This document shows, in pieces, positions 1-64,000 of a DNA stretch of 64,000 bases. Position 1 is the stretch's first letter, and the number at the start of each line of letters is the position of its first letter. This DNA is from a virus. The notes below the pieces were generated by a model. The model saw only the letters and a program-made list of their open reading frames with translations. It did no database searches and was not told the DNA's origin. The DNA lies in IMG/VR virus record IMGVR_UViG_3300042987_002221, positions 1 through 64,000 of that record; one strand, given 5' to 3'. The position numbers and the translations under genes were made by a program.

Positions 1-3000
1 CAATAGTTGGAACAAGATTCTCAAGCACTACTTTTGATTTTACTGACGATGAAAATCAGGATAATGACACTATTTTTGATAACAATGCAACACAATTTAT
101 AGATCAATATCCAAATGCAGGTGCAGTCTACATGTTTGATTATGTAAGTAATTACAATGAAAACATAAATGATCCTGGAAAATACATTTATGCACAAAGT
201 GTTAATTCAAATGATCAAACATATGGAAGTCAGCCTAAATATGGAACTGCACTTGACTTCAACAACTTTAACGTATTGATCGGAACACCAGATCAAGATG
301 ATGGTATCGTAACCGTCTATACTAATAGCACACGTTTATCAGATTGGCAAGTTTACAGACAGTCAAGCAAAGTTGTTGATATTGAAAAGATTGCAAACAT
401 CCAATTGTTTAGTGCTGAAACCAATAACACATTAGTTAATATGGATTATATTGATCCATTACAAGGAAAAATTCTTGGTGCGGCTAGACAAAATATCGAC
501 TTTATTAGTAACGCTGATCCAGCTGGATACAACTCTGGATCTAATGTTAATGGTAAGTTAGTTTGGGGTGCAACTCAAGTCGGACAAATATGGTTCAACA
601 CTTCAAATGTAAGATTCGTAAACTATCATCAAAACAATGATATTGCATACAATAGTGAATATTGGGCCACTTTATTCCCAGGTAGTGATGTAGCAGTTTA
701 TTCATGGATATCAAGTGATGTGTTGCCTATAAACTACACAGGTCCTGGAACAGTTTATGATTTTGATAGTTATTCAACTCAGTTCATAATAAATGATCAA
801 GGAACACTTACCCCAGTATATTTCTATTGGGTAAGAAATTCTAACATTATCTTCATAAATCAAGGTAAAACATTAGCAGATAGTATTATTGAACGTTATA
901 TAGCTTCCCCTAAGTTTTCTGGTATAAGCTATTTTGCTCCATTGTTACCTGATGTGTTTGCACTTTACAATTCAGGACCATATATCAATGCATCTGATAC
1001 TTTATTGAATATAGGATTTGCAACTGGAAATAGTGATGATTTGACTCACAATCAATATGATTTGATAAGATCAAATTATGCTGATGACTTTTTACCAGGC
1101 GTACCAGACACAGTAGATGGTGTTCCTATCTCATTGTATGACAGATTGTTAGATAGTTTTGCAGGTTTGGATGAAGAAGGAGAAAATGTACCTGATATTA
1201 ATTTACCTAAACTAGTTCAAACTGGTATACTTGTAAGACCCAGACAAAGCTTTTTCTACAATAGGTTATTGGCATTAAAAAATTATATTCAGTATACCAA
1301 CACAGTTTTATTACAGTTCCCAATAACTGAACTTAAGCAGTTTAGTTTATTGTTCACTGAGGGTGCGATCAATCCTTCAACAGTAGATAATCCAGAATGG
1401 CAAGGTGGTCCTTTACCATTCTATCGTACACAAGATTACTGGGAATATGCAAATTGGTGGGCAACTGGATACAGTAATAATACTAAAGCTGCATATCAGG
1501 TAACTTACTATGCTGATTTGTCAACATTAACTGTTCCTTTTGGCACAATCGTAAATGTCACACAAAACAATACAGTAGGTGTAGAGACATATATCTACAC
1601 AGAAGTAGGTTGGATAAGAATTGGATTGCAGAATGGAACTATACAATTTAGTTCTTTACTGTATGATTACAGTGCAGGAAAGATTGGATTCGGTGATAAT
1701 TTCTTTGATGCAACACCATTTGATTCTTTCCCATCACAAGAAACAAGAAATATCATTCGTGCGATCAACGAACAAATTTTCACTGATGAATTTTCTATCT
1801 TTAGAAACAAGAGTTTGATTTTACTTTTTGAGTATATTCAAAGTGAAACATTAGAAAATCAAAATTACTTGCCTTGGTTAAATAAAACTTCTCTTGTTGA
1901 TGTTTTCCATACAATCAGAGAACTTAGACCTATACAAAATTTACAAAATGACAATGATCAATTTTTGGAAGGATATATCAGAGAAGCTAAACCTTATCAC
2001 GTAGTTATTAAAGAATTCACATTTAGATACACAGGTACAGATGTATATGAAGGTAACATAACTGATTTTGATTTACCTGCACAATATAATACCTCTGTTG
2101 ATAACTTTGTTTCACCACAATTAGTTTACTCAAATCCTGATAATGTTTATACATATTCTACTACCAGTGATATTTGGAATGATCAAAACTATAATCAATG
2201 GTTTAGTAACAGAGGATTAAGTCTGTCTAGATATGAAAATGTTCCAATAACATATCTTAGTTCATATCTTGCACTGAATACAACTTCAATGTCGGTTAAA
2301 AACATTAACAGTTTTCCTGTAACGGGAACTGTAGTTATTGGTAACGAAATTATTCAGTACAATAATATTGACAGAGAATTGGGACTACTAACTGAACTAG
2401 TGAGAGGAGTAGATGGTACAGCTATTGAAACTCACATTCCAGGGGATCAAATTTATATTAACTTACCTGAAGTATTAGTAATGGAATCAGGTAGAAATTA
2501 TGTTGAAGTTCCTGATGTTTATGCATTGATAGACACTACTGTATTTCCTCCCCCAATAAAACCAGCGTTATTGCAAGCAATAATGAATAATGGTAGGGTA
2601 ATAGGTGTAGAAGTAATAGATCCTGGAAAAGGATATATGACTATTCCAGAAATAATAATTGAACCTTCAGTTACTTTAGGGTTTTCAACTACAAATGTGT
2701 CATTTGCTAATGATGATATTGCCTTCACAAGCTCAATTGATCTGGAAATTAATACATTACAGACAGGTGATTTGGTACAATATAAAGTTGTTTCTGGAAC
2801 AAATATTGGCAATTTGATAGATGGTCAATGGTATTACGTTAATGTTTTACAAATTACCCCAAATCTGAAAATAGGTTTATACAACAACATACATGATTGC
2901 TATAACAATTTCAACAGAATAGATTTGTTGAATTTAGGTACAGGTGAATATCAGTTATGTATGGGTGCGAAGGCTATTTCAGTTGTTACCTCTAGACCAA

Positions 3001-6000
3001 CAAGAGAAAACAAAACTACTATCAAGTTTGACAGAACAAGTTATACAAGTCAAGTTACTAATTGGGAACCGGGTGGTTTCTACAGCGCACCCTTTGCGGA
3101 AACATTCCTATCAAGTTCAACGATTCAATTAGAAAGTGTTGATCCTCCGATTTCTAATATACTTGCAAGTTTCAATGGTTCAGTTTTTTCTATTAATAGT
3201 GTTGAAAATAATGAACAAATTACGTATAGTTCATTTTTACGTAGTGCATTGAGTACCTCATCATCTACCGACAGTATTATATTAGATGTAAGTTCTACTT
3301 TTGAGAATGGTTCTGGTTCAACAGTTGGCTTTTTCATTGGAATGCCTATACAATTCAGCGGTGCAATGATAGGTGGGTTAAGTTCAACTACTACCTACTA
3401 TGTACATAGTATTTTAGGATTAGATGAATTTACTGTTTCTACAATTGCAGGCGGTGATCCTTTAGGTAGTCCATTAGCACTTACTACTGCAACTGCTTCT
3501 TCGCCTTTGTATGTAAGTACCGGGCAGATCATAAATACTGCGGTTGTCTCAGTTAATTTTCCAAATATCAGAAATATTAATGCAACTACTGCTTTAACTA
3601 ATACCATAACAGTTCCTTATACTTTAGTTGGTACTGCTGGTACAAATGGTTTTTACACAAACTTACCAATATTCTTTACTGGAACTGAGTTTGGTGGAAT
3701 CAAATCAAATCAAACCTATTATGTTACTACTGTAATTGATGGTGAAAACTTTACAATGTCAGAAACAAAGGACCCAAATATATTTACCTTAGTTTCAACT
3801 GATGGTGCAAGTGACACAGTGACACTTGAAGAAACTACTGACACATTAGAAATTAATGAACCTATTATATTTACAGAATTGCAAATTGCAGGTTCATTAG
3901 TAACTAATTTTGGTGGAATCGTTGCAGGAACAACATACTATGTAATAGAGATAGTAAACACAACTCAGATTAAACTTGCAACTTCAGTTAATGGATCAGT
4001 TGTAAATTTAACTACTGTTGCAAGTGCAACAAACACAACTGGAAAAATGACCAGCCAAATTAACACTGTTGAGCTTACCTCTGCTTCAGGTAGTATGTTA
4101 TTGAACATGGATTCCCCAGTGAGTTCCGGACAACTGAACGGTCAAAGAGTTACATTCTATACAACTTCTAGTCAATATGTTGGAATAAATCCAACGAGTG
4201 AAACTTTAATTGAAGCAAGTATTAGATTAGTAAAAAATGTCACCACACTTACTGGTGGCATCGTTGTTTTGAATCCTACCAATCAATATTTTGACGATGC
4301 TACTGATAATTTTTATGTAAATATGCCAGTTGAATTTTCAGTTAACATAGGAAGTTTGACCGCTGCAACACAATATTATGTTGTTACAATAGACACCATT
4401 GAAATCACAGTTACTCAAACAATAGCAGTTACTAATATATTAGTATGCGATACCACTGATTTAATGTATGTAAATATGCCAATAAAATTTTCAGGATTTT
4501 CTGGAATTGGTGGAGTAGATTTAAATGAGATTTATTTTGTAAAAACAATTGTTAATGGGACACAATTTACTATATCAACCACTGAAGGGGGATCAACTTT
4601 GGTTGTCGCTAATGGCACAGGAACTATGGTAGGAACTGGAACTTCCTACGTTCAGGTTTCAACAACTAAAAGCGGAACACCTGCAACTACTGGAAATGAT
4701 AGTGTAACAGTTAGTGAATTAATTCAAACACCTACAACAGCACCAGAATTCAGTGTTAGCTATATTGCAGGTGGTTATAGAGTTGTAATTACTAATCCAG
4801 GTGAAGGATATGCAAATAATAACACATTGGTTATTACAGGCAATTTGATTGGTGGAACTACTCCTACTAATGACTTAACACTTACCGTTATTGATATAGA
4901 TACTGACGGAGAAATATTAAAGGTAATATGCCAAGGAAATCCTAACGATACAACAAATAGCTACTATTTAAAAGCTATAAATCAAACTGAATTTATGTTA
5001 TATGAAGATAACATGTTTACGATTCCGGTGAGTGGATTGACCTTACCGTATTCTGGAATAGTTTCTACAACAGTCGCTTCAATTTCAAGTCCAAACATAA
5101 CACTTACATCAGGAACTAATTTTTCAGTAAATGACATGGTAGTATTTACCGGTGATATAACTGGCGGTAACATTACTATTGGTGAAACATATTACATTTT
5201 AACCAAAGCAACTAATACTATAACAATAAGTACAGTACCGGGCGGGACAACATTTGCCGTAGGTTCTCCGTCAAATCAATCATTATCAATGGCTAAGATA
5301 GGATCAGTATTTGTTATAACTTCACCTTATGAATTCAAACAAAGTATAGTCAAATTTAATAACAGACTTTATGTTTGTATTGTAGGTAACAATGATGATG
5401 AATTTATTTCTTCAAAATGGCAACTTATACAATCTGATGATGTAAGATTAAATGCATTAGACAGAATAATGGGTTATTACTCACCAACTGCAAATATGCC
5501 TGGTTTGAATTTAACACAGTTGGTAAATGGAATAGCTTTCCCATACTTAACTTTATTGAATAATGCGTTTGAACCCTCACAACAGTTTGCATTAGATAGT
5601 GAAATAAGTGACAGAACGTTCACTAGTACCACTCCTACCGTATATGATTTTCAGGGCGCGACTTTTGCGTATGGTTATGGACCAGAAGAATTAGTTCCTG
5701 GCAATATTACTGATAGTTTAATGTTGCAAGTAAATACAACTCCTGGAACAGTATGGTCAGCAACAGAATATCAACATGTTGGGTACAATGTTGTATCTGT
5801 CGAACTTTCACCGGAATCAGGAACTCAAGTTGAATATTCTTTTAATAATGTTGTGCAGGTTCCTGCACAAATTAGTGTTTATTTAGTAAATGGATCAACT
5901 AATTTAGCAGAAAGGTATTTCGATTCAAACTACACTGTTGATTGGGTAAACAAAAAAATTATTCTAAATTCTCCATTGACTTATTTACCAATAGCAGATA

Positions 6001-8255
6001 GATTAATTGTTAATGTGTATGAAGTCGGAAACGGAAATCAGGTTGTAAAATCCTGCACTGACATTAACCCTATCATTACTAATGAAGATTCTGGTGATAG
6101 TGAAATTTATTTGGATTACTTATATTACAGTATAATTGATTTTACACTACAAACAGTTTACACTGATCCGATAGTTTATCATAACGGATCACAATTGGTT
6201 TATGGAGTTGATTATACCATTGAACAAATAGTTCCAGGAGACCTAAACAATTTAGCAAAACTAGTTTTTACAAATTCTTATGATGTAGATACAGACTTTA
6301 TAAGTTATACAATTTTTGGTAGCTCGGGTGATGCAAGTGAATATGGATATACAGTTCCTGAATATCAAGAATTTACTGCTGATGGTATAGTTTCTACCTT
6401 TAGTTTAACTAATTTTGTTGGACAAGATAATCCAGACAATGCAATTGTTGAATTAAACGGTTTAAGATTACCAGACACAGACTATACCATTAATAGTATT
6501 ACTAATCAATTAACTGTATCAGCGACACTAAACAATGGGGATATTGTTGGAGTAACTTCGTACAACAACACAGAACGTCAATATTTGAATACAGAGTACA
6601 ACATTACAGGTAATTATGTTTACCAAATTCAAACTATTAACAATTCAATTACGCCATATACTGCTCAACAAAGTCCAACCGCGTCATCAGCAGTAACAAA
6701 TAAAATTTCATTTGGTAGTACAGCTGGAATGGCTGTAAATCAAACAATACAATTTTTGGGAACAGCATTTGGAAACGTATTGACTGATGGAACTGTTTAT
6801 TTCATATTAACAGTTGTAGGTAATGACATAACTATTTCTACATCTTTAGGTGGAAGTACTTTTGATCCAGGAACAGCGACACCTAGTGCTGTTGTTGCTG
6901 TTGTGGGAGGACAACCTGCGGTAAGAGTTACGTTTGCGACTGCTACTACATTTGCGGAAAATGATAGAATTAGAATTGACGGAGTCGTTGGATCAGTTCA
7001 ACTTAACAATAACTTGTATTATGTAAAGAAGATAACATCTTCTATCTTTGATTTGTACAATACTGCATACAATTCAGGAATCAATGCAATAAATGATCCA
7101 GTACTTTCAGTGTCAACTTATATAAGTGGTGGCTTTGGATGGTTAAGAGATAATTTCTTGTTACCATCAGCGGCAAACGCAACAGCTACTACTGCAAGTA
7201 CAAACATAATAACTGTTAATGATACTAGTAAACTAGTGGTAGATACTCCGGTGTATTTTACTCAAATGATAATTTCTAGTAATCCAGTAACAACATTTGG
7301 AAACATCTCTGATGGACAGGAATATTATGTAAGAGAAATAGTAAGCGGAACTCAATTTACAATTTCAACAACAAGAGGCGGAGACGAACTAAGTCTTAGT
7401 AATGCAACCGGAACCATGAATGTCACGCAATGGGAGCAAACTAATACTGATAGATTATGGGTAACATTGAATGGTTATAAAGTTTCTACTAATTTATTAA
7501 AAATAAACAATGTAAATGAGTTAAGTATTTTAACTTCAATAACTAACACCGATACTGTAATCATCACAAGTATGATGCCATCAGCAACCCCAAATCAAGA
7601 AAAATTCTTCATCAATGTAAATGCTTTAAATCAACCTTTAGTTTATAGACAAAACCCTTCAACTGTAACTTGGTTAACTGAAGATTTTAAATTTACTGAT
7701 GAAACTATATATGTAAACGACGTTTTAAAGTTAGTAACTATAACAACTCAAGTTGAAACTAATATTTCCGCAGTTTCAGGGGAATATTTTATTGGATTAA
7801 CTGCTGATAAAAACATAATAAATAGTGTAACTGTTTATAACGAAAATACAAGTTCATATATAAGTTCTTCTTATTACACTATTGAAGTTATTGATTTAGT
7901 TCCAACGTTAATAATTGAAGCTGACCCACTGGTAATAAATGATGGACAAACATTGACAATAACAATTACAGAAGGTGATACTATCTTTATTAATGGGGAA
8001 CAAATAGGATTTACCACTATTAATGTTGCGGCAAATACTATAACAGGTCTATCAAGAGGAATAAACACAACCGGTACTCAAAATTTGATACCTAAATATA
8101 CCAAAGTTTATGGCTTGTTAAATACTAATAAAATGCCAGAAAATTATTACGATTTAGAATGGAACTCTTATTTTTATAACAGCACAGAAGGTGATCCGTT
8201 GCAAATTAGTACAACAGATAGTGCTATTTTCTTAAGGATCGATTCAAATGAATGA
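1..8255 (+). CDS. Giant virion structural protein (tail/baseplate-type), 5' end outside window
   Basis: The reading frame is open from the first bases, so the protein starts upstream; 2750 residues are visible. The visible N-terminus resembles FG-GAP/integrin-type beta repeats (GAVYMFDYV, then YGTALDFNNF with LIGTPDQDDG). The middle and C-terminal parts hold about nine or ten divergent beta modules with the pattern FGGI-x-GTTYYV-x-IVNGTQFTISTT-x-GG, plus segments such as REAKPYHVVIKEF. It is rich in Thr, Asn, Ser and Val and lacks membrane segments. Size, composition and position ahead of fibre-like genes suggest a tail, baseplate or fibre component, but I recognise no named T4 homologue. The structural role is inference. 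Confidence 0.75.
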   Translation, partial: IVGTRFSSTTFDFTDDENQDNDTIFDNNATQFIDQYPNAGAVYMFDYVSNYNENINDPGKYIYAQSVNSNDQTYGSQPKYGTALDFNNFNVLIGTPDQDDGIVTVYTNSTRLSDWQVYRQSSKVVDIEKIANIQLFSAETNNTLVNMDYIDPLQGKILGAARQNIDFISNADPAGYNSGSNVNGKLVWGATQVGQIWFNTSNVRFVNYHQNNDIAYNSEYWATLFPGSDVAVYSWISSDVLPINYTGPGTVYDFDSYSTQFIINDQGTLTPVYFYWVRNSNIIFINQGKTLADSIIERYIASPKFSGISYFAPLLPDVFALYNSGPYINASDTLLNIGFATGNSDDLTHNQYDLIRSNYADDFLPGVPDTVDGVPISLYDRLLDSFAGLDEEGENVPDINLPKLVQTGILVRPRQSFFYNRLLALKNYIQYTNTVLLQFPITELKQFSLLFTEGAINPSTVDNPEWQGGPLPFYRTQDYWEYANWWATGYSNNTKAAYQVTYYADLSTLTVPFGTIVNVTQNNTVGVETYIYTEVGWIRIGLQNGTIQFSSLLYDYSAGKIGFGDNFFDATPFDSFPSQETRNIIRAINEQIFTDEFSIFRNKSLILLFEYIQSETLENQNYLPWLNKTSLVDVFHTIRELRPIQNLQNDNDQFLEGYIREAKPYHVVIKEFTFRYTGTDVYEGNITDFDLPAQYNTSVDNFVSPQLVYSNPDNVYTYSTTSDIWNDQNYNQWFSNRGLSLSRYENVPITYLSSYLALNTTSMSVKNINSFPVTGTVVIGNEIIQYNNIDRELGLLTELVRGVDGTAIETHIPGDQIYINLPEVLVMESGRNYVEVPDVYALIDTTVFPPPIKPALLQAIMNNGRVIGVEVIDPGKGYMTIPEIIIEPSVTLGFSTTNVSFANDDIAFTSSIDLEINTLQTGDLVQYKVVSGTNIGNLIDGQWYYVNVLQITPNLKIGLYNNIHDCYNNFNRIDLLNLGTGEYQLCMGAKAISVVTSRPTRENKTTIKFDRTSYTSQVTNWEPGGFYSAPFAETFLSSSTIQLESVDPPISNILASFNGSVFSINSVENNEQITYSSFLRSALSTSSSTDSIILDVSSTFENGSGSTVGFFIGMPIQFSGAMIGGLSSTTTYYVHSILGLDEFTVSTIAGGDPLGSPLALTTATASSPLYVSTGQIINTAVVSVNFPNIRNINATTALTNTITVPYTLVGTAGTNGFYTNLPIFFTGTEFGGIKSNQTYYVTTVIDGENFTMSETKDPNIFTLVSTDGASDTVTLEETTDTLEINEPIIFTELQIAGSLVTNFGGIVAGTTYYVIEIVNTTQIKLATSVNGSVVNLTTVASATNTTGKMTSQINTVELTSASGSMLLNMDSPVSSGQLNGQRVTFYTTSSQYVGINPTSETLIEASIRLVKNVTTLTGGIVVLNPTNQYFDDATDNFYVNMPVEFSVNIGSLTAATQYYVVTIDTIEITVTQTIAVTNILVCDTTDLMYVNMPIKFSGFSGIGGVDLNEIYFVKTIVNGTQFTISTTEGGSTLVVANGTGTMVGTGTSYVQVSTTKSGTPATTGNDSVTVSELIQTPTTAPEFSVSYIAGGYRVVITNPGEGYANNNTLVITGNLIGGTTPTNDLTLTVIDIDTDGEILKVICQGNPNDTTNSYYLKAINQTEFMLYEDNMFTIPVSGLTLPYSGIVSTTVASISSPNITLTSGTNFSVNDMVVFTGDITGGNITIGETYYILTKATNTITISTVPGGTTFAVGSPSNQSLSMAKIGSVFVITSPYEFKQSIVKFNNRLYVCIVGNNDDEFISSKWQLIQSDDVRLNALDRIMGYYSPTANMPGLNLTQLVNGIAFPYLTLLNNAFEPSQQFALDSEISDRTFTSTTPTVYDFQGATFAYGYGPEELVPGNITDSLMLQVNTTPGTVWSATEYQHVGYNVVSVELSPESGTQVEYSFNNVVQVPAQISVYLVNGSTNLAERYFDSNYTVDWVNKKIILNSPLTYLPIADRLIVNVYEVGNGNQVVKSCTDINPIITNEDSGDSEIYLDYLYYSIIDFTLQTVYTDPIVYHNGSQLVYGVDYTIEQIVPGDLNNLAKLVFTNSYDVDTDFISYTIFGSSGDASEYGYTVPEYQEFTADGIVSTFSLTNFVGQDNPDNAIVELNGLRLPDTDYTINSITNQLTVSATLNNGDIVGVTSYNNTERQYLNTEYNITGNYVYQIQTINNSITPYTAQQSPTASSAVTNKISFGSTAGMAVNQTIQFLGTAFGNVLTDGTVYFILTVVGNDITISTSLGGSTFDPGTATPSAVVAVVGGQPAVRVTFATATTFAENDRIRIDGVVGSVQLNNNLYYVKKITSSIFDLYNTAYNSGINAINDPVLSVSTYISGGFGWLRDNFLLPSAANATATTASTNIITVNDTSKLVVDTPVYFTQMIISSNPVTTFGNISDGQEYYVREIVSGTQFTISTTRGGDELSLSNATGTMNVTQWEQTNTDRLWVTLNGYKVSTNLLKINNVNELSILTSITNTDTVIITSMMPSATPNQEKFFINVNALNQPLVYRQNPSTVTWLTEDFKFTDETIYVNDVLKLVTITTQVETNISAVSGEYFIGLTADKNIINSVTVYNENTSSYISSSYYTIEVIDLVPTLIIEADPLVINDGQTLTITITEGDTIFINGEQIGFTTINVAANTITGLSRGINTTGTQNLIPKYTKVYGLLNTNKMPENYYDLEWNSYFYNSTEGDPLQISTTDSAIFLRIDSNE

Positions 8256-8261
8256 TAAATA
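8254..8261 (+). promoter_or_regulatory. T4-type late promoter-like octamer
   Basis: GATAAATA overlaps the stop codon of the giant structural gene and matches 7 of 8 bases of the T4 late consensus TATAAATA. Its last A lies 5 bases before the ATG of the 46-codon gene that follows, and no Shine-Dalgarno sequence is visible. Confidence 0.5.
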
Positions 8262-8265
8262 CATT

Positions 8266-8406
8266 ATGGAACAAAATAAAGTATTAAATACCAAACAGGA
8301 AAAAAACAAACCAAATGAGCAGGCGGGTTTTTATTTTTCTACTCATTTGAAGATTTTTGATCCTAAAACTCAAAAAGTATTAGTACAAAAAAGAGGCGAT
8401 AACTGA
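8266..8406 (+). CDS. Small protein resembling the N-terminus of the next gene's product
   Basis: A 46-codon frame fills the gap between two structural genes and ends in a TGATG overlap with the next start. Its second half (STHLKIFDPKTQKVLVQKR) aligns with the first 30 residues of the following protein (IQGSIKIFDPNTSEVFVEK), sharing KIFDP and spaced Lys/Val positions. It could be a truncated duplicate of that N-terminal strand-rich segment or a small accessory subunit. The tight junctions and precise fit between neighbours support translation. Function unknown. Confidence 0.6.
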   Translation: MEQNKVLNTKQEKNKPNEQAGFYFSTHLKIFDPKTQKVLVQKRGDN

Positions 8407-9026
8407 TGTCAACAATTAATGTGTCATATAAAATTCAAGGATCAATAAAGATATTTGACCCCAACACCAGTGAAGTATTTGTTGAAAAAAACAATCAAAT
8501 AAACTATGAGAATATGTCTATTGCTATAGCAGATTCTTTGAGTAACAGAGGATATGGAACTATTTATCAAATGGCGTTTGGAAATGGTGGAGCATCCGTT
8601 GATAGCACTGGCGTCATAACCTATTTGCCACCTAATACTACTGGGCAGAATTCTGCTTTGTATAATCAAACATATCAAAAAGTAGTTGATGATACGAGTG
8701 TATTCAATTTAGACCCATCTAGAAACAAAATGATTGTTACACATACCGCAGGAAACTACTATACTGATATTTTAGTTCAGTGTTTACTAGATTACGGCGA
8801 ACCATTTGGTCAAGATGCATTTGATAATGGCACTTTGTATGATGGGCAATTTGTTTTTGATGAATTGGGGTTACAAGCTAGATATGGTACCGATGAAAAC
8901 GGACAAGTAATTACAAAATTGTTGACCCATGTGATTTTTCACCCGGTGCAGAAAAGTTTAAACAGACAAATTCAAATAGATTATACGGTTAGAATTCAAT
9001 CACTAACCAACATGATAACTATATAA
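8406..9026 (+). CDS. Conserved phage tail-type structural protein
   Basis: A 206-residue soluble protein with no signal peptide or membrane span. It begins with a short beta segment around KIFDPNTSEVFVEKNNQI, followed by a glycine-rich stretch (MAFGNGGASVD) and a C-terminal half ending LLTHVIFHPVQKSLNRQIQIDYTVRI-like. The start overlaps the previous stop (TGATG), with an AGAGG-type ribosome site inside the upstream gene. It sits between the giant structural gene and a fibre-like gene, which supports a baseplate or tail role. I do not recognise a specific T4 counterpart. Confidence 0.65.
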   Translation: MSTINVSYKIQGSIKIFDPNTSEVFVEKNNQINYENMSIAIADSLSNRGYGTIYQMAFGNGGASVDSTGVITYLPPNTTGQNSALYNQTYQKVVDDTSVFNLDPSRNKMIVTHTAGNYYTDILVQCLLDYGEPFGQDAFDNGTLYDGQFVFDELGLQARYGTDENGQVITKLLTHVIFHPVQKSLNRQIQIDYTVRIQSLTNMITI

Positions 9027-9038
9027 TAGGATAGGAAA

Positions 9039-10277
9039 ATGGCATACACAATTGTTAAAAGTGACGGTACAGTATTAACAACTGTTCCAGATGGCACAAT
9101 TAATACTACAAGTACATCGTTAGGTTTACCTGGAAGAAATTATGCTGGGTATGGGCAATCAGTTGATACTAATTTTGTTAGAACATTAGAAAACTTTGCA
9201 GATACTGTTCCACCTGACAATCCAATACGAGGTCAGTTATGGTTTAATATCAACAATAATATAATGTATGTTTGTCCTAGTGATGGTGAAACTGATCCCA
9301 ATAATTGGCTTCAATTGACATCATCAATAGGAACGGGAACAACAACATTCGGTTCAGTTACTATAACTACTACTGCTGAGATTAATAGTTTGAGTGTTAT
9401 TAATGATATAAACTGTAGTGGAAATATGTTTGCATTAAATGCAACACTAACTGGAAATATAACTGCTTCAAATGCTATTATTACTACTGCAAATTTAAGT
9501 ACTGTGAATACTACCGTTATTGATGCAGGATCTTCAACTACCGGCGGAGTACTTACTGGAACTTGGACAGTAGTAGGAAATGGTACTGCAAATAGTATTT
9601 CAGGTACTGCATTCTATTCTAACATAGGTAATATTGTTGTTAAGGGTCCAGGGTCTATTGGCATAGTTTCCGATTACTTCTATTATAGCAATGGTTCACC
9701 GATAAGTTTTGCAGGTTCTTATGGAAATAGCAACGTTTCAGCATATTTACCAACATATGCAGGAACAATAGGTGACGGATCAGCAACAGCGACTTTTAAT
9801 GGAAGAGTAATTAATACTGGTGCAAATACGACAGCAGGTAATATAACTGGTAATTGGACTTTAACAGCAGGTAGTAGATTACAAGCAACTTATGCTGACC
9901 TTGCTGAAAGATTTGAAGCTGACGAAATTTATGAGCCCGGAACCGTTGTAGAATTGGGCGGATTAAAAGAAATTACTATGGTTAAATCCGAATTAAGTGA
10001 AGATGTTTTCGGCGTAGTAAGTAATACTGCTGCTTATCTAATGAATGCAGGTGCCGGAGACGACAATACACATCCCCCAATTGCTGTTAGCGGAAGAGTA
10101 CATGTTAAGGTAAAGGGAACAGTTAAAAAAGGTGACCGACTTGTCAGCGCTGGCAATGGATTGGCTAGATCAGCTAAACAGGGTGAAGCAACAGCATTTA
10201 ATACTTTAGGAAGGTCATTGGCTGACAAAGGCTCAATTGATGTGGGTATGGTCGAAGCCATAGTTGTAATTAAGTAA
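9039..10277 (+). CDS. Putative tail fibre protein
   Basis: The N-terminal region (DGTINTTSTSLGLPGRNYAGYGQ, then RGQLWFNINN) looks like an attachment domain. Residues from about 105 to 280 are a Thr/Asn/Gly-rich repetitive shaft, and the last 125 residues form a compact domain starting YADLAERFEADEIYEPGTVV. That C-terminal domain, with GRVHVKVKGTVKKGDRLV near its end, resembles the terminal domains of fibres that help trimerisation or self-cleavage, but I cannot assign it to one family. A good ribosome site (AGGATAGGAAA) precedes the ATG. Confidence 0.7.
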   Translation: MAYTIVKSDGTVLTTVPDGTINTTSTSLGLPGRNYAGYGQSVDTNFVRTLENFADTVPPDNPIRGQLWFNINNNIMYVCPSDGETDPNNWLQLTSSIGTGTTTFGSVTITTTAEINSLSVINDINCSGNMFALNATLTGNITASNAIITTANLSTVNTTVIDAGSSTTGGVLTGTWTVVGNGTANSISGTAFYSNIGNIVVKGPGSIGIVSDYFYYSNGSPISFAGSYGNSNVSAYLPTYAGTIGDGSATATFNGRVINTGANTTAGNITGNWTLTAGSRLQATYADLAERFEADEIYEPGTVVELGGLKEITMVKSELSEDVFGVVSNTAAYLMNAGAGDDNTHPPIAVSGRVHVKVKGTVKKGDRLVSAGNGLARSAKQGEATAFNTLGRSLADKGSIDVGMVEAIVVIK

Positions 10278-10286
10278 AGGTTTAAG

Positions 10287-11237
10287 ATGAGCTACGCACA
10301 ATTTGGATTAGTAGAAGCTAGCGACTTCAATAATTTAGCTGGTGGAAATCCAGTTACCAGTAGTGGTAAAATCAATACTGTATGGGCTACAGGAGGTGGT
10401 TCAGCGGGATATGGTCAAACTCCAGTGGGTAATGTTACAGTTGGAACCAGTGTTGCAGCAAGCAATTGGGCTTCAATTGTAAACAATACTACAAATGCAG
10501 CAGCACATCAAGGCTCTAGTATTACAAGTGTCACCGCTCCTTCTGCGGGAAATGTCATTACTTTTAATTCTGCTATTTCATCTAATTTAACTACTATCTA
10601 TAATAATCGATTAAATGCTATTTCACAGGGTTCAATTACGGTAAACACTGCAACATATGGTTCAACTTGGTCATCTGCACTAACGTTTACACATACTGTA
10701 ACTTTTGCTTCAGGAGATGCAGCAAGATACTTTTTTAATGCCGGAGGACAACTTTCTCTCCAATGCCAACATCCTTCTGGATCAGGAATCGACTTAACAT
10801 TAACTGGGTTAGCAGCTAATATAGGTACAATTTATTTAAGCGCGCCCTCATCAGGTACGGTAACTATTGCATCAACACCTTATGATGGAATAACTAAAAT
10901 AGGAGGAGGACTTCCTGCGCCTACTATTAGTAGCAATAATGGGTATTATGCATTGACTTCTGCAAATGCAAACGTGTTCACGCAAACCGCGGCACAAGGA
11001 CCAAGTCCATATTTAGGAACATTTATTCGTGTAATAGTAAAAAGTAATGGAACACAAGGATCAAACGGTGATGCTGGTAATATAATTACAATTTATACTG
11101 TTTGGGATGAAGTTCCTGATGGATTTACTGCAAGTGCAGGTTCAACTACTACATTGGCTATAAGACCACCGTCAACTACATACATTGCTAACACCTGGGG
11201 AGCTATAACGCTTTCAGGCACCGTATCAGGGTCATAA
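10287..11237 (+). CDS. Putative tail fibre or virion surface protein
   Basis: 316 residues, strongly enriched in Ser, Thr, Asn, Ala and Gly, with no charged clusters, no signal peptide and no membrane span. The N-terminus (SYAQFGLVEASDFNNLAGG) is followed by beta-rich low-complexity sequence and a C-terminal domain containing YLGTFIRVIVKSNG and ITIYTVWDEVPDG. AAAGG precedes the ATG. Ten bases separate it from the fibre-like gene upstream, so the two are probably cotranscribed. Role inferred from composition and position. Confidence 0.6.
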   Translation: MSYAQFGLVEASDFNNLAGGNPVTSSGKINTVWATGGGSAGYGQTPVGNVTVGTSVAASNWASIVNNTTNAAAHQGSSITSVTAPSAGNVITFNSAISSNLTTIYNNRLNAISQGSITVNTATYGSTWSSALTFTHTVTFASGDAARYFFNAGGQLSLQCQHPSGSGIDLTLTGLAANIGTIYLSAPSSGTVTIASTPYDGITKIGGGLPAPTISSNNGYYALTSANANVFTQTAAQGPSPYLGTFIRVIVKSNGTQGSNGDAGNIITIYTVWDEVPDGFTASAGSTTTLAIRPPSTTYIANTWGAITLSGTVSGS

Positions 11238-11257
11238 TTTTTTCTATTTCGAGAAGA

Positions 11258-11289
11258 CATCTAAATATTTCAAAGGAAGTATTTAGATG
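11258..11289 (+). promoter_or_regulatory. Late promoter-like motif inside a start-codon hairpin
   Basis: A perfect 10-base inverted repeat, CATCTAAATA / TATTTAGATG, is separated by 12 bases that contain the ribosome site AAAGGAAG. The ATG of the next gene lies in the 3' arm. The 5' arm contains TCTAAATA (11260-11267), 7 of 8 to the T4 late consensus. If a transcript starts about 6 bases after that motif it lacks the 5' arm and cannot form the hairpin, whereas read-through RNA from upstream could hide the start codon. Confidence 0.5.
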
Positions 11290-11592
11290 AATACCGAACA
11301 ACTTATTATTGAAGCTAAAGCAAGATTTAATCTAAATTCAGCTAAACAATACTTAAAAGAAAAATACGAATCAAAACTTCAAGTGGCTGAACAAGATGGT
11401 CTATGGAAGGCAGATATTCAAACTATTAGTTTTTTATCTAGTTTTGATACTACAACTCTAGTTGTTGTAGACATATTTGGTAATCCAGTATTAGTAAATA
11501 GAAAAGAACTTCTCGATAAATTATCTTTAGTGTACCAATCAGTTACCAGTGAATGGTACAATGAATTTTCTTCTTTGGAAAATAGAAGATGA
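11287..11592 (+). CDS. Small conserved phage protein of unknown function
   Basis: 101 residues, mostly helical by composition, with a central hydrophobic stretch (TTLVVVDIFGNPVLV) too short and polar to be a membrane span. AAAGGAAG precedes the start. The stop overlaps the start of the first glycosyltransferase-like gene by 4 bases, so the two are translationally coupled. Its place between fibre genes and glycosyltransferases could fit a fibre-associated helper, but the sequence gives no direct evidence for this. Confidence 0.55.
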   Translation: MNTEQLIIEAKARFNLNSAKQYLKEKYESKLQVAEQDGLWKADIQTISFLSSFDTTTLVVVDIFGNPVLVNRKELLDKLSLVYQSVTSEWYNEFSSLENRR

Positions 11593-12395
11593 AAAGAGGA
11601 GCATTACTATTCGCATTCAATTCAGAAAATTGTGATTACTATCATATGGCTGAATTCACAGCAAAAAGAATCAATCATTTTTTAAATTTGCCAGTAACAC
11701 TTGTAACTAACGAAGAAAGCTTACCAGAATACCCAAAATTTAATTTTGACTCTATCATTCTAGAAGAACCTAATACATCTAACAAACGAGACAAAAAAGT
11801 TTGGCAAAATAAAGATAGATATAAAGCATATCATTTTTCTCCGTACGATGAAACACTTTTATTAGATGTTGATTTTTTGATTAACTCAAATAAACTCACA
11901 CAAGTATTTTCAATATACGATGATTTCATGTGTCATGGATCTACTAGTTTTTTCATGTTCCCTAATTTAAACCAAGAATATTTAAGTAAAAATAGTTTTC
12001 AACTATTGTGGGCAACTGCTATGGTGTTTAAAAAAACAACGAAAACAAAACATATCTTTGAATGTATTGAAATGATACAAAATAATTTTGAACATTATGC
12101 TAATATACATGGTTTTTTGGGAGGAGTATATAGAAATGACTATGCACTTACACTAGCACTAAGAATTGCCAATGGTCATAAAATTTCAAACAAAGAATTA
12201 ATACCCTGGAATCTTTGGCATGTATCTAAAGATGTAATAGTTTATCCAAACACAAATAATGAATTCAATACCGAATATACAATGATGGTGGATGAAACAA
12301 AGAATGGTAGGACAAGAAAAAACTATATTGTCATTAAAGACTTTGATTTTCATATGATGTCAAAAGATAATTTTGCCGAGATTGTAAATGGATAA
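11589..12395 (+). CDS. Putative GT-A type glycosyltransferase
   Basis: 268 residues. An N-terminal Rossmann-like opening (GALLFAFNSENCDYYHMA) leads to DETLLLDVDFLI with a DxD motif at residues 93-95, the metal and nucleotide-sugar binding feature of GT-A enzymes. Late His and Trp residues (IPWNLWHVSKD) could complete the acceptor site. The region around the DxD resembles the same region of the next gene (SPYDETLLLDVDFLI versus SPFEHTIKLEADLLI), so the two look paralogous. It overlaps both neighbours, indicating an operon. Sugar and acceptor cannot be told. Confidence 0.65.
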   Translation: MKRGALLFAFNSENCDYYHMAEFTAKRINHFLNLPVTLVTNEESLPEYPKFNFDSIILEEPNTSNKRDKKVWQNKDRYKAYHFSPYDETLLLDVDFLINSNKLTQVFSIYDDFMCHGSTSFFMFPNLNQEYLSKNSFQLLWATAMVFKKTTKTKHIFECIEMIQNNFEHYANIHGFLGGVYRNDYALTLALRIANGHKISNKELIPWNLWHVSKDVIVYPNTNNEFNTEYTMMVDETKNGRTRKNYIVIKDFDFHMMSKDNFAEIVNG

Positions 12396-13182
12396 AGGTT
12401 TCGCAATTATTGCTCAGAATACTAGTGATACTAATTACATCAATTGTGCTCTGGCTTTAGCAAAAAGTATAAAAAAGGTAATGCCTAACAGTAGAATTGC
12501 ACTAATAACAAATGAAACCATCAATGACGATGAAGTGAAAAATTTTGATGTGATCAGTAAATTACCTTACGGAGACTTAGATCATAATGGCAAATGGAAA
12601 CTTTCAAATGATTGGCAAATCTATGAAGCTAGTCCATTTGAACATACAATCAAACTTGAAGCAGATTTGTTGATATCTAAACCAATTGATTATTGGTTTG
12701 ATATTCTTAATCAAAAAGATGTAGTAATATGTACAACGATACGAAATTTCAAACAAGAAATTTCTAATTGTAGGGTATATAGAAAATTCATAGATGAAAA
12801 CAATTTACCAGATTGTTACAATGCAATTACCTATTTTAAGAAATCAAAACTAGCTGAAGATTTTTTCAAGATAGTGAAAGATGTTTTTGAAAACTGGGAA
12901 CAATACAAAAAGTTTCTTAAATGTAACTTAGATGAACCAGTAACAACTGATTGGGCATATGCATTAGCTTCGCATATTTTAGGAAAAGAAAACACCACAA
13001 TGCCAAGCTTCACTGGCATGTCAATGGTACATATGAAACAGTTTGTAAATAACTTACCTTCAGAAAATTGGACAGATGCATTGCTGTATGAAATAAATAA
13101 AGATTCAATAAGAATTAACACTATTCCTCAAGAATATCCATTGCATTACCATATTAAAGATTTTGCAAATAAACTTTTATGA
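12388..13182 (+). CDS. Putative GT-A type glycosyltransferase, paralogue of upstream gene
   Basis: 264 residues. The start GFAIIAQNTSDTNYINCALALAKSIKK is typical of GT8-like nucleotide-diphospho-sugar transferases. The metal site is modified to E-A-D at residues 91-93 within HTIKLEADLLIS. It overlaps the upstream gene by 8 bases and shares a 4-base ATGA overlap with the next one. The acidic site is weaker than a classical DxD, so activity is less certain than for the upstream gene. Substrate unknown. Confidence 0.6.
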   Translation: MDKGFAIIAQNTSDTNYINCALALAKSIKKVMPNSRIALITNETINDDEVKNFDVISKLPYGDLDHNGKWKLSNDWQIYEASPFEHTIKLEADLLISKPIDYWFDILNQKDVVICTTIRNFKQEISNCRVYRKFIDENNLPDCYNAITYFKKSKLAEDFFKIVKDVFENWEQYKKFLKCNLDEPVTTDWAYALASHILGKENTTMPSFTGMSMVHMKQFVNNLPSENWTDALLYEINKDSIRINTIPQEYPLHYHIKDFANKLL

Positions 13183-13475
13183 AACCTGAATTTAGATTGT
13201 ATTATGATGACGATGGTAATGTAGTTAGTTACTCTGGTGAAAAAACTGATTTACCTTACAATTTTATGATAATAGATGCAGCAATTTATGCAGCATGTAG
13301 ATTTGATATAAAAATCAAAAATGGCAAAATTATAAGTGCAACACAGTTGGTATGGTCAAAATATGTACTAGACGACAATGATGGAATTAAATGTGCAATA
13401 GAAGACATTAGTGTTATTGTGTCTGAAAATGAGCCACATCAAAAATGGAGATTAGTTGTTAATGAAATTAACTGA
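13179..13475 (+). CDS. Small hypothetical protein in glycosyltransferase cluster
   Basis: 98 residues, acidic, with a predicted mixed alpha/beta pattern (FRLYYDDDGNVVSYSGE at the start, QKWRLVVNEIN at the end). No known motif recognised. It is coupled to both neighbours: its ATG overlaps the previous stop as ATGA, and its last 14 bases contain the next start. The packed arrangement suggests a function tied to the surrounding transferases. Confidence 0.55.
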   Translation: MKPEFRLYYDDDGNVVSYSGEKTDLPYNFMIIDAAIYAACRFDIKIKNGKIISATQLVWSKYVLDDNDGIKCAIEDISVIVSENEPHQKWRLVVNEIN

Positions 13476-14397
13476 TGATTTAGTTGATATTGCAGATTTA
13501 TCTGTGATTTATTTAACCTATGACGAGCCACAAAAAGAAGAATTTTGGCTAAAAATAAAAAACATGTGTCCTTGGGCAAAACGTGTTGATGGGATAAAGG
13601 GAATAGATGCAGCACATAAAGCAGCAGGGTTAGTAAGTGATACTGATAGATTCATTGTAATTGATGGGGACAATTTACCTAATAAACAATTTTTTGATTT
13701 GCAGTTAAATTTCTCCAACAAAGATCCTATATACAAAAAGGCTCAATTTAGATGGAAAGCAATTAATCATATCAATGGATTAAGATATGGCAATGGCGGA
13801 ATAAGTTGTTGGACAAAAGAATATGTAGCCAACATGAAAACTCATGAGGCTCAGACTGACGGTGATGTTGCACGTATTGCTGATTTTTGTTTAGATAGGT
13901 CTGACAATTTATATTGGGCAATGAATGATTGTTATTCAACTACATACCCAAACTATACACCCTTTCAAGCATGGCGTGCTGGATTTCGAGAAGGTACTAA
14001 AATGTGTCTTGTGGGTGGAAAAGTGCCTACTATAAACGAATTTAAAGAACTAATTTCTATCCGTAACTTAAACAATCTAACTATTTGGCATAACGTAGGA
14101 GCTGATGTAGAAAACGGAATGTGGGCAATATACGGGGCACGTATGGGAACTTTCTACACATTTTTTATGGATAGTTGGGATTATAAAGATGTACAATGGT
14201 TTGATTATTTTTCAATGATGTTTGAACAAATAAAAGATTTGAATCCTAAAGAACAAGCTGAAGAAATAGGTCATAGGTTACATGACAAATTAGGTCTTCC
14301 TATTTGTACATTAAATGCAGAACAAAGTAAGTTTTTTAAGCGACACTACAACTACAGGAAAAACATTGATCCATTACAGAAAGAAACACATGAATAG
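13462..14397 (+). CDS. Glycosyltransferase-like protein with DGD motif
   Basis: The start is taken as the ATG at 13462, inside the end of the previous gene; a TTG two codons earlier is less likely. In 311 residues, TDRFIVIDGDNLP carries a D-G-D triplet at residues 68-70 that fits a GT-A metal site. A second conserved block, NHINGLRYGNGGISCW, and a late AFQAWRAGFREGTKMC are shared in altered form with the next gene, so this is a paralogous pair. No signal peptide. The family is not one I can name. Confidence 0.6.
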   Translation: MKLTDDLVDIADLSVIYLTYDEPQKEEFWLKIKNMCPWAKRVDGIKGIDAAHKAAGLVSDTDRFIVIDGDNLPNKQFFDLQLNFSNKDPIYKKAQFRWKAINHINGLRYGNGGISCWTKEYVANMKTHEAQTDGDVARIADFCLDRSDNLYWAMNDCYSTTYPNYTPFQAWRAGFREGTKMCLVGGKVPTINEFKELISIRNLNNLTIWHNVGADVENGMWAIYGARMGTFYTFFMDSWDYKDVQWFDYFSMMFEQIKDLNPKEQAEEIGHRLHDKLGLPICTLNAEQSKFFKRHYNYRKNIDPLQKETHE

Positions 14398-15391
14398 AGA
14401 TGTTTTTTATTTCGGGGAAAAACCAAACGTACATCCAAAAGAAAGATATGCTTATAACTTAACTGATGCTACCAAAAGGTCAAAGACAGAGCATTTTTGG
14501 ATAATAAACGAACACTGTAAGTATGAAAAATTTGATTGGAATTTTGACTTTGATTTTTTAGATGATGATTCTGAACAAAAGATTAATGTTTGGCCCAGCA
14601 TTTATCAAAAGAATAGCGGAACAATGTTATGTTCAAAACATGCAAAGTCTGATGTTATCTATCGGCATGATGTTACTCCATTATCAACTACTAAACAGTA
14701 TTCACCTGACATTATCTTTATGAGTAATGGTGAAGAATGCCGTGAAGAAAATTTTGAACAATTACTTAGAGTCACAAAAAATTTACCAAATAAAGTTAAA
14801 AAAATTGAAAACATAAATGGTAGAGTTAAAGCATTTCATGCAGCGGCTGAAGAAGCTGAATCATTTTGGTTTTATATTGTTTTTGCAAAATTGTTTATAA
14901 ACGATGATTTCAAATTTGATTATGTGTTTGATTATAATCATAAAGACCCAAAACATTATATTTTTTATGCATTAAACCCAGTCAACGGTCTGGTATATGG
15001 TCATCAGAGTTTGGTACTTTACAATAGAAGATTAGTGCTAGAAACATCAGGTAAAGAATTAGATTTTACTATGGAGGGTAAACATGCAGTTGTAGAACAA
15101 CTTGTTGGCACCGCTAAGTTTAACTGTAGTTCTTACACAACTTGGAAAACAGCGTTTAGAGAATGTATAAAACTTTGCAATCAAAAGGATGAAGCTAGCA
15201 AAGAAAGATTAAATGTTTGGCTAACAAAAGCAGAAGGTAATTTTGCTGAATATTGTTTATTGGGCAGTAAAGACGCAGTAGAGTATTACAATATAGTAAA
15301 TGGAAATTATGAGAAATTGATGTTAACATATGAATGGGATTGGTTAGAAAATTACTATAAGACAAAATACGAATCTAGTAATAAATACTAG
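14390..15391 (+). CDS. Paralogue of the upstream glycosyltransferase-like protein
   Basis: The ATG at 14390 overlaps the previous stop by 8 bases and begins NRDVFYFGEKPNVHPKERY; longer in-frame starts would extend deep into the neighbour. The 333-residue product keeps the blocks seen upstream: NPVNGLVYGHQSLVLYN matches NHINGLRYGNGGISCW, and TTWKTAFRECIKLC matches AFQAWRAGFREGTKMC. The D-G-D site is not obvious here (INDDFKFDYVFDY is nearest), so it may bind rather than transfer sugar. The N-terminal 150 residues have no counterpart in the shorter paralogue. Confidence 0.55.
   Translation: MNRDVFYFGEKPNVHPKERYAYNLTDATKRSKTEHFWIINEHCKYEKFDWNFDFDFLDDDSEQKINVWPSIYQKNSGTMLCSKHAKSDVIYRHDVTPLSTTKQYSPDIIFMSNGEECREENFEQLLRVTKNLPNKVKKIENINGRVKAFHAAAEEAESFWFYIVFAKLFINDDFKFDYVFDYNHKDPKHYIFYALNPVNGLVYGHQSLVLYNRRLVLETSGKELDFTMEGKHAVVEQLVGTAKFNCSSYTTWKTAFRECIKLCNQKDEASKERLNVWLTKAEGNFAEYCLLGSKDAVEYYNIVNGNYEKLMLTYEWDWLENYYKTKYESSNKY
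15380..15387 (+). promoter_or_regulatory. T4-type late promoter-like octamer
   Basis: AATAAATA lies inside the end of the preceding gene, 5 bases before the ATG of the putative ADP-ribosyltransferase gene, which has no visible Shine-Dalgarno sequence. A leaderless transcript is predicted. Confidence 0.5.
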
Positions 15392-16270
15392 ATGCAAATA
15401 AAAGAGTTAATCACTGAAAGTTTAAGCCCTATTGTTTTCCACTATACCAGACTATTATCTGCTATAAAGATTTTAGAGTCAGGTACATTTGAATTAAGTA
15501 GTGTATTGGGTAGCATAGAACAAAAATATTCTCCTAAAGGGTATTTTTATTTTTTAAGCACTACCAGAACAAAAGTAGGTGGATATCATCAAGGAATATC
15601 AAGTGATGCTGTAATGTTTGTTTTAGATGGTACTTGGTACAATCAAAGATATCCTGCAAAAAGCGTAGATTATTGGTTGAATAGAGACCCAGCAGTAGCA
15701 TTTCACAGGGCGCATGAAGCTGAAGATAGATTGTTCAGTAAAGAACCTACTATACCTATAACTGGCGTTATGGCTATGCACGTTTATGTAAGTCCGGAAG
15801 CCGAACCACGAACTAGGGCATGGGCAAGAAAGGCATTGATTTTAGCCAAAAAACGAAAAATAAAAACATATTTGTATAATGATAAAGAAGCCTGGAGATT
15901 ACAAGATATCAGAAAACAAACTGATGTTTCTATGCTTGAAAAGGGCGTAGATGATATTAAAGGCTATGTGAGTAGAAATCGTGGATATTTATTGCCATGG
16001 ATAGAGTTACTTTCTTCAAAAGATCCTTCAAAGATGAGTGATAAAGCTAAAAGTTTGGTATATAGTTTAAAATATTATGGCGGAATGTACAAGCAAGATA
16101 TGATTAATGGGTTTGAATCTGATTTATCAAATGCACGTAAACCAAATTCCGGACCTGATAGAAAACATGCAACTACCATTATAAATTTTATGAGAGCTAA
16201 TAGATTAAATGATGTCGGTGAATTGATTGAGTTTTTAAAGAAAAAATATTCTGCAAAAAAACAAGATTAA
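15392..16270 (+). CDS. Putative ADP-ribosyltransferase with capsid-targeting-like N-terminus
   Basis: 292 residues. Residues 1-9 (MQIKELITE) resemble the N-terminal peptide of T4 internal proteins, which the prohead protease removes after Glu. The following domain shows, in order, HYTR (17-20), FLSTTR (54-59) and E-A-E (109-111) within HEAEDRLFS. This is the order of Arg, Ser-Thr-Ser and ExE signatures in R-S-E ADP-ribosyltransferases such as T4 Alt and ModA. The C-terminal half is Lys-rich and helical. The reading is motif-based; another toxin-like or polyvalent-protein domain with the same HYT start is possible. No Shine-Dalgarno is seen and a late-promoter octamer is adjacent. Confidence 0.5.
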   Translation: MQIKELITESLSPIVFHYTRLLSAIKILESGTFELSSVLGSIEQKYSPKGYFYFLSTTRTKVGGYHQGISSDAVMFVLDGTWYNQRYPAKSVDYWLNRDPAVAFHRAHEAEDRLFSKEPTIPITGVMAMHVYVSPEAEPRTRAWARKALILAKKRKIKTYLYNDKEAWRLQDIRKQTDVSMLEKGVDDIKGYVSRNRGYLLPWIELLSSKDPSKMSDKAKSLVYSLKYYGGMYKQDMINGFESDLSNARKPNSGPDRKHATTIINFMRANRLNDVGELIEFLKKKYSAKKQD

Positions 16271-16285
16271 CTTTAAGGTAAACAT

Positions 16286-17131
16286 ATGGCTAAAAATAAT
16301 AATCCAATTATTGATATAGAACAAGATCCAGCATTACATCGTAGACCTTTAATACAAAAGATCAAACAAGAAAAATTCAATCTTAAAATTCCAAAGTTTC
16401 ATTTAAATAAAGATAAACCAGATAACAGAGATTATAAGTATTTGGTTTCATCTAACGTACAAAAAGATGTAGTTGATTTAAGAAATTTTTGTTCTTTGAT
16501 AGAAAATCAAGGAAATTTGGGAAGTTGTACAGGACAGGCAATTGCAGGTGCAATTGAGCTTTTGAATAAAAGAAACAGAAAATCAACTGATGTTAGTAGA
16601 TTGTTTATCTATTATTATGAGAGACAACTTTTAGGAACAGTTAATTATGATAGTGGTGCTTATATACGTGATGGAATAAAGGTAACAAACAAGCAAGGTG
16701 CACCATTAGAAATATATTGGCCGTATGATATAAGAAAATTCAAAAATAGACCCAGTGATGTTTCAGTAAGAGATGCAGCAAAAAGAAAAGTAACATTATA
16801 TGAAAGAATTGAAAACCATAATGGTGTATTGGACGCATTGAATAATGGGTTTCCAGTGATAATTGGTTTTTGTGTATATTCAAGTTTTATGTCAACAACA
16901 GTTGCAAGAACAGGTATAATGCCGCACCCTAATACAGCAAGAGAAAGATTGTTAGGTGGCCATGCAGTTTTATTAGTTGGATATGATAAAACTAGACAAG
17001 TATATATTGCAAGAAACAGTTGGGGAAGTGGTTGGGGAGACAAAGGTTATTTTTATATGCCCTTTAGTGTTATACAAAATCAAAACTTAAGTTTTGATTT
17101 TTGGACAATTAAATCAGTAAACAACCCTTAA
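16286..17131 (+). CDS. Papain-like cysteine peptidase (C1 family)
   Basis: All four papain signatures are present: oxyanion Gln75 in ENQGNLGS, nucleophile Cys81 in GSCTGQAIA, His226 in GGHAVLLVGYD, and Asn244 in ARNSWGSGWGDKGYFY. The first 60 residues form a short basic leader shorter than usual propeptides, with no signal peptide, so the enzyme would act in the host cytoplasm or within the virion. AAGG precedes the ATG. It sits between a putative ADP-ribosyltransferase and exported proteins, which suggests a host-directed role; processing of virion proteins is the alternative. Confidence 0.85.
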   Translation: MAKNNNPIIDIEQDPALHRRPLIQKIKQEKFNLKIPKFHLNKDKPDNRDYKYLVSSNVQKDVVDLRNFCSLIENQGNLGSCTGQAIAGAIELLNKRNRKSTDVSRLFIYYYERQLLGTVNYDSGAYIRDGIKVTNKQGAPLEIYWPYDIRKFKNRPSDVSVRDAAKRKVTLYERIENHNGVLDALNNGFPVIIGFCVYSSFMSTTVARTGIMPHPNTARERLLGGHAVLLVGYDKTRQVYIARNSWGSGWGDKGYFYMPFSVIQNQNLSFDFWTIKSVNNP

Positions 17132-17167
17132 TTGATTATTTGGGAAAATAAAAGCTTGATTTTGAAA

Positions 17168-17175
17168 CATAAATA
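17168..17175 (+). promoter_or_regulatory. T4-type late promoter-like octamer
   Basis: CATAAATA (7 of 8) lies in the 97-base gap before the secreted Ala/Lys-rich gene. Unlike the leaderless class it is 54 bases upstream of the start, and that gene has a strong ribosome site (GGAGGT at 17218-17223). Confidence 0.45.
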
Positions 17176-17228
17176 AGTTAATATTTAACAGTGATATTCA
17201 CAAATTTCTAAACTTTCGGAGGTATATT

Positions 17229-17525
17229 ATGAAATTTATTCTCGCACTAGTAGCATCACTATTCACAGTAGCTTCATTCGCTCAAACAGCAGCTCCCGCT
17301 GCTGCTCCTTCTGCGGCAACTGCGGCACCCGCTGCAGCGGCACCAGCTAAGGCTGATGAAAAGGCAAAGACTGAAATGAAGCTTCCTGCCAAGAAGAGTG
17401 AGCAAAAGGCTGAAAAGAAGGCCGATGAAAAGAAGCCAGCAGCAAAGGCTGATGAAAAGAAGGCCGATGAAAAGAAGCCAGCAGCAAAGGCTGAAGCAAA
17501 GAAAGAAGAAGCTGCAAAGAAGTAA
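17229..17525 (+). CDS. Exported Ala/Lys/Glu-rich low-complexity protein
   Basis: The first 18 residues (MKFILALVASLFTVASFA) form a Sec signal peptide with a likely cut after S-F-A. The remaining 80 residues are almost only Ala, Lys, Glu, Pro and Asp, in repeats of ADEKKPAAKADEKK type; the mature protein is probably disordered or helical and highly charged. A strong GGAGGT ribosome site and the terminator at 17544-17571 make it a self-contained unit. A periplasmic role is inferred from the signal peptide; function unknown. Confidence 0.7.
   Translation: MKFILALVASLFTVASFAQTAAPAAAPSAATAAPAAAAPAKADEKAKTEMKLPAKKSEQKAEKKADEKKPAAKADEKKADEKKPAAKAEAKKEEAAKK
17418..17494 (+). repeat. 42-base tandem direct repeat inside coding sequence
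   Basis: A 35-base identical segment starting AAGGCCGATGAAAAGAAG occurs at 17418-17452 and again at 17460-17494, a 42-base (14-codon) period that keeps frame. It encodes the repeated Lys/Ala block of the exported protein and probably arose by slippage or recombination. Confidence 0.75.
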
Positions 17526-17543
17526 TTTCTACTTTCTAAATAC

Positions 17544-17571
17544 AAAGGCTACAAATTTTGTAGCCTTTTTT
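17544..17571 (+). terminator. Intrinsic terminator
   Basis: GGCTACAAA and TTTGTAGCC form a stem, extended by AAA/TTT pairs, and are followed by a T run. It closes the gene for the exported Ala/Lys-rich protein. Confidence 0.85.
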
Positions 17572-17581
17572 ATTGGTGAGA

Positions 17582-17589
17582 CATAAATA
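17582..17589 (+). promoter_or_regulatory. T4-type late promoter-like octamer, predicted leaderless start
   Basis: CATAAATA lies between a terminator and the kinase-like gene. With T4 spacing (octamer at -13 to -6), transcription would start exactly on the A of the ATG at 17595. No Shine-Dalgarno sequence is present. Confidence 0.6.
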
Positions 17590-17594
17590 CTAAC

Positions 17595-18263
17595 ATGAGA
17601 GCATATCAATTTGAAGCAGAAATAAGAACCAGTGCAAGTAAAAACATTAGAAATGCACTACGTAGTAAAGGGTATAAATTAATAGGTAGTGGTGCTGATG
17701 CAACAGTCTGGGCAAAAAATGAAAATGAAGTTATAAAAATCATAATGCCAGACCATGGACAAGGTGCAGGAAATGCAGCACAAACCTTTTTTAAGTTCTA
17801 TAAATTTTGCGAAGAACACTCTGACTTGCAGAACTTACCAAAATTTCAAATGATAGATAAAGAAGGTCAAGGTATCTTTACAGAAGATGGTAAAGATTAT
17901 GTAATGATCATTATGGAAAAACTTACACCTATACCAAATGGAAGTTTTCAAGAAGCAATGGTTTGGATATTAAGTGAATTAGCCACTCGTAAAATGAATT
18001 GGGAACAAGCTGAAGAAATAATCAACGATCCAAATACTTGGATTGGTTATGAAGGTGGACTTGACCCTGAAGATATTATCATGCACTTTCAAAGTTTAAA
18101 ATTAAAAGAAGTTGCCGAATATCAGGTATTGTTTTCATTGATGACATTATTGTTTCATACTGGAAGAATCAACAAACAAGATTGGGATCTTCACACTGAA
18201 AATGCAATGATGCGCGGTAATACCATAGTAATTACTGATCCTTGGATAAATTTAGAAACTTAA
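17595..18263 (+). CDS. Protein kinase-like protein with capsid-targeting-like N-terminus
   Basis: 222 residues. Kinase-fold signatures appear in order: glycine loop LIGSGADATVW (29-39), a candidate ATP-binding Lys48 in EVIKII, a catalytic-loop-like DWDLHTEN (196-203) with Asp198 and Asn203, and the metal-binding Asp215 in ITDPW. The DLHxxN arrangement is nearer to small-molecule or atypical kinases than to HRD kinases. The lobe between is short, so it is a minimal kinase. The start MRAYQFEAE fits the M-x7-E peptide shared with three other proteins here, suggesting packaging in the head. Target unknown; a pseudokinase is possible. Confidence 0.6.
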   Translation: MRAYQFEAEIRTSASKNIRNALRSKGYKLIGSGADATVWAKNENEVIKIIMPDHGQGAGNAAQTFFKFYKFCEEHSDLQNLPKFQMIDKEGQGIFTEDGKDYVMIIMEKLTPIPNGSFQEAMVWILSELATRKMNWEQAEEIINDPNTWIGYEGGLDPEDIIMHFQSLKLKEVAEYQVLFSLMTLLFHTGRINKQDWDLHTENAMMRGNTIVITDPWINLET

Positions 18264-18272
18264 CCTTTTTGT

Positions 18273-18301
18273 TTGCAAATCATTCTAATACAGAATACAA
18301 T
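18273..18301 (+). promoter_or_regulatory. Sigma70-like promoter
   Basis: TTGCAA, a 17-base spacer and TACAAT precede the outer-membrane protein gene; the ribosome site GAAGGAAA follows and the ATG is at 18328. The -10 box matches 5 of 6 bases and the -35 box 4 of 6. This suggests early or host-polymerase expression, unlike the neighbouring late genes. Confidence 0.55.
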
Positions 18302-18327
18302 ATACTTCTTTTAAAGAAGGAAATTTT

Positions 18328-18777
18328 ATGAAGAAAGTATTAGTAGGTTCAGCAATTGCTCTAGCAGCACTAAGTGTTTCAGCATTTGAACTTGGTGCAA
18401 ACGTTGCAAGAGATTTTGGCAATACACCACGTAACTCAGTAGGTTTGACGGTTGGTAAGACCTTTGGTCCAGTAAATGTAGGTCTTGGGTTTAATCGTAG
18501 CACCGATACACAAAACAATCAAAATCGTTTTAGTCTAGCTGGTGGTGTCAATCTAATGAAGCTTGGTCCAGTTCTAGTTACCCCTAACGTAAGTTTTGCT
18601 TATCTAAGCAATTCTCTAAGTGCTGATGGGTATGCAATGACTGCTGGTGTTGATTTTTCAATGCCTATTACAAAGCGTCTTGATGGTTATGTTGATTACT
18701 CACATCAATTTGGGCAAGATCGTGTAAGTAGGTTTGACGGCGGAGCATTGACTGCTGGTGTGCGATACAAGTTCTAA
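18328..18777 (+). CDS. Small outer-membrane beta-barrel protein
   Basis: 149 residues. A Sec signal peptide (MKKVLVGSAIALAALSVSA) is followed by alternating amphipathic strands (VGLTVGKTFGPVNVGLGFN, then TPNVSFAYLSN) and a C-terminal Phe after AGVRYK, the signature recognised by the BAM machinery. The length fits an eight-stranded barrel. It has its own sigma70-like promoter and terminator, a typical layout for an independent accessory gene. Likely roles are receptor masking, superinfection exclusion or envelope modification; none is shown directly. Confidence 0.75.
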   Translation: MKKVLVGSAIALAALSVSAFELGANVARDFGNTPRNSVGLTVGKTFGPVNVGLGFNRSTDTQNNQNRFSLAGGVNLMKLGPVLVTPNVSFAYLSNSLSADGYAMTAGVDFSMPITKRLDGYVDYSHQFGQDRVSRFDGGALTAGVRYKF

Positions 18778-18790
18778 ACACTAAATAAAA

Positions 18791-18815
18791 AACGGACTTT
18801 ATAGTCCGTTTTTTT
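18791..18815 (+). terminator. Intrinsic terminator
   Basis: AACGGACT, loop TTAT, AGTCCGTT and a T run follow the barrel gene. The last T of the run is also the first base of the next late-promoter octamer. Confidence 0.9.
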
Positions 18816-18822
18816 ATAAATA
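18815..18822 (+). promoter_or_regulatory. Perfect T4-type late promoter octamer
   Basis: TATAAATA directly abuts the upstream terminator. The predicted start is near 18828, giving a 13-base leader that keeps the ribosome site AAGGAG ahead of the ATG at 18841. Confidence 0.7.
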
Positions 18823-18840
18823 TCTTTTTAAGGAGCCATT

Positions 18841-19143
18841 ATGTTTAAAACAACAATGGCGTTAACATTCTGCCTTGTAAGCACCTTCGCTAACGCACAA
18901 AACAATGTAATAACATTACAAAAGAAAATAGTTTGCAGTTCTATTAATGATGTAGTTAGAGTTCTTATGAACGAACCTAGTAAAGAACTTCCAATTTGGA
19001 ATGGACTTGATAGTGACAAAAAAGCAAGATATTCACTATTTCACAATCAAAAAACAAATACCTTCACCATTATTGAATTTAATGATAAAGTAGCATGTAT
19101 ACTAGGAGAAGGTATAGAAAGCCAAATAGAGATTAGAAGATAA
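18841..19143 (+). CDS. Small exported phage protein of unknown function
   Basis: 100 residues. The signal peptide ends A-N-A before Gln20. The mature part has two Cys residues (KKIVCSS and KVACILG) that could form a disulfide in the periplasm, and a beta-type centre (TFTIIEFNDK). It is flanked by a late promoter and a bidirectional terminator. It is the third exported product in a row, so the segment looks like a set of envelope-directed accessory genes. Confidence 0.65.
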   Translation: MFKTTMALTFCLVSTFANAQNNVITLQKKIVCSSINDVVRVLMNEPSKELPIWNGLDSDKKARYSLFHNQKTNTFTIIEFNDKVACILGEGIESQIEIRR

Positions 19144-19144
19144 T

Positions 19145-19170
19145 AAAAGGTGACATAAGTCACCTTTTTT
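19145..19170. terminator. Bidirectional intrinsic terminator
   Basis: AAAAGGTGAC, loop ATAA, GTCACCTTTT with T runs on both strands. It separates the plus-strand exported-protein gene from the end of the long minus-strand glycan operon. Confidence 0.9.
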
Positions 19171-19171
19171 C

Positions 19172-20026
19172 TTATACTAAGCCCATAGCTTTTCGTATTT
19201 TAGTTGCTGAGATATCATGTATCTCATCACTAAAAACTTCTTGTGTTATTTTATATCCAACATCTCTTCCATATACTATTTCAGTAATGTTGGGTACAAG
19301 TTGAATAGTATATTGACCTTGATATAAGGGATCAAGATCACGCTTGATGAAGTTTTGAACCTGTTCAAAATCGAATGGATTACTACTATTCCAACCTTGA
19401 CAATCACGTATCATGATGCATACTTGACCTGTTTTTCCTAATGCACGTTCAAATAATGCACGATGACCTTTATGCCATGGTTGATATCTACCTAATAACA
19501 TAGCAGTTTCTTTTTTCCAACTAAAAGTAGGTCTTCTACGATTTTGTAAAATATGATTACCTACAAACTCTACCCACTTCTCAGCATTTTGCTCTGTAAT
19601 TCTGAAGTCATATATTTCAGGTGATACGAAAACTTTGTTTGTATCTTCATATCTGCCAGCATCAATTGTATCTATCCATATAGTCCAATCTGCTTTAAAG
19701 TTATGACGCATTTCGGGAAGAGGTGCTACAAAATCACATATCACATAATCATCAGTAGTTTGTAACGCAAACTCTGCCATGCGTAGACTTTGGCGTATTC
19801 TTCCTTCTTTACTGAAATCCCAATCATTATACTTTTTTCTTACTTCATCAGCATTGAACCATTTTACAGTTGATTTGTAATATCTTGGTGGCAATTCATA
19901 TTGCCCCATTCTGTAAGCTGGCATAGAATCTATACTTGAATTTTCTTCAAGATAAGTTTTAAGACGTTCAGAGAAGTAGGTTTTGCCTGCACCAGGCAAT
20001 CCCATTACTAGAATTTTTATTGCCAT
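19172..20026 (-). CDS. APS-kinase-like domain fused to a nucleotidyltransferase domain
   Basis: 284 residues. The N-terminal half has a Walker A (GLPGAGKT, 9-16), NADEVRKKYNDWDFSKEGR and CDFVAPLPEMR, the layout of adenylylsulfate kinases, which make PAPS from APS and ATP. The C-terminal half has GRYQPWHKGH with HxGH at 185-188 and ISATKIR at 272-278, as in NadM-type or cytidylyltransferase-like enzymes. Two sulfotransferases in the same operon make PAPS supply a plausible job. The HxGH domain is not a normal ATP sulfurylase, so where APS comes from is open. It is the last gene of the minus-strand locus. Confidence 0.75.
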   Translation of the reverse strand: MAIKILVMGLPGAGKTYFSERLKTYLEENSSIDSMPAYRMGQYELPPRYYKSTVKWFNADEVRKKYNDWDFSKEGRIRQSLRMAEFALQTTDDYVICDFVAPLPEMRHNFKADWTIWIDTIDAGRYEDTNKVFVSPEIYDFRITEQNAEKWVEFVGNHILQNRRRPTFSWKKETAMLLGRYQPWHKGHRALFERALGKTGQVCIMIRDCQGWNSSNPFDFEQVQNFIKRDLDPLYQGQYTIQLVPNITEIVYGRDVGYKITQEVFSDEIHDISATKIRKAMGLV

Positions 20027-20027
20027 T

Positions 20028-20288
20028 TTAATGATTTGCTAATTCTATTTTTCCTGCATTTATTGCAGCAGTAAGATCAGAAAGATCCAGTCCAGAGCCT
20101 GAAATTTCTGGATTTGACATTACTAGTTCAAGATGAACAACATTACGTTCAATATTGCCTTTTCTTTGTTCTGTCCAAGAACCACCGTTCGATAGTTTTT
20201 GCAATTCATCATTAACTACCCAAACACTATCTCTTGCTGCACGAACGGTTCCTTCTATTTGTTCCTGTGTCATTGGTTCTCTGCTCAT
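20028..20288 (-). CDS. Small hypothetical protein in glycan operon
   Basis: 86 residues, helical and soluble, starting MSREPMTQEQIEGTVRAARD, with a Gly-Ser-rich turn in the middle. No catalytic motif recognised. AGGAAAAACT precedes the start. It lies one base upstream of the APS-kinase-like gene, so the two are cotranscribed. Function unknown. Confidence 0.5.
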   Translation of the reverse strand: MSREPMTQEQIEGTVRAARDSVWVVNDELQKLSNGGSWTEQRKGNIERNVVHLELVMSNPEISGSGLDLSDLTAAINAGKIELANH

Positions 20289-20298
20289 AGTTTTTCCT

Positions 20299-21264
20299 TT
20301 ATCCTATAATTGTTTCATTATTTGCTGCTACACTATTTTTAATTGAATCAAAGTCATCTAAATACTTAGTTTCTTCAGCGGTTTGTAATTCAGGATCAAA
20401 ATTAAGGTTTCTCCAAAACTCAGCACCTGAACATTTGGAAAGAATATTTCCTGATAAAATATTTTTTGGATCAATAGAAGTTTTGCCTAATGTTTTCCTC
20501 ACATTATGCATGTCCTTTAATCCATATACCATTTCATCATTTTCTCTATGTATGTTTTCAATGTTAGTAAAATCATGTTGGTAGTATTCTTCGCCTAAGA
20601 AATCATAAATCTTTTTCATGGTTTCATTTGGATTGTTAATCAAATCGTTATATTCAATCAAGTGAATTTGTTTTTCTTTGCCTTCAGCAAATACTTGTTT
20701 GATTCCGCTATAACTAGCTCCTACTATTCCTCCGGTGCTACATAGAACTTCACATCTATTATCATCACTAAGCGGGATGTTGCTTTTAATTAGCATTTCA
20801 TCCAAGAATGGAATGCGTCCTTGTCCTGAAAATGGATTTCTACGATACATACTTATAAAAGAGGCAAGTATTTCTGATATGTCACGTACTGGACATAAAA
20901 CTTTTGGTTGGATATTAAAATAACCTGGAATATAATGCAATCTATTTACCCATGACCTGTTTTTGTCAACAATTACAGGCTTTTCAACGTCGCTATACCA
21001 ATTTTCTAGAACTCCTGAAATTATCTTTGCTGCTTGTTGTTGTTTTGGATAAGCCAAATATAACTCATCATTGGACAATGATTGTTCTAACGTAATCATT
21101 GTTGATACAACTGGTGAACTTGGTCCAGAGTAAAATCTAGGATTTTGATTTAGTATCGCAGATAACAATGTACTACCTGATCTGGGAAGACCAGACATAA
21201 AGTAATATGTTTTTTTATTTCTAATCATCTCTTCTCTAATAATTTCTCTGATCACATCCTTCAT
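20299..21264 (-). CDS. Sulfotransferase
   Basis: 321 residues. The 5'-phosphosulfate-binding loop GLPRSGSTLL lies at 25-34 and the 3'-phosphate-binding segment CPVRDISEILASF at 124-136, with Arg127 and Ser130 in the expected places. These are the two hallmarks of PAPS-dependent sulfotransferases. The acceptor is probably a glycan or protein handled by the surrounding transferases. AAGGAA precedes the ATG, and a late-promoter octamer lies 18-25 bases upstream on this strand, so the last three genes may be transcribed separately as well as by read-through. Confidence 0.85.
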   Translation of the reverse strand: MKDVIREIIREEMIRNKKTYYFMSGLPRSGSTLLSAILNQNPRFYSGPSSPVVSTMITLEQSLSNDELYLAYPKQQQAAKIISGVLENWYSDVEKPVIVDKNRSWVNRLHYIPGYFNIQPKVLCPVRDISEILASFISMYRRNPFSGQGRIPFLDEMLIKSNIPLSDDNRCEVLCSTGGIVGASYSGIKQVFAEGKEKQIHLIEYNDLINNPNETMKKIYDFLGEEYYQHDFTNIENIHRENDEMVYGLKDMHNVRKTLGKTSIDPKNILSGNILSKCSGAEFWRNLNFDPELQTAEETKYLDDFDSIKNSVAANNETIIG

Positions 21265-21273
21265 ACTTTTTCC

Positions 21274-22173
21274 TTATTGTTTATTTATTGACTCTATTAT
21301 CCTATCAATATTAAATAATTTAGTGTCTTCGGTAAACGGATATTCAACCTCATTGCCATTAAAATCAAAATCAAATAGATAGCTTCCTGGTAATTTAAAA
21401 TCATATGGTATATCTGTGCATAAATTTTCATGCATATCATATCCAAATACATTTGGACTTGTTCCGTTCCATAATACGGTACTAGGTTTTTTCAACGCTG
21501 AGGCTGCATGTTGCATACAGCTATCAATAAATACTCTTTTTCTAGCATGAAGTAATATGCTAAACAATTCCATTAAATTCAACGAATGTTGCGGAGTCGC
21601 AAAAATGTGTTCAGCATTTCTTAACTTTGGTGAATTCATTTTTGTTATTTGATATACATGATATTCTTTGTGGAAATAATTCACAATTTCTTGTGCAATA
21701 TCTTCTGGCATATCTCTTGTCCATGCATATGGTTTTGCGTCAGTTGTCATCATGCCTCCATTTGTGTGCAAAACCATTATAGGTTTATTTTTTGTCCAAA
21801 ATTTCTTCGACATATCATATTGTAATTTGTTAAATTTCAATATTGGTGTTTCACCTGAATACTTTAAATCATACATTTCACACCAATTTTCAATCAGTTT
21901 TTTTCTTTTATGAATATGATTTGTGGTGTAATACGGTTCATGATGAAATAGTATTGAGTCTTTATCTTGTACGTAGTTTTGATAAAAATAACTGGTATTG
22001 CCTATTTGAAATACACGATGAACAAAATCTAAATTTATAAACAAGTCTGGATAAGCACATACCACTATTAATTTTCTGTCTGGATGATTGTTTTTAATTG
22101 TTTTTGCAACGGCAGTTGCAGCAATATGTTTTCCTATTCCACCTTGAAGATGAAAAATACTATACTTTGACAT
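21274..22173 (-). CDS. GT9-type glycosyltransferase (heptosyltransferase-like)
   Basis: The ATG at 22173 is chosen because AAGGAA is well spaced from it; a TTG one codon earlier is less likely. The 299-residue protein opens with a GT-B nucleotide-fold start (SIFHLQGGIGKHIAATAVA) and has the GT9-like C-terminal block RVFIDSCMQHAASALKKPS followed by VLWNGTSP. Enzymes of this family transfer heptose or related sugars from nucleotide donors to LPS cores. In this operon it may act on a phage glycan instead. Its last bases overlap a late-promoter octamer for the next gene. Confidence 0.7.
   Translation of the reverse strand: MSKYSIFHLQGGIGKHIAATAVAKTIKNNHPDRKLIVVCAYPDLFINLDFVHRVFQIGNTSYFYQNYVQDKDSILFHHEPYYTTNHIHKRKKLIENWCEMYDLKYSGETPILKFNKLQYDMSKKFWTKNKPIMVLHTNGGMMTTDAKPYAWTRDMPEDIAQEIVNYFHKEYHVYQITKMNSPKLRNAEHIFATPQHSLNLMELFSILLHARKRVFIDSCMQHAASALKKPSTVLWNGTSPNVFGYDMHENLCTDIPYDFKLPGSYLFDFDFNGNEVEYPFTEDTKLFNIDRIIESINKQ
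21282..21289 (-). promoter_or_regulatory. T4-type late promoter-like octamer (minus strand)
   Basis: The minus strand reads AATAAATA inside the end of the GT9 gene. The predicted start leaves a leader of about 12 bases that keeps AAGGAA ahead of the sulfotransferase ATG at 21264. Confidence 0.45.
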
Positions 22174-22176
22174 CAA

Positions 22177-22908
22177 TTATTCCTTTAGTCTATATTGATT
22201 AACTAGATCCCAATTTTTTGAATTTAAAAAATGGTTAAATTTGTATGCATTTTTTGAATCTAAATTGATTCTTTTTTGTACGTCACTGTCCTTATCAAAC
22301 GCAACAATGGTTTTGCTTATTTCACCCTTAATTTTACTAGTCTTCAATGTATATATGTTTTTACAACACTGTATCAAATAATCATCCCCGAACCATATTT
22401 GATATAAACTTGGAATAACTCTATAAGAACTTCTTTTGATAAACATGCAAACACCAAATGCATAACTTTGCCCACCAATTGGTTGCTTTTTGTTTACTTT
22501 TAATTTTATCAATTCATCTTGAAGGTCAGGATGCTCAACTATATGATAATTATCTACACTACCTTTAAGATGAACTCCTATTAAATCTATTTCAGTAAAG
22601 TCTAACTCAGACATGTAATAAAACAATGTATCATTAACATGAATATCATCATTTAATATACATAAAATATCACTCTTACTACGATAATATCCTTCATTCC
22701 AGGCTGGATTCACATATATGTTTCTTCCATATGAAACTAATTCTAGTTTTGGATGACGTAAAATGTCACTATTTGGTCTTTTTGATTGGTCGTTATCTAT
22801 CAAAATAATCTTATTGATATAGCTACTAGCGCAATATTCTGCTAAATATTCAGTAAATTTTTCATCACGCCACATTGTGGGAATAACAACATCAATTGCG
22901 TTCTTCAT
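22177..22908 (-). CDS. GT2-family glycosyltransferase
   Basis: 243 residues. DVVIPTMWRDEKFTEYL at the start and IINKIILIDND form the GT-A nucleotide fold; ILNDDIHV holds the metal-binding N-D-D at 86-88; GGQSYAFGVCMFIKR and WFGDDYLIQ match the acceptor and base region of GT2 enzymes. It overlaps the epimerase gene upstream by 17 bases, so the two are coupled. Sugar specificity cannot be read. Confidence 0.75.
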   Translation of the reverse strand: MKNAIDVVIPTMWRDEKFTEYLAEYCASSYINKIILIDNDQSKRPNSDILRHPKLELVSYGRNIYVNPAWNEGYYRSKSDILCILNDDIHVNDTLFYYMSELDFTEIDLIGVHLKGSVDNYHIVEHPDLQDELIKLKVNKKQPIGGQSYAFGVCMFIKRSSYRVIPSLYQIWFGDDYLIQCCKNIYTLKTSKIKGEISKTIVAFDKDSDVQKRINLDSKNAYKFNHFLNSKNWDLVNQYRLKE

Positions 22909-23713
22909 CTAACAATTCATCAATAATAGTGTATATATTATGTTTTGGTATGAAGCCTAAATTTCTCAACTTGTCACAGTTCATATAAAAAGATTTAGTT
23001 TGAACTATTTTATGAAAATCACTTTGTTCGACCACATTTACTGTACTATTTGATTTAGATGTTTTTACAATGTAGTTGATTGCATCTTTAAACAACACAG
23101 GGTTTCCAGTACCTACATTATAAATTTCGTTGGTATTTCCATTAGTTAAAATTAAATTGATTGCATTGCAAACATCATTGACATGTATGTAATCTCTGTA
23201 AAAATTACCATCATCATATAAATTTATTTCTTCGTTGTTTTTTAATTTGTTGAGCAAAAAGGTCAATGCATTTTTCTTGTTAGAAACATTTTTGTCACCT
23301 AACCCCAATACATTAGCAAATCGTAGTATCCTATATTTTATTCCATACGTTTCACAATAGGAAATTAAAAGTTGTTCTGCTGAACGTTTAGTTATTGAAT
23401 AAAATCCTTTTGGATTGCAATAACTATTTTCATCAGCATTTAAAGGTACATCACCATAAACAAACCAAGAACTTGCAAAGTTAAATACTACATCTTCAAA
23501 TTGTCTAGCATTTTCTAATACACGTATCAAAGTGGTTAAATTGGTTTCAATATCAATGTATGGATTAATTTTTACATTGTAGTTATCAGTGGTACTAATT
23601 AGGTAAAGTATATTATTTGTTTTTGGTACAAGATCATTTCTATGATTAGCTATACATGGATACACACTAGAATAGTGTGAACCTATAAATCCTTTACCAA
23701 ACAAGTTTACCAT
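22892..23713 (-). CDS. NAD-dependent sugar epimerase/dehydratase (extended SDR)
   Basis: 273 residues. A short Rossmann motif GKGFIGSH (6-13), FNFASSWFVYG with the active-site Ser near 81-82, and YSITK (105-109) with the catalytic Tyr and Lys are all present. LRFANVLG and YRDYIHVNDV are typical of UDP/GDP/CDP-sugar epimerases or reductases. It lies next to a 3-dehydratase, so it may reduce or epimerise a deoxysugar nucleotide. It is slightly shorter than typical family members because the N-terminus is compact. Confidence 0.8.
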   Translation of the reverse strand: MVNLFGKGFIGSHYSSVYPCIANHRNDLVPKTNNILYLISTTDNYNVKINPYIDIETNLTTLIRVLENARQFEDVVFNFASSWFVYGDVPLNADENSYCNPKGFYSITKRSAEQLLISYCETYGIKYRILRFANVLGLGDKNVSNKKNALTFLLNKLKNNEEINLYDDGNFYRDYIHVNDVCNAINLILTNGNTNEIYNVGTGNPVLFKDAINYIVKTSKSNSTVNVVEQSDFHKIVQTKSFYMNCDKLRNLGFIPKHNIYTIIDELLDEERN

Positions 23714-24981
23714 GCCTTTATAACCTCATCAATGTATTGAAGTACTTTGTCGTTATAAGCAGGGCTGCAACCTAAAAAGAAAACCAAATCAAGTGTTTTG
23801 TTTGCATTTGGAAACTTTTTGTAGTCATCTAAATGTTTATATGCTGGATGAAATAGAATGTTCCCTCCAAAGTAATTTCTAGTTTGAATCTTGTTGCTTT
23901 CAAAGTAATCAACTAATAGTTCTTTTTGACCTTGTTCTTTGCAAAGAATAGGTACTCCAAACCAACATGGATCACTGTCCTGCAATATTTTTACCTTACG
24001 CACATCAAGATGTTTATGGCAAGATTCTTCTATGAAGTTTTTATGTGCTTTACGTTTTGTATCAATCTCTTCAAATTTGGTTAATTGTACAGAACCAACT
24101 GCACCCTGTAAGTCTAATGGCTTAAGATTATACCCTATGTTTCCGTAGATATACTTGTGATCAATTATACCATCATAGTTTTCTAACCAATAATCAAAAC
24201 GTTTACCACAAGTACCGCATGGTAGTGTATTGTTAACACCCACACAATAACAATCTCTACCCCACCAGCTAATACTACGTGTTAGGTCATATAGATGTTG
24301 GTCGTTGGTGCATACCATTCCACCCTCACCAGTGGATATATGATGTGCCGGATAAAAACTACAACTCCAACTGTAGTAGTATTCATGTATATATTTACCT
24401 TTATATTTTGATCCTAGACTGTCGCAATTGTCTCCGATTAAAAGAATATTATGTTTGTCACATATCTTCTTTATTTCATCAAGATCAGGTGGATTACCTA
24501 AAACTGGTGAAACAAAGATTGCTTTCGTTTTATTTGTAATCGCATCTTCAATCTGATTGATATCAAAGTTTAGTGTATTGAACTCAATGTCAATAAAAAC
24601 TGGTTTTAAGTTGTTTTGAATTATTGGTGCGATAGTAGTTGGAAAACCAACTGGTGAAACAATGATTTCATCAAAGTCTTTCCATCTGAATCTTTTCTTC
24701 AATGCAGTAATCATTGTAAGATTAGCCGAACTACCAGAGTTTACCATATGTGAAAATTTGACTTTAAACTTTTCACTGAATTCTGATTGAAATTTTTCTA
24801 CTAGTTCACCGCTTACTATCCAGTTACCCTTCAATACTGCATTTAAAATAGCATATAGTTCTTTGCTATCCCAGTATGGTCCTGAATAAAGAACCTTTGA
24901 TTCTTTTGGAACAAAATTGTCATAGTTTGGCATGTATGAAGGATGAAATTGTTCGCTTATTTGTTTTAAGATGTTGTCCAT
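23707..24981 (-). CDS. PLP-dependent nucleotide-sugar 3-dehydratase (E1/RfbH type)
   Basis: 424 residues of the DegT/DnrJ fold. In YPAHHISTGEGG the position of the usual PLP-binding Lys is His213, as in E1 and ColD, which use pyridoxamine phosphate to remove a 3-hydroxyl group. Cys186 in GDNCDSLGS, then Cys244 and Cys246 in GRDCYC, reproduce the C-x57-C-x-C spacing of the E1 [2Fe-2S] cluster; Cys255 or Cys258 could be the fourth ligand, with one or more extra residues. This predicts synthesis of a 3,6-dideoxyhexose. The reductase partner E3 is not seen here and may come from the host. The start overlaps closely with the preceding gene. Confidence 0.85.
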   Translation of the reverse strand: MDNILKQISEQFHPSYMPNYDNFVPKESKVLYSGPYWDSKELYAILNAVLKGNWIVSGELVEKFQSEFSEKFKVKFSHMVNSGSSANLTMITALKKRFRWKDFDEIIVSPVGFPTTIAPIIQNNLKPVFIDIEFNTLNFDINQIEDAITNKTKAIFVSPVLGNPPDLDEIKKICDKHNILLIGDNCDSLGSKYKGKYIHEYYYSWSCSFYPAHHISTGEGGMVCTNDQHLYDLTRSISWWGRDCYCVGVNNTLPCGTCGKRFDYWLENYDGIIDHKYIYGNIGYNLKPLDLQGAVGSVQLTKFEEIDTKRKAHKNFIEESCHKHLDVRKVKILQDSDPCWFGVPILCKEQGQKELLVDYFESNKIQTRNYFGGNILFHPAYKHLDDYKKFPNANKTLDLVFFLGCSPAYNDKVLQYIDEVIKAW

Positions 24982-24984
24982 AAT

Positions 24985-25716
24985 TTATATTGTATAGTAT
25001 TTGATTGGGACAATATTGTTTATGCCCAAAAAGTAATTAGAATTGAAATAGATGATATTCAAAATTCGTTCTGCTAAAAATGCTAGTAGACGTTTATCGT
25101 TGGGGTTCCTTCCAGTATGAATACCAAATTGTGTGAATTCTAATAGATATTTAGATCCTCTGTATAGCTCAAAAATTATATCAAACAATATTTGACAGAC
25201 TTTATCAAATAGGGTCTTATGAGCAAAAAAAGTATTACAGGTTGATAGTTTATTAGTATGAAAAAGACTGTTAAACATACGTTCATCTATTGAAACGTTA
25301 TTCAACGAGATAGCCTTTTTCAAAAGCTTCATGCCCAAATCACCGTGTGATGCAATATATTGATCCCAAACACTTATTCTAAAAGTTACAAAATCTGAAA
25401 CATATAACGTTTTTTTATCAAGGGGAAATAATGTTTTCAACTCATGATCGTCATAGAATCTTCTGTATTGGTTAGTGCCTACAAATTCTTCATTTGTATT
25501 TTTCCATATCCAATATAACCCGGTTAAATCACCCAGCAAATTATTTAAGTGTGAAACATTTTGAAAAGTATCATCTAAAATATAACCATTATTAATGCAA
25601 TCTTGTTTAATAGGATCAGACAAGTAATAAGAACCGCACATTAATGTTTTTTGATTGCATTGTGTATGCAATGGTTTTTTGCCTTCAAAACTATTACAAT
25701 ATAGAGTTAGATTCAT
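24985..25716 (-). CDS. DUF4422-type glycosyltransferase
   Basis: 243 residues. The block from 63 to 88 (DLTGLYWIWKN followed by VGTNQYRRFY) is characteristic of DUF4422 proteins found in capsule and LPS loci and thought to be glycosyltransferases. The C-terminus is hydrophobic (ILNIIYFNSNYFLGI), which may aid membrane association. It overlaps the upstream gene by 23 bases. Assignment to the family is good; the reaction is inferred. Confidence 0.7.
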   Translation of the reverse strand: MNLTLYCNSFEGKKPLHTQCNQKTLMCGSYYLSDPIKQDCINNGYILDDTFQNVSHLNNLLGDLTGLYWIWKNTNEEFVGTNQYRRFYDDHELKTLFPLDKKTLYVSDFVTFRISVWDQYIASHGDLGMKLLKKAISLNNVSIDERMFNSLFHTNKLSTCNTFFAHKTLFDKVCQILFDIIFELYRGSKYLLEFTQFGIHTGRNPNDKRLLAFLAERILNIIYFNSNYFLGINNIVPIKYYTI

Positions 25717-26353
25717 TTTTGCTAATGCTATTTAAGAAATCACCCTTATACATTTTGTTACCAATATGATATGCGGTATATTTAGGATTAACCCAAATTT
25801 TGTAACCTAACTCTTTTATTTTTCTACACAACGTAATATCTTCACCTACAAACAATCCATTGATATACGTAAACTCGCAAATATTTCTTAATTTTTTATT
25901 TCTAAAAACTAACTCAGTATTTGATTCATACAAATCAACAACTACTTTTCTTGACATTTTCAAGAAACCAGTTCCTGTAGATTTTATTTCAAAATACCCA
26001 TCAACATCTTTTTTTATTTGGTCGTAGTAGATGTTGAATTCTATTTTTTTGTCTCCTTTGTTTACTACAGGCATAGCAACTACATCCTTTTCGGATAATA
26101 TAATTTCAATTAATCCAGCTGGTTCCCATGATTCATCATCATCTATGAAAACCATAGAGTCGTAATTTTCGTTGTATGCTAATTTGAATAATTCATTCCT
26201 CGCCATTGGCAAAATACTTTCGTTGGCTAAAAATATACATTTAATATCCAAACCGTGTCTTAACCCTAACTTAATACTTTCGCACAAACTATTCACAAAA
26301 TAAGCATCAACTTTTTGATCTAAACATGGTGTAGCTATAAGTATTTTTTTCAT
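25694..26353 (-). CDS. GT-A glycosyltransferase
   Basis: 219 residues. ILIATPCLDQKVDAYFVNSL opens the fold, SMVFIDDDESW gives the D-D-D metal site at 71-73, and GEDITLCRKIKELGYKIWV is the typical late acidic/base block. It shares an ATGA start/stop overlap with the gene upstream. It is shorter than most GT2 enzymes, as often seen in phage loci. Donor and acceptor unknown. Confidence 0.75.
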   Translation of the reverse strand: MKKILIATPCLDQKVDAYFVNSLCESIKLGLRHGLDIKCIFLANESILPMARNELFKLAYNENYDSMVFIDDDESWEPAGLIEIILSEKDVVAMPVVNKGDKKIEFNIYYDQIKKDVDGYFEIKSTGTGFLKMSRKVVVDLYESNTELVFRNKKLRNICEFTYINGLFVGEDITLCRKIKELGYKIWVNPKYTAYHIGNKMYKGDFLNSISKNESNSIL

Positions 26354-27165
26354 ATGATTATACTATCCCAAATTGGTTTCCAATCTATATATGGATCTTT
26401 TTCTGAATCAGTTTGCATATGAAAAGTTAATCCATTGATGGGAGTAACTCCTAACACACCTCTTTGTGTAAACATATAATTTAATGATTTGTTTTCTAAA
26501 TCAATGACGTTTCCATTTATAATTTTTTTTCTAATCAAGTCGTAAAAAACATCATATAAATCTAAATGTTGTACAAATTGATGTTGACTAGTTAAAAAAC
26601 TGCAACTAGTGTCATAAACCTGACACCAATAACTGTGCTTACCTAATTCAATTAATCTAGGTACAGACCTACCTTTGTAATTTCTCATAAAATCAGGATC
26701 TATGTATGGGCAGATAATTGGATGTGTATTGTAGTTTTGATATAATTGGTAAAACATATCAATTGAATGATAAAGTGCTGGCTCAGTAAAAATATAATCA
26801 TCTTGTACTTGATAAACTAAATTTGAACCATTGTCTTTTAACCATTCATAACAATATTGAATACTGTTAGCTATGCCTGCTTTGTTTAAATGTTCGACTT
26901 CAATACTTAATTGTTCTGATATGTTTTTTTCAACGCAATTATCAATATATGTTTTTAACTCGTCAGAACAATCGTCTGCAAAAATTTTAACCTCGTGAAA
27001 AGTTTTAGGCTCTTTGTTAATACAAAAATTAATAGAATTCAAAAAAGATACCAAAGATTTTTTTGATAGTTCAGTCCTGTTATCGGTGCAAAATCTTTTA
27101 TTACCTTGGTAACTTCTTACATCACACATCTGAAGAGCATAATTGATTTTGATTTTTTCGTTCAT
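26350..27165 (-). CDS. Putative glycosyltransferase
   Basis: 271 residues. VKIFADDCSDELKTYI and NLVYQVQDDYIF (Q-D-D at 121-123) look like the nucleotide and metal sites of a GT-A enzyme; HLNKAGIANSIQYCYEWLK lies between them as in GT2 proteins. The C-terminal part is less familiar. ATGA overlaps on both sides show tight coupling with the FkbM methyltransferase and the next transferase. Confidence 0.65.
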   Translation of the reverse strand: MNEKIKINYALQMCDVRSYQGNKRFCTDNRTELSKKSLVSFLNSINFCINKEPKTFHEVKIFADDCSDELKTYIDNCVEKNISEQLSIEVEHLNKAGIANSIQYCYEWLKDNGSNLVYQVQDDYIFTEPALYHSIDMFYQLYQNYNTHPIICPYIDPDFMRNYKGRSVPRLIELGKHSYWCQVYDTSCSFLTSQHQFVQHLDLYDVFYDLIRKKIINGNVIDLENKSLNYMFTQRGVLGVTPINGLTFHMQTDSEKDPYIDWKPIWDSIII

Positions 27166-27893
27166 TTGCTTATTCCTAAAATGTTATTGCCTATAATCTC
27201 TATACTGTAATTCAATTGATTAAAAATAGATTCTAATTCTTCTTTAATTGAACGATTATTATCAAAGTATTCTACGAAAATTACAGGTTTGAAACGTTCA
27301 ATAGTTGTTTTTGCACCTTGTAGTACATCAATATCCATTCCTTCAACATCAACTTTAATGAGATCAATATTTGTTATATTGAAACCATTTACAAATGCGT
27401 CTAATGTACAAAGATCAATGATGGATCGGTCAGATTTTTCATTTATAGTGTCGTTAACTAAACTGAAAGTTCCAAAATCATTTGGTTGATTGTAATTAGG
27501 TTCTAAGAATTCTATTCTAGAATTTTCTTTCCCCAATGCCATGTTATACGCATGTACATTGAATAAATTGTTGATTGCTAAATTACCACATAGCATTTGA
27601 AAAACTAATCGTTGTGGTTCAAAACTATAAATTTTACCATTTGGAAAGTAAGTTGACATCCAAGTAGTGAATGCACCTATGTTTGCTCCAATATCAAATA
27701 TGATTGGTTTTTCAATGTGACGAATAGCATTTATACATGCATTTGCTTCTACTGTGCAAATATTACCATGATCTAAAATGAATTGTCCATTACCAACCAT
27801 ATTTTGATTGTGGTCAAATCTATTAACAATCATTAATCCTTGATCAGAAGAAACTAAAACGTTTCTTCTGATTTTGTCAGAGACATGCCACAT
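27162..27893 (-). CDS. FkbM-family methyltransferase
   Basis: 243 residues. The SAM site FDIGANIGAFT (66-76), IYSFEPQ and IDLIKVDVEGMDIDVL are the three diagnostic blocks. FkbM enzymes O-methylate sugars or small molecules, so this probably methylates a hydroxyl on the glycan built by the neighbouring transferases. The ATG follows the previous stop directly (TAATATG), without a clear Shine-Dalgarno, suggesting coupled translation. Confidence 0.85.
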   Translation of the reverse strand: MWHVSDKIRRNVLVSSDQGLMIVNRFDHNQNMVGNGQFILDHGNICTVEANACINAIRHIEKPIIFDIGANIGAFTTWMSTYFPNGKIYSFEPQRLVFQMLCGNLAINNLFNVHAYNMALGKENSRIEFLEPNYNQPNDFGTFSLVNDTINEKSDRSIIDLCTLDAFVNGFNITNIDLIKVDVEGMDIDVLQGAKTTIERFKPVIFVEYFDNNRSIKEELESIFNQLNYSIEIIGNNILGISK

Positions 27894-27894
27894 A

Positions 27895-28491
27895 TTAAAC
27901 TAAATGTTCAAATCTACCTGGTTTGTGAACACGTATAAAAATGTTCAATGTCTCGCATATGTTTGACATTGTGTTTAGTTTAATATCTAGTTCTTTGTTT
28001 CCCATCATACCTTGTTCTACTTGTGAACTCCAATAAGGAATAATGTTATATGTAGCATCATATACGTCTAAATCTACCGAATGATAAATTCCAAATGTAC
28101 TTTCACTTAGTCCACGTTGAATAGTGTCATAGTTAAACTTTTGATCAAACATTTTAAATGTTTTAGCAGAAAGAGGTCGTACATGAGTATAATCATCCCA
28201 AAACAAATCACAACGATGATGTGGTACACAAATATACCATTCTGCTTTATCTTGACTAACACGATACATTTCTTTGATTATATTGGTAAAAACTTTGGGA
28301 TTTTGACCTAAATGTTCTAAGATGTTATCACAAGTAATTTTTGTAAAAAAGTTGTCTTCAAATGGCCAGGGTGTTTGATCTAAATCAAGTACTTGATCTG
28401 GATTACATTTTGGTTCAATGTCAACATTCCAATGGTCAAATAACTTTTTAAAACCACAGCCCATGTTTAGTTTTGTCGATTCTGGTGTCAT
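27895..28491 (-). CDS. SAM-dependent methyltransferase-like protein
   Basis: 198 residues. LNMGCGFKK is a SAM-binding loop, DLDQTPWPFEDNFF and DNILEHLGQNP are the type 11 methyltransferase motifs, and VPHHRCDLFWDDYTHVRPLS matches the substrate-side region often seen in glycan loci. AAGGA lies about ten bases before the start. Target unknown; a sugar-related substrate is likely from context. Confidence 0.75.
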   Translation of the reverse strand: MTPESTKLNMGCGFKKLFDHWNVDIEPKCNPDQVLDLDQTPWPFEDNFFTKITCDNILEHLGQNPKVFTNIIKEMYRVSQDKAEWYICVPHHRCDLFWDDYTHVRPLSAKTFKMFDQKFNYDTIQRGLSESTFGIYHSVDLDVYDATYNIIPYWSSQVEQGMMGNKELDIKLNTMSNICETLNIFIRVHKPGRFEHLV

Positions 28492-28493
28492 AT

Positions 28494-29156
28494 TTATTTT
28501 TTCCTTACTTTAATAATTGTTTCGCCTGGTAAATCATATGCATAAAATCCAGTTTGGATAATTGCAACGTCATCTGCCTTAATCATTACATCTGCACTCT
28601 CGTATATACCCCTATCTAACACGTTGGTAAATAATTTTCTTGCTGATGCAGGATCTATAGAATATGCATGTGCCCTGTTAATAAAATTCCAATTTTGATT
28701 AATTGCACTGAAGCCAGGAATAATATTGTCATATTTTTTTGGATTTCTCAAATCATCTTGCGAACCCAAATAAACTATCCCGTTGTAAATTTCATGTCTT
28801 GTGTAGGGTTTTACCATTATTGCATCATGCTCTAAAATTACCAATGGTTGGTCTTGTTCCATACATTTGACCCACAATGAAATATGGCTTAAACTACAGG
28901 CAACCTCTGCTAAACTTTGATAATGATCAGTAATTTTTAACCACTTATACCAACTTTGATTTTTGATATGTTCCGGCACAATAATTTCTTTTCCTGTGCC
29001 ATCGAAACCTTCATACAATGAAGCATTGTAATTTATCTTTTTACAACTTTCTAAACATCTGTTTGCAAGTTCAACGGAAAGTTGGTTATTAGGCACATGA
29101 ATGATATATGCCTGAGAAACGTCTAGATTGTAACTGTGATAGAATAAATTTTTCAT
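28494..29156 (-). CDS. GT25-family glycosyltransferase
   Basis: The ATG at 29156 forms an ATGA overlap with the upstream stop; an in-frame ATG five codons earlier is also possible. The 220-residue product has AYIIHVPNN near the start, AEVACSLSHISLW (83-95) and LVILEHDAI with E-H-D at 109-111, all diagnostic of GT25 LPS-type transferases. NRAHAYSIDPASARKLF is the expected downstream block. The family often adds galactose or glucose to LPS; specificity is not readable here. Confidence 0.8.
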   Translation of the reverse strand: MKNLFYHSYNLDVSQAYIIHVPNNQLSVELANRCLESCKKINYNASLYEGFDGTGKEIIVPEHIKNQSWYKWLKITDHYQSLAEVACSLSHISLWVKCMEQDQPLVILEHDAIMVKPYTRHEIYNGIVYLGSQDDLRNPKKYDNIIPGFSAINQNWNFINRAHAYSIDPASARKLFTNVLDRGIYESADVMIKADDVAIIQTGFYAYDLPGETIIKVRKK

Positions 29157-30334
29157 AGTAAAGTTAAACATTTAGTTATTGCACCTGACCAATCACATGG
29201 ATAATCCTGATGTATGCAATATGCATTATCATACCATTCTGATTTGCCTAAATCTTGATTATGATTCCATGTAAAATATGCAGCAGCATGAATTAATACT
29301 ATTGTTTTTATGCCTAAAGCTGAGGCAGCATGACTAATACTGGTATCGCAAGTAACCACTACATCGCATGTACTTATTAAAGCTAATGTATCTTCCCAAG
29401 AATCAAAATTGATATATCTTATAGCATCATGAGTTTCATCAATTTCTTTTTGTAAATTAATTACTTCTCCATAATTTTGTAATTTACTTGCAAGTTCATG
29501 TAGTGGTAATTTTCTTAGATTTGTTTCAACATGAGTCTTTTCTCCCTGAACACATAATCCTATTCTTTTTTTAGTTTTGGGATATATGTTGTTGTACATT
29601 TCTATTAGACTAGAATCTGCGGTTAAGTAGGTAGATGATGTAGGCTGTTCAATACCCAACACATACGCCAAACTCATTATTGGTATCAGGTAAATATCGT
29701 TGTCAAATTTGTTCAATTCTGTCATTGGTTTGATGTCAAAATTTCTACAAAAAGTTTTAGTTAGTCCTGTGCCATCGTAATATAATTCATCGCATAGTTC
29801 TTTTAGCATGGGTATATATCTAGCAAAAATTATTTGATCTCCAAAACCAGATTCTTCTGCTATTACCAATGTTTTTACTTTAGAACCTTTCCAAAGTTTA
29901 TATCTATAGTTAGGTTCTCTTTTCCACCAATATGAATTAGTCCTAGCTTGTTCAGTAATTGCAAATGCTTCTTTGGTTTTACCTTCTTTATGTAAAAACC
30001 AACTAAGTGCCAAACATCTAGTTGGATCATCTGAAATTTCTTTTGCTGTGTTATATGCTTCTTCATGACGATTAAGATATCGTAAAAAATTAGCTTTGTC
30101 ACGTTTTAGTTCAAAACTATCGTTCACTTGAAGGTTTTCTTGTAGTTCTAATACTTTAAATGCATTTGGAACATCATTGGATAAAAAATAACACATTCTC
30201 ATGTTTGCGTAAATTTTATCCAAAATTATTGGATTTGAAATAAATTCAGAAGTCATTTTTAAAACTTGTGCTGAATCTTTATAGCGTTTGTTTTCAAACA
30301 AAAACTTAGCACCTTCAATTAAATTATCTAACAT
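29153..30334 (-). CDS. TPR-containing glycosyltransferase-like protein
   Basis: 393 residues. Roughly the first 150 are helical repeats of TPR type (AYNTAKEISDDPTRCLALSW). The rest has a GT-B opening (EESGFGDQIIFARYIPML) and a GT9/GT41-like donor block (VVTCDTSISHAASALGIK then WYDNAYCIHQ). It resembles a second TPR transferase 3 kb upstream in the operon. Such fusions often modify proteins or bind repetitive acceptors. No Shine-Dalgarno is evident and no late promoter is adjacent. Confidence 0.7.
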   Translation of the reverse strand: MLDNLIEGAKFLFENKRYKDSAQVLKMTSEFISNPIILDKIYANMRMCYFLSNDVPNAFKVLELQENLQVNDSFELKRDKANFLRYLNRHEEAYNTAKEISDDPTRCLALSWFLHKEGKTKEAFAITEQARTNSYWWKREPNYRYKLWKGSKVKTLVIAEESGFGDQIIFARYIPMLKELCDELYYDGTGLTKTFCRNFDIKPMTELNKFDNDIYLIPIMSLAYVLGIEQPTSSTYLTADSSLIEMYNNIYPKTKKRIGLCVQGEKTHVETNLRKLPLHELASKLQNYGEVINLQKEIDETHDAIRYINFDSWEDTLALISTCDVVVTCDTSISHAASALGIKTIVLIHAAAYFTWNHNQDLGKSEWYDNAYCIHQDYPCDWSGAITKCLTLL

Positions 30335-30353
30335 AATATTTTTGGTATGTAAA

Positions 30354-30938
30354 TTACAATTTTTGTAAAACTATCTCTATTGCACTTTCTGAAAAAGTAT
30401 ATCTTGTTTGATCAACACCGTGTATAGATTTGTAATATAGATTATCTAGTAATTCTATTTTTTTAATTGATACTTGATTTTTGACTGTAGAAAGCAAATC
30501 AAAAATGTTAATGCTTTTTGGGCTCCAAGATTTGTCTTTGTTTATAGTAAATGAAAATTTATGATCGCCGTTAAAAGCAGAGGGCCACATTTGTTGTTCG
30601 TATAAATCTTCATCTGGAACAGTAATGATCAAATATCCTTTACTTTTAATAACTCTTAGCCAATTTTTCAATGCTATATGCGGGGCCAACATATGTTCTA
30701 AACAATGACTGCTAACAGCAAAATCAAATAAATTATCTGGAACATCAACCAAATATTGTGCATCACCGTGCTGTATATCCCATGAATCAATGTGTTGTAT
30801 TAATGGGAAAAACTCTTTATATTTTTCTAAGCTATCTTCACCTGCACCTATATCAATTCCCCTACCTACAAAATATTCTCTAGTAAAACGTGAATCGTTT
30901 AACCGTCTTATAACAGACTTTTGCATTTCATTAGCCAT
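30354..30938 (-). CDS. SAM-dependent methyltransferase
   Basis: 194 residues. RGIDIGAGED (26-35) is the SAM loop, DIQHGDAQYLVDVPDNLFD gives the acidic and binding region, and VSSHCLEHMLAPHIAL with GYLIITVPDED completes the class I pattern. The start follows the previous stop within two bases, so translation is probably coupled. A glycan-modifying role is inferred from the locus. Confidence 0.8.
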   Translation of the reverse strand: MANEMQKSVIRRLNDSRFTREYFVGRGIDIGAGEDSLEKYKEFFPLIQHIDSWDIQHGDAQYLVDVPDNLFDFAVSSHCLEHMLAPHIALKNWLRVIKSKGYLIITVPDEDLYEQQMWPSAFNGDHKFSFTINKDKSWSPKSINIFDLLSTVKNQVSIKKIELLDNLYYKSIHGVDQTRYTFSESAIEIVLQKL

Positions 30939-30939
30939 A

Positions 30940-31524
30940 TTATTGTTTGAAGTTGTAAGATAGACTTATTCTAATGTCACTAGATTCATGCCTTTCTACT
31001 GCATGAAGAAGATAGCTAGGAAATACAAGCAATGTACCTGGAATACTTTTGCATATTATTTGATCTACGGTTTGTTGATTTTTGTTTGTTTTGTTAACAT
31101 AGTACATATTACTTATTGGACTATTAAAAAACACTCTTGCACCATCTTCACTGCAGGTCAAAATATAAATTGCTGATACTACACTTGTTGGATGAACATG
31201 ATTTTCTTGAAAGTCATTTCGTTCATAGATATTAAACCAAGAACCATTGTTAGATAAAGATGATGTATCAATGTCTGCTTTTGTGCAGTATTCAATGATT
31301 TGATCTTTTACCCAATTGTTTAAATTAGCAAACTTGTTATCACGAAAAATTTCATATTTGCCATTACTGGTGTTATATGTTTTATTTGATAACCAACCTT
31401 GCCCACCTGATTCAACAGTTTGTTTTAGTTTAATGCAATGACTAACTAACTCTTGTTGTATTTCAAGATGAGTAGGATTGGATGCAGATCCTACCAAAGT
31501 GGGAAAAAATAAATTTATATCCAT
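30940..31524 (-). CDS. Putative 2OG-Fe(II) oxygenase
   Basis: 194 residues. ENHVHPTSVVSAIYIL supplies candidate iron ligands His109/His111, LLVFPSYLLHAVERH the distal His174, and SDIRISLSYNF an Arg for 2-oxoglutarate. This is the double-stranded beta-helix layout of the phage and bacterial 2OG oxygenase group with H-V-H in place of HxD. It probably hydroxylates a protein or sugar in this pathway. It overlaps the upstream sulfotransferase gene by 10 bases. Confidence 0.75.
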   Translation of the reverse strand: MDINLFFPTLVGSASNPTHLEIQQELVSHCIKLKQTVESGGQGWLSNKTYNTSNGKYEIFRDNKFANLNNWVKDQIIEYCTKADIDTSSLSNNGSWFNIYERNDFQENHVHPTSVVSAIYILTCSEDGARVFFNSPISNMYYVNKTNKNQQTVDQIICKSIPGTLLVFPSYLLHAVERHESSDIRISLSYNFKQ

Positions 31525-32309
31525 GCATTCCAGAAGATTTCTCTGTTGTATTGCTCGTATAAATCTAACCCTAAATACTCAACACAATTTACAGTTGTCT
31601 TGTTAATTTCTGGTTTAATTCTGTGTAAGTTTGGTAGTCCCACTGCATGATCGTTATACATTTCATCTTGTTTTATGTTTTGAAAATCATGATCAAAATG
31701 AGGTATTTCAAAGAAATCATATATTCTTCTTGTTTGTGCTTTAGGGCTACTGCAATACCTATTGTAGTCTACAAACAAAAACCTATCTAAGTAACCCATT
31801 ATTATTGCATCTTTGATATGTCTATGTGCAATTCCCATAGCACCATCTGGACCTGCATAGTAATATGCTCTACCTGCGATACTTGAACCTTCTCTTAGAG
31901 AGAGGTCGGCCCTTGTAAAGAACAATGGATTTTCTTTCCGTAGACGTTCAAAGCTGGCTAATATTTCTGCAGGATTTCTGACACATACAATAATTTTAAC
32001 CTGACATTGCATTACTTCTTCAACTGCGGCTAGTATTGGAATCCAACCTCTGTCCTTGTCAAAAATTATAGGCTTATTGATATGTGAGTAATAACCCTGT
32101 AGTATACCTGTTAGTACGCCTTTTTTTGCATCATAGTTGGGGTATTCTTGATTAGATTCAATAGAACCCCAATTAGCGTTTACAGTCCCAAAAATAGATG
32201 CAAGTGAACTAACTGCTTCTCCATGAATATTGGGATTCTGTTTTAGAATATTTGTGATTAGTGTAGATCCTGAGCGTGGCAAGCCTGAAATAAAATGTAA
32301 AGTTTTCAT
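31515..32309 (-). CDS. Sulfotransferase
   Basis: 264 residues. The PAPS phosphosulfate loop GLPRSGSTLI is at 9-18, and the 3'-phosphate segment VCVRNPAEILASF ends near residue 120 with Arg111 and Ser119. It shares SGLPRSGSTL and a late HDF-x-NI-x-x-DE-M block with the other sulfotransferase of this operon, so the two are paralogues. GAAGGA precedes the ATG. Two copies suggest two different acceptors or positions. Confidence 0.85.
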   Translation of the reverse strand: MKTLHFISGLPRSGSTLITNILKQNPNIHGEAVSSLASIFGTVNANWGSIESNQEYPNYDAKKGVLTGILQGYYSHINKPIIFDKDRGWIPILAAVEEVMQCQVKIIVCVRNPAEILASFERLRKENPLFFTRADLSLREGSSIAGRAYYYAGPDGAMGIAHRHIKDAIIMGYLDRFLFVDYNRYCSSPKAQTRRIYDFFEIPHFDHDFQNIKQDEMYNDHAVGLPNLHRIKPEINKTTVNCVEYLGLDLYEQYNREIFWNAWI

Positions 32310-32337
32310 TGATATCCTTCAAAAGTTACAAGTTTAT

Positions 32338-33390
32338 TTACTCTTGTTTAGGTTCTTGATTAATTTTTTGAGGATAAAGTTTGTGTAGTTCTTCCTTTAA
32401 TTCAGTAAATGTTTCTTCCCACTTGCTAAATTTTTTCTGTCTAAACACAACTGTATTTTCAGTATACCATGGACTATGTTTATCTCCGTATGCCCAAACA
32501 TGATATGGAAGAATAGGAACTATAACCCAAGTTGGCTTGCCCATTGCAGAAGCCAAATGAGCTATACTTGTGCATGATGATATTACTAAGTCTAGGTTCT
32601 CAATACATGCTGCTGTGTCTTCCCAACTTATCAATATATGATTTAAATCACTGATACCTTCTGGAAGTTCTCTTAGATCGCTATCACGTTGTAGTGAATA
32701 CCATTGACAATGTGGAAATTCTTTTTGAATTTTGATTAACATTTCTGGTGGAAATATTCTAAATTGTTGATGTTCAAATTTAGGATTGCCACTCCAACGA
32801 ATACCTATTTTTGGTTTGTCACCTTTGATTAGTTCTTTCCAAACTTGAACGCTTTCTGGTTTTGCAAAAATATATGGTTCGTTGGGTATAGTATCAACAG
32901 TATGACCAAACATCCAACTACAACTAAAACCAGGAACCCAAAAATCGTGATGTGTTGATTGTACTTCTTGCAATGTTATACAAGCTGTTACACCTGGAAT
33001 ACGCATGAAGATTGAATGTACAGTTTTATCACAACATAGTATACATTTTCCCCCACGCCGCCAGACTTCTGTTGCAAACCTAGCTTGTATGATGTTATCG
33101 CCGTATCCTGCTTCTAAGTTGATAATAACAGTTTTATCAGTTAAATCTGTTCCATCCCAAATTGGTTTAGTGGTATGAAGTTTTGGAGAACCATAAACGT
33201 TAAGTGATCTTCCGTATTCTAAGCATTGAAACCCTTCTTGCCATTTACCTTGATTGATGAGAAACCAACCACGGTTAAATTTAGCTCTACGATCAGTTGG
33301 ATCGATACGTTCAAGTTCTTCTGCAATTTTCCAACCATCTTCAAATCTACCACGAATCATTAAATTAAGTTCTTGGTCAATTAAATGCAT
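32338..33390 (-). CDS. TPR/GT9-like glycosyltransferase
   Basis: 350 residues. About 70 N-terminal residues are TPR-like (RGRFEDGWKIAEELERIDP, then FNRGWFLINQGKWQEGFQCL). A GT-B domain follows: INLEAGYGDNIIQARFA, PKIGIRWSGNP and VISSCTSIAHLASAMGKPT, as in GT9 and OGT-like proteins. It is the first gene of the glycan part of the island and has its own late promoter and a GAGGA ribosome site. Position just after two giant Ser/Thr-rich proteins makes fibre glycosylation a reasonable hypothesis. Confidence 0.75.
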   Translation of the reverse strand: MHLIDQELNLMIRGRFEDGWKIAEELERIDPTDRRAKFNRGWFLINQGKWQEGFQCLEYGRSLNVYGSPKLHTTKPIWDGTDLTDKTVIINLEAGYGDNIIQARFATEVWRRGGKCILCCDKTVHSIFMRIPGVTACITLQEVQSTHHDFWVPGFSCSWMFGHTVDTIPNEPYIFAKPESVQVWKELIKGDKPKIGIRWSGNPKFEHQQFRIFPPEMLIKIQKEFPHCQWYSLQRDSDLRELPEGISDLNHILISWEDTAACIENLDLVISSCTSIAHLASAMGKPTWVIVPILPYHVWAYGDKHSPWYTENTVVFRQKKFSKWEETFTELKEELHKLYPQKINQEPKQE

Positions 33391-33413
33391 TTAAAATCCT
33401 CATAAATAAATAC

Positions 33414-33421
33414 TATTTATA
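33414..33421 (-). promoter_or_regulatory. Perfect T4-type late promoter octamer (minus strand)
   Basis: The minus strand reads TATAAATA in the gap between the smaller RCC1 gene and the glycan operon. The predicted leader of about 18 bases retains GAGGA before the ATG at 33390. Confidence 0.65.
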
Positions 33422-33432
33422 ATTCATATTAA

Positions 33433-36400
33433 TTATGAAAATATTCCAAAAGTTGTGTTTCCGCCTGTACTAACCATAGTCCAACTACTTGTTCCTATTT
33501 GTACTGGACTTGACCTATTGATTGTAGTGTTGTCACCTATTTGTCCGAAATTATTACGTCCCCATGTAAACAAAGCATTGTCACTACGAATTGCCGCGGT
33601 AAAAGAAAATCCAGCATTCACACTTGTCCAACTACTTGTTCCGATTTGTATTGGACTTGATCTATTAAACGTAGTGTTGTCTCCTACTTGACCGAAAACG
33701 TTTTCTCCCCATATAAATAGCAGTGAATCACTTCGTATAGCGGCAGTATGGTTCTCTCCTGCGGTTTCGGACACCCAACTGTTTGTACCTACCTGTGCTG
33801 GACTAGAAACACTTGATAAAATGTTTTCACCGACCTGTACTGGACTTGATATATTGTTACCACTAGTTCCGATTCCCAATTGACCATATCCCCTAGCTCC
33901 CCAGGTAAATAAAATATTATCGCTACGAATTGCTGCTGTATGAGTTCCTCCGGCACTTACCGTAGTCCAACTACTTGTTCCTATTTGTACTGGACTTGAC
34001 CTGTTGGCTGTTGCATTGTCACCTAATTGTCCCGAAATCCACAAACCCCAAGTAAATAATGCGCCGTCTGATCTAATTGCAGCGGTGTGAGTGCCACCTG
34101 CACTCACTGATGTCCAACTACTGGTTCCTATTTGTACTGGACTTGACCTGTCAATAGTAGAATCATTTCCTAATCTACCTGAACTACCTACTCCCCATGT
34201 AAATAAAATATTGTCGTTGCGAATTGCTGCTGTATGAGTTCCTCCAGCACTTACTGTAATCCAACTGCCGGTACCTATTTGTACTGGACTTGACCTGTCA
34301 ATAGTAGAATCATTTCCTAATCTACCTGAACTACCTACTCCCCATGTAAATAAAATATTGTCGCTGCGAATTGCTGCTGTATGAGTTCCTCCAGCACTTA
34401 CCGTAATCCAACTGTCGATACCTATTTGTACTGGACTTGACCTGTTGGCTGTTGCATTGTCACCTAGTTGCCCAAATCTATTATATCCCCAAGTAAATAA
34501 AGCACCATCAATTCTTAATGCAGTAGTGTGTGCTGCTCCTGCACTTATAGTAGTCCAACTACTTGCACCAATTTGAATTGGACTTGATCTATTGGTTGTG
34601 CCGTCACCTAATCTACCTAATGTTCCTAAACCCCAAGTAAATAATCTCCCATCAACTCTAATAGCACCAGTATGAAATACACCAGCACCTACTGATGTCC
34701 AACTACTTGTGCCTATTTGTATTGGACTGGATCTGTCGGTTGTTGTTCCGTCACCTAATCTACCTGAACTACCTGCTCCCCAAGTAAATAAAGCTCCGTC
34801 ACTTCGTATGGCAGCAGTATGGACATTACCTGCACTTACTGTGGTCCAACTATAAACATCAGTACATGTGCCTAATTGTCCTGATGTATTTAATCCCCAG
34901 GTAAATAAAATATTGTCACTACGAATTGCTGCTGTATGAGAACCACCTCCGCTCACGCTAATCCAACTGCTTGTTCCTATTTGTACTGGACTTGATTTGT
35001 CCACAGTAGTTTCATCACCTAATCTACCGTTAGCTCCCCAACCCCAAGTAAATAGTTTTCTATTGGCTGCTATTGCAGCAGTATGATACTGTCCGGCGCT
35101 AACACTAATCCAACAGCTTGTGCCAACCTGTACTGGACTTGACCTGTTAACATTAGAATTATCTCCCAATCTACCATTTGCTCCGAATCCCCAAGTAAAT
35201 AATCTTCCTCCTAATAATATACCAACAGTATGCGCTTGTCCTACACTTACATTTGCCCAACTATTTGTACCAATTTGTACTGGGCTTGATCTGTTAGTTG
35301 TAGTATCATCGCCTAATTGTCCGTCAAGATTTCTTCCCCATGTAAATAGTAATCTATCATTACGAATTGCTGCAACATGACTTGGTCCTGCACTTACTGA
35401 AACCCAACTGTTTGTTCCTATTTGCGAAGGGGTTGATCTATTAACAGTTGTAAAACCTATTAGTACCGGACTTGATCTGTTAACAGTGTTTAAATCACCT
35501 AATCTACCGGATGATCCTAATCCCCATGTGTATACCGTGTTATTGTTAAGTAAGGCTAACGTGTGAAATCCACCTGAACTTGTTACGGTCCAATTACTGG
35601 ATCCTATTACTACAGGACTTGATCTATCAATAGTGGAGTTATTTCCTAACCTACCGTTAGTTCCTGTTCCCCATGCAAATATTAAATTTGCTGTTGTAAT
35701 TGCTGTTGCAAAATTTACTCCAGCACTAACCTTACACCATGTATTTGCACCAACTTGCACAGGGCTACATCTATCCCCGCTGCTTAATCCAATACCTAAT
35801 TGACCAAATGAGCCTGCCCCCCATGTAAATAGTAAATTATCCTGTCTTATTCCTGTGCTAAAAAAACTACCAAGGCTTGCGCTTATATCTACCCAATTAT
35901 TAGATCCTATTTGTACTGGACTTGACCTATTTATTACAGTACCATCACCTAATTGCCCTGAACCACCGTTCCCCCAAGCCCAAAGTTTATTTGTATCACT
36001 AATAGCCAGTATATGGTCTCTTCCTGCACTTACTTTTGTCCAATTATTGGTGCCGACTTGCACTGGACTTGATCTATTTGTAGTGTCACCTAAGCCTAAT
36101 TGTCCACTATCATTAGATCCCCAAGTAAATAATTTATTAGAAAGTAATCCTGCTGCTACTGTTCTTCCTGCACTTACAGATGTCCAACTACTTGTACCTA
36201 TTTGAATTGGACTTGATTTATCTACAGTAGTTCCATCACCTAATTGTCCTGATGCATTTGCTCCCCAAACAAATAATGATCCATCATTACGAACGGCTAA
36301 ATTCCAATTTAAACCGGCACTTACACTTGTCCAGCTACTAGCGCCAATTTGAATTGGGCTAGATTCACTGACTGTACTGGCGTTACCTAATGCACCACTT

Positions 36401-36540
36401 GTACCTACTCCCCAAGTAAATAGTGAACCATCGCTGCGTATTGCTGCTGAATGACAGTATCCTGCACTTATAGTATTCCAACTTGTAGGAATGCTTCCTA
36501 ATTTTCCATAATTATTTTGTCCCCATGCATAAAGGAAAAA
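33433..36540 (-). repeat. RCC1-coding tandem repeat array (about 150-base units)
   Basis: Units of about 150 bases recur with near-identical stretches, for example sequences encoding SSPVQIGTSSW and HTAAIRSDN. Neighbouring units around 34120-34440 are almost identical over more than 100 bases, which points to recent duplication or gene conversion. Confidence 0.8.
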
Positions 36541-36759
36541 TGCATCGACCGAAGTCAATGATGCAAATAATGTACCGATGTCAGACCCTGTTTTTTTATA
36601 ATTTGTGGTTCCATATGGTAGACCACATGAAGCAGGTAGGTATAAATTAGATATATCATTGCCTGAAATTCTATAGCCTACGTCGGCAATTTTATTGGTA
36701 GTGCCTATAGGTGCAAATAAATTATCTAAATCAGTGCCATTTACTTTAAATCCGGCCAT
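33433..36759 (-). CDS. RCC1 beta-propeller giant protein, 21 repeats
   Basis: 1108 residues. The first 70 form a short domain with the repeated pattern G-x-D-(I/L)-x-(N/T)-LFA, shared with the larger RCC1 protein next door. The remainder is RCC1 repeats of about 50 residues (SSPVQIGTSSWTSVSAG followed by HTAAIRSDG and LFTWG). I count 21 WG cores by eye, three times seven, and a terminal half repeat that could close a propeller. No signal peptide. Ser/Thr content is very high. A tail fibre or adhesin role is inferred from the position behind a fibre-chaperone-like gene and from the late promoter upstream. Confidence 0.85.
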   Translation of the reverse strand: MAGFKVNGTDLDNLFAPIGTTNKIADVGYRISGNDISNLYLPASCGLPYGTTNYKKTGSDIGTLFASLTSVDAFFLYAWGQNNYGKLGSIPTSWNTISAGYCHSAAIRSDGSLFTWGVGTSGALGNASTVSESSPIQIGASSWTSVSAGLNWNLAVRNDGSLFVWGANASGQLGDGTTVDKSSPIQIGTSSWTSVSAGRTVAAGLLSNKLFTWGSNDSGQLGLGDTTNRSSPVQVGTNNWTKVSAGRDHILAISDTNKLWAWGNGGSGQLGDGTVINRSSPVQIGSNNWVDISASLGSFFSTGIRQDNLLFTWGAGSFGQLGIGLSSGDRCSPVQVGANTWCKVSAGVNFATAITTANLIFAWGTGTNGRLGNNSTIDRSSPVVIGSSNWTVTSSGGFHTLALLNNNTVYTWGLGSSGRLGDLNTVNRSSPVLIGFTTVNRSTPSQIGTNSWVSVSAGPSHVAAIRNDRLLFTWGRNLDGQLGDDTTTNRSSPVQIGTNSWANVSVGQAHTVGILLGGRLFTWGFGANGRLGDNSNVNRSSPVQVGTSCWISVSAGQYHTAAIAANRKLFTWGWGANGRLGDETTVDKSSPVQIGTSSWISVSGGGSHTAAIRSDNILFTWGLNTSGQLGTCTDVYSWTTVSAGNVHTAAIRSDGALFTWGAGSSGRLGDGTTTDRSSPIQIGTSSWTSVGAGVFHTGAIRVDGRLFTWGLGTLGRLGDGTTNRSSPIQIGASSWTTISAGAAHTTALRIDGALFTWGYNRFGQLGDNATANRSSPVQIGIDSWITVSAGGTHTAAIRSDNILFTWGVGSSGRLGNDSTIDRSSPVQIGTGSWITVSAGGTHTAAIRNDNILFTWGVGSSGRLGNDSTIDRSSPVQIGTSSWTSVSAGGTHTAAIRSDGALFTWGLWISGQLGDNATANRSSPVQIGTSSWTTVSAGGTHTAAIRSDNILFTWGARGYGQLGIGTSGNNISSPVQVGENILSSVSSPAQVGTNSWVSETAGENHTAAIRSDSLLFIWGENVFGQVGDNTTFNRSSPIQIGTSSWTSVNAGFSFTAAIRSDNALFTWGRNNFGQIGDNTTINRSSPVQIGTSSWTMVSTGGNTTFGIFS

Positions 36760-36786
36760 ATTTTAACCTTATGTATAATTTTTATA

Positions 36787-36794
36787 TATTTATT
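36787..36794 (-). promoter_or_regulatory. T4-type late promoter-like octamer (minus strand)
   Basis: The minus strand reads AATAAATA in the 85-base gap between the two RCC1 genes. A leader of about 22 bases would keep AAGG before the ATG at 36759. Confidence 0.5.
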
Positions 36795-36844
36795 GTATTT
36801 AGTTTTTTTGGGTCATTATAGTTTTGTACGAAGTTCAAATTTTG

Positions 36845-39800
36845 TTACGCCTTTAATAATCCTAAAGTAAATGTGTCACCTGCACCTATCGCAGACCAAC
36901 TATTACTACCTATTGATACTGGACTTGATCTATCTATGGTATTTTGGGTACCTAAACGTCCTGAACTACCTGCTCCCCAAGCAAACAAAAGACCGTCTGT
37001 TCTAATTGCAGCAGTATGTGCTGTGCCTGCACTAATTGCGGTCCAACTACTGGATCCAATTTGTACTGGACTTGATCTGTCAATTGTTGTTCCGTCACCT
37101 AATCTACCTGATGTACCTGCTCCCCATGTAAAAAGTGTATAGTCACTACGTATTGCAGCGGTGTGTGAAGCATTACTATTAACTTGACGCCAACTATTAA
37201 AATTAACAAGTATTGGTGATGATGATTGGCTTATTCCGCCTAAAACAGTGAGTGTTGAAGTAGTCTGTGTGACAGTTGAGTTATTTCCTATTTGTCCTGA
37301 CCCTCCTCCCCCCCACATATATAAAAGTGAATTTGATGTGATTCCGCCATTACTTTGAATTACAGTCCAACTTTGTGTACCTATTTGTACTGGACTTGAA
37401 CGGGTATTAGTTGTTCCATCTCCCCAATAATCGCTCCCCCATCCATATATCAAATTAGTGTTATTAATTGCCCAGGTACTACCTCCAAATGATATGTTTA
37501 CCGCTGTCCAACTATTTGTTCCTATCTGCACAGGACTAGAGTTTGTAGTTCTTGTATTATCTCCTATTTGTCCTGATGTATTTGATCCCCAGGTAAATAA
37601 TGCACCATCAGCGCGAATTGCACCGGAGTTATAACCTCCTGCACTAATTGCGGTCCAACTACTGGATCCAATTTGCACTGGACTGTTTTTGTTTATTGTT
37701 GTTCCGTCACCTAATTGTCCTGATGTATTTGATCCCCAGGTAAATAACGCCCCGTCACTTCGCAAAGCAATTGCATGTCTGCGTCCGGCTGAAACTTGAG
37801 TCCAACTGCTGGTTCCTATGTTCACTGGGCTAGTGTCAAATGCTACTCCTGAACCTTGACCTAATTGCCCTACACTATTATCACCCCAACTAAAAAGTCT
37901 CCCATCAACGCGAATAGCAAAACTTGTAAGTTCGGTTGCTGCTGCAATTGCAATCCAACTGCTGGTTCCTATTTGTACTGGACTAGAATAATCAATTTGG
38001 TTACCTTGTCCCAATGCTCCGTTAGTTCCTCTACCCCATGCAAATAATCGCCCGTCGATACGTATAGCTAAACTAACATTGGTTCCTTGACTAATAGCAG
38101 TCCAACTGCTTGTTCCGATTTGTACTGGACTCGACCTATTGATTTTGGTGTTGTCACCTACTTGTCCAAAATCATTAAGGCCCCAACTAAACAATAAATC
38201 GTCATTACGTATCGCTAATACTGTGTTAACGACAACAGATAAATTCTTCCAAGTTAGAGGTGCAGTATTTCCAAATTGTCCATATCTATTACTTCCCCAT
38301 GTATATAAATATCCATCACTTCGTATAGCATGTGCATTTATGTAACCTGCAGTTACAGCGGTCCAACTGCTTGAACCAATTTGTACTGGACTACTACGGT
38401 TAACCGTAGTTCCGTCTCCCAAACGTCCGCTACTGTTTAATCCCCATGTAAATAATGAGCCATTATTTTTGATTGCAGCAGTAAAGGGGCCATTTTTACC
38501 GGCACTGACACTAGTCCAACTGCTTGTTCCTAATTGAACTGGACTTGATCTGTTTATTGTAGTATCATCACCTATTTGCCCTGAACTGTTACTTCCCCAT
38601 ACAAATAATGCATTGTCACTTCTTATTGCCGCAGTATGTGATGCACCTGCACTTATACTAGTCCAACTACTTGATCCAATTTGTATAGGGCTTGATCTGG
38701 ACAATATTGTGCCGTCCCCAAGTTGACCAAGATTATTACTCCCCCATGCAAATAATAATTTATCACTTCTTATTGCCATAGAATGAGACGCACCTGCACT
38801 TACGGATGTCCAACTACTTGTGCCTATTTGATTAGGGGATGAAGTATCAATTGGTTGTCCTCCTACTTGTACTGGACTTGATCTATTGATTGTAGTGTTG
38901 TCACCTATTTGTCCTGATGCATTTGCTCCCCATGTAAATAATAAGCTATCTTGTTTTATTGCTGCTGTGTGAGTAATACCTGCACTTACACTAGTCCAAC
39001 TGCTTGTTCCAATTTGTACTGGACTTGATCTGGTTATAGTGGTATTGTCACCTATTTGTCCTGATGAATTGAATCCCCAGGTAAATAATGAACCATCAAT
39101 TCTTATTGCTGCTGTGTGAGTACCACCTGCATTTACGGTAGTCCAGCTACTTGTTCCAATTTGCACTGGACTTGATCTATTAATGGTGTCGTTTGTCCCT
39201 AATCTACCCGAACTGCCTGCACCCCAAACAAATAAACCATTATCTTGTCTTATTGCAGCAGTGTGCGTTGCACCTGCACTTACAGATGTCCAACTGCTAT
39301 TTCCAATTTGAACTGGATTAGAAAAAGAAGTTATTAGTATACCTCCTAATACAACTGGACTTGATCTAGCGATAGTTGTATTATCACCTAATTGTCCTGA
39401 AGTTCCTAATCCCCAAGCATATAATGTGTTATCAATTTCTAGTCCTAAAGTTGAATTACCACCACTACTAATTGTAGTCCAACTACTTGTTCCTATCTGT
39501 ACCGGACTTGATCTGTTAATAGTAGTATTATCACCCAATTGACCTGATGAATTTAATCCCCAGGTAAATAAAGCACCATCACTTCTTATTGCAGAGGTAT
39601 GAGTGAAGCCAGCACTTACAGATGTCCAACTGCTTGTTCCAATTTGTACTGGGCTTGATTTACTAATAGTTGTGCCATCTCCTAAACGTCCTGAACTACC
39701 TAAACCCCAAGTAAATAATGCACTGTCTGTTCTAATTGCTGCTGCAAAACAACATCCCGCACTTACTGATGTCCAACTGCTGGTTCCAACTTGAACTGGA

Positions 39801-42800
39801 GAAAAAACCTGTACTGGATTTATATTACCTAAAATTAATGGTGTTGAGTTGCTTATATTGGTGTTATTACCTATTCTTCCTGAACTTCCTTCACCCCAAA
39901 TATATGCTACAGCGGTACTATCAATTGCTGACATAAAATCTTGTCCTGCACTTACTGATGTCCAACTACTTGTTCCAATTTGCACTGGACTTGATCTGTT
40001 AATAGTAGTATTATCACCCAATTGACCTGATGAATTGAATCCCCAGGTAAATAAAGCACCATCACTTCTTATTGCAGCAGGATTTGATGAATTTTCACCT
40101 GCGCTTACAAATGTCCAGCTGCTTGATCCTATTTGGGCGGGGATTGATCTATCTATGGTATTTCCATCACCTAATCTACCGTTAGCTCCTAAACCCCAAG
40201 TAAAAAGTAAATTGTTTGAATTTATAGCTGCTGCAAAATTATATCCTGCACTTATTGCTATCCAACTACTAGTGCCTACTTGCACTGGAGAAGAAACTAG
40301 CAATGGGTTGATATTGCCTAATACTACTGGACTTGATCTAGTTATATTAGTGTTATCACCTATTCTACCTGAAGTACCATATCCCCAAAGATATGCAACA
40401 GAGCTGTTATCAATAGCCGACATAGATGCAGAACCTGCGCTTATACTAGTCCAACTTCCGGTACCTATTTGTACTGGACTTGATCTTCTAACTGTCGTAC
40501 CGTCTCCTAATGCTCCTAAACCATTACAGCCCCATGTAAATAGTAAACCATCATTACGAATTGCTGAAGTAAAATTAAGTACTCCTGCACTTACACTAGT
40601 CCAACTACAATTGCCAATTTGCACTGGAATGGATCGATTTATAGTTGAATTATCTCCTAGTTGACCGAAAAGATTATGTCCCCAGGTGAATAAGCCTCCA
40701 TCGTTACGGATAGCAGCAGTGAACAGATCCCCGCCTGCACTTACTGTTGTCCAACTACTTGATCCAACTTGCACAGGTGATGATCTTGGTTCTACAGCAA
40801 TACTGCCCACTAACACCAATGACGATCTACTTGTAGTTGAGTTGTTGCCTAATTGACCAGTATTTGCCGCACCTGTAATTTGTAAATCAGATGATAATAG
40901 TCCTATTACTCCTGTATTATTTCCCCCTGCGCTTACTTTAGTCCAAGTACTAGCACCGATTAGTACTGGACTTGATCTGTTAACTGAAGTGCCGTCTCCT
41001 AATTGTCCGTCAAGTCCTCTTCCCCATGTAAATAAAGTATTATTAATTGTTATTGCAGCAGTATGCGCTTCTCCTGCGCTTACTGCTGTCCAGCTATTTG
41101 TTCCTACTTGTACTGGGCTTGACCTAGCAATAATTGAATTATCACCTAATCTACCACTTGTTCCATATCCCCAAGTAAATAATGAACCACCTTGCCTTAT
41201 TGCTACTACATGTGCTTGTCCTGCGCTTACGGCTGTCCAACTACTCGTTCCAACTTGCACTGGACTGGATCTATTTAGTGTACCGCCATCACCCAATCTA
41301 CCATTTGAACCTGCTCCCCAAGTAAATAATCTACCGTCGTCATTTCTTATCGCAGCAGTCATTTGAAGTCCTGCACTTATAGTAGTCCAACTACTTGTGC
41401 CAATTTGCACTGGGCTTGATTTACTTGTTGTAGTACCGTCGCCCATTTGCCCGAAATTATTTAATCCCCAAGTAAATAACAAACTATCCGATTTGGTAGC
41501 TACTGTATGAGAACCACCTGCAGCTACGGCAGTCCAACTACTTGTGCCGATTTGTACTGGGCTTGATCTATTAATAGTTGTGCTATCACCTAATCTACCT
41601 GCACCACCTGCTCCCCAAGTAAATAAAGCACCGTCTGTTCTAATTGCGGCTGTGTGTGCAACTCCGGCACTTACACTGGTCCAACTGCTTGTTCCAATTT
41701 GCACTGGACTGGATCTATTTATTGTAGTACCATCACCCAATTGTCCATAGTTATTTAATCCCCAAGCATATAATATGTTAGTATTTGTTATAGCCGTAAC
41801 ATGAGAACGACCAAAAGAAACTGCATTCCAGCTTAATACTGCTGTTACTTCTCCTAATTGTCCTGATGCATTATCCCCCCATGTAAATAATGCACCATCC
41901 TGTCTTATTGCTGCGGTATTTCCATTTCCTGTACTAACAGTGGTCCAGCTACTTGTTCCAAGTTGTACTGGACTGGATCTATTTAGTGTACCGCCATCAC
42001 CCAATCTACCTGATGTTCCGAATCCCCAAATGAATAAAGAACCATCCTGTCTTATTGCTGCTGTGCTATAGGTTCCTGCACTGATACTAGTCCAACTGCT
42101 TGTTCCTACCTGTACTGGACTTGATCTGTTTACGGTTGTGTTGTCTCCTAATTGCCCTACACTATTAGAACCCCAAGTAAATAATCTTCCATCACTTCTT
42201 ATAGCTGTGCTATGTGAAAATCCTGCACTTACTGATGTCCAGCTGCTTACACCTACTTGTACTGGGCTTGACCTATCAAAAGTGTCTCCGCTTCCTAATC
42301 TACCTGCACCACCTGATCCCCACGTAAACAAAAGACCATCTGATCTAATAGCTAATACTTGTCCATTTCCTGATGCTATCGCGTTCCAACTTTGAACAGC
42401 AGTTAACCATCCTAATTGTCCGCAACCTCCAGTTCCCCATGTAAATAGTCTTCCGTCATTTCTAGTGGCTGCTGTAAAGTTATTTCCTGCGCTAACGGTA
42501 GTCCAACTACTTGTTCCAATTTGTACTGGACTAGACCTATTAACGGTATTACTGTCTCCTAATCTACCTGTTGCACCGCATCCCCAAGTGAATATTGAAC
42601 CATCTAATCTTACTGCCGCAGTATGAAAACATCCTGCACTTACTGTTGTCCAACTACTAGTTCCTATTTGTACCGGACTTGATCTATCAATTGTAGTATT
42701 GTTTCCCAAACGACCTGCACCACCTGCTCCCCAAGTAAATAATCTTCCGTCACTTCGTATTGCAGCAACGTGAGTGGCCCCTGCATCTACACTAGTCCAA

Positions 42801-45800
42801 CTACTTGTTCCTATTTGTACCGGACTTGATCTATCAATAATGTCATTTGTCCCTAATCTACCCGAACTACCTGCTCCCCAAGTAAACAAACCACCATCTG
42901 ATCTAATAGCGGCGACATTCCCTACTCCGGATGAAATTGTTGTCCAACTTTGAACAGTGGTTAGCCAACCTAAATTTCCTCCTCTTCCATATCCCCATGT
43001 AAACAATGCACCATCTAAACGTATTGCAGCGGTATTATAAAATCCTGCACTTACACTTGTCCAACTGCTTGTACCAATTTGTACTGGACTAAACTTATTA
43101 ATAGTAGTTCCATCACCTAATCCACCACATAGACCGCATCCCCAAGTAAATAATGAACTACCATTTCTGATTGCAGCAGTATGTGCAAAACCAGCACTCA
43201 CACTTGTCCAACTACTAGTTCCAATTTGCACGGGACTTGATCTATTAATGGAACCGTCATCACCTAATTGTCCATCAAGACCTCTTCCCCAAGTAAATAA
43301 TGATCCATCCTGTCTTATTGCTGCTGTGTGTGCATTTCCGGCACTTACACTAGTCCAACTGCTCGTTCCTATTTGTACTGGGCTTGATCTATCAATTGTA
43401 GTATTATCACCTAATCTACCACTTGTTCCTGCTCCCCAAGTAAACAAACCACCGTCTGTTCTAATTGCAGCAGAATGTGATGCACCTGATGCAATTGATG
43501 TCCAACTTTGAATAAATTCAGTTCTTCCTAATTGTCCAAAATTATTAAGGCCCCAACCAAATAAAGCTCCATCATTCCTTATGGCCATCATATATGGACC
43601 GCCATCACTTGAATTTACAGATGTCCAACTACTTGTTCCAATTTGGACTGGACTTGATCTGGTTATAGTGGCATTGTCACCCAATTGACCTGATGCATTT
43701 GCTCCCCATGTAAATAATGAGCCATTACTTCTGATTGCCGCAGTTTGACTATTTCCTGCACTTACTGATGTCCAACTACTAGTTCCTATTTGTACTGGAC
43801 TTGATCTATTAATGGAACCGTTATCACCTAATTGTCCAACATTATTAAGGCCCCATATAAATAATGCACCATCTTGTCTTATTCCTGCTGTATAGTAAGT
43901 TCCTGCACTAACGGCAGTCCAACTACTTATACCTACTTGAGTTGGCACAGATACGGACGTAGTTATAGCACCTATTTGTGCTGGTATTGATCTAGATATG
44001 GTATTTCCGTCACCTAATAAACCGTTAGCTCCTAAACCCCAAGTAAACAAAGTCTTATCAAGGTTAATTGCCAATGTTTGAAAACAAAATCCTGCATTTA
44101 CTGTTGTCCAACTAGCTGTACCTATTTGTACTGGACTTGATCTATTAGTTCTTGTACCATCACCCAATGAACCCCGAATATTATATCCCCAAGTAAATAA
44201 TATACCATCATTTCTAATTGCCGCTGTAACTACATTACCTGCACTTACAGTAGTCCAACTACTTGTTCCAATTTGAATTGGACTTGATTTATCTACAGTA
44301 GTTCCATCACCTAATTGTCCTGTTGCATTACTCCCCCAGGTAAATAATGAATCACCTTGTCTTATTGCAGCGGTATGAAAGCGTCCTGCACTTACTGTTG
44401 TCCAACTACTAGTTCCTATTTGTACCGGGCTTGATCTATCAATGGTGTCATTTGTCCCTAATCTACCCGAAGTACCTAAACCCCAAGTAAATAATGCACC
44501 ATCTTGTCTTATTGCTGTTGAATGTAAGTATCCTGCACTTATTGTTGTCCAGCTGCTTGTTCCAATTTGTACTGGGATTGAATTATTGCAAAGGTTGCAT
44601 CCTACTAAAGTTGGATTACTTCTATTTACAATTGAACTTGTTCCTAATCTACCACTTGTTCCTGCTCCCCATGTATATAAAAAATTATTCCCGTCAATAG
44701 CTCCGGCATGATTAGTTCCTCCTCCCAAAATAGTCCAACTACTTGTACCAATTTGCACCGGACTGGATCTATCAAGAGTGGTTCCGTCACCTAATCTACC
44801 TGCACTACCTGAACCCCAGCTAAATAAAAGTCCGTCATTTCTTTTTGCAATAGTGCTAACGTTTGCGCTAAATATCGCAGTCCAACTATTTGTTCCAATT
44901 TGCACTGGACTTGATCTGTTATCAGTGTCATTTAGCCCTAATTGTCCATAAATATTGCTCCCCCAGGTAAATAAAGCGCCATCACTTCGTATAGCAGCAC
45001 TATGAGACTGCCCTTCACTTATAACTGTCCAACTGCTTGTTCCTATTTGTACTGGACTAGATTGAAGGCCAATGGAATTGTTTCCTAATTGGCCAGTGGC
45101 GTTGAATCCCCAAGTAAACAATCCGCCATCATTTCTAATTGCCATTGTAGTTGCATTACCTGCACTTACACTTGTCCAACTGCTTGTACCGATTTGTACT
45201 GGACTTGATCTACTAGTTACAGTTCCGTCACCTAATTGCCCTACATTGTTTCGCCCCCATGTGAATAAAGTGTTATCACTGCGTATTGCTACTGCATGTG
45301 TGTTTCCTGAAGCAACAGTAGTCCAGCTACTTGTACCAATTTGAACTGGACTTGATCTGTCAATCGTTGATTGGTCTCCCACCTGTCCATGATTATTTCT
45401 ACCCCAAACAAAAAGTGAATTATCTTGTCTTATTGCTAATGTAGTATATGCACCTGAAGCAACAAAAATCCAACTACTTGTGCCAAGTTGAACCGGAATT
45501 GATCTGTTTATATTGTCATTTAGCCCTAATTGTCCAAAACTATTGCTCCCCCAGGTAAATAAAGCGCCATCACTTCTGATTGCAACGGAATGAGTTGAAC
45601 TTGAACCTGAGCCAATTGTACTCCAGCTATATAAAGGTGTCAGTTGTGTAGTTTGTCCTGATTCATTTCCTCCCCAAGTAAATAATGCACTATCAGTTCG
45701 TAATGCGATAGTATGAGAAAGACCCATGCTTACTGCTGTCCAACTGCTTGTTCCTATTTGAACTGGACTTGATCTATCAATTGTTGTTCCGTCCCCTAAT

Positions 45801-46200
45801 CTACCTGAACTACCTGCGCCCCAAGTAAACAATGCACCGTCATTTCTTATTGCAGCAGTTTGTTGTGGTCCTGCACTTACTGATGTCCAACTACTTGTGC
45901 CTATTTGCACAGGACTGGATTTGTCAATAGTCGAACCATCACCTAATGCTCCTTGAGTATTAACTCCCCATGTAAATAAAATACCATCACTTCTTATAGC
46001 AGCAGTATGAAAACCCGAGCTTATTGATGTCCAACTATTAATTAGTCCTAATTGACCTGATGCATTTCCTCCCCAAGTAAATAATCTACCATCACTTCTT
46101 ATAGCAGTTGAATGATTTGTTCCGGCACTAACTATATTCCAACTATATATAGGAGTTGTTATTGCGGTTTGCCCGTCAGAATTACCTCCCCATGCATATA
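36845..46200 (-). repeat. RCC1-coding tandem repeat array (about 150-base units)
   Basis: About 63 coding repeats of roughly 150 bases. Many share long identical DNA tracts, such as those encoding SSPVQIGTSSWTSVSAG, while the loop between the WG core and SSPVQ varies. Shorter units lacking the SSPVQ segment mark block boundaries. Confidence 0.85.
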
Positions 46201-46432
46201 AAAATAAGGTAGCTGGACCCAATGAACCATAAGCAGCAAATAATGTTCCTATATCACTGTTGTTTTTAAAAATATTGGTTGTGCCGTAAGGCGTTCCGAA
46301 CTCTGCACCTGCATATAAGTTAGATATATCTGACCCTGAAGATAAAAATCCAGTGTCTGCAATTTTGGTACAGGAACCTATTGGAGCAAATAAAGTGTCT
46401 AAATCTATACCATTAACTAAAAATCCTGACAT
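36845..46432 (-). CDS. RCC1 beta-propeller giant protein, 63 repeats
   Basis: 3195 residues. It starts with the same 70-residue domain as the smaller paralogue (GFLVNGIDLDTLFAPIG, SDISNLY, SDIGTLFA). The rest is RCC1 repeats; I count 63 repeat cores by eye, one of them degenerate, nine times seven. Irregular linkers (for example LGNINPLLVSSPVQVG or LGWLTTVQSW) interrupt the array every 3-7 repeats. It ends in a half repeat (SWSAIGAGDTFTLGLLKA). No signal peptide or membrane span. No Shine-Dalgarno; a late-promoter octamer ends 8 bases before the ATG. Likely a very long fibre or surface adhesin; role inferred. Confidence 0.85.
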   Translation of the reverse strand: MSGFLVNGIDLDTLFAPIGSCTKIADTGFLSSGSDISNLYAGAEFGTPYGTTNIFKNNSDIGTLFAAYGSLGPATLFLYAWGGNSDGQTAITTPIYSWNIVSAGTNHSTAIRSDGRLFTWGGNASGQLGLINSWTSISSGFHTAAIRSDGILFTWGVNTQGALGDGSTIDKSSPVQIGTSSWTSVSAGPQQTAAIRNDGALFTWGAGSSGRLGDGTTIDRSSPVQIGTSSWTAVSMGLSHTIALRTDSALFTWGGNESGQTTQLTPLYSWSTIGSGSSSTHSVAIRSDGALFTWGSNSFGQLGLNDNINRSIPVQLGTSSWIFVASGAYTTLAIRQDNSLFVWGRNNHGQVGDQSTIDRSSPVQIGTSSWTTVASGNTHAVAIRSDNTLFTWGRNNVGQLGDGTVTSRSSPVQIGTSSWTSVSAGNATTMAIRNDGGLFTWGFNATGQLGNNSIGLQSSPVQIGTSSWTVISEGQSHSAAIRSDGALFTWGSNIYGQLGLNDTDNRSSPVQIGTNSWTAIFSANVSTIAKRNDGLLFSWGSGSAGRLGDGTTLDRSSPVQIGTSSWTILGGGTNHAGAIDGNNFLYTWGAGTSGRLGTSSIVNRSNPTLVGCNLCNNSIPVQIGTSSWTTISAGYLHSTAIRQDGALFTWGLGTSGRLGTNDTIDRSSPVQIGTSSWTTVSAGRFHTAAIRQGDSLFTWGSNATGQLGDGTTVDKSSPIQIGTSSWTTVSAGNVVTAAIRNDGILFTWGYNIRGSLGDGTRTNRSSPVQIGTASWTTVNAGFCFQTLAINLDKTLFTWGLGANGLLGDGNTISRSIPAQIGAITTSVSVPTQVGISSWTAVSAGTYYTAGIRQDGALFIWGLNNVGQLGDNGSINRSSPVQIGTSSWTSVSAGNSQTAAIRSNGSLFTWGANASGQLGDNATITRSSPVQIGTSSWTSVNSSDGGPYMMAIRNDGALFGWGLNNFGQLGRTEFIQSWTSIASGASHSAAIRTDGGLFTWGAGTSGRLGDNTTIDRSSPVQIGTSSWTSVSAGNAHTAAIRQDGSLFTWGRGLDGQLGDDGSINRSSPVQIGTSSWTSVSAGFAHTAAIRNGSSLFTWGCGLCGGLGDGTTINKFSPVQIGTSSWTSVSAGFYNTAAIRLDGALFTWGYGRGGNLGWLTTVQSWTTISSGVGNVAAIRSDGGLFTWGAGSSGRLGTNDIIDRSSPVQIGTSSWTSVDAGATHVAAIRSDGRLFTWGAGGAGRLGNNTTIDRSSPVQIGTSSWTTVSAGCFHTAAVRLDGSIFTWGCGATGRLGDSNTVNRSSPVQIGTSSWTTVSAGNNFTAATRNDGRLFTWGTGGCGQLGWLTAVQSWNAIASGNGQVLAIRSDGLLFTWGSGGAGRLGSGDTFDRSSPVQVGVSSWTSVSAGFSHSTAIRSDGRLFTWGSNSVGQLGDNTTVNRSSPVQVGTSSWTSISAGTYSTAAIRQDGSLFIWGFGTSGRLGDGGTLNRSSPVQLGTSSWTTVSTGNGNTAAIRQDGALFTWGDNASGQLGEVTAVLSWNAVSFGRSHVTAITNTNILYAWGLNNYGQLGDGTTINRSSPVQIGTSSWTSVSAGVAHTAAIRTDGALFTWGAGGAGRLGDSTTINRSSPVQIGTSSWTAVAAGGSHTVATKSDSLLFTWGLNNFGQMGDGTTTSKSSPVQIGTSSWTTISAGLQMTAAIRNDDGRLFTWGAGSNGRLGDGGTLNRSSPVQVGTSSWTAVSAGQAHVVAIRQGGSLFTWGYGTSGRLGDNSIIARSSPVQVGTNSWTAVSAGEAHTAAITINNTLFTWGRGLDGQLGDGTSVNRSSPVLIGASTWTKVSAGGNNTGVIGLLSSDLQITGAANTGQLGNNSTTSRSSLVLVGSIAVEPRSSPVQVGSSSWTTVSAGGDLFTAAIRNDGGLFTWGHNLFGQLGDNSTINRSIPVQIGNCSWTSVSAGVLNFTSAIRNDGLLFTWGCNGLGALGDGTTVRRSSPVQIGTGSWTSISAGSASMSAIDNSSVAYLWGYGTSGRIGDNTNITRSSPVVLGNINPLLVSSPVQVGTSSWIAISAGYNFAAAINSNNLLFTWGLGANGRLGDGNTIDRSIPAQIGSSSWTFVSAGENSSNPAAIRSDGALFTWGFNSSGQLGDNTTINRSSPVQIGTSSWTSVSAGQDFMSAIDSTAVAYIWGEGSSGRIGNNTNISNSTPLILGNINPVQVFSPVQVGTSSWTSVSAGCCFAAAIRTDSALFTWGLGSSGRLGDGTTISKSSPVQIGTSSWTSVSAGFTHTSAIRSDGALFTWGLNSSGQLGDNTTINRSSPVQIGTSSWTTISSGGNSTLGLEIDNTLYAWGLGTSGQLGDNTTIARSSPVVLGGILITSFSNPVQIGNSSWTSVSAGATHTAAIRQDNGLFVWGAGSSGRLGTNDTINRSSPVQIGTSSWTTVNAGGTHTAAIRIDGSLFTWGFNSSGQIGDNTTITRSSPVQIGTSSWTSVSAGITHTAAIKQDSLLFTWGANASGQIGDNTTINRSSPVQVGGQPIDTSSPNQIGTSSWTSVSAGASHSMAIRSDKLLFAWGSNNLGQLGDGTILSRSSPIQIGSSSWTSISAGASHTAAIRSDNALFVWGSNSSGQIGDDTTINRSSPVQLGTSSWTSVSAGKNGPFTAAIKNNGSLFTWGLNSSGRLGDGTTVNRSSPVQIGSSSWTAVTAGYINAHAIRSDGYLYTWGSNRYGQFGNTAPLTWKNLSVVVNTVLAIRNDDLLFSWGLNDFGQVGDNTKINRSSPVQIGTSSWTAISQGTNVSLAIRIDGRLFAWGRGTNGALGQGNQIDYSSPVQIGTSSWIAIAAATELTSFAIRVDGRLFSWGDNSVGQLGQGSGVAFDTSPVNIGTSSWTQVSAGRRHAIALRSDGALFTWGSNTSGQLGDGTTINKNSPVQIGSSSWTAISAGGYNSGAIRADGALFTWGSNTSGQIGDNTRTTNSSPVQIGTNSWTAVNISFGGSTWAINNTNLIYGWGSDYWGDGTTNTRSSPVQIGTQSWTVIQSNGGITSNSLLYMWGGGGSGQIGNNSTVTQTTSTLTVLGGISQSSSPILVNFNSWRQVNSNASHTAAIRSDYTLFTWGAGTSGRLGDGTTIDRSSPVQIGSSSWTAISAGTAHTAAIRTDGLLFAWGAGSSGRLGTQNTIDRSSPVSIGSNSWSAIGAGDTFTLGLLKA

Positions 46433-46439
46433 AATGTTC

Positions 46440-46447
46440 TATTTATT
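46440..46447 (-). promoter_or_regulatory. T4-type late promoter-like octamer (minus strand), near-leaderless
   Basis: The minus strand reads AATAAATA, ending 8 bases before the ATG of the 3195-residue RCC1 gene. The predicted leader is only two bases and no Shine-Dalgarno sequence is present. Confidence 0.55.
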
Positions 46448-46481
46448 TCATTGAGGACTGATCTTAACCAATTGTTATCCT

Positions 46482-46516
46482 AAAAATATCACAACTAAAA
46501 CTGTTAGTGATATTTT
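46482..46516 (-). terminator. Terminator after the fibre-chaperone-like gene
   Basis: AAAATATCAC and GTGATATTTT form a 10-base stem, extended inside by AAC/GTT. On the minus strand it is followed by a short T run. It separates the upstream gene from the promoter of the giant RCC1 gene. Confidence 0.6.
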
Positions 46517-46530
46517 GAAAAAACATTATG

Positions 46531-47013
46531 TTAGCCTTGAAAGGTTGGCCATACTAAATTACTTAAATCTTCCTGCAAAGTAATGTCTGCTAAAGCTTGC
46601 ATATAAGTATCTAAATTTTCTAAAGTGTCAGTTGGTGTCAAACCCATTCTGACTTGACGTTCATAACGTGTATACCGCCATTCAAAATCACTCATTAATT
46701 TATCTCTTTGAATACGAATGGGGACTAATAATTCTTCACGGGTTGGAGGTACATAATGAGGAATCAAAATTAATTCTCTATGTTCATAAACTTCACCATT
46801 TTGTACGCTATATGTAGGAAAATCACTCATTCTATATAATGAAGGATCAAAACTTGTGGTATCCCTAATAATTCTTACAAACCCGTTTTCACGCATAAAG
46901 GCTTCATCATTGCTACAACGTGTATTAAAATTATTGATACCATTCCAAAATTTTGGAATACTGTCATAAACACCTTTAACTTCATTATTAACCAAATTTG
47001 CATAAACTGTCAT
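46531..47013 (-). CDS. Putative tail fibre assembly chaperone
   Basis: The ATG at 47013 is preceded by CGGAG; a longer frame would add 13 unlikely residues. The 160-residue product has an N-terminal part with TVYANLVNNEVKGVYDSIPKF and a C-terminal helical block TREELLVPIRIQRDKLMSD then LDTYMQALADIT, which resembles the RD-x-LL and YRQAL-D motifs of phage fibre-assembly proteins. Such chaperones are usually encoded next to the fibre they fold, here the giant RCC1 protein. Family assignment is by pattern only. Confidence 0.6.
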   Translation of the reverse strand: MTVYANLVNNEVKGVYDSIPKFWNGINNFNTRCSNDEAFMRENGFVRIIRDTTSFDPSLYRMSDFPTYSVQNGEVYEHRELILIPHYVPPTREELLVPIRIQRDKLMSDFEWRYTRYERQVRMGLTPTDTLENLDTYMQALADITLQEDLSNLVWPTFQG

Positions 47014-47041
47014 TTTATTCTCCGAGTTGTAAAGTTTTAAG

Positions 47042-47049
47042 TATTTATG
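47042..47049 (-). promoter_or_regulatory. T4-type late promoter-like octamer (minus strand)
   Basis: The minus strand reads CATAAATA about 29 bases before the chaperone-like start, so the leader keeps its CGGAG site. It lies back to back with a plus-strand octamer five bases away. Confidence 0.5.
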
Positions 47050-47053
47050 CATT

Positions 47054-47061
47054 AATAAATA
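47054..47061 (+). promoter_or_regulatory. T4-type late promoter-like octamer, near-leaderless
   Basis: AATAAATA ends 9 bases before the ATG at 47070. The predicted leader is about three bases and no Shine-Dalgarno is seen. Together with the adjacent minus-strand octamer it forms a compact divergent promoter. Confidence 0.5.
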
Positions 47062-47069
47062 AAAAAGTT

Positions 47070-47321
47070 ATGATTACCAGTACAAATGAAGCACTAGAAA
47101 AACTTACCCAACTTAAAAACTATATGAAAACGGTTAGATATAACCATGATTTAAATAAATTGCTGAAAAATATTGAAGGCATGATAACTGAATTATCCAA
47201 AAAAGAGGTGTTAGCTAGACAAACCAAAAAAGTTTCTATACTAGAAATTCCATTAAAAAATCTTAATGAATCTGTTGACAATTTTGAGAAACTGCTTATA
47301 ATAGCCAAACTCCTCGACTAA
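47070..47321 (+). CDS. Small coiled-coil-like hypothetical protein
   Basis: The ATG at 47070 follows a late-promoter octamer; in-frame starts further upstream would run into the divergent promoter. The 83 residues are Lys/Leu/Glu-rich with heptad-like spacing (LEKLTQLKNYMKTVRY and LNESVDNFEKLLIIAKLL), so it is probably a helical coiled coil. No known domain recognised. Function unknown. Confidence 0.5.
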   Translation: MITSTNEALEKLTQLKNYMKTVRYNHDLNKLLKNIEGMITELSKKEVLARQTKKVSILEIPLKNLNESVDNFEKLLIIAKLLD

Positions 47322-47322
47322 A

Positions 47323-47330
47323 GATAAATA
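47323..47330 (+). promoter_or_regulatory. T4-type late promoter-like octamer, near-leaderless
   Basis: GATAAATA overlaps the preceding stop and ends 8 bases before the ATG at 47338, with a second overlapping AATAAATA. No Shine-Dalgarno sequence is present. Confidence 0.5.
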
Positions 47331-47337
47331 AATAGTT

Positions 47338-47520
47338 ATGAAAATCAATGAAGTAAGTCAACCCTCTGACAAAAAACTATTTGAGTCAATTGACCATGAT
47401 AATAAAACCGGCTTCGCAACCGAAGATTTGGTAAAAATTGTCAGAACAGAAAAGAACAATGAATGGTCAAAGCCAATGACTATGGAAGAATTGTTTGAAG
47501 AAATGGATTCATGGGAATAA
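47338..47520 (+). CDS. Small acidic protein, possible antitoxin partner
   Basis: 60 residues, acidic, ending MTMEELFEEMDSWE. It lies three bases upstream of a RelE-like gene, the usual position of an antitoxin, but no DNA-binding motif is visible. The start MKINEV resembles other short phage N-termini here, though the Glu at position 9 of the capsid-targeting pattern is missing. Function uncertain. Confidence 0.45.
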   Translation: MKINEVSQPSDKKLFESIDHDNKTGFATEDLVKIVRTEKNNEWSKPMTMEELFEEMDSWE

Positions 47521-47523
47521 TCA

Positions 47524-47958
47524 GTGCCAGCTAATATTCAAAATCCACGAAACTTACCGGCAAACACGCAAGCTCAACAACCGGCAAATGTTAGATTCCG
47601 CCGTAGTCCAGAGTACAAAGAAACATATCTTGTGAAAGTAAACCCATACGAATCGGTAAGAAACAAATTTCGTGAGTTTATGGAATTAAAACGCAATGAT
47701 CCAAACCAAGCTTTTGGCAAAAGCGACAAACATTTTTTGGGAGACGGGTTTTTCACTCAGCAGGTGCCTGGGTTAAAACATGCTCATATAACCCAAGACC
47801 TTAGTATAGTCTATAAAATATCTGGGAAAAATCCAACTGAAATTTATCTTTATGGATTTTACACTCATGATGAATTGGGCACTGGGCAACCTCCCAATAT
47901 AAGAAGACAATCAAGCATTGCTAAAAGTTTTAGGTCATACACCTTTACAGAAGAATAA
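47524..47958 (+). CDS. RelE/YafQ-like toxin-fold protein
   Basis: 144 residues from a GTG start. Residues 84-119 contain LKHAHITQDLSIVYKI and LYGFYTHDELG, which match the His, Asp and Tyr pattern of YafQ/RelE mRNA interferases. KFREFMELKRNDPNQAFGKSDK provides the usual N-terminal helix. A 35-residue Asn/Gln/Pro-rich extension precedes the domain. It could act as an mRNA endonuclease against host transcripts or be a non-toxic relative. The upstream 60-residue gene may be its partner. Confidence 0.55.
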   Translation: MPANIQNPRNLPANTQAQQPANVRFRRSPEYKETYLVKVNPYESVRNKFREFMELKRNDPNQAFGKSDKHFLGDGFFTQQVPGLKHAHITQDLSIVYKISGKNPTEIYLYGFYTHDELGTGQPPNIRRQSSIAKSFRSYTFTEE

Positions 47959-47959
47959 T

Positions 47960-47988
47960 TTGACAAATAATCCATAGTATCATATACT
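47960..47988 (+). promoter_or_regulatory. Strong sigma70-type promoter
   Basis: A consensus TTGACA, a 17-base spacer and TATACT precede the metallopeptidase gene. The first 15 bases, TTGACAAATAATCCA, are repeated exactly in the promoter of the MoxR gene 467 bases downstream. Confidence 0.8.
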
Positions 47989-48010
47989 TCAAGCTTGAAG
48001 GGAAATGATA

Positions 48011-48430
48011 ATGGAAATCACGATTGACGGCAGCACACGAAACAAGAAGTTGGTAAACGCAGTTTTGCCTTCTATGATTCGCCAACTTAAGTTGGAAAAT
48101 TGCCGTAAGGGCCTTTTAATTCGCATCTATAATGAATGCGATCAAGAAGCACACGGGGTCACCCATGATTTCACTAATCTTACAAATTGTTATGTTGTGG
48201 TTGTAAAGCCCCAACGTAATGTTTTTCAACTTGGTATTACCTTGGCTCATGAGTTGGTCCATGTAAAGCAAATGGCAAAGGGCCAACTCAAGACCGACGT
48301 TTACGGTAATAACTATTGGATGGGCAAGAAGTACAAGGCCTCCACTAAGTACTATGACCGTCCTTGGGAAATTGCAGCATTTGCACAACAGGAACTACTG
48401 TTGCGGCGTGCTGTTGAAGAATGTGCTTGA
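48011..48430 (+). CDS. HExxH zinc metallopeptidase-like protein
   Basis: The ATG at 48011 is preferred because GAAGG is correctly spaced; an ATG two codons earlier is too close. In 139 residues, GITLAHELVHVKQM gives the zinc site His80-Glu81-His84 and DRPWEIAAFAQQE offers Glu120 as third ligand, as in SprT-like and related phage peptidases. Codon choice here is GC-richer (CGT, AAG, GGC) than in most of the window. With its own sigma70-type promoter it is probably expressed early. Confidence 0.75.
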   Translation: MEITIDGSTRNKKLVNAVLPSMIRQLKLENCRKGLLIRIYNECDQEAHGVTHDFTNLTNCYVVVVKPQRNVFQLGITLAHELVHVKQMAKGQLKTDVYGNNYWMGKKYKASTKYYDRPWEIAAFAQQELLLRRAVEECA

Positions 48431-48455
48431 CAAATAATCCAATCAAGCATATAGT
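48427..48455 (+). promoter_or_regulatory. Strong sigma70-type promoter
   Basis: TTGACA, 17 bases, TATAGT; it overlaps the stop of the metallopeptidase gene. The first 15 bases are identical to those of the promoter at 47960. It drives the MoxR-type ATPase gene, which has a GGAG ribosome site. Confidence 0.8.
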
Positions 48456-48491
48456 AGCATCTGTTTCAACAACTTTTTCAACGGAGAATAT

Positions 48492-49595
48492 ATGTCATCA
48501 AAGCAAGTTTCAGAAAACCTCACTATCACCAGCGTTCAAACACGTAAGGCGCTGTTGAAGGCATTTGACGCTAAACGTCCAGTATTTCTTTGGGGCCCGC
48601 CAGGAATCGGTAAGAGTGAAGTTGTCAACGAAGTAGCTGAGGAACTGGGAGGCTATGTAATTGATCTTCGTATGGCTCAAATGGAGCCAACTGATATCCG
48701 TGGTATTCCCTTCTACAATAAGGAAATCGGTAAGATGGATTGGGCTAGTCCAGTTGATCTGCCCGATGAGGAACTTGCCAGTAAGTATCCAATCGTAGTT
48801 CTGTTCCTTGATGAAATGAACTCCGCTCCCCCTGCTGTTCAGGCTGCAGGTTATCAACTGATTCTTAACGGTCGAGTCGGTAAGTACAAGCTTCCTGACA
48901 ATGTTCGTATCGTTGCTGCGGGTAACCGTGAAAGTGACAAGGGTGTGACATATCGTATGCCGCTTCCCCTCGCTAATCGTTTTATTCACGTTGAAATGCG
49001 AGCCGACTTTTCAAGCTGGCAACACTGGGCTGTTAACAAGGGCATTCACAAGGATGTGGTTGGTTATCTGAGTTTTGCAAAGCAAGACCTTTGCGATTTT
49101 GATAGCAAGGTTGCTAGCCGTGCATTCCCCACTCCTCGTAGCTGGGTGTTCGTTAGCGATCTTCTCAAGGATGAGTCAGTGGATACTGATACTCTGTTCA
49201 ACCTTGTTGCAGGTGCAGTCGGCGAAGGTCTGGCAGTGAAGTTTATGGCTCACCGTAAGGTATCAGGCAAGATGCCCGAACCTAGCGATATTCTTGCAGG
49301 TAAGGTCAAGGAACTTCAAGTCAAGGAAGTGTCCGCAATGTACTCACTAACGGTTTCTATGTGCTACGAATTGCGTGATGCATTGCAAACTAAGAAGGTT
49401 TCTCAGCAGGAATTCAACGGAATGGTTGATAACTTTCTTGGCTTCATCATGGATAACTTTGAACCTGAGTTGGTTATCATGGGTGCTAAGATTGCGATCA
49501 AGACTTACAAGCTACCCTTCCAATATCAAAAGCTTGCCAACTTTGAAACATTCAACAAGAAGTTTGGTAAGTATATTCTTGAAGCAGGCAACTAA
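48492..49595 (+). CDS. MoxR-type AAA+ ATPase
   Basis: 367 residues. Walker A GPPGIGKS (35-42), Walker B VVLFLDEMN (102-110), sensor AAGN (142-145) and PLANRF (159-164) are all intact. MEPTDIRGIP is typical of the MoxR/dynein-related AAA_5 group. MoxR ATPases act as chaperones for metal-dependent VWA partners, and such a gene lies directly downstream. GC content by eye is near 47 percent in sampled lines, against 30-35 percent elsewhere. Substrate unknown; remodelling a host or phage complex early in infection is inference. Confidence 0.85.
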   Translation: MSSKQVSENLTITSVQTRKALLKAFDAKRPVFLWGPPGIGKSEVVNEVAEELGGYVIDLRMAQMEPTDIRGIPFYNKEIGKMDWASPVDLPDEELASKYPIVVLFLDEMNSAPPAVQAAGYQLILNGRVGKYKLPDNVRIVAAGNRESDKGVTYRMPLPLANRFIHVEMRADFSSWQHWAVNKGIHKDVVGYLSFAKQDLCDFDSKVASRAFPTPRSWVFVSDLLKDESVDTDTLFNLVAGAVGEGLAVKFMAHRKVSGKMPEPSDILAGKVKELQVKEVSAMYSLTVSMCYELRDALQTKKVSQQEFNGMVDNFLGFIMDNFEPELVIMGAKIAIKTYKLPFQYQKLANFETFNKKFGKYILEAGN

Positions 49596-49629
49596 GGTTG
49601 CGATTGCTAGGGAGGTAAAACTCCCTTTC

Positions 49630-49657
49630 GAGGGCGGGTTCGCCCGCTCTCTTTTTT
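49630..49657 (+). terminator. Intrinsic terminator
   Basis: GAGGGCGGG, loop TTCG and CCCGCTCTC form a GC-rich stem (one G-U pair) followed by six T residues. It lies between the MoxR and VWA genes and probably attenuates the downstream gene. Confidence 0.85.
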
Positions 49658-49678
49658 CTATAACTGTATGGAGCAAAT

Positions 49679-50968
49679 ATGAGTGAAGTAATTGGTAAAA
49701 CTAAAAAGAAGTCTCGTAACGCCAAGTTTGACAATCTCATTGGTCCTACTGATCCTAAGATTGATGCGCAGGCACGTGACCGTCTTATTACGGCGCGTGT
49801 TGGTCTTCTGCTCAATCACGCATTTTTCGGTAATCTAGCGACACGGCTAAAACTAATCAACAGTGATGATTGGTGTTCAACTGCCGCAACCGACGGTCGT
49901 AATTTCTATTACAACAGTAAGTTTATCATGATGCTTAAGACTAAGGAAGTTGAATTCCTGGTAGCTCATGAAATCTTGCATGTGGTATATGATCACATGG
50001 GCCGTCGTGAAAGTCGTGACCACCAACTCTTTAACATTGCCAATGACTATGCAGTAAATGCGGATCTTAAGAAGCATAAGATTGGTGAATTTATTAGTAC
50101 TGTACCCTGCCTTTATGATCAAAAGTATGAAGGCATGACCAGTGAGGAAATTTATGATGAGCTAATGAAGAATGCTAAACAAGTTTCACTTGACCAACTA
50201 GTGGATCAGATGATTGATGACCATTTGGAAGGTGAAGGTGAAGGTGATGGCGATGAGGACGGGGATGATGCAAAAAATAAAAGCAAGCGTCCTAAGATGT
50301 CGGAAGAAGAACGTGAACGGCTGCGTCAGGAAATCAAGCAGGCTGTTATCAATGCAGCATCTTCTTCTGAAGCAGGGAGTATTCCCAAGGGTGTAGAACG
50401 CCTTATTAAGGATATGACCAATCCAGTAATGCCCTGGCGTGATCTTATCCAAATCAATCTAACTAGTGCAATTCGTACTGATTTTAGTTGGATGCGTCCT
50501 AGTCGTCGTAGTTGGCATATGGATGCAATCATGCCAGGTATGACTCCTGGACAAGAAATTGATGTTGTGGTAGCGATTGATATGTCAGGCTCTATCTCAG
50601 ACAAGCAGGCTCAGGCTTTTCTTGCAGAGGTAGGTGGCATGATGGAATCGTTTGATGGGTATCGTGTCCATGTCTTCTGTTTTGATACTGAAATTTATAA
50701 CCCACAAAACTTCAATAGTGAAAACATGGAAACTATTGAAACCTATCAACCTCAAGGTGGTGGCGGTACTGACTTTACTGCTATCTTTAGGCATCTGGTC
50801 GAACAAGAAAATGTACCAAAGCGTTTGATTGTTTTTACTGATGGTCTTCCTTTTGGTTCATGGGGAACAGAAGACTATTGTGATACGTTGTGGATCATTC
50901 ATGGTAGTAAGGATATTGTTCCTCCCTGGGGTACATATGCTTATTATGATGAACATAAAAATAATTAA
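49679..50968 (+). CDS. VWA-domain protein with N-terminal metallopeptidase-like domain
   Basis: 429 residues. VEFLVAHEILHVVYDH (HEILH at 97-101) is a zinc-peptidase-like site as in DUF2201 proteins. A highly acidic linker (about 180-200) follows. The C-terminal domain has a complete MIDAS site: Asp301-x-Ser303-x-Ser305, Thr364 in GGTDF and Asp388 in FTDG. Pairing with a MoxR ATPase is a common arrangement in which the ATPase loads or remodels the VWA protein. TGGAG precedes the ATG. The GC-rich codon usage matches its upstream partner. Confidence 0.8.
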   Translation: MSEVIGKTKKKSRNAKFDNLIGPTDPKIDAQARDRLITARVGLLLNHAFFGNLATRLKLINSDDWCSTAATDGRNFYYNSKFIMMLKTKEVEFLVAHEILHVVYDHMGRRESRDHQLFNIANDYAVNADLKKHKIGEFISTVPCLYDQKYEGMTSEEIYDELMKNAKQVSLDQLVDQMIDDHLEGEGEGDGDEDGDDAKNKSKRPKMSEEERERLRQEIKQAVINAASSSEAGSIPKGVERLIKDMTNPVMPWRDLIQINLTSAIRTDFSWMRPSRRSWHMDAIMPGMTPGQEIDVVVAIDMSGSISDKQAQAFLAEVGGMMESFDGYRVHVFCFDTEIYNPQNFNSENMETIETYQPQGGGGTDFTAIFRHLVEQENVPKRLIVFTDGLPFGSWGTEDYCDTLWIIHGSKDIVPPWGTYAYYDEHKNN

Positions 50969-50984
50969 ATTCTAAAGTTTAGAG

Positions 50985-51016
50985 GGTAGTACACTAACCG
51001 TGTACTACCTTTTTTT
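50985..51016 (+). terminator. Intrinsic terminator
   Basis: GGTAGTACAC, loop TAACC, GTGTACTACC and seven T residues. It ends the GC-richer MoxR/VWA module. Confidence 0.9.
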
Positions 51017-51027
51017 AAGGTAACATT

Positions 51028-51387
51028 ATGGCAAGAGTTAAACACTTTTTGGCTATGTGGTGTTGTGAAGGATTAGAATGCATATTTGACATTAACAAGG
51101 CTAAAAAAGTAATGGATAACTATGAAAAAGAAAAAGTTATCAATATCTTAAAAGAAGAACCTGCACCCAGAAAACCCAATCCTATCCCATTGCAATCAAT
51201 GGTGTTGAGGGCTAGGTATAATTCTCAGCGTCAGTATGAAATATATGAATTTCAAAGTACCATATCAGAAAAAGAAATAAAAAATATATTTAATGAAGAC
51301 CCGCAAATCATTGTTGATTGGATAAGAAAAAATGGGTATAAAATCTATAGTGATTATAGACCAATGAATAAAAATAAAATTATATAA
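51028..51387 (+). CDS. Hypothetical protein
   Basis: 119 residues, basic, soluble, with a Cys-Cys pair near the start (WCCEGLECIF) and a helical C-terminal half (EIKNIFNEDPQIIVDWIRKN). No recognised domain. It follows a strong terminator and has an AAGG ribosome site. Base composition returns to the AT-rich average. Function unknown. Confidence 0.55.
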   Translation: MARVKHFLAMWCCEGLECIFDINKAKKVMDNYEKEKVINILKEEPAPRKPNPIPLQSMVLRARYNSQRQYEIYEFQSTISEKEIKNIFNEDPQIIVDWIRKNGYKIYSDYRPMNKNKII

Positions 51388-51401
51388 CGCTATTACATAG
51401 C

Positions 51402-51409
51402 ATTAAATA
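51402..51409 (+). promoter_or_regulatory. Possible T4-type late promoter
   Basis: ATTAAATA keeps the TAAATA core of the late consensus, 23 bases before a gene with an AGGAG ribosome site. The match is weaker than at other sites. Confidence 0.3.
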
Positions 51410-51431
51410 ATGTTGTTGATAGGAGAATAAA

Positions 51432-52154
51432 ATGGCAAAATTTATACGTCATGTAGGTAAGCATGGTGATCGCAAAGTAGCAATAGTTTTTCGTGAAGTG
51501 CCCGGAGAACCACATATGTGTTTGGTGACTTACACTGAATTATTAAATCAAAATGTTCATGATCCAATGATCAAGTGCATTGAAAGTGACATTGGACAGT
51601 CAAGTGAAAACTTAGCCGATGCGCTTAACCGAACCTTCACAAATGATGGTAGGCCTATTTTGCAAGTGTTACATATGGAAGGTCAATTGAAAAAGGTCAA
51701 TACTGAATTGGTTGTAATGACACCTCAGCCAAATGTAAAGATCAAGTTAAGTGAACTGAATAAGATTCTTGATGAAATGAAGACTGGTGAAGAAGCGGTC
51801 AAGAAATTAGAAGAAATGGATAAAAGTTTAGGAATTCAAAGCCCACGAGAAGTAGTGAGGAAAATGAGGGGAGATAATTTGCCTCAACAATTACAAGAAA
51901 ATCATTCTCCAGTAACTCCTGTTTTTCCTAATATGGCGGCAGCTAGTGGTAATGCATTAGATGATACATCGTTGGCAACTAACCTACGTCAACAGGCTGT
52001 GAGGATGAGCAATGAAGCTAAGGGCCTACTAGCTGAAGCAGATAGGTTGTTGAAGGAAGCTGCTAACATTGATCCAACATCAGTTGCATCAGTCGAACCA
52101 GAAGTTAAAACAGTCACAAAGACAAGAAAATCAAGAGCTAAAGTAGCAGCATAA
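51432..52154 (+). CDS. Conserved phage hypothetical protein
   Basis: 240 residues. An N-terminal globular half (KFIRHVGKHGDRKVAIVF, then EPHMCLVTYTELL) is followed by helical and Ala/Glu-rich sequence with a coiled-coil-like stretch (LRQQAVRMSNEAKGLLAEA) and a basic tail (TKTRKSRAKVAA). The tail could bind nucleic acid. AGGAG precedes the ATG; the stop and the next start overlap as TAATG. Function not known to me. Confidence 0.55.
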   Translation: MAKFIRHVGKHGDRKVAIVFREVPGEPHMCLVTYTELLNQNVHDPMIKCIESDIGQSSENLADALNRTFTNDGRPILQVLHMEGQLKKVNTELVVMTPQPNVKIKLSELNKILDEMKTGEEAVKKLEEMDKSLGIQSPREVVRKMRGDNLPQQLQENHSPVTPVFPNMAAASGNALDDTSLATNLRQQAVRMSNEAKGLLAEADRLLKEAANIDPTSVASVEPEVKTVTKTRKSRAKVAA

Positions 52155-52450
52155 TGTCTCCGGAATTTAGTGCAAAATGGGAACATATTCTACATGATGT
52201 AGATAAGCAAAAAATTCCCATTCAATTCATTAAAAAACTAGTTATTAAACTACAAGGAAAAAAACAACAATCATTGAACATTGAAAAATTATTCAACCAA
52301 GGACTAGATCCAGAACAAATAGAAGAAGTAATCAACAGAAAATTATATGAATTGGATGATGTTCTAGTTAGTGTAGAATTTATATTAAATGTTCAAAACA
52401 TTGCTGATGCGGTTCAACCGTCAACTGATGAATTGCTGAAAAACTTATGA
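52154..52450 (+). CDS. Small hypothetical protein
   Basis: 98 residues, mainly helical (QFIKKLVIKLQGKKQQ and LYELDDVLVSVEFIL). It is coupled on both sides: TAATG with the upstream gene and an overlap with the DHFR start. Its position suggests cotranscription with the nucleotide-metabolism genes, but no motif links it to them. Confidence 0.5.
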   Translation: MSPEFSAKWEHILHDVDKQKIPIQFIKKLVIKLQGKKQQSLNIEKLFNQGLDPEQIEEVINRKLYELDDVLVSVEFILNVQNIADAVQPSTDELLKNL

Positions 52451-52899
52451 AATTGATAATCGCATGTACACCCAATGGAGGCATTGGGTATCAAAATAAA
52501 TTGCCATGGGAAAAACTAGATGGTGATTTAGCTAGGTTCAAAAAGCTTACTACCGGTAAAGTTATAATGATGGGTAGAAATACTTATGAAAGTTTACCCG
52601 TAAAACCACTACCTAACAGAATTAACGTTGTAGTAACAACATCTTACATCAAAGGTGTTACAACACTAATGGGCTTACCTGAAGTTGATAAGATGGATTT
52701 AAGTGATGTTTGGTTGATAGGAGGTGCTAAAGTTGTAAATTCAAGTTGGCATCTAATACATGAAGTACATCTTACTGAGACTTTTGCCGATTACGTTGCT
52801 GATACATTCATTGACTTAGTAAAATTGAAGAAAGAATTTGTTCCTTCATATACAGAAACACATTCTGATCATACATATACAATTTACAAAAGAAAATGA
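52447..52899 (+). CDS. folA: Dihydrofolate reductase
   Basis: 150 residues. GGIGYQNKLPW (11-21), the substrate-side Asp27 in DGDLARFK, GKVIMMGRNTYESLP (38-51) and LIGGAKV are the DHFR landmarks. It reduces dihydrofolate to tetrahydrofolate with NADPH, regenerating the cofactor consumed by the thymidylate synthase encoded immediately downstream with an ATGA overlap. Slightly shorter than bacterial FolA. This pairing is classical in T4-like phages. Confidence 0.9.
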   Translation: MKLIIACTPNGGIGYQNKLPWEKLDGDLARFKKLTTGKVIMMGRNTYESLPVKPLPNRINVVVTTSYIKGVTTLMGLPEVDKMDLSDVWLIGGAKVVNSSWHLIHEVHLTETFADYVADTFIDLVKLKKEFVPSYTETHSDHTYTIYKRK

Positions 52900-53807
52900 A
52901 GCAATATCACAATTTACTACAAGACATTTTAGATAACGGTGAAGAAAGAGAAGATCGTACAGGAGTGGGCACATTAAGTGTATTTTCTAGGCAAGTACGT
53001 TTTGACCTAAGACAAGGGTTTCCTGCAATTACTACTAAAAAGCTTGCATTTAAAGCAATGGTTGGTGAATTGTTGTGGTTTATTGAAGGTAGCGGAGATG
53101 AACGTCGTTTAGCTGAAATTACACATGGCACCAAAGAAGGTACTGTTACAATTTGGACACCAAATGCACTAGCTCCTTATTGGAAAAACAAAGTCAAATA
53201 TTCTGGTGATTTAGGCAGAGTATACGGTGTTCAGTGGCGTCATTGGCAAACTCCAGTTGTACATAAACAAGAAACATTTACAGATGACTTTGGCAGTAAG
53301 TACAATCGCGGTGGGTCAATTCATATCAAAGAAACCGACCAACTCAAAGAATTGATCAATGGACTACAAAAAGATCCATATAGCCGTAGACATGTTTTAA
53401 GTGCATGGAATCCAGGTGAACTAGATCAAATGGCATTACCACCGTGTCATGTTTTGAGTCAGTTTTATGTAAGTAAAAATAACGAACTGAGTTGCCACAT
53501 GTATCAAAGAAGTGTGGATGTTTTTCTTGGCTTGCCCTTCAATATTGCCAGTTATGCATTACTAACACATTTGTTAGCACATCATTGTGGATACAGTGTA
53601 GGTGAACTTGTTATTAGTACAGGTGATACACATATCTACAAAAATCATATTGAGCAAGTAAAAGAACAGTTGTCACGAACTGAATATCCATTACCAAAAT
53701 TATTATTAAATACATGTAAGACAAACATTTTTGAAATGACAATGAACGATATTTGTTTAGAAGGATACCAAAGTCATGGCGCTCTTAAAGCAACGATGGC
53801 CGTATGA
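52896..53807 (+). CDS. thyA: Thymidylate synthase
   Basis: 303 residues. DRTGVGTLSVF (20-30) carries the phosphate-binding Arg, DLGRVYGVQWRHW the folate region, PYSRRHVLSAWNP the second Arg pair, Cys184 in LPPCH the nucleophile, and DVFLGLPFNIASYALL the deoxyuridylate site. It methylates dUMP to dTMP with methylene-tetrahydrofolate. It overlaps folA by 4 bases. The next gene starts inside its last 32 bases in another frame. Full length and apparently active. Confidence 0.95.
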   Translation: MKQYHNLLQDILDNGEEREDRTGVGTLSVFSRQVRFDLRQGFPAITTKKLAFKAMVGELLWFIEGSGDERRLAEITHGTKEGTVTIWTPNALAPYWKNKVKYSGDLGRVYGVQWRHWQTPVVHKQETFTDDFGSKYNRGGSIHIKETDQLKELINGLQKDPYSRRHVLSAWNPGELDQMALPPCHVLSQFYVSKNNELSCHMYQRSVDVFLGLPFNIASYALLTHLLAHHCGYSVGELVISTGDTHIYKNHIEQVKEQLSRTEYPLPKLLLNTCKTNIFEMTMNDICLEGYQSHGALKATMAV

Positions 53808-54066
53808 AAATACACCTCTCAGAGTTACCGACAATAAAAAAGTAAAAGTTGCAGAATTTAGACTTTTTTTCGGAGACTATGAAGAAATTAACGGTCATAT
53901 TCGTGAATGGGCCAAAAGTGATTTAGGTAAATTTGTTTTAGAAAATAGTAAACCAGACATTACAATTCATTCATTTCATGACGTTTCTTCTCTTTCTGTT
54001 AGGTTAAATATTGTTGCTTATTTTGATGAGCAAACAAACATATTTTACAATTTAAAGTATAAATAG
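53776..54066 (+). CDS. Small hypothetical protein overlapping thyA
   Basis: 96 residues. The only suitable ATG lies 32 bases inside thyA, in a different frame. The product is mixed alpha/beta (EFRLFFGDYEEINGHIREWAK) with no known motif. Its final codons are overlapped by a perfect late-promoter octamer for the spanin genes. Translation probably depends on coupling with thyA. Confidence 0.5.
   Translation: MALLKQRWPYENTPLRVTDNKKVKVAEFRLFFGDYEEINGHIREWAKSDLGKFVLENSKPDITIHSFHDVSSLSVRLNIVAYFDEQTNIFYNLKYK
54058..54065 (+). promoter_or_regulatory. Perfect T4-type late promoter octamer, near-leaderless
   Basis: TATAAATA overlaps the previous stop and ends 7 bases before the ATG at 54072. The predicted transcript has a one-base leader and there is no Shine-Dalgarno. 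It would drive the candidate spanin genes late in infection. Confidence 0.65.
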
Positions 54067-54086
54067 TGTTGATGTTCACACTATTT
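54061..54086 (+). promoter_or_regulatory. Inverted repeat enclosing a start codon
   Basis: AAATAGTGT and ACACTATTT are perfect complements separated by 8 bases that contain the ATG at 54072. The 5' arm overlaps the late-promoter octamer and would be missing from a late transcript starting near 54071. It could restrain translation of read-through RNA. Confidence 0.45.
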
Positions 54087-54527
54087 AACCTTTCGCAAAT
54101 AATTTCTAACCTAATCGTTACTGCAGGGGTATTACTACTAATAGTTGGTTTGTTATTACGTTTTATCCCTTTTGTAAAAAAACGAATGTTGCCCATCATT
54201 GTGATGGGCGCCTTGTTTTTTAGCGTTGGGTTATACAATCAGGGAAAACTAAAAACTGAAAAAGAATACAAGCTAAAAATTGCAGAATTAGAAGTCAAAC
54301 TAAAAGAAGCTGAAGCAGAAGGACAAAAAGTAAACACCGAAGTAGTAACAAAATTTGTAACGAAACGCGAAATTATCAAAGAAAAAGGTGAAGATGTTAT
54401 CAAATATATTGACAGAGAAATCGTCAAAATTAATAACATATGTGAAATACCAAATAGTGTGATTCAGGTACATAACTTAGCAGCAAAGAATGTTGCTCCT
54501 GACAATCAAAAAGAAGAAAATAAATGA
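54072..54527 (+). CDS. Candidate inner-membrane spanin (i-spanin)
   Basis: 151 residues from the ATG at 54072 (a GTG two codons earlier is in frame). Two hydrophobic segments near the N-terminus (LIVTAGVLLLIVGLLLRF and LPIIVMGALFFSVGLY) are followed by a Glu/Lys-rich coiled coil of about 90 residues. The next gene, overlapping by ATGA, encodes a small lipoprotein, the standard i-spanin/o-spanin layout. Classical i-spanins have one membrane span, so two is unusual. They would fuse inner and outer membranes at lysis. Confidence 0.65.
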   Translation: MFTLFNLSQIISNLIVTAGVLLLIVGLLLRFIPFVKKRMLPIIVMGALFFSVGLYNQGKLKTEKEYKLKIAELEVKLKEAEAEGQKVNTEVVTKFVTKREIIKEKGEDVIKYIDREIVKINNICEIPNSVIQVHNLAAKNVAPDNQKEENK

Positions 54528-54799
54528 AGTGGTCCATACTTATCATAGCAGTGTTACTTGTGGGTTGTTCAACTACTGTACCAGTCAAACAAAAGTTTCC
54601 TGATGTACCTCCATTATTAATGGAAAAATGTCCACAATTGGAAACAATTGACCAAGAAAAGGTAATATTAAGTGATTTCTTGAAAGTTATGACTAGAAAT
54701 TATACCAAATATTATAGTTGTAGTGAGTTAGTCAACTCTTGGCAAGAATGGTATATTCAGCAGAAAAAGATAATGGACAGCGTATCATCTAAAAAATGA
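54524..54799 (+). CDS. Candidate outer-membrane spanin lipoprotein (o-spanin)
   Basis: 91 residues with a clear lipobox: LLVGC at 11-15 predicts lipid-modified Cys15 with Ser at +2, directing it to the outer membrane. The mature part is short and begins with a Pro-containing segment (VPVKQKFPDVPPLL), as in Rz1-type proteins. It shares a 4-base overlap with the coiled-coil membrane protein upstream. Length and context support a spanin partner. Confidence 0.7.
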   Translation: MKWSILIIAVLLVGCSTTVPVKQKFPDVPPLLMEKCPQLETIDQEKVILSDFLKVMTRNYTKYYSCSELVNSWQEWYIQQKKIMDSVSSKK

Positions 54800-54805
54800 T
54801 AAATA
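54798..54805 (+). promoter_or_regulatory. T4-type late promoter-like octamer, near-leaderless
   Basis: GATAAATA overlaps the o-spanin stop and ends 7 bases before the ATG at 54812. No Shine-Dalgarno is present; the predicted leader is one base. Confidence 0.55.
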
Positions 54806-54811
54806 CGCAAT

Positions 54812-55822
54812 ATGTCAGTTCAAGAATCAAATACCACATTGAGCATATACAATGCTCTTTCTAACTTTCCAAATGGATTAATCGCCGAATATATAAACAC
54901 AGGTGTGTCGGTCAACGATGGCACTGGTGATTCATTTAGATTAGCGTTCAATAAGATAAACAATAATTTTGTGTTATTGTTTAACTTTTTTAATTTATAT
55001 TTTGGTACTACAGAATTACAACCTGAACTAGTTAGTACAGGTGTTTTACCTAACGATGGTAAAGGTGACAGTTTTATGGTTGCTTTTACCAAAATAAATA
55101 ATAATTTTGCAAATGTACGTAATATTGTTTCTTCGATAGAGGGGTTGGGTAATGTAAATTTTCAACCAATAATATTAGGTAAAAAGTATGCGGATAACTG
55201 GCATCAAGCTTTTCTTAAGATCAACGATAATTTCCAACAAATTTTTGATCTATTGAATAGCAAAATAACAATTGAAGTATTAGACCCAGAACCATTAGTA
55301 AGCCAAACTGAAATCACAGTACAAACTTCAATGGTTGTATCAGATCCAGTCGTTTTTGATTTATTATCGACCCCGGCTACTAATGCACAAGAAATAATCA
55401 ATATTGGTGCATTGCCCAACGATGGTACAGGTGATCCACTAAGAACTGCTTTCGGTAAGATCAACAACAATTTTACAACGTTATTCAATACCGCTAGTGT
55501 ACCAGAAAGTGCTAATACTACAGGTAATACCCCTGGACAAATTATATTTGATACTGAAATATCTAACTTTAATAGTGCAATGTTTACAGTTAGAAGCAAA
55601 GATAACTTTGCTAATAGCCAAAACATTACTTTATCAGCACAGATAAGTAATGACAATAGTAGTGTTGTGTTTTCTGCGTATGGCACAACATTTATAGGAA
55701 CTCCAATATGTAGATATGATATGGCTATATCTGGTTCAAATTTACGAATATTATGTAATCCAATCACTTCTAATAATTTAACGCATACCATTTATTCACA
55801 ACTACTGGTTGAACCAACATGA
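54812..55822 (+). CDS. Virion structural protein with NDGTGD repeats
   Basis: 336 residues. Three clear copies and one degenerate copy of a repeat with consensus TG-x-PNDGTGD-x3-AF-x-KINNNF occur near residues 30-57, 76-100, 121-143 and 195-220. The last 110 residues are beta-type (NITLSAQISNDNSSVVFSA). Such Asp/Gly/Asn repeats are common in phage tail and fibre attachment domains. No signal peptide. It is coupled to the next gene by a 4-base overlap. Structural role inferred. Confidence 0.6.
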   Translation: MSVQESNTTLSIYNALSNFPNGLIAEYINTGVSVNDGTGDSFRLAFNKINNNFVLLFNFFNLYFGTTELQPELVSTGVLPNDGKGDSFMVAFTKINNNFANVRNIVSSIEGLGNVNFQPIILGKKYADNWHQAFLKINDNFQQIFDLLNSKITIEVLDPEPLVSQTEITVQTSMVVSDPVVFDLLSTPATNAQEIINIGALPNDGTGDPLRTAFGKINNNFTTLFNTASVPESANTTGNTPGQIIFDTEISNFNSAMFTVRSKDNFANSQNITLSAQISNDNSSVVFSAYGTTFIGTPICRYDMAISGSNLRILCNPITSNNLTHTIYSQLLVEPT

Positions 55823-56220
55823 GAGCAAAAGAATTTATTACTGAACAAACATCACTTGATGGCATCCACGACGGATTAGATGTTGCTGCTAAAACATTAC
55901 CCTACACTTATACTGTAGATCAATTGAAAAACCAAGATTTCTATGATTTGTATCGTTTTGGTGTTGCTATAGCTGATGTTAGAGGAACAAGCATAGATGA
56001 TGGTGTAAATAACTTCAAACCAAAATTTGAAGCTGAGACATTATGGAATGAAAAACAGGTTGTAAGTAGTTTTGATAAGGATGTAGGTAAGGTAATTGAT
56101 CAGGCTTTGAAAAAAATCGGCAAAAAAGGTAAAACTATGGTAAGTTCGCCAGGAAGTGAAGAATTAGATGATGTTGATAAAACCTCTCCGATAAAACCCT
56201 TCAAAGGATACAAAAAATGA
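55819..56220 (+). CDS. Small protein with capsid-targeting-like N-terminus and FKGYKK tail
   Basis: 133 residues. MRAKEFITE at the start closely resembles the cleavable T4 internal-protein peptide, with Glu at position 9. The tail, SPIKPFKGYKK, is shared with the next gene and is basic. The middle (YRFGVAIADVRG) is helical with alternating charge. Together these suggest an internal head protein that binds packaged DNA after removal of the N-terminal peptide. It overlaps both neighbours by 4 bases. Role inferred. Confidence 0.55.
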   Translation: MRAKEFITEQTSLDGIHDGLDVAAKTLPYTYTVDQLKNQDFYDLYRFGVAIADVRGTSIDDGVNNFKPKFEAETLWNEKQVVSSFDKDVGKVIDQALKKIGKKGKTMVSSPGSEELDDVDKTSPIKPFKGYKK

Positions 56221-56588
56221 GAGCCGATGAATTTGTATTTGAAGAAAAAAAGGGAAAACTTTCCAACAGACAACGTATGGCAACCAGAGGCATTCATACT
56301 TTTAGCGATACAAATTATGATCGTGGATATGATTTAAACCGAGTAATGATGGCAGTAGCATCAACAGATGGAACTACAATGCCAGATATGGATGGTGAAA
56401 GTTGGAATGCAAAATATAATACAGCACATCCATATTCAGAGGTAGAATCTGATATGCTCAAATTGGCATATAAAGCAGTGGGTATTCCACATAAAGATCA
56501 TAATCACGGTGACATGCGGAGCCAAGAGTTAAAATCAACTAATACACAAAGTGTTGTTAAGCCATTTAAGGGCTACAAGAAAAAATAA
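56217..56588 (+). CDS. Paralogous small protein with capsid-targeting-like N-terminus
   Basis: 123 residues. MRADEFVFE again places Glu at position 9, and the C-terminus SVVKPFKGYKKK matches its upstream neighbour. The centre (YDLNRVMMAVASTDGTT and HPYSEVESDMLKLAYKAVG) aligns loosely with the neighbour, so the pair probably arose by duplication. It shares an ATGA overlap with the upstream stop. Best guess: internal virion protein cleaved by the prohead protease. Confidence 0.55.
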   Translation: MRADEFVFEEKKGKLSNRQRMATRGIHTFSDTNYDRGYDLNRVMMAVASTDGTTMPDMDGESWNAKYNTAHPYSEVESDMLKLAYKAVGIPHKDHNHGDMRSQELKSTNTQSVVKPFKGYKKK

Positions 56589-56614
56589 TATAGACTTCAA
56601 CTTTTATAAGTACT

Positions 56615-56630
56615 TACATCAAATGATGTA
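56615..56630 (+). promoter_or_regulatory. Inverted repeat ahead of a methyltransferase gene
   Basis: TACATCA-AA-TGATGTA is a near-perfect palindrome directly before the AGGA ribosome site of the methyltransferase gene. It could be a small hairpin or a protein-binding site. It lies in a 50-base gap with no other clear signal. Confidence 0.3.
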
Positions 56631-56638
56631 GGATACAA

Positions 56639-57328
56639 ATGATCGATACAAATAACATAACAGATTTATTAAAGTTGAAATTATATCATGAGTGGATTTA
56701 TTCAACGCACATTTATTCAGAAGGTGAAAGTAGATACCATAAAGATTTAACTGAACAAATGGTAAAGACATATGTTGATCCACTTAACCTAGATAAAGAC
56801 TCAAAAATTTTAGATTTGGGTTGCGGAGCAGGATATTTCTTAGACATAATGCAATCACGTGGTTACACCAACTGCATAGGTATTACTTTAAGCGATCCTG
56901 ATGTCAAGCAGTGCCTATCAAAAGGTCACACTATAAAGAAATATGATTTCAGTTTCTTACCTAAAAAAGATGGGTTTAATGATGAAAGTGTTGATTTTAT
57001 TTTTGCACGTCATGTGTTAGAACATAGTCCATACCCTATTTTTTCATTGATAGAATTTAACAGAGTCTTGAAAAGCGGGGGTAAAATTTATATAGAAGTC
57101 CCTCAACCAAATTGCGAACGAAATCATGAATTCAATTTAAATCATTATAGTATTTTAGGTCATAATCAATTGAATGCATTGTTGAGACGAACCGGATTTC
57201 AAATTGATCACTTCAATAATCTAGATTTTGATTTAAAGTTAGAAGCTGAGATTGATGGTAAGAAAGAGTTTAAAGAAAAATACTATTGCATAGTAGCAAC
57301 TAAAAAGATGGCGTTGGATATCAAGTAG
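56639..57328 (+). CDS. SAM-dependent methyltransferase
   Basis: 229 residues. ILDLGCGAGYF (57-67) is a full SAM-binding loop; FARHVLEHSPYPIFSLIEF, then RVLKSGGKIYIEVPQP, are type 11 methyltransferase motifs. It is separated from the minus-strand glycan locus, so its substrate may differ. Soluble, no signal peptide. Target unknown. Confidence 0.85.
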   Translation: MIDTNNITDLLKLKLYHEWIYSTHIYSEGESRYHKDLTEQMVKTYVDPLNLDKDSKILDLGCGAGYFLDIMQSRGYTNCIGITLSDPDVKQCLSKGHTIKKYDFSFLPKKDGFNDESVDFIFARHVLEHSPYPIFSLIEFNRVLKSGGKIYIEVPQPNCERNHEFNLNHYSILGHNQLNALLRRTGFQIDHFNNLDFDLKLEAEIDGKKEFKEKYYCIVATKKMALDIK

Positions 57329-57348
57329 ACTTTTTATTTTCATAGAAG

Positions 57349-57356
57349 CATAAATA
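57349..57356 (+). promoter_or_regulatory. T4-type late promoter-like octamer
   Basis: CATAAATA lies 24 bases before the ATG at 57380, leaving a leader of about 18 bases with a weak GGGA ribosome site. Confidence 0.5.
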
Positions 57357-57379
57357 TAAGTTGTGATCGGGAAAAAAAT

Positions 57380-57925
57380 ATGACAACATATGTTTATAAT
57401 TCATCAGGTACCGCCAATGTCTCAGCTAATATAGCAACAGACAAAGTAAGAATTGCAACGACAGCATATCCAATATTATTTGGAGTCGGGTTTCCGAATG
57501 TTTCAGGCAATGGTACTGTAGTATGTGCTACCAATAGTAAAACTGTAACTGGCACTAGTAGTGATTTTGTTAATCAATTAGGTGTTGGTTATTGGATAGG
57601 AAATTCAACTGGTGTTACAGTAGGAATAGTTGCTAGCATTGCAAATGCTACAAGTTTGACACTAACTGCAAATGCAAATGTTGCAATAAGTTCAGCAGCA
57701 TATAAATTTACACCTTATGGTGTTCCTTATGTTGATGATGTGTTAGATAGTAGTAATTGTCCAAGAGCAAGTGGCATCGTACCGAGTAATACTGTATTAA
57801 ATGACGTATATGTTGGTCAAGGCAATGTAATTAGTTTTATAAATGCCAGTGCAAGTAATGCAACTTTTAGTGTTTCTGAATTAGGTATGCCACATGCTAA
57901 TACAGGCACTTCAGGTTTTAATTAA
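57380..57925 (+). CDS. Putative virion structural protein
   Basis: 181 residues, rich in Ala, Asn, Val, Thr and Ser, with a beta-strand pattern (VVCATNSKTVTGTSSDFVN) typical of phage decoration, neck or fibre proteins. No signal peptide or membrane span. It shares a late transcription unit with the following larger virion-like gene, 10 bases downstream. I cannot name a family. Confidence 0.55.
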   Translation: MTTYVYNSSGTANVSANIATDKVRIATTAYPILFGVGFPNVSGNGTVVCATNSKTVTGTSSDFVNQLGVGYWIGNSTGVTVGIVASIANATSLTLTANANVAISSAAYKFTPYGVPYVDDVLDSSNCPRASGIVPSNTVLNDVYVGQGNVISFINASASNATFSVSELGMPHANTGTSGFN

Positions 57926-57935
57926 GGAGTAATTT

Positions 57936-59438
57936 ATGGCAGTTCCAGAACCAACTGAAGTAGCACCATGGTACTTGAGAAATATAAATCAAGCCCTAGA
58001 ATTAGATGAGGCTACTGGTAATGTATTTGTACGTACTAACGCATCTATAATAGGTAACGTCAGCGTAGGAAACGTTGCTATAGGGTCATTAGGTAATGTT
58101 GACATCTCAGGCACAACTCTTCCAGTAACCATTGATAGTGGTAACGTTACTGTATTTCAAGGAACAGATCCGTGGATTGTTTCTGGTAATGTCAATGCTA
58201 CACTTAATGGTGATGCTAACGTAATTATTTCAGGCTTTAGTGGGGCAACATCAGATGCATTTGGTAGATTAAGGGTATCAGAACCTTATACCTTGTTTGA
58301 TACTCAAGCTCGTTATTATGATCATGGACAGTTTGCTTCAAATATTTCTGGCACAGGTAATGTGGTTTATGTACAAAATCAAAGTAGTTATCAACTCAAT
58401 GTAGGTTCAGCATCAGGCGATAGTGTTATAAGAGAAACACTAAAACCATTCCCATATCAACCTGGAAAGAGTCAACTCACACTTAATACATTTTGTATGA
58501 GTACACCAAAGACAAATTTGCGTCAGCGTGTAGGATTGTTTGATAGCAATGATGGGGTATTCTTTGAAAATGATGGTACCTACAACTATTTTGTTATTCG
58601 TTCCGGATCAACTGGTGTAGAAGAACGTGTAAGACAAGATGCGTGGAACGGTGATAGATTGAATGGTGCAGGTGGCGCAAATAATCCTTCTGGCTATACA
58701 TTATATCCAGATCGCACACAGATTGTGTTTGCAGATGTTGAATGGCTTGGTGTAGGCAGTGTCCGTGTTGGATTTATTATTAATGGTGCTTATATTATTT
58801 GCCATCAATTTAATCACGCCAATCAAACCGGAAATACTAAAGTTTATATGACTACCGCGACATTGCCTATTCGGTATGAAATCACTAACACTGGTGCTAC
58901 TACAGGCACCAGTACGATGACGCAGATTTGTAGTTCAGTTATTAGCGAAGGTGGGTTTCAGTTAGCAGGATCGGGTAATCCTAGAGCGGCATCTCATTTG
59001 ATTGGATCTCCTGTAACATTACCCAACGATAATAGTTTTAAACCTGTAATCGCTATCAGATTAAAGAGTACAAACTTAAATGCGGTAGTAATACCTATGA
59101 ACTACTCTTTGGTTCCTACGGCAGCTAGCATATTCCAATATAGAATATATAAAAGAGCAATAACATCAGGTGGTTCTTGGGTAGATTCAGCCGCAGATAG
59201 TTCAGTGCAATACAATCTTGGTCCTACTGCACTAGTCTCCGGTGATATTGCAGAACAGTCATTCTTGAACTCTACTAATCAAAGCACAGCAGCACCCACA
59301 CAAGAAGGCTTCACTTTTGTATATCAACTTGAAAGACAGCCCTTTACTGGTGTAGCCTATGAGTATGTAATAACTATGGCAACTACTGGTCAAAATCAAA
59401 CTGTATATGCAAGTATTGAATGGCAAGAAATAACATAA
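57936..59438 (+). CDS. Putative virion structural protein
   Basis: 500 residues. The first 100 are a Gly/Asn/Val beta repeat (NVSVGNVAIGSLGNVDISG). A larger globular part starts with SDAFGRLRVSEPYTLFDTQ and contains VEWLGVGSVRVGFIINGAY. GGAG precedes the ATG. Its stop overlaps the next start as TAATG, linking it to the terminase region. The composition fits a neck, whisker or fibre protein. Role inferred. Confidence 0.6.
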   Translation: MAVPEPTEVAPWYLRNINQALELDEATGNVFVRTNASIIGNVSVGNVAIGSLGNVDISGTTLPVTIDSGNVTVFQGTDPWIVSGNVNATLNGDANVIISGFSGATSDAFGRLRVSEPYTLFDTQARYYDHGQFASNISGTGNVVYVQNQSSYQLNVGSASGDSVIRETLKPFPYQPGKSQLTLNTFCMSTPKTNLRQRVGLFDSNDGVFFENDGTYNYFVIRSGSTGVEERVRQDAWNGDRLNGAGGANNPSGYTLYPDRTQIVFADVEWLGVGSVRVGFIINGAYIICHQFNHANQTGNTKVYMTTATLPIRYEITNTGATTGTSTMTQICSSVISEGGFQLAGSGNPRAASHLIGSPVTLPNDNSFKPVIAIRLKSTNLNAVVIPMNYSLVPTAASIFQYRIYKRAITSGGSWVDSAADSSVQYNLGPTALVSGDIAEQSFLNSTNQSTAAPTQEGFTFVYQLERQPFTGVAYEYVITMATTGQNQTVYASIEWQEIT

Positions 59439-59716
59439 TGTTTGATCCATTTAAACAATCTAAACTTCAAAACGCATATCAATCTATGAAGGAGTACAAA
59501 CCTGCTCTTGAAAAAGATATGACATTAGATGAGTTAAAACGTTTGAGTGGTAATGGAAAAATTACGGGAGAAACAAGAAAAACTCCCGATTCTGCTCTAG
59601 CTACTAAAAAAGCAGAATATATGCGCGAACATAATATTCGTCCTGGTGATAAAGAATGGTTTAAACTTTGGTTTGCACAACCAGATATTACAGGCGAAAA
59701 TCCCTTCAGCAAATAA
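59438..59716 (+). CDS. Small protein directly before the terminase large subunit
   Basis: The ATG at 59438 overlaps the preceding stop as TAATG. The 92-residue product is helical and charged (KLQNAYQSMKEYKPALEKD, then TLDELKRLSGNGKI), with a C-terminal block DKEWFKLWFAQPDITGENPF. In T4 the small terminase gp16 precedes gp17, so position makes this a weak candidate, but it is shorter than gp16 and no DNA-binding motif is clear. Confidence 0.5.
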   Translation: MFDPFKQSKLQNAYQSMKEYKPALEKDMTLDELKRLSGNGKITGETRKTPDSALATKKAEYMREHNIRPGDKEWFKLWFAQPDITGENPFSK

Positions 59717-59722
59717 TTACTC

Positions 59723-59730
59723 AATAAATA
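59723..59730 (+). promoter_or_regulatory. T4-type late promoter-like octamer, predicted leaderless start
   Basis: AATAAATA ends 6 bases before the terminase ATG at 59736. With T4 spacing, transcription would begin on the A of that ATG. No Shine-Dalgarno is visible upstream. Confidence 0.6.
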
Positions 59731-59735
59731 AATTT

Positions 59736-61283
59736 ATGAGTGGAACATCTACTTTAGTAAAAACACCTTATACAAAAACAATATTCAAAACACAAAAAGA
59801 ATTGGATGATTTTGTAAAGTGTTGTGATCCAATAAATGGTTATCTATATTTTATGGATAACTTTTTCTATATACAACATCCTACACGAGGTAGCATGTTG
59901 TATCATCCGTGGCCTTACCAAGAGAGGCTTATAGAAACATATCACAAATATAGATTTAGCATTAGTTTGATGCCTCGTCAAAGCGGAAAGTCAACTAGTG
60001 CAGCTGGCTACTTACTGTGGTATGCAATGTTTGTGCCTGATTCAACAATATTAATTGCAGCACATAAGTATACTGGTGCTCAAGAAATAATGCAACGTAT
60101 CAGGTATGCATATGAAAATTGCCCTGATCATATCAAAGCAGGTGTTACCACTTATAACAAAGGGTCTCTTGATTTTGAGAATGGATCTCGTATAGTTTCA
60201 GCAACAACAACTGAAAATACAGGTCGTGGTATGGCTATTTCCTTATTATACTTGGACGAATTTGCATTCGTTAGACCTAGCATTGCTGAATTATTCTGGA
60301 CTTCTATTACACCTACTTTGGCAACAGGTGGTAAAGCAATAATCACAAGCACACCAAATAGTGATGAAGATCAATTTGCACTAATTTGGAAACAAGCAAA
60401 CAAATGTCAAGATGAATATGGTAACGAAACAGAATTAGGAATAAATGGTTTTAAAGCATATAAAGCACATTGGAGTGAACAACCAGGAAGAGATGATAAA
60501 TGGGCTAAAGAAATGGAAGCTCAACTTGGTACAGAACGCTTTAGACGAGAAATAGGATGTGAGTTCGTTATTGCAGAAGAAACATTGATATCACCAACTA
60601 CATTAGTTGATTTAAATGGTATAGAACCCGTCAGTAGAATGGGACAAGTTCGTTGGTATAAACGTCCAGAAAAGGGAAATATCTATACTGTGGCTTTAGA
60701 TCCTAGCTTAGGTACTGGATCAGACCCTGCAGCAATAGAAATCTATGAAGCAAACACCACTACACAAATTGGTGAATGGAAACATAATAAAACAGATATC
60801 CCAAATCAAATAAAATTACTAGCACAGATAAACAAATATATTGCAGAATGTACTAACGAACCAGACAGCATTTATTATTCAATTGAAAACAATAGTATAG
60901 GGGAAGCTGCGTTGATTTCATTAACCGAATACGGAGAATCAAACATTCCTGGTGTCTTTTTAAGTGAGCCGGGAAAAAAACGTAAGGGCTTCAATACAAC
61001 TCATAAAGTAAAATTAGCCGCTTGTGCTAAATTTAAAACATTAGTTGAAACAAAAAAACTAAAAATCAATAGTAAAAGTTTAATCAGTGAATGCAAAACT
61101 TTTGTGGCATTAGGTGGAAGTTATGAAGCAAAGACAGGTGAAACAGATGATTTAGTAATGGCATCACTATTATCAGTAAGAATGTTTCAGGTGTTGGGTG
61201 ATTATCATTACAATCTAGAAGAAAGAATTAGTGACCACGATGAGTTTATACAACCATTACCCTTCTTTGCAGTGCTAAATTGA
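59736..61283 (+). CDS. Terminase large subunit (T4 gp17-like)
   Basis: The ATG at 59736 gives 515 residues; an in-frame start 30 codons earlier would lie inside the previous gene. Walker A MPRQSGKST (79-87), Walker B LLYLDEF (170-176) and the coupling motif ITSTPN (203-208) form the packaging ATPase. Asp322 in ALDPSLGTG, Glu384 in SIENNS and Asp471-Asp472 in ETDDLV are the RNase H-like nuclease site that cuts concatemeric DNA. The protein would dock on the portal, which is not in this window. Somewhat shorter than T4 gp17. Confidence 0.95.
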   Translation: MSGTSTLVKTPYTKTIFKTQKELDDFVKCCDPINGYLYFMDNFFYIQHPTRGSMLYHPWPYQERLIETYHKYRFSISLMPRQSGKSTSAAGYLLWYAMFVPDSTILIAAHKYTGAQEIMQRIRYAYENCPDHIKAGVTTYNKGSLDFENGSRIVSATTTENTGRGMAISLLYLDEFAFVRPSIAELFWTSITPTLATGGKAIITSTPNSDEDQFALIWKQANKCQDEYGNETELGINGFKAYKAHWSEQPGRDDKWAKEMEAQLGTERFRREIGCEFVIAEETLISPTTLVDLNGIEPVSRMGQVRWYKRPEKGNIYTVALDPSLGTGSDPAAIEIYEANTTTQIGEWKHNKTDIPNQIKLLAQINKYIAECTNEPDSIYYSIENNSIGEAALISLTEYGESNIPGVFLSEPGKKRKGFNTTHKVKLAACAKFKTLVETKKLKINSKSLISECKTFVALGGSYEAKTGETDDLVMASLLSVRMFQVLGDYHYNLEERISDHDEFIQPLPFFAVLN

Positions 61284-61289
61284 TAAATA
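61282..61289 (+). promoter_or_regulatory. T4-type late promoter-like octamer
   Basis: GATAAATA overlaps the terminase stop. The predicted leader of about 16 bases contains AAGAGA before the ATG at 61311. Confidence 0.5.
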
Positions 61290-61310
61290 GATTTATTACT
61301 AAGAGATTTT

Positions 61311-64000
61311 ATGCCAAAAAACAATGAATCACTAAACAAAGAACTGTATAGTTTGCTAAAAACTAGAGGATTCGATCCTATTCCAAAAGATGCTACTGGA
61401 GAAACTAGTCCAGTGCCCGATGATGCAGATGTATTTAAATTCACCTTTAAACATGACAATCAAGTTAAAGGTACAGCATATGCAACTATTGACGGAAACA
61501 ACACATTAACAGTTTATTATGATGATGAGGTTGTTAGCGAAGAAGTAGGTGGAGTAGATGATGTAAATATGAGTTGGACCAACTTTTTAAAGTATCTAAA
61601 AATGTGGGCACAACGTAGACAAATGGGTTTTGATTTAGAAAACAAAGATCATTTACACAGTGATATGGCACAAAGAGATTATGTTAAGAAGCAAGAAGTT
61701 GCTGAAAGTAAAAAGAAATTGATGAACAAAGGAACAACCATGCCAAACATAAGTGAAGGCTATTATGCTATGGGGAAAAACAGTAGTTATAATGATAACA
61801 TTCCTACTGTAAAAATAATTTTACAACATTCAAGGCAAATCCAAGAAGGTGAACAACGTTATCGTAATGTTGCAAGAATTTATTTAGAGAATACCCAAGG
61901 TGAAAGATTTTTAGCACCCACTGTAAAGCCTGGCATTGCACAAGTATATGCTAGACATTTAGCAGAAGGCGGTAGTGTTAATGATGAACGTTGGAATCAC
62001 ATCAAATCATTATGTGAAGAATATAGCAAAATGGCAGGGTTTGTTCGTGCAGTTCGTGGAAATCAATTCAATGAATCAGCACAGAAGTTAGTAGAAGCAG
62101 GATTGAACCATTATGTTTCATTAAGAGAAACATTAGGTAAGATGCGTGGTAATCGTGGATACAATAGTTATTTTGAAAGTTGGACTCCTACATTAATGGA
62201 GACTGATGGTGATGAAACTTCCATCAATGAATTGTTTGTTCAAGAGACATTAGATCCAAGAATTGAAAGTGTAATGCCTATTCTTTCTAAATTGAGTAAA
62301 AATTTAAGTGAAGTAAAAGAAGTTAAAGAACTAGAAGAATGGGCTAATGGTTTACTTGAAGCACCAGGTGCAGAAACATTAGCACATAACCAATCTACAG
62401 CAAAGTCTAATTTAAAGTCATTTGATTTAGAAGAAGACAGTGTAAATGAAGGTTGGTTTGCTGACACATTAAAAAGTGTGGGGAAGGCTGTATTAGACAA
62501 GCTGGCCCCAAATGATAAACAATTATTACTAAAACTACAGAGAGATATGGGAGTTCCTACAACCGCTCAACATGGTAAACCATCAATGGCAAGAATGATG
62601 AGTGATGAAGAAGTTCAAAAATTAATTGCTGCGGCTAGAAAAGTCAATGCTGGCAGAAATTCTAGTTTATCTGAAGAAGAAGTTGAAGAAAGTGGACTGC
62701 AGGCGTATTTAGGAAACAAGAAATACGGCAAAGACGGCATGGATTCATTACGCAAAGCAGGTCGTGAAGGTGCGAGCAAAGAAAAGATGGCAAAGATTCG
62801 CGCCAAATATGATAAGTTAGATGAAGAAGGTTTGGGACCAGAACAAAAACGTGTTGGTCAACTTGGACCAACTGAAAAGGTTAAGAAAAATAGTGGTGCC
62901 AGAGGTAAACTAGTTGGTGCCAATGAAAGTGTAGAGCAAGGTGTGGCGGAAGGCTCGACTAATAAAACACTGTTTGTTATTTACTATAAAACAGGTAAGG
63001 GATTTGACGCTGGTACTGGAGATGTAGGAATACTTGCATCCAATGAACAAAAAGCAAAAGAAAAATTTGCAAAAAAATATCCTCACTTTATTGTGACTAA
63101 AATAGTAGAAGGTATGAAATATGTTCTTGTTGATTACCGTGGAAATTATTATAAAGGCATGGATAAGTTTGGTAGAAATCTTTCTACTAGAAATCCAGAA
63201 GAAGCCGAAATATTTAATTTAGAGCGTGACGCTAAAGATATAGCATTATGGACTAGAAATAGATTTAAGGCAATACCTTGGTCAGGTCAGCGAGGTGTGG
63301 CGGAAGGCTTGCCTGGTAGTCTAAGTGCTAGTGATTATATGCCGGGAGCAACTTTACCACACACTAACTGGAATTGTATTAAGTGTAGTGGTCATAAGTT
63401 TATGTACAGTTTAGATGGAAAATTAACTAAAGATAATAAAAAAGGTGCAATAAGAGTTAAATGCCCTGATTGTGGCGGTTCTGGGTTAAAGAAACCTGAC
63501 CCCGGTCACGATTATTTTGGTCGAAAGAAAGAGGAAGGTGTGGCGGAAGGCTCTGAGCAAGACCTAGTATATATTTCAAAAGACCGTGCCGAGGCTTTTG
63601 AAGAATGGATGAACAGTGAAGGTCTTGAAACTAATGTTCCTAAAAATGATTATGGAACATATATTGTTTATAATTATTCTAACGAAGATCCTACTTCAAA
63701 ATTATATGCCAGTGAATGGAATGAAAGAAGAGAAGGTGTGGCGGAAGGCACCGATGATCCTAACCCCTCAGCCGGTCCAGGATCTATATCACATTCAACA
63801 CCGGTAAGACGTAATGGCAAAGATGTTGGTGAATTATTTCAAACTAAATCAGGTAGTTGGGGATTCTTTATCAATACGTCAGCCAAAACTAAAGAAGGCT
63901 TTGAGAGCAAAGAAAAAGCACTGGAAGCGATGAAACAACATTTGGGGCAAGGTATGGCGGAAGGCATGGAACAAGAATGGGAAGTAAGTTTTGAACATGG
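61311..64000 (+). CDS. Large modular phage protein with GVAEG linkers, 3' end outside window
   Basis: The frame is open to the end of the window; 896 residues are visible. Residues 1 to about 460 form a conserved-looking, mostly helical region (WTNFLKYLKMWAQRRQMGF and LVEAGLNHYVSLRETLGKM). From about 495 the sequence is modular: a Lys-rich block (YGKDGMDSLRKAGREGASK), then four unrelated segments of 113, 76, 61 and 67 residues separated by G-(V/M)-A-E-G. One segment has two CxxC pairs (CIKC, CPDCGGSG), a zinc-ribbon-like or DnaJ-type knuckle. No ATPase or membrane motif. A prohead core, internal-protein or scaffold role is inferred from position after the terminase gene. Confidence 0.6.
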   Translation, partial: MPKNNESLNKELYSLLKTRGFDPIPKDATGETSPVPDDADVFKFTFKHDNQVKGTAYATIDGNNTLTVYYDDEVVSEEVGGVDDVNMSWTNFLKYLKMWAQRRQMGFDLENKDHLHSDMAQRDYVKKQEVAESKKKLMNKGTTMPNISEGYYAMGKNSSYNDNIPTVKIILQHSRQIQEGEQRYRNVARIYLENTQGERFLAPTVKPGIAQVYARHLAEGGSVNDERWNHIKSLCEEYSKMAGFVRAVRGNQFNESAQKLVEAGLNHYVSLRETLGKMRGNRGYNSYFESWTPTLMETDGDETSINELFVQETLDPRIESVMPILSKLSKNLSEVKEVKELEEWANGLLEAPGAETLAHNQSTAKSNLKSFDLEEDSVNEGWFADTLKSVGKAVLDKLAPNDKQLLLKLQRDMGVPTTAQHGKPSMARMMSDEEVQKLIAAARKVNAGRNSSLSEEEVEESGLQAYLGNKKYGKDGMDSLRKAGREGASKEKMAKIRAKYDKLDEEGLGPEQKRVGQLGPTEKVKKNSGARGKLVGANESVEQGVAEGSTNKTLFVIYYKTGKGFDAGTGDVGILASNEQKAKEKFAKKYPHFIVTKIVEGMKYVLVDYRGNYYKGMDKFGRNLSTRNPEEAEIFNLERDAKDIALWTRNRFKAIPWSGQRGVAEGLPGSLSASDYMPGATLPHTNWNCIKCSGHKFMYSLDGKLTKDNKKGAIRVKCPDCGGSGLKKPDPGHDYFGRKKEEGVAEGSEQDLVYISKDRAEAFEEWMNSEGLETNVPKNDYGTYIVYNYSNEDPTSKLYASEWNERREGVAEGTDDPNPSAGPGSISHSTPVRRNGKDVGELFQTKSGSWGFFINTSAKTKEGFESKEKALEAMKQHLGQGMAEGMEQEWEVSFEH
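62940..63965 (+). repeat. Five copies of a 15-base GVAEG-coding repeat
   Basis: GGTGTGGCGGAAGGC occurs at 62940, 63294, 63537 and 63735, and with one change (GGTATGGCGGAAGGC) at 63951. All spacings are multiples of three. The DNA is identical, including the GCG Ala codon in AT-rich surroundings, while the intervening modules share no similarity. This suggests a recombination junction or a strictly conserved processing site. Confidence 0.9.

Follow-up and report, generated by a model that had tools for sequence, protein, structure and literature searches.

How does a single phage polypeptide arrange 63 RCC1 repeats in space, and for what use? The question is raised by a 3195-aa open reading frame (P0001, 36845-46432, minus strand) in the window, the 64,000-nucleotide stretch of DNA analysed here, which belongs to a virus record of 121,204 bases. 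The neighbouring frame (P0002, 33433-36759, minus strand) encodes 1108 aa. Pfam families PF00415 and PF25390 match P0001 with E=0, in a search that counted 50 RCC1 stretches, and both proteins consist of RCC1 repeats all along except for an N-terminal domain of ~75 aa; beyond it the P0001 chain holds RCC1-type repeats only and ends with a closing half repeat. The initial annotation had counted 63 repeats in P0001 (one degenerate) and 21 in P0002, and had predicted from these multiples of seven a string of nine seven-bladed propellers. Both counts held. P0001 has 63 literal WG dipeptides and 63 true blades, with two exceptions that offset each other: one blade carries two WG (WGSDYWGDG, aa 2998-3006) and one, near aa 1850, carries none (LQITGAANTGQLG). 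P0002 has 22 WG, one pair of which (WGWG) belongs to a single blade, leaving 21 blades. A 36-residue blade-core profile also gave 63 and 21 blades, both divisible by seven, plus the half repeat.

The usual blade-to-blade linker is ~13 aa long (DGTTINRSSPVQI). Eight linkers of P0001, at blades 1, 2, 5, 19, 23, 27, 31 and 54, are short (0-5 aa) and lack the SSPVQ strand, and eight, at blades 12, 16, 38, 41, 44, 47, 50 and 61, are long (26-28 aa) and contain two SSPVQ-like strands (for example RSSPVVLGNINPLLVSSPVQVG). When short linkers are read as opening and long linkers as closing marks, the marks of P0001 balance, as (1(2(5)12)16(19(23(27(31)38)41)44)47)50(54)61, and each bracket pair, inner pairs excluded, has seven blades of its own in all nine domains. 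Three domains are whole leaves (5..12, 31..38 and 54..61, seven blades each); the split domains contain 3+4, 4+3, 4+3, 4+3 and 1+3+3 blades, and the root 1+4+2. P0002 parses as (1)8(12)19, which gives two domains of seven and a root of 1+4+2, the same root layout as in P0001. The cut-offs (open <=8 aa, close >=23 aa) were picked after inspection of P0001 and applied to all proteins. Random placement of the marks satisfied the rule in P0001 with p<=1.2e-10, shuffling of the labels with 1.2e-4 and shuffling of the spacings in 0/200000 trials; P0002 by itself is weak (1.7e-3, random placement). Seven blades per domain result only if the two kinds of mark are paired as brackets, which points to propellers inserted into propellers in the form of a tree. 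The half repeats at the N terminus (LFLYAWGG) and C terminus (NSWSAIGAGDTFTLGLL) of P0001 are complementary and would therefore close the first, outermost propeller; the C-terminal half repeat had been proposed to close the last propeller, and it does appear to close a ring, but a different one. The predicted parts, from the bracket parse except where another basis is given, and the adjoining gene are as follows.

36845-46432, minus: P0001, giant RCC1 protein, N-terminal domain and 63 blades predicted to form nine nested seven-bladed propellers (Pfam, blade count, parse)
46190-46432, minus: N-terminal domain of P0001, ~aa 1-80 (alignment; 99% conserved in contig L014)
46154-46270, minus: root propeller A part 1, blade 1, with the N-terminal strand of the closing blade
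38264-38824, minus: root propeller A part 2, blades 51-54
36911-37204, minus: root propeller A part 3, blades 62-63, then the C-terminal half repeat that would close the ring
46046-46153, minus: propeller B part 1, blade 2
43517-43933, minus: propeller B part 2, blades 17-19
38825-39304, minus: propeller B part 3, blades 48-50
45632-46045, minus: propeller C part 1, blades 3-5
43934-44563, minus: propeller C part 2, blades 13-16
44564-45631, minus: propeller D, leaf in C, blades 6-12 (AF2, UVR8 match, replaced in L014)
42959-43516, minus: propeller E part 1, blades 20-23
39305-39787, minus: propeller E part 2, blades 45-47
42401-42958, minus: propeller F part 1, blades 24-27
39788-40276, minus: propeller F part 2, blades 42-44
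41843-42400, minus: propeller G part 1, blades 28-31
40277-40765, minus: propeller G part 2, blades 39-41
40766-41842, minus: propeller H, leaf in G, blades 32-38, blade 38 degenerate
37205-38263, minus: propeller I, leaf in root, blades 55-61, one with WGSDYWGDG
33433-36759, minus: P0002, paralogue; root propeller of blades 1, 9-12 and 20-21
35419-36492, minus: inserted leaf of P0002, blades 2-8
33790-34860, minus: inserted leaf of P0002, blades 13-19
46531-47052, minus: tail-fibre assembly chaperone-like gene, directly upstream of P0001 (Phage_tail_APC PF16778, phrog_4912)

Leaf D, cut at the short linker that follows blade 5 and at the long linker that follows blade 12, was modelled with AlphaFold2 from an alignment with 27 further bracketed leaves. 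The model (pLDDT 92.6, pTM 0.90) has 28 strands, 7 x 4, and matches UVR8 with TM 0.93 at 1.6 A. Since it is closed and has 28 strands, the bracketed piece is predicted to be a complete ring; the blade count suggests that the split propellers form seven-blade rings as well. Within a repeat the strands follow one another as D (SSPVQ) - A (SSW) - B (HTAAIR) - C (LFTWG), and in the secondary structure of the leaf D model all turns are tight except the C-D loop of ~14 residues. This loop, the longest in the repeat, is probably the inter-blade connection. Variable blade positions lie in SAG-xx-H, which is the A-B turn, in WG-x-N-xx-G, at the start of the C-D loop, and, for one more, in DG-x-LF. By the direction of the strands, the first two of these sites fall on one face, which is likely both the binding face and the face where children grow. 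Leaf D also aligns with the 654-aa phage protein A0A6J5KNY1 (BFVD) over 555 columns at 2.9 A with ~200 gap columns; such a gap is what an interrupted ring would give, and this entry could be a nested-ring model.

We consider it very probable that the nine seven-bladed beta-propellers of P0001, of RCC1/BLIP-II type, form a tree that arose through recursive insertion; the protein is probably a tail-fibre adhesin whose rings can be exchanged. Each child would be a whole propeller, beginning with strand A of blade one and ending with strand D of blade seven, and would occupy the parent's C-D loop, which joins LFTWG (strand C) to SSPVQ (strand D). With insertion always in this loop, the parent ring would be interrupted between blades. 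The chain would leave the parent through a short linker, where the SSPVQ strand is missing, complete the child, and return through a long linker, one SSPVQ-like strand of which would end the child while the other resumes the parent, so that each child would be held by two chain crossings. In the proposed tree A would carry B and I, B would carry C and E, and C would carry D; along the long arm E would carry F, F would carry G, and G would carry H. The 4|3 split, the commonest here among non-root rings, would set a child nearly opposite its parent's own attachment and so extend the arm, and A-B-E-F-G-H is accordingly expected to form an extended arm. The assembled tree in three dimensions is predicted from these sequence marks.

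Scans of viral contigs found about 200 RCC1 loci. Of the 50 complete, cleanly segmented, non-duplicate proteins with both half repeats, 47 have a multiple of seven blades (7, 14, 21, 28, 35, 42, 49 or 63; naive binomial 2e-36, ignoring kinship among the relatives), bearing out the multiple-of-seven rule among phage relatives. Count violators are L016 (46), L024 (34), the second gene of L034 (20), L035 (20) and L068 (8). With the same cut-offs, all-seven parses were obtained for L036 (49 blades, 7 propellers), L017 (42, 6), L029 and L046 (35, 5), L025/L030 and L034 (28, 4), and L042, L032 and L018 (21, 3), and also for proteins fetched after the rule was fixed, L093 (42 blades, 6 propellers), L131 (35, 5) and L114 (14, 2). 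Ten 4(7)3 modules of the G+H kind, from P0001 and nine relatives, align in register. Sixteen clean proteins carry two or more marks, and 12 of them parse perfectly. Of the exceptions, L016 (46 blades) equals L017 plus four extra blades that include an unmatched opening mark, and its shared cores (L016 1227-8234, L017 2000-8455) are 100% identical, the extra blades being either a misassembly or a fresh duplication; L087 has one domain of 14, which the cassette comparison splits into 7+7; L047 needs one unmarked opening; and L022 contains a mis-segmented blade. L024 (34 blades) is the perfectly parsing L029 minus one blade, with identical aligned cores. Length-coded marks are lacking in L045, L064, L015, L165 and BUCT-ZZ01 despite 14, 21 or 28 blades, and these proteins may be linear or otherwise marked. 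Giants with other inserted stretches (L083, 5577 aa; L067; L072; L082) gave no clean parse and stand outside the statistics. Such stretches occur at several places in L083 (3248-19978), whose 91 blade cores (13 x 7) make it possibly a 13-ring relative. Two adjoining RCC1 frames of ~4227 and ~2277 aa lie on one 144-kb virus contig (G004 / L012), the first of them exceeding P0001 in size. On balance, we favour an open-ended recursive bracket grammar that builds branched trees, with ring numbers from 2 to 9 and perhaps as high as 13 (L083), and with leaves serving as specificity cassettes.

Comparisons of close relatives bear on the leaves. The L014 contig is colinear with the window from 53745 to 43679 and is 98-99% identical to it outside the RCC1 gene and in the N-terminal domain. 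Its DNA identity to P0001 is 0.74-0.86 in blades 2-5 and 0.81-0.88 in blades 13-17 (0.74-0.88 for both halves of parent C), and 0.59-0.67 in leaf D (blades 6-12). All marks are kept despite 28% different residues, and dS is 0.64 against P0001 as compared to 0.03-0.08 in the flanking genes. These identities indicate a separate history for leaf D and a common one for the two separated halves of parent C. L038 and L071 diverge over two long blocks, blades 19-25 and 27-33, which coincide exactly with the two bracketed leaves; blade 26 between them is 0.97 identical, the other blades are mostly 0.86-1.0, and a third, short divergent stretch comprises blades 6-7. L018 and L033 differ chiefly in blades 7-10, ending at a closing mark. 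We infer from these patterns that leaf propellers pass as cassettes from one close relative to another, which would change what is bound. A diversity-generating-retroelement target was considered and rejected: reverse transcriptase (RVT_1) gave no match in the 121-kb record, which may be incomplete. Recombination is therefore the likelier source of the variation.

The genomic context suggests where such a protein might act. The gene upstream of P0001 matches PF16778 (Phage_tail_APC, E 2.5e-7) and phrog_4912 (tail fiber assembly), and the terminase is of T4 type, its relatives in the PA5oct group sharing 50% identity with it; together with the structural genes this indicates a tailed phage. Elsewhere in the window, an ATPase gene (phrog_1297) lies beside a DUF2201/VWA protein as a MoxR-VWA-like pair (48492-50968), and a 2707-aa ORF (132-8255), for which Pfam gave no match, partially matches the 3324-aa virion structural family phrog_10938. 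Directly downstream of the RCC1 genes, a minus-strand run (19172-33390) encodes two sulfotransferases, an epimerase, a DegT aminotransferase, an FkbM methyltransferase, DUF4422, a GT25 glycosyltransferase and 2OG-Fe(II) oxygenases, and these sugar-modification genes may decorate the fibre. The RCC1 genes of the cultured cyanophages BUCT-ZZ01 and S-SRM01 lie close behind tail-fibre or baseplate genes, and those of S-SRM01 adjoin oxygenase, sulfotransferase and glycosyltransferase genes. The N-terminal domains of P0001 and P0002 (65% identity in alignment) are putative anchoring domains and possibly a common virion anchor; in a search of viral contigs with the N-terminal domain, L014 was the only match. 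Three copies of an x-D-L/I-x-x-L-F/Y motif occur in this domain (46190-46432 and 36520-36759), and a domain with these motifs is kept across RCC1 giants having different trees.

Taken together, this context suggests that P0001 is a virion protein with a receptor-binding role, a tail-fibre or whisker adhesin, and it makes an extreme fibre architecture plausible. The main challenge to this function accepts the architecture and makes the protein something else, for example an internal capsid protein that organises DNA. Eukaryotic RCC1 binds nucleosomes, and a DNA-ordering role in the capsid has been proposed for the RCC1 proteins of phAPEC6 (PMC7247149). A tail-fibre chaperone directly upstream of P0001 and the position of the RCC1 genes behind tail-fibre and baseplate genes in cultured relatives argue otherwise, and cassette exchange and a hypervariable face better suit surface recognition. 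The RCC1 protein gp1 of GAP32 was found in virions by mass spectrometry (PMC5259590). We therefore lean towards a surface adhesin over DNA ordering, and regard the combination of this architecture with a non-adhesin function as unlikely.

The architecture itself could be read as the initial annotation had it, as a linear string of nine propellers whose odd linkers are incidental. Multiples of seven (63 and 21) fit such a string, and bacterial RCC1 proteins are built in this way: under the same analysis, bacterial chromosomal RCC1 proteins mostly had 7, 14 or 21 blades in series, with long inter-domain gaps mostly at blade 7 (and 14), and none showed balanced marks. Because these proteins keep the sevens and are nevertheless linear, blade numbers divisible by seven belong to the fold as such, whereas nesting belongs, within the proteins compared here, to those of phages. 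Linear seven-blade phasing of P0001 was rejected, as its marks fall at no fixed residue modulo 7 and no boundary feature is present at blades 7, 14, 21, 28 or 35. A linear string, moreover, leaves unexplained why two balancing linker kinds pair into sevens (p<=1.2e-10) and why the divergent cassettes are the bracketed leaves, and we consider it distinctly improbable. Of the nine-propeller string, nine closed seven-bladed propellers thus survive, on the bracket parse and the leaf D model, and the linear order (7, 14, 21) does not.

Even less probable is a superhelix, open or irregular, or a set of rings that vary in size, with the sevens derived from duplicated seven-repeat DNA units. The blades of P0001 are very alike, and the predicted structure of the nested pair G+H is of low confidence (14 blades, AF2, ten-row alignment, pLDDT 63.9, pTM 0.49); it matches UVR8 with TMt 0.82 over 363 columns, which shows only some seven blades closing. 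Leaf D, however, closes as a 28-strand ring, and split domains (4+3, 3+4, 1+4+2) still total seven. The best-matching blade pairs inside P0001 are separated by 8, 29, 17, 12, 1, 41... blades, not by 7, so an origin by seven-repeat DNA duplication was rejected. Between the propellers of P0001 and P0002, blade identity gave no clear one-to-one correspondence. That misassembly of metagenomic contigs produced the bracket pattern, as the small differences within L016/L017 and L024/L029 (4 or 1 blades, cores identical) might suggest, is scarcely credible, since misassembly would break sevens rather than create them, the marks recur across independent contigs and studies, and L014 has the same marks at 28% different residues.

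The nested tree can be compared with known systems. P0001 shares its repeat (PF00415/PF25390) with the RCC1/BLIP-II superfamily (UVR8, RCC1, HERC1/2, RPGR, BLIP-II), and leaf D shares the seven-bladed, 28-strand ring (UVR8, TM 0.93), but the members known so far have one ring or several in linear order, whereas P0001 is predicted to nest nine rings in one chain. HERC2-like and bacterial linear multi-propellers have a boundary every seven repeats; P0001 does not (1, 2, 5, 12, 16, 19, ...). Propeller 3 of CPSF160 is assembled from three separate stretches of the chain, and the topology of DDB1 is likewise not linear (PMC5760199). The topology parsed for P0002, a root of three pieces with two inserted rings, is of the same kind. 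CPSF160 and DDB1, however, belong to another propeller family, of WD40 type, and have three rings in one fixed topology, whereas here the predicted insertion is recursive, reaching depth six and nine rings in P0001, is branched, and takes different forms in different relatives. Rak2-like jumbo phages (GAP32 gp1, 121Q, phAPEC6) also encode RCC1 proteins, and those of GAP32 and PBECO4 match leaf D (BFVD); they are ~385 aa, the size of one ring, and are encoded by many separate genes, unlike the one nested giant here. S-SRM01 resembles the window phage in having 2OG-Fe(II) oxygenase and sulfotransferase genes beside RCC1; the RCC1 proteins of BUCT-ZZ01 and S-SRM01 have 14 blades or about one ring each and are without clear length-coded bracket marks. 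A survey of highly repetitive propellers, in which near-identical blades are amplified and RCC1/BLIP-II is a large group, had a maximum of 47 blades, without a high-quality model, and the words insertion and nested are absent from its text (PMC9218822). In the open-access literature we found no description of recursive propeller nesting, which is weak evidence, and only CPSF160/DDB1 was relevant.

Domain insertion is known already. To our knowledge, no protein fold is more deeply nested than an insertion of depth six with seven blades per ring. If the bracket reading is true, any such phage protein could be read from its linker lengths alone, and the predicted shapes would be open to electron microscopy. 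It would also bear on how repeat proteins count, since each ring would keep its blade number even when its blades come from two or three stretches far apart in the chain. If the leaves are binding cassettes, these proteins would be a natural branched display scaffold, and surface-recognition fibre would be a better reading of the phage RCC1 genes that are named 'regulator of chromosome condensation'.
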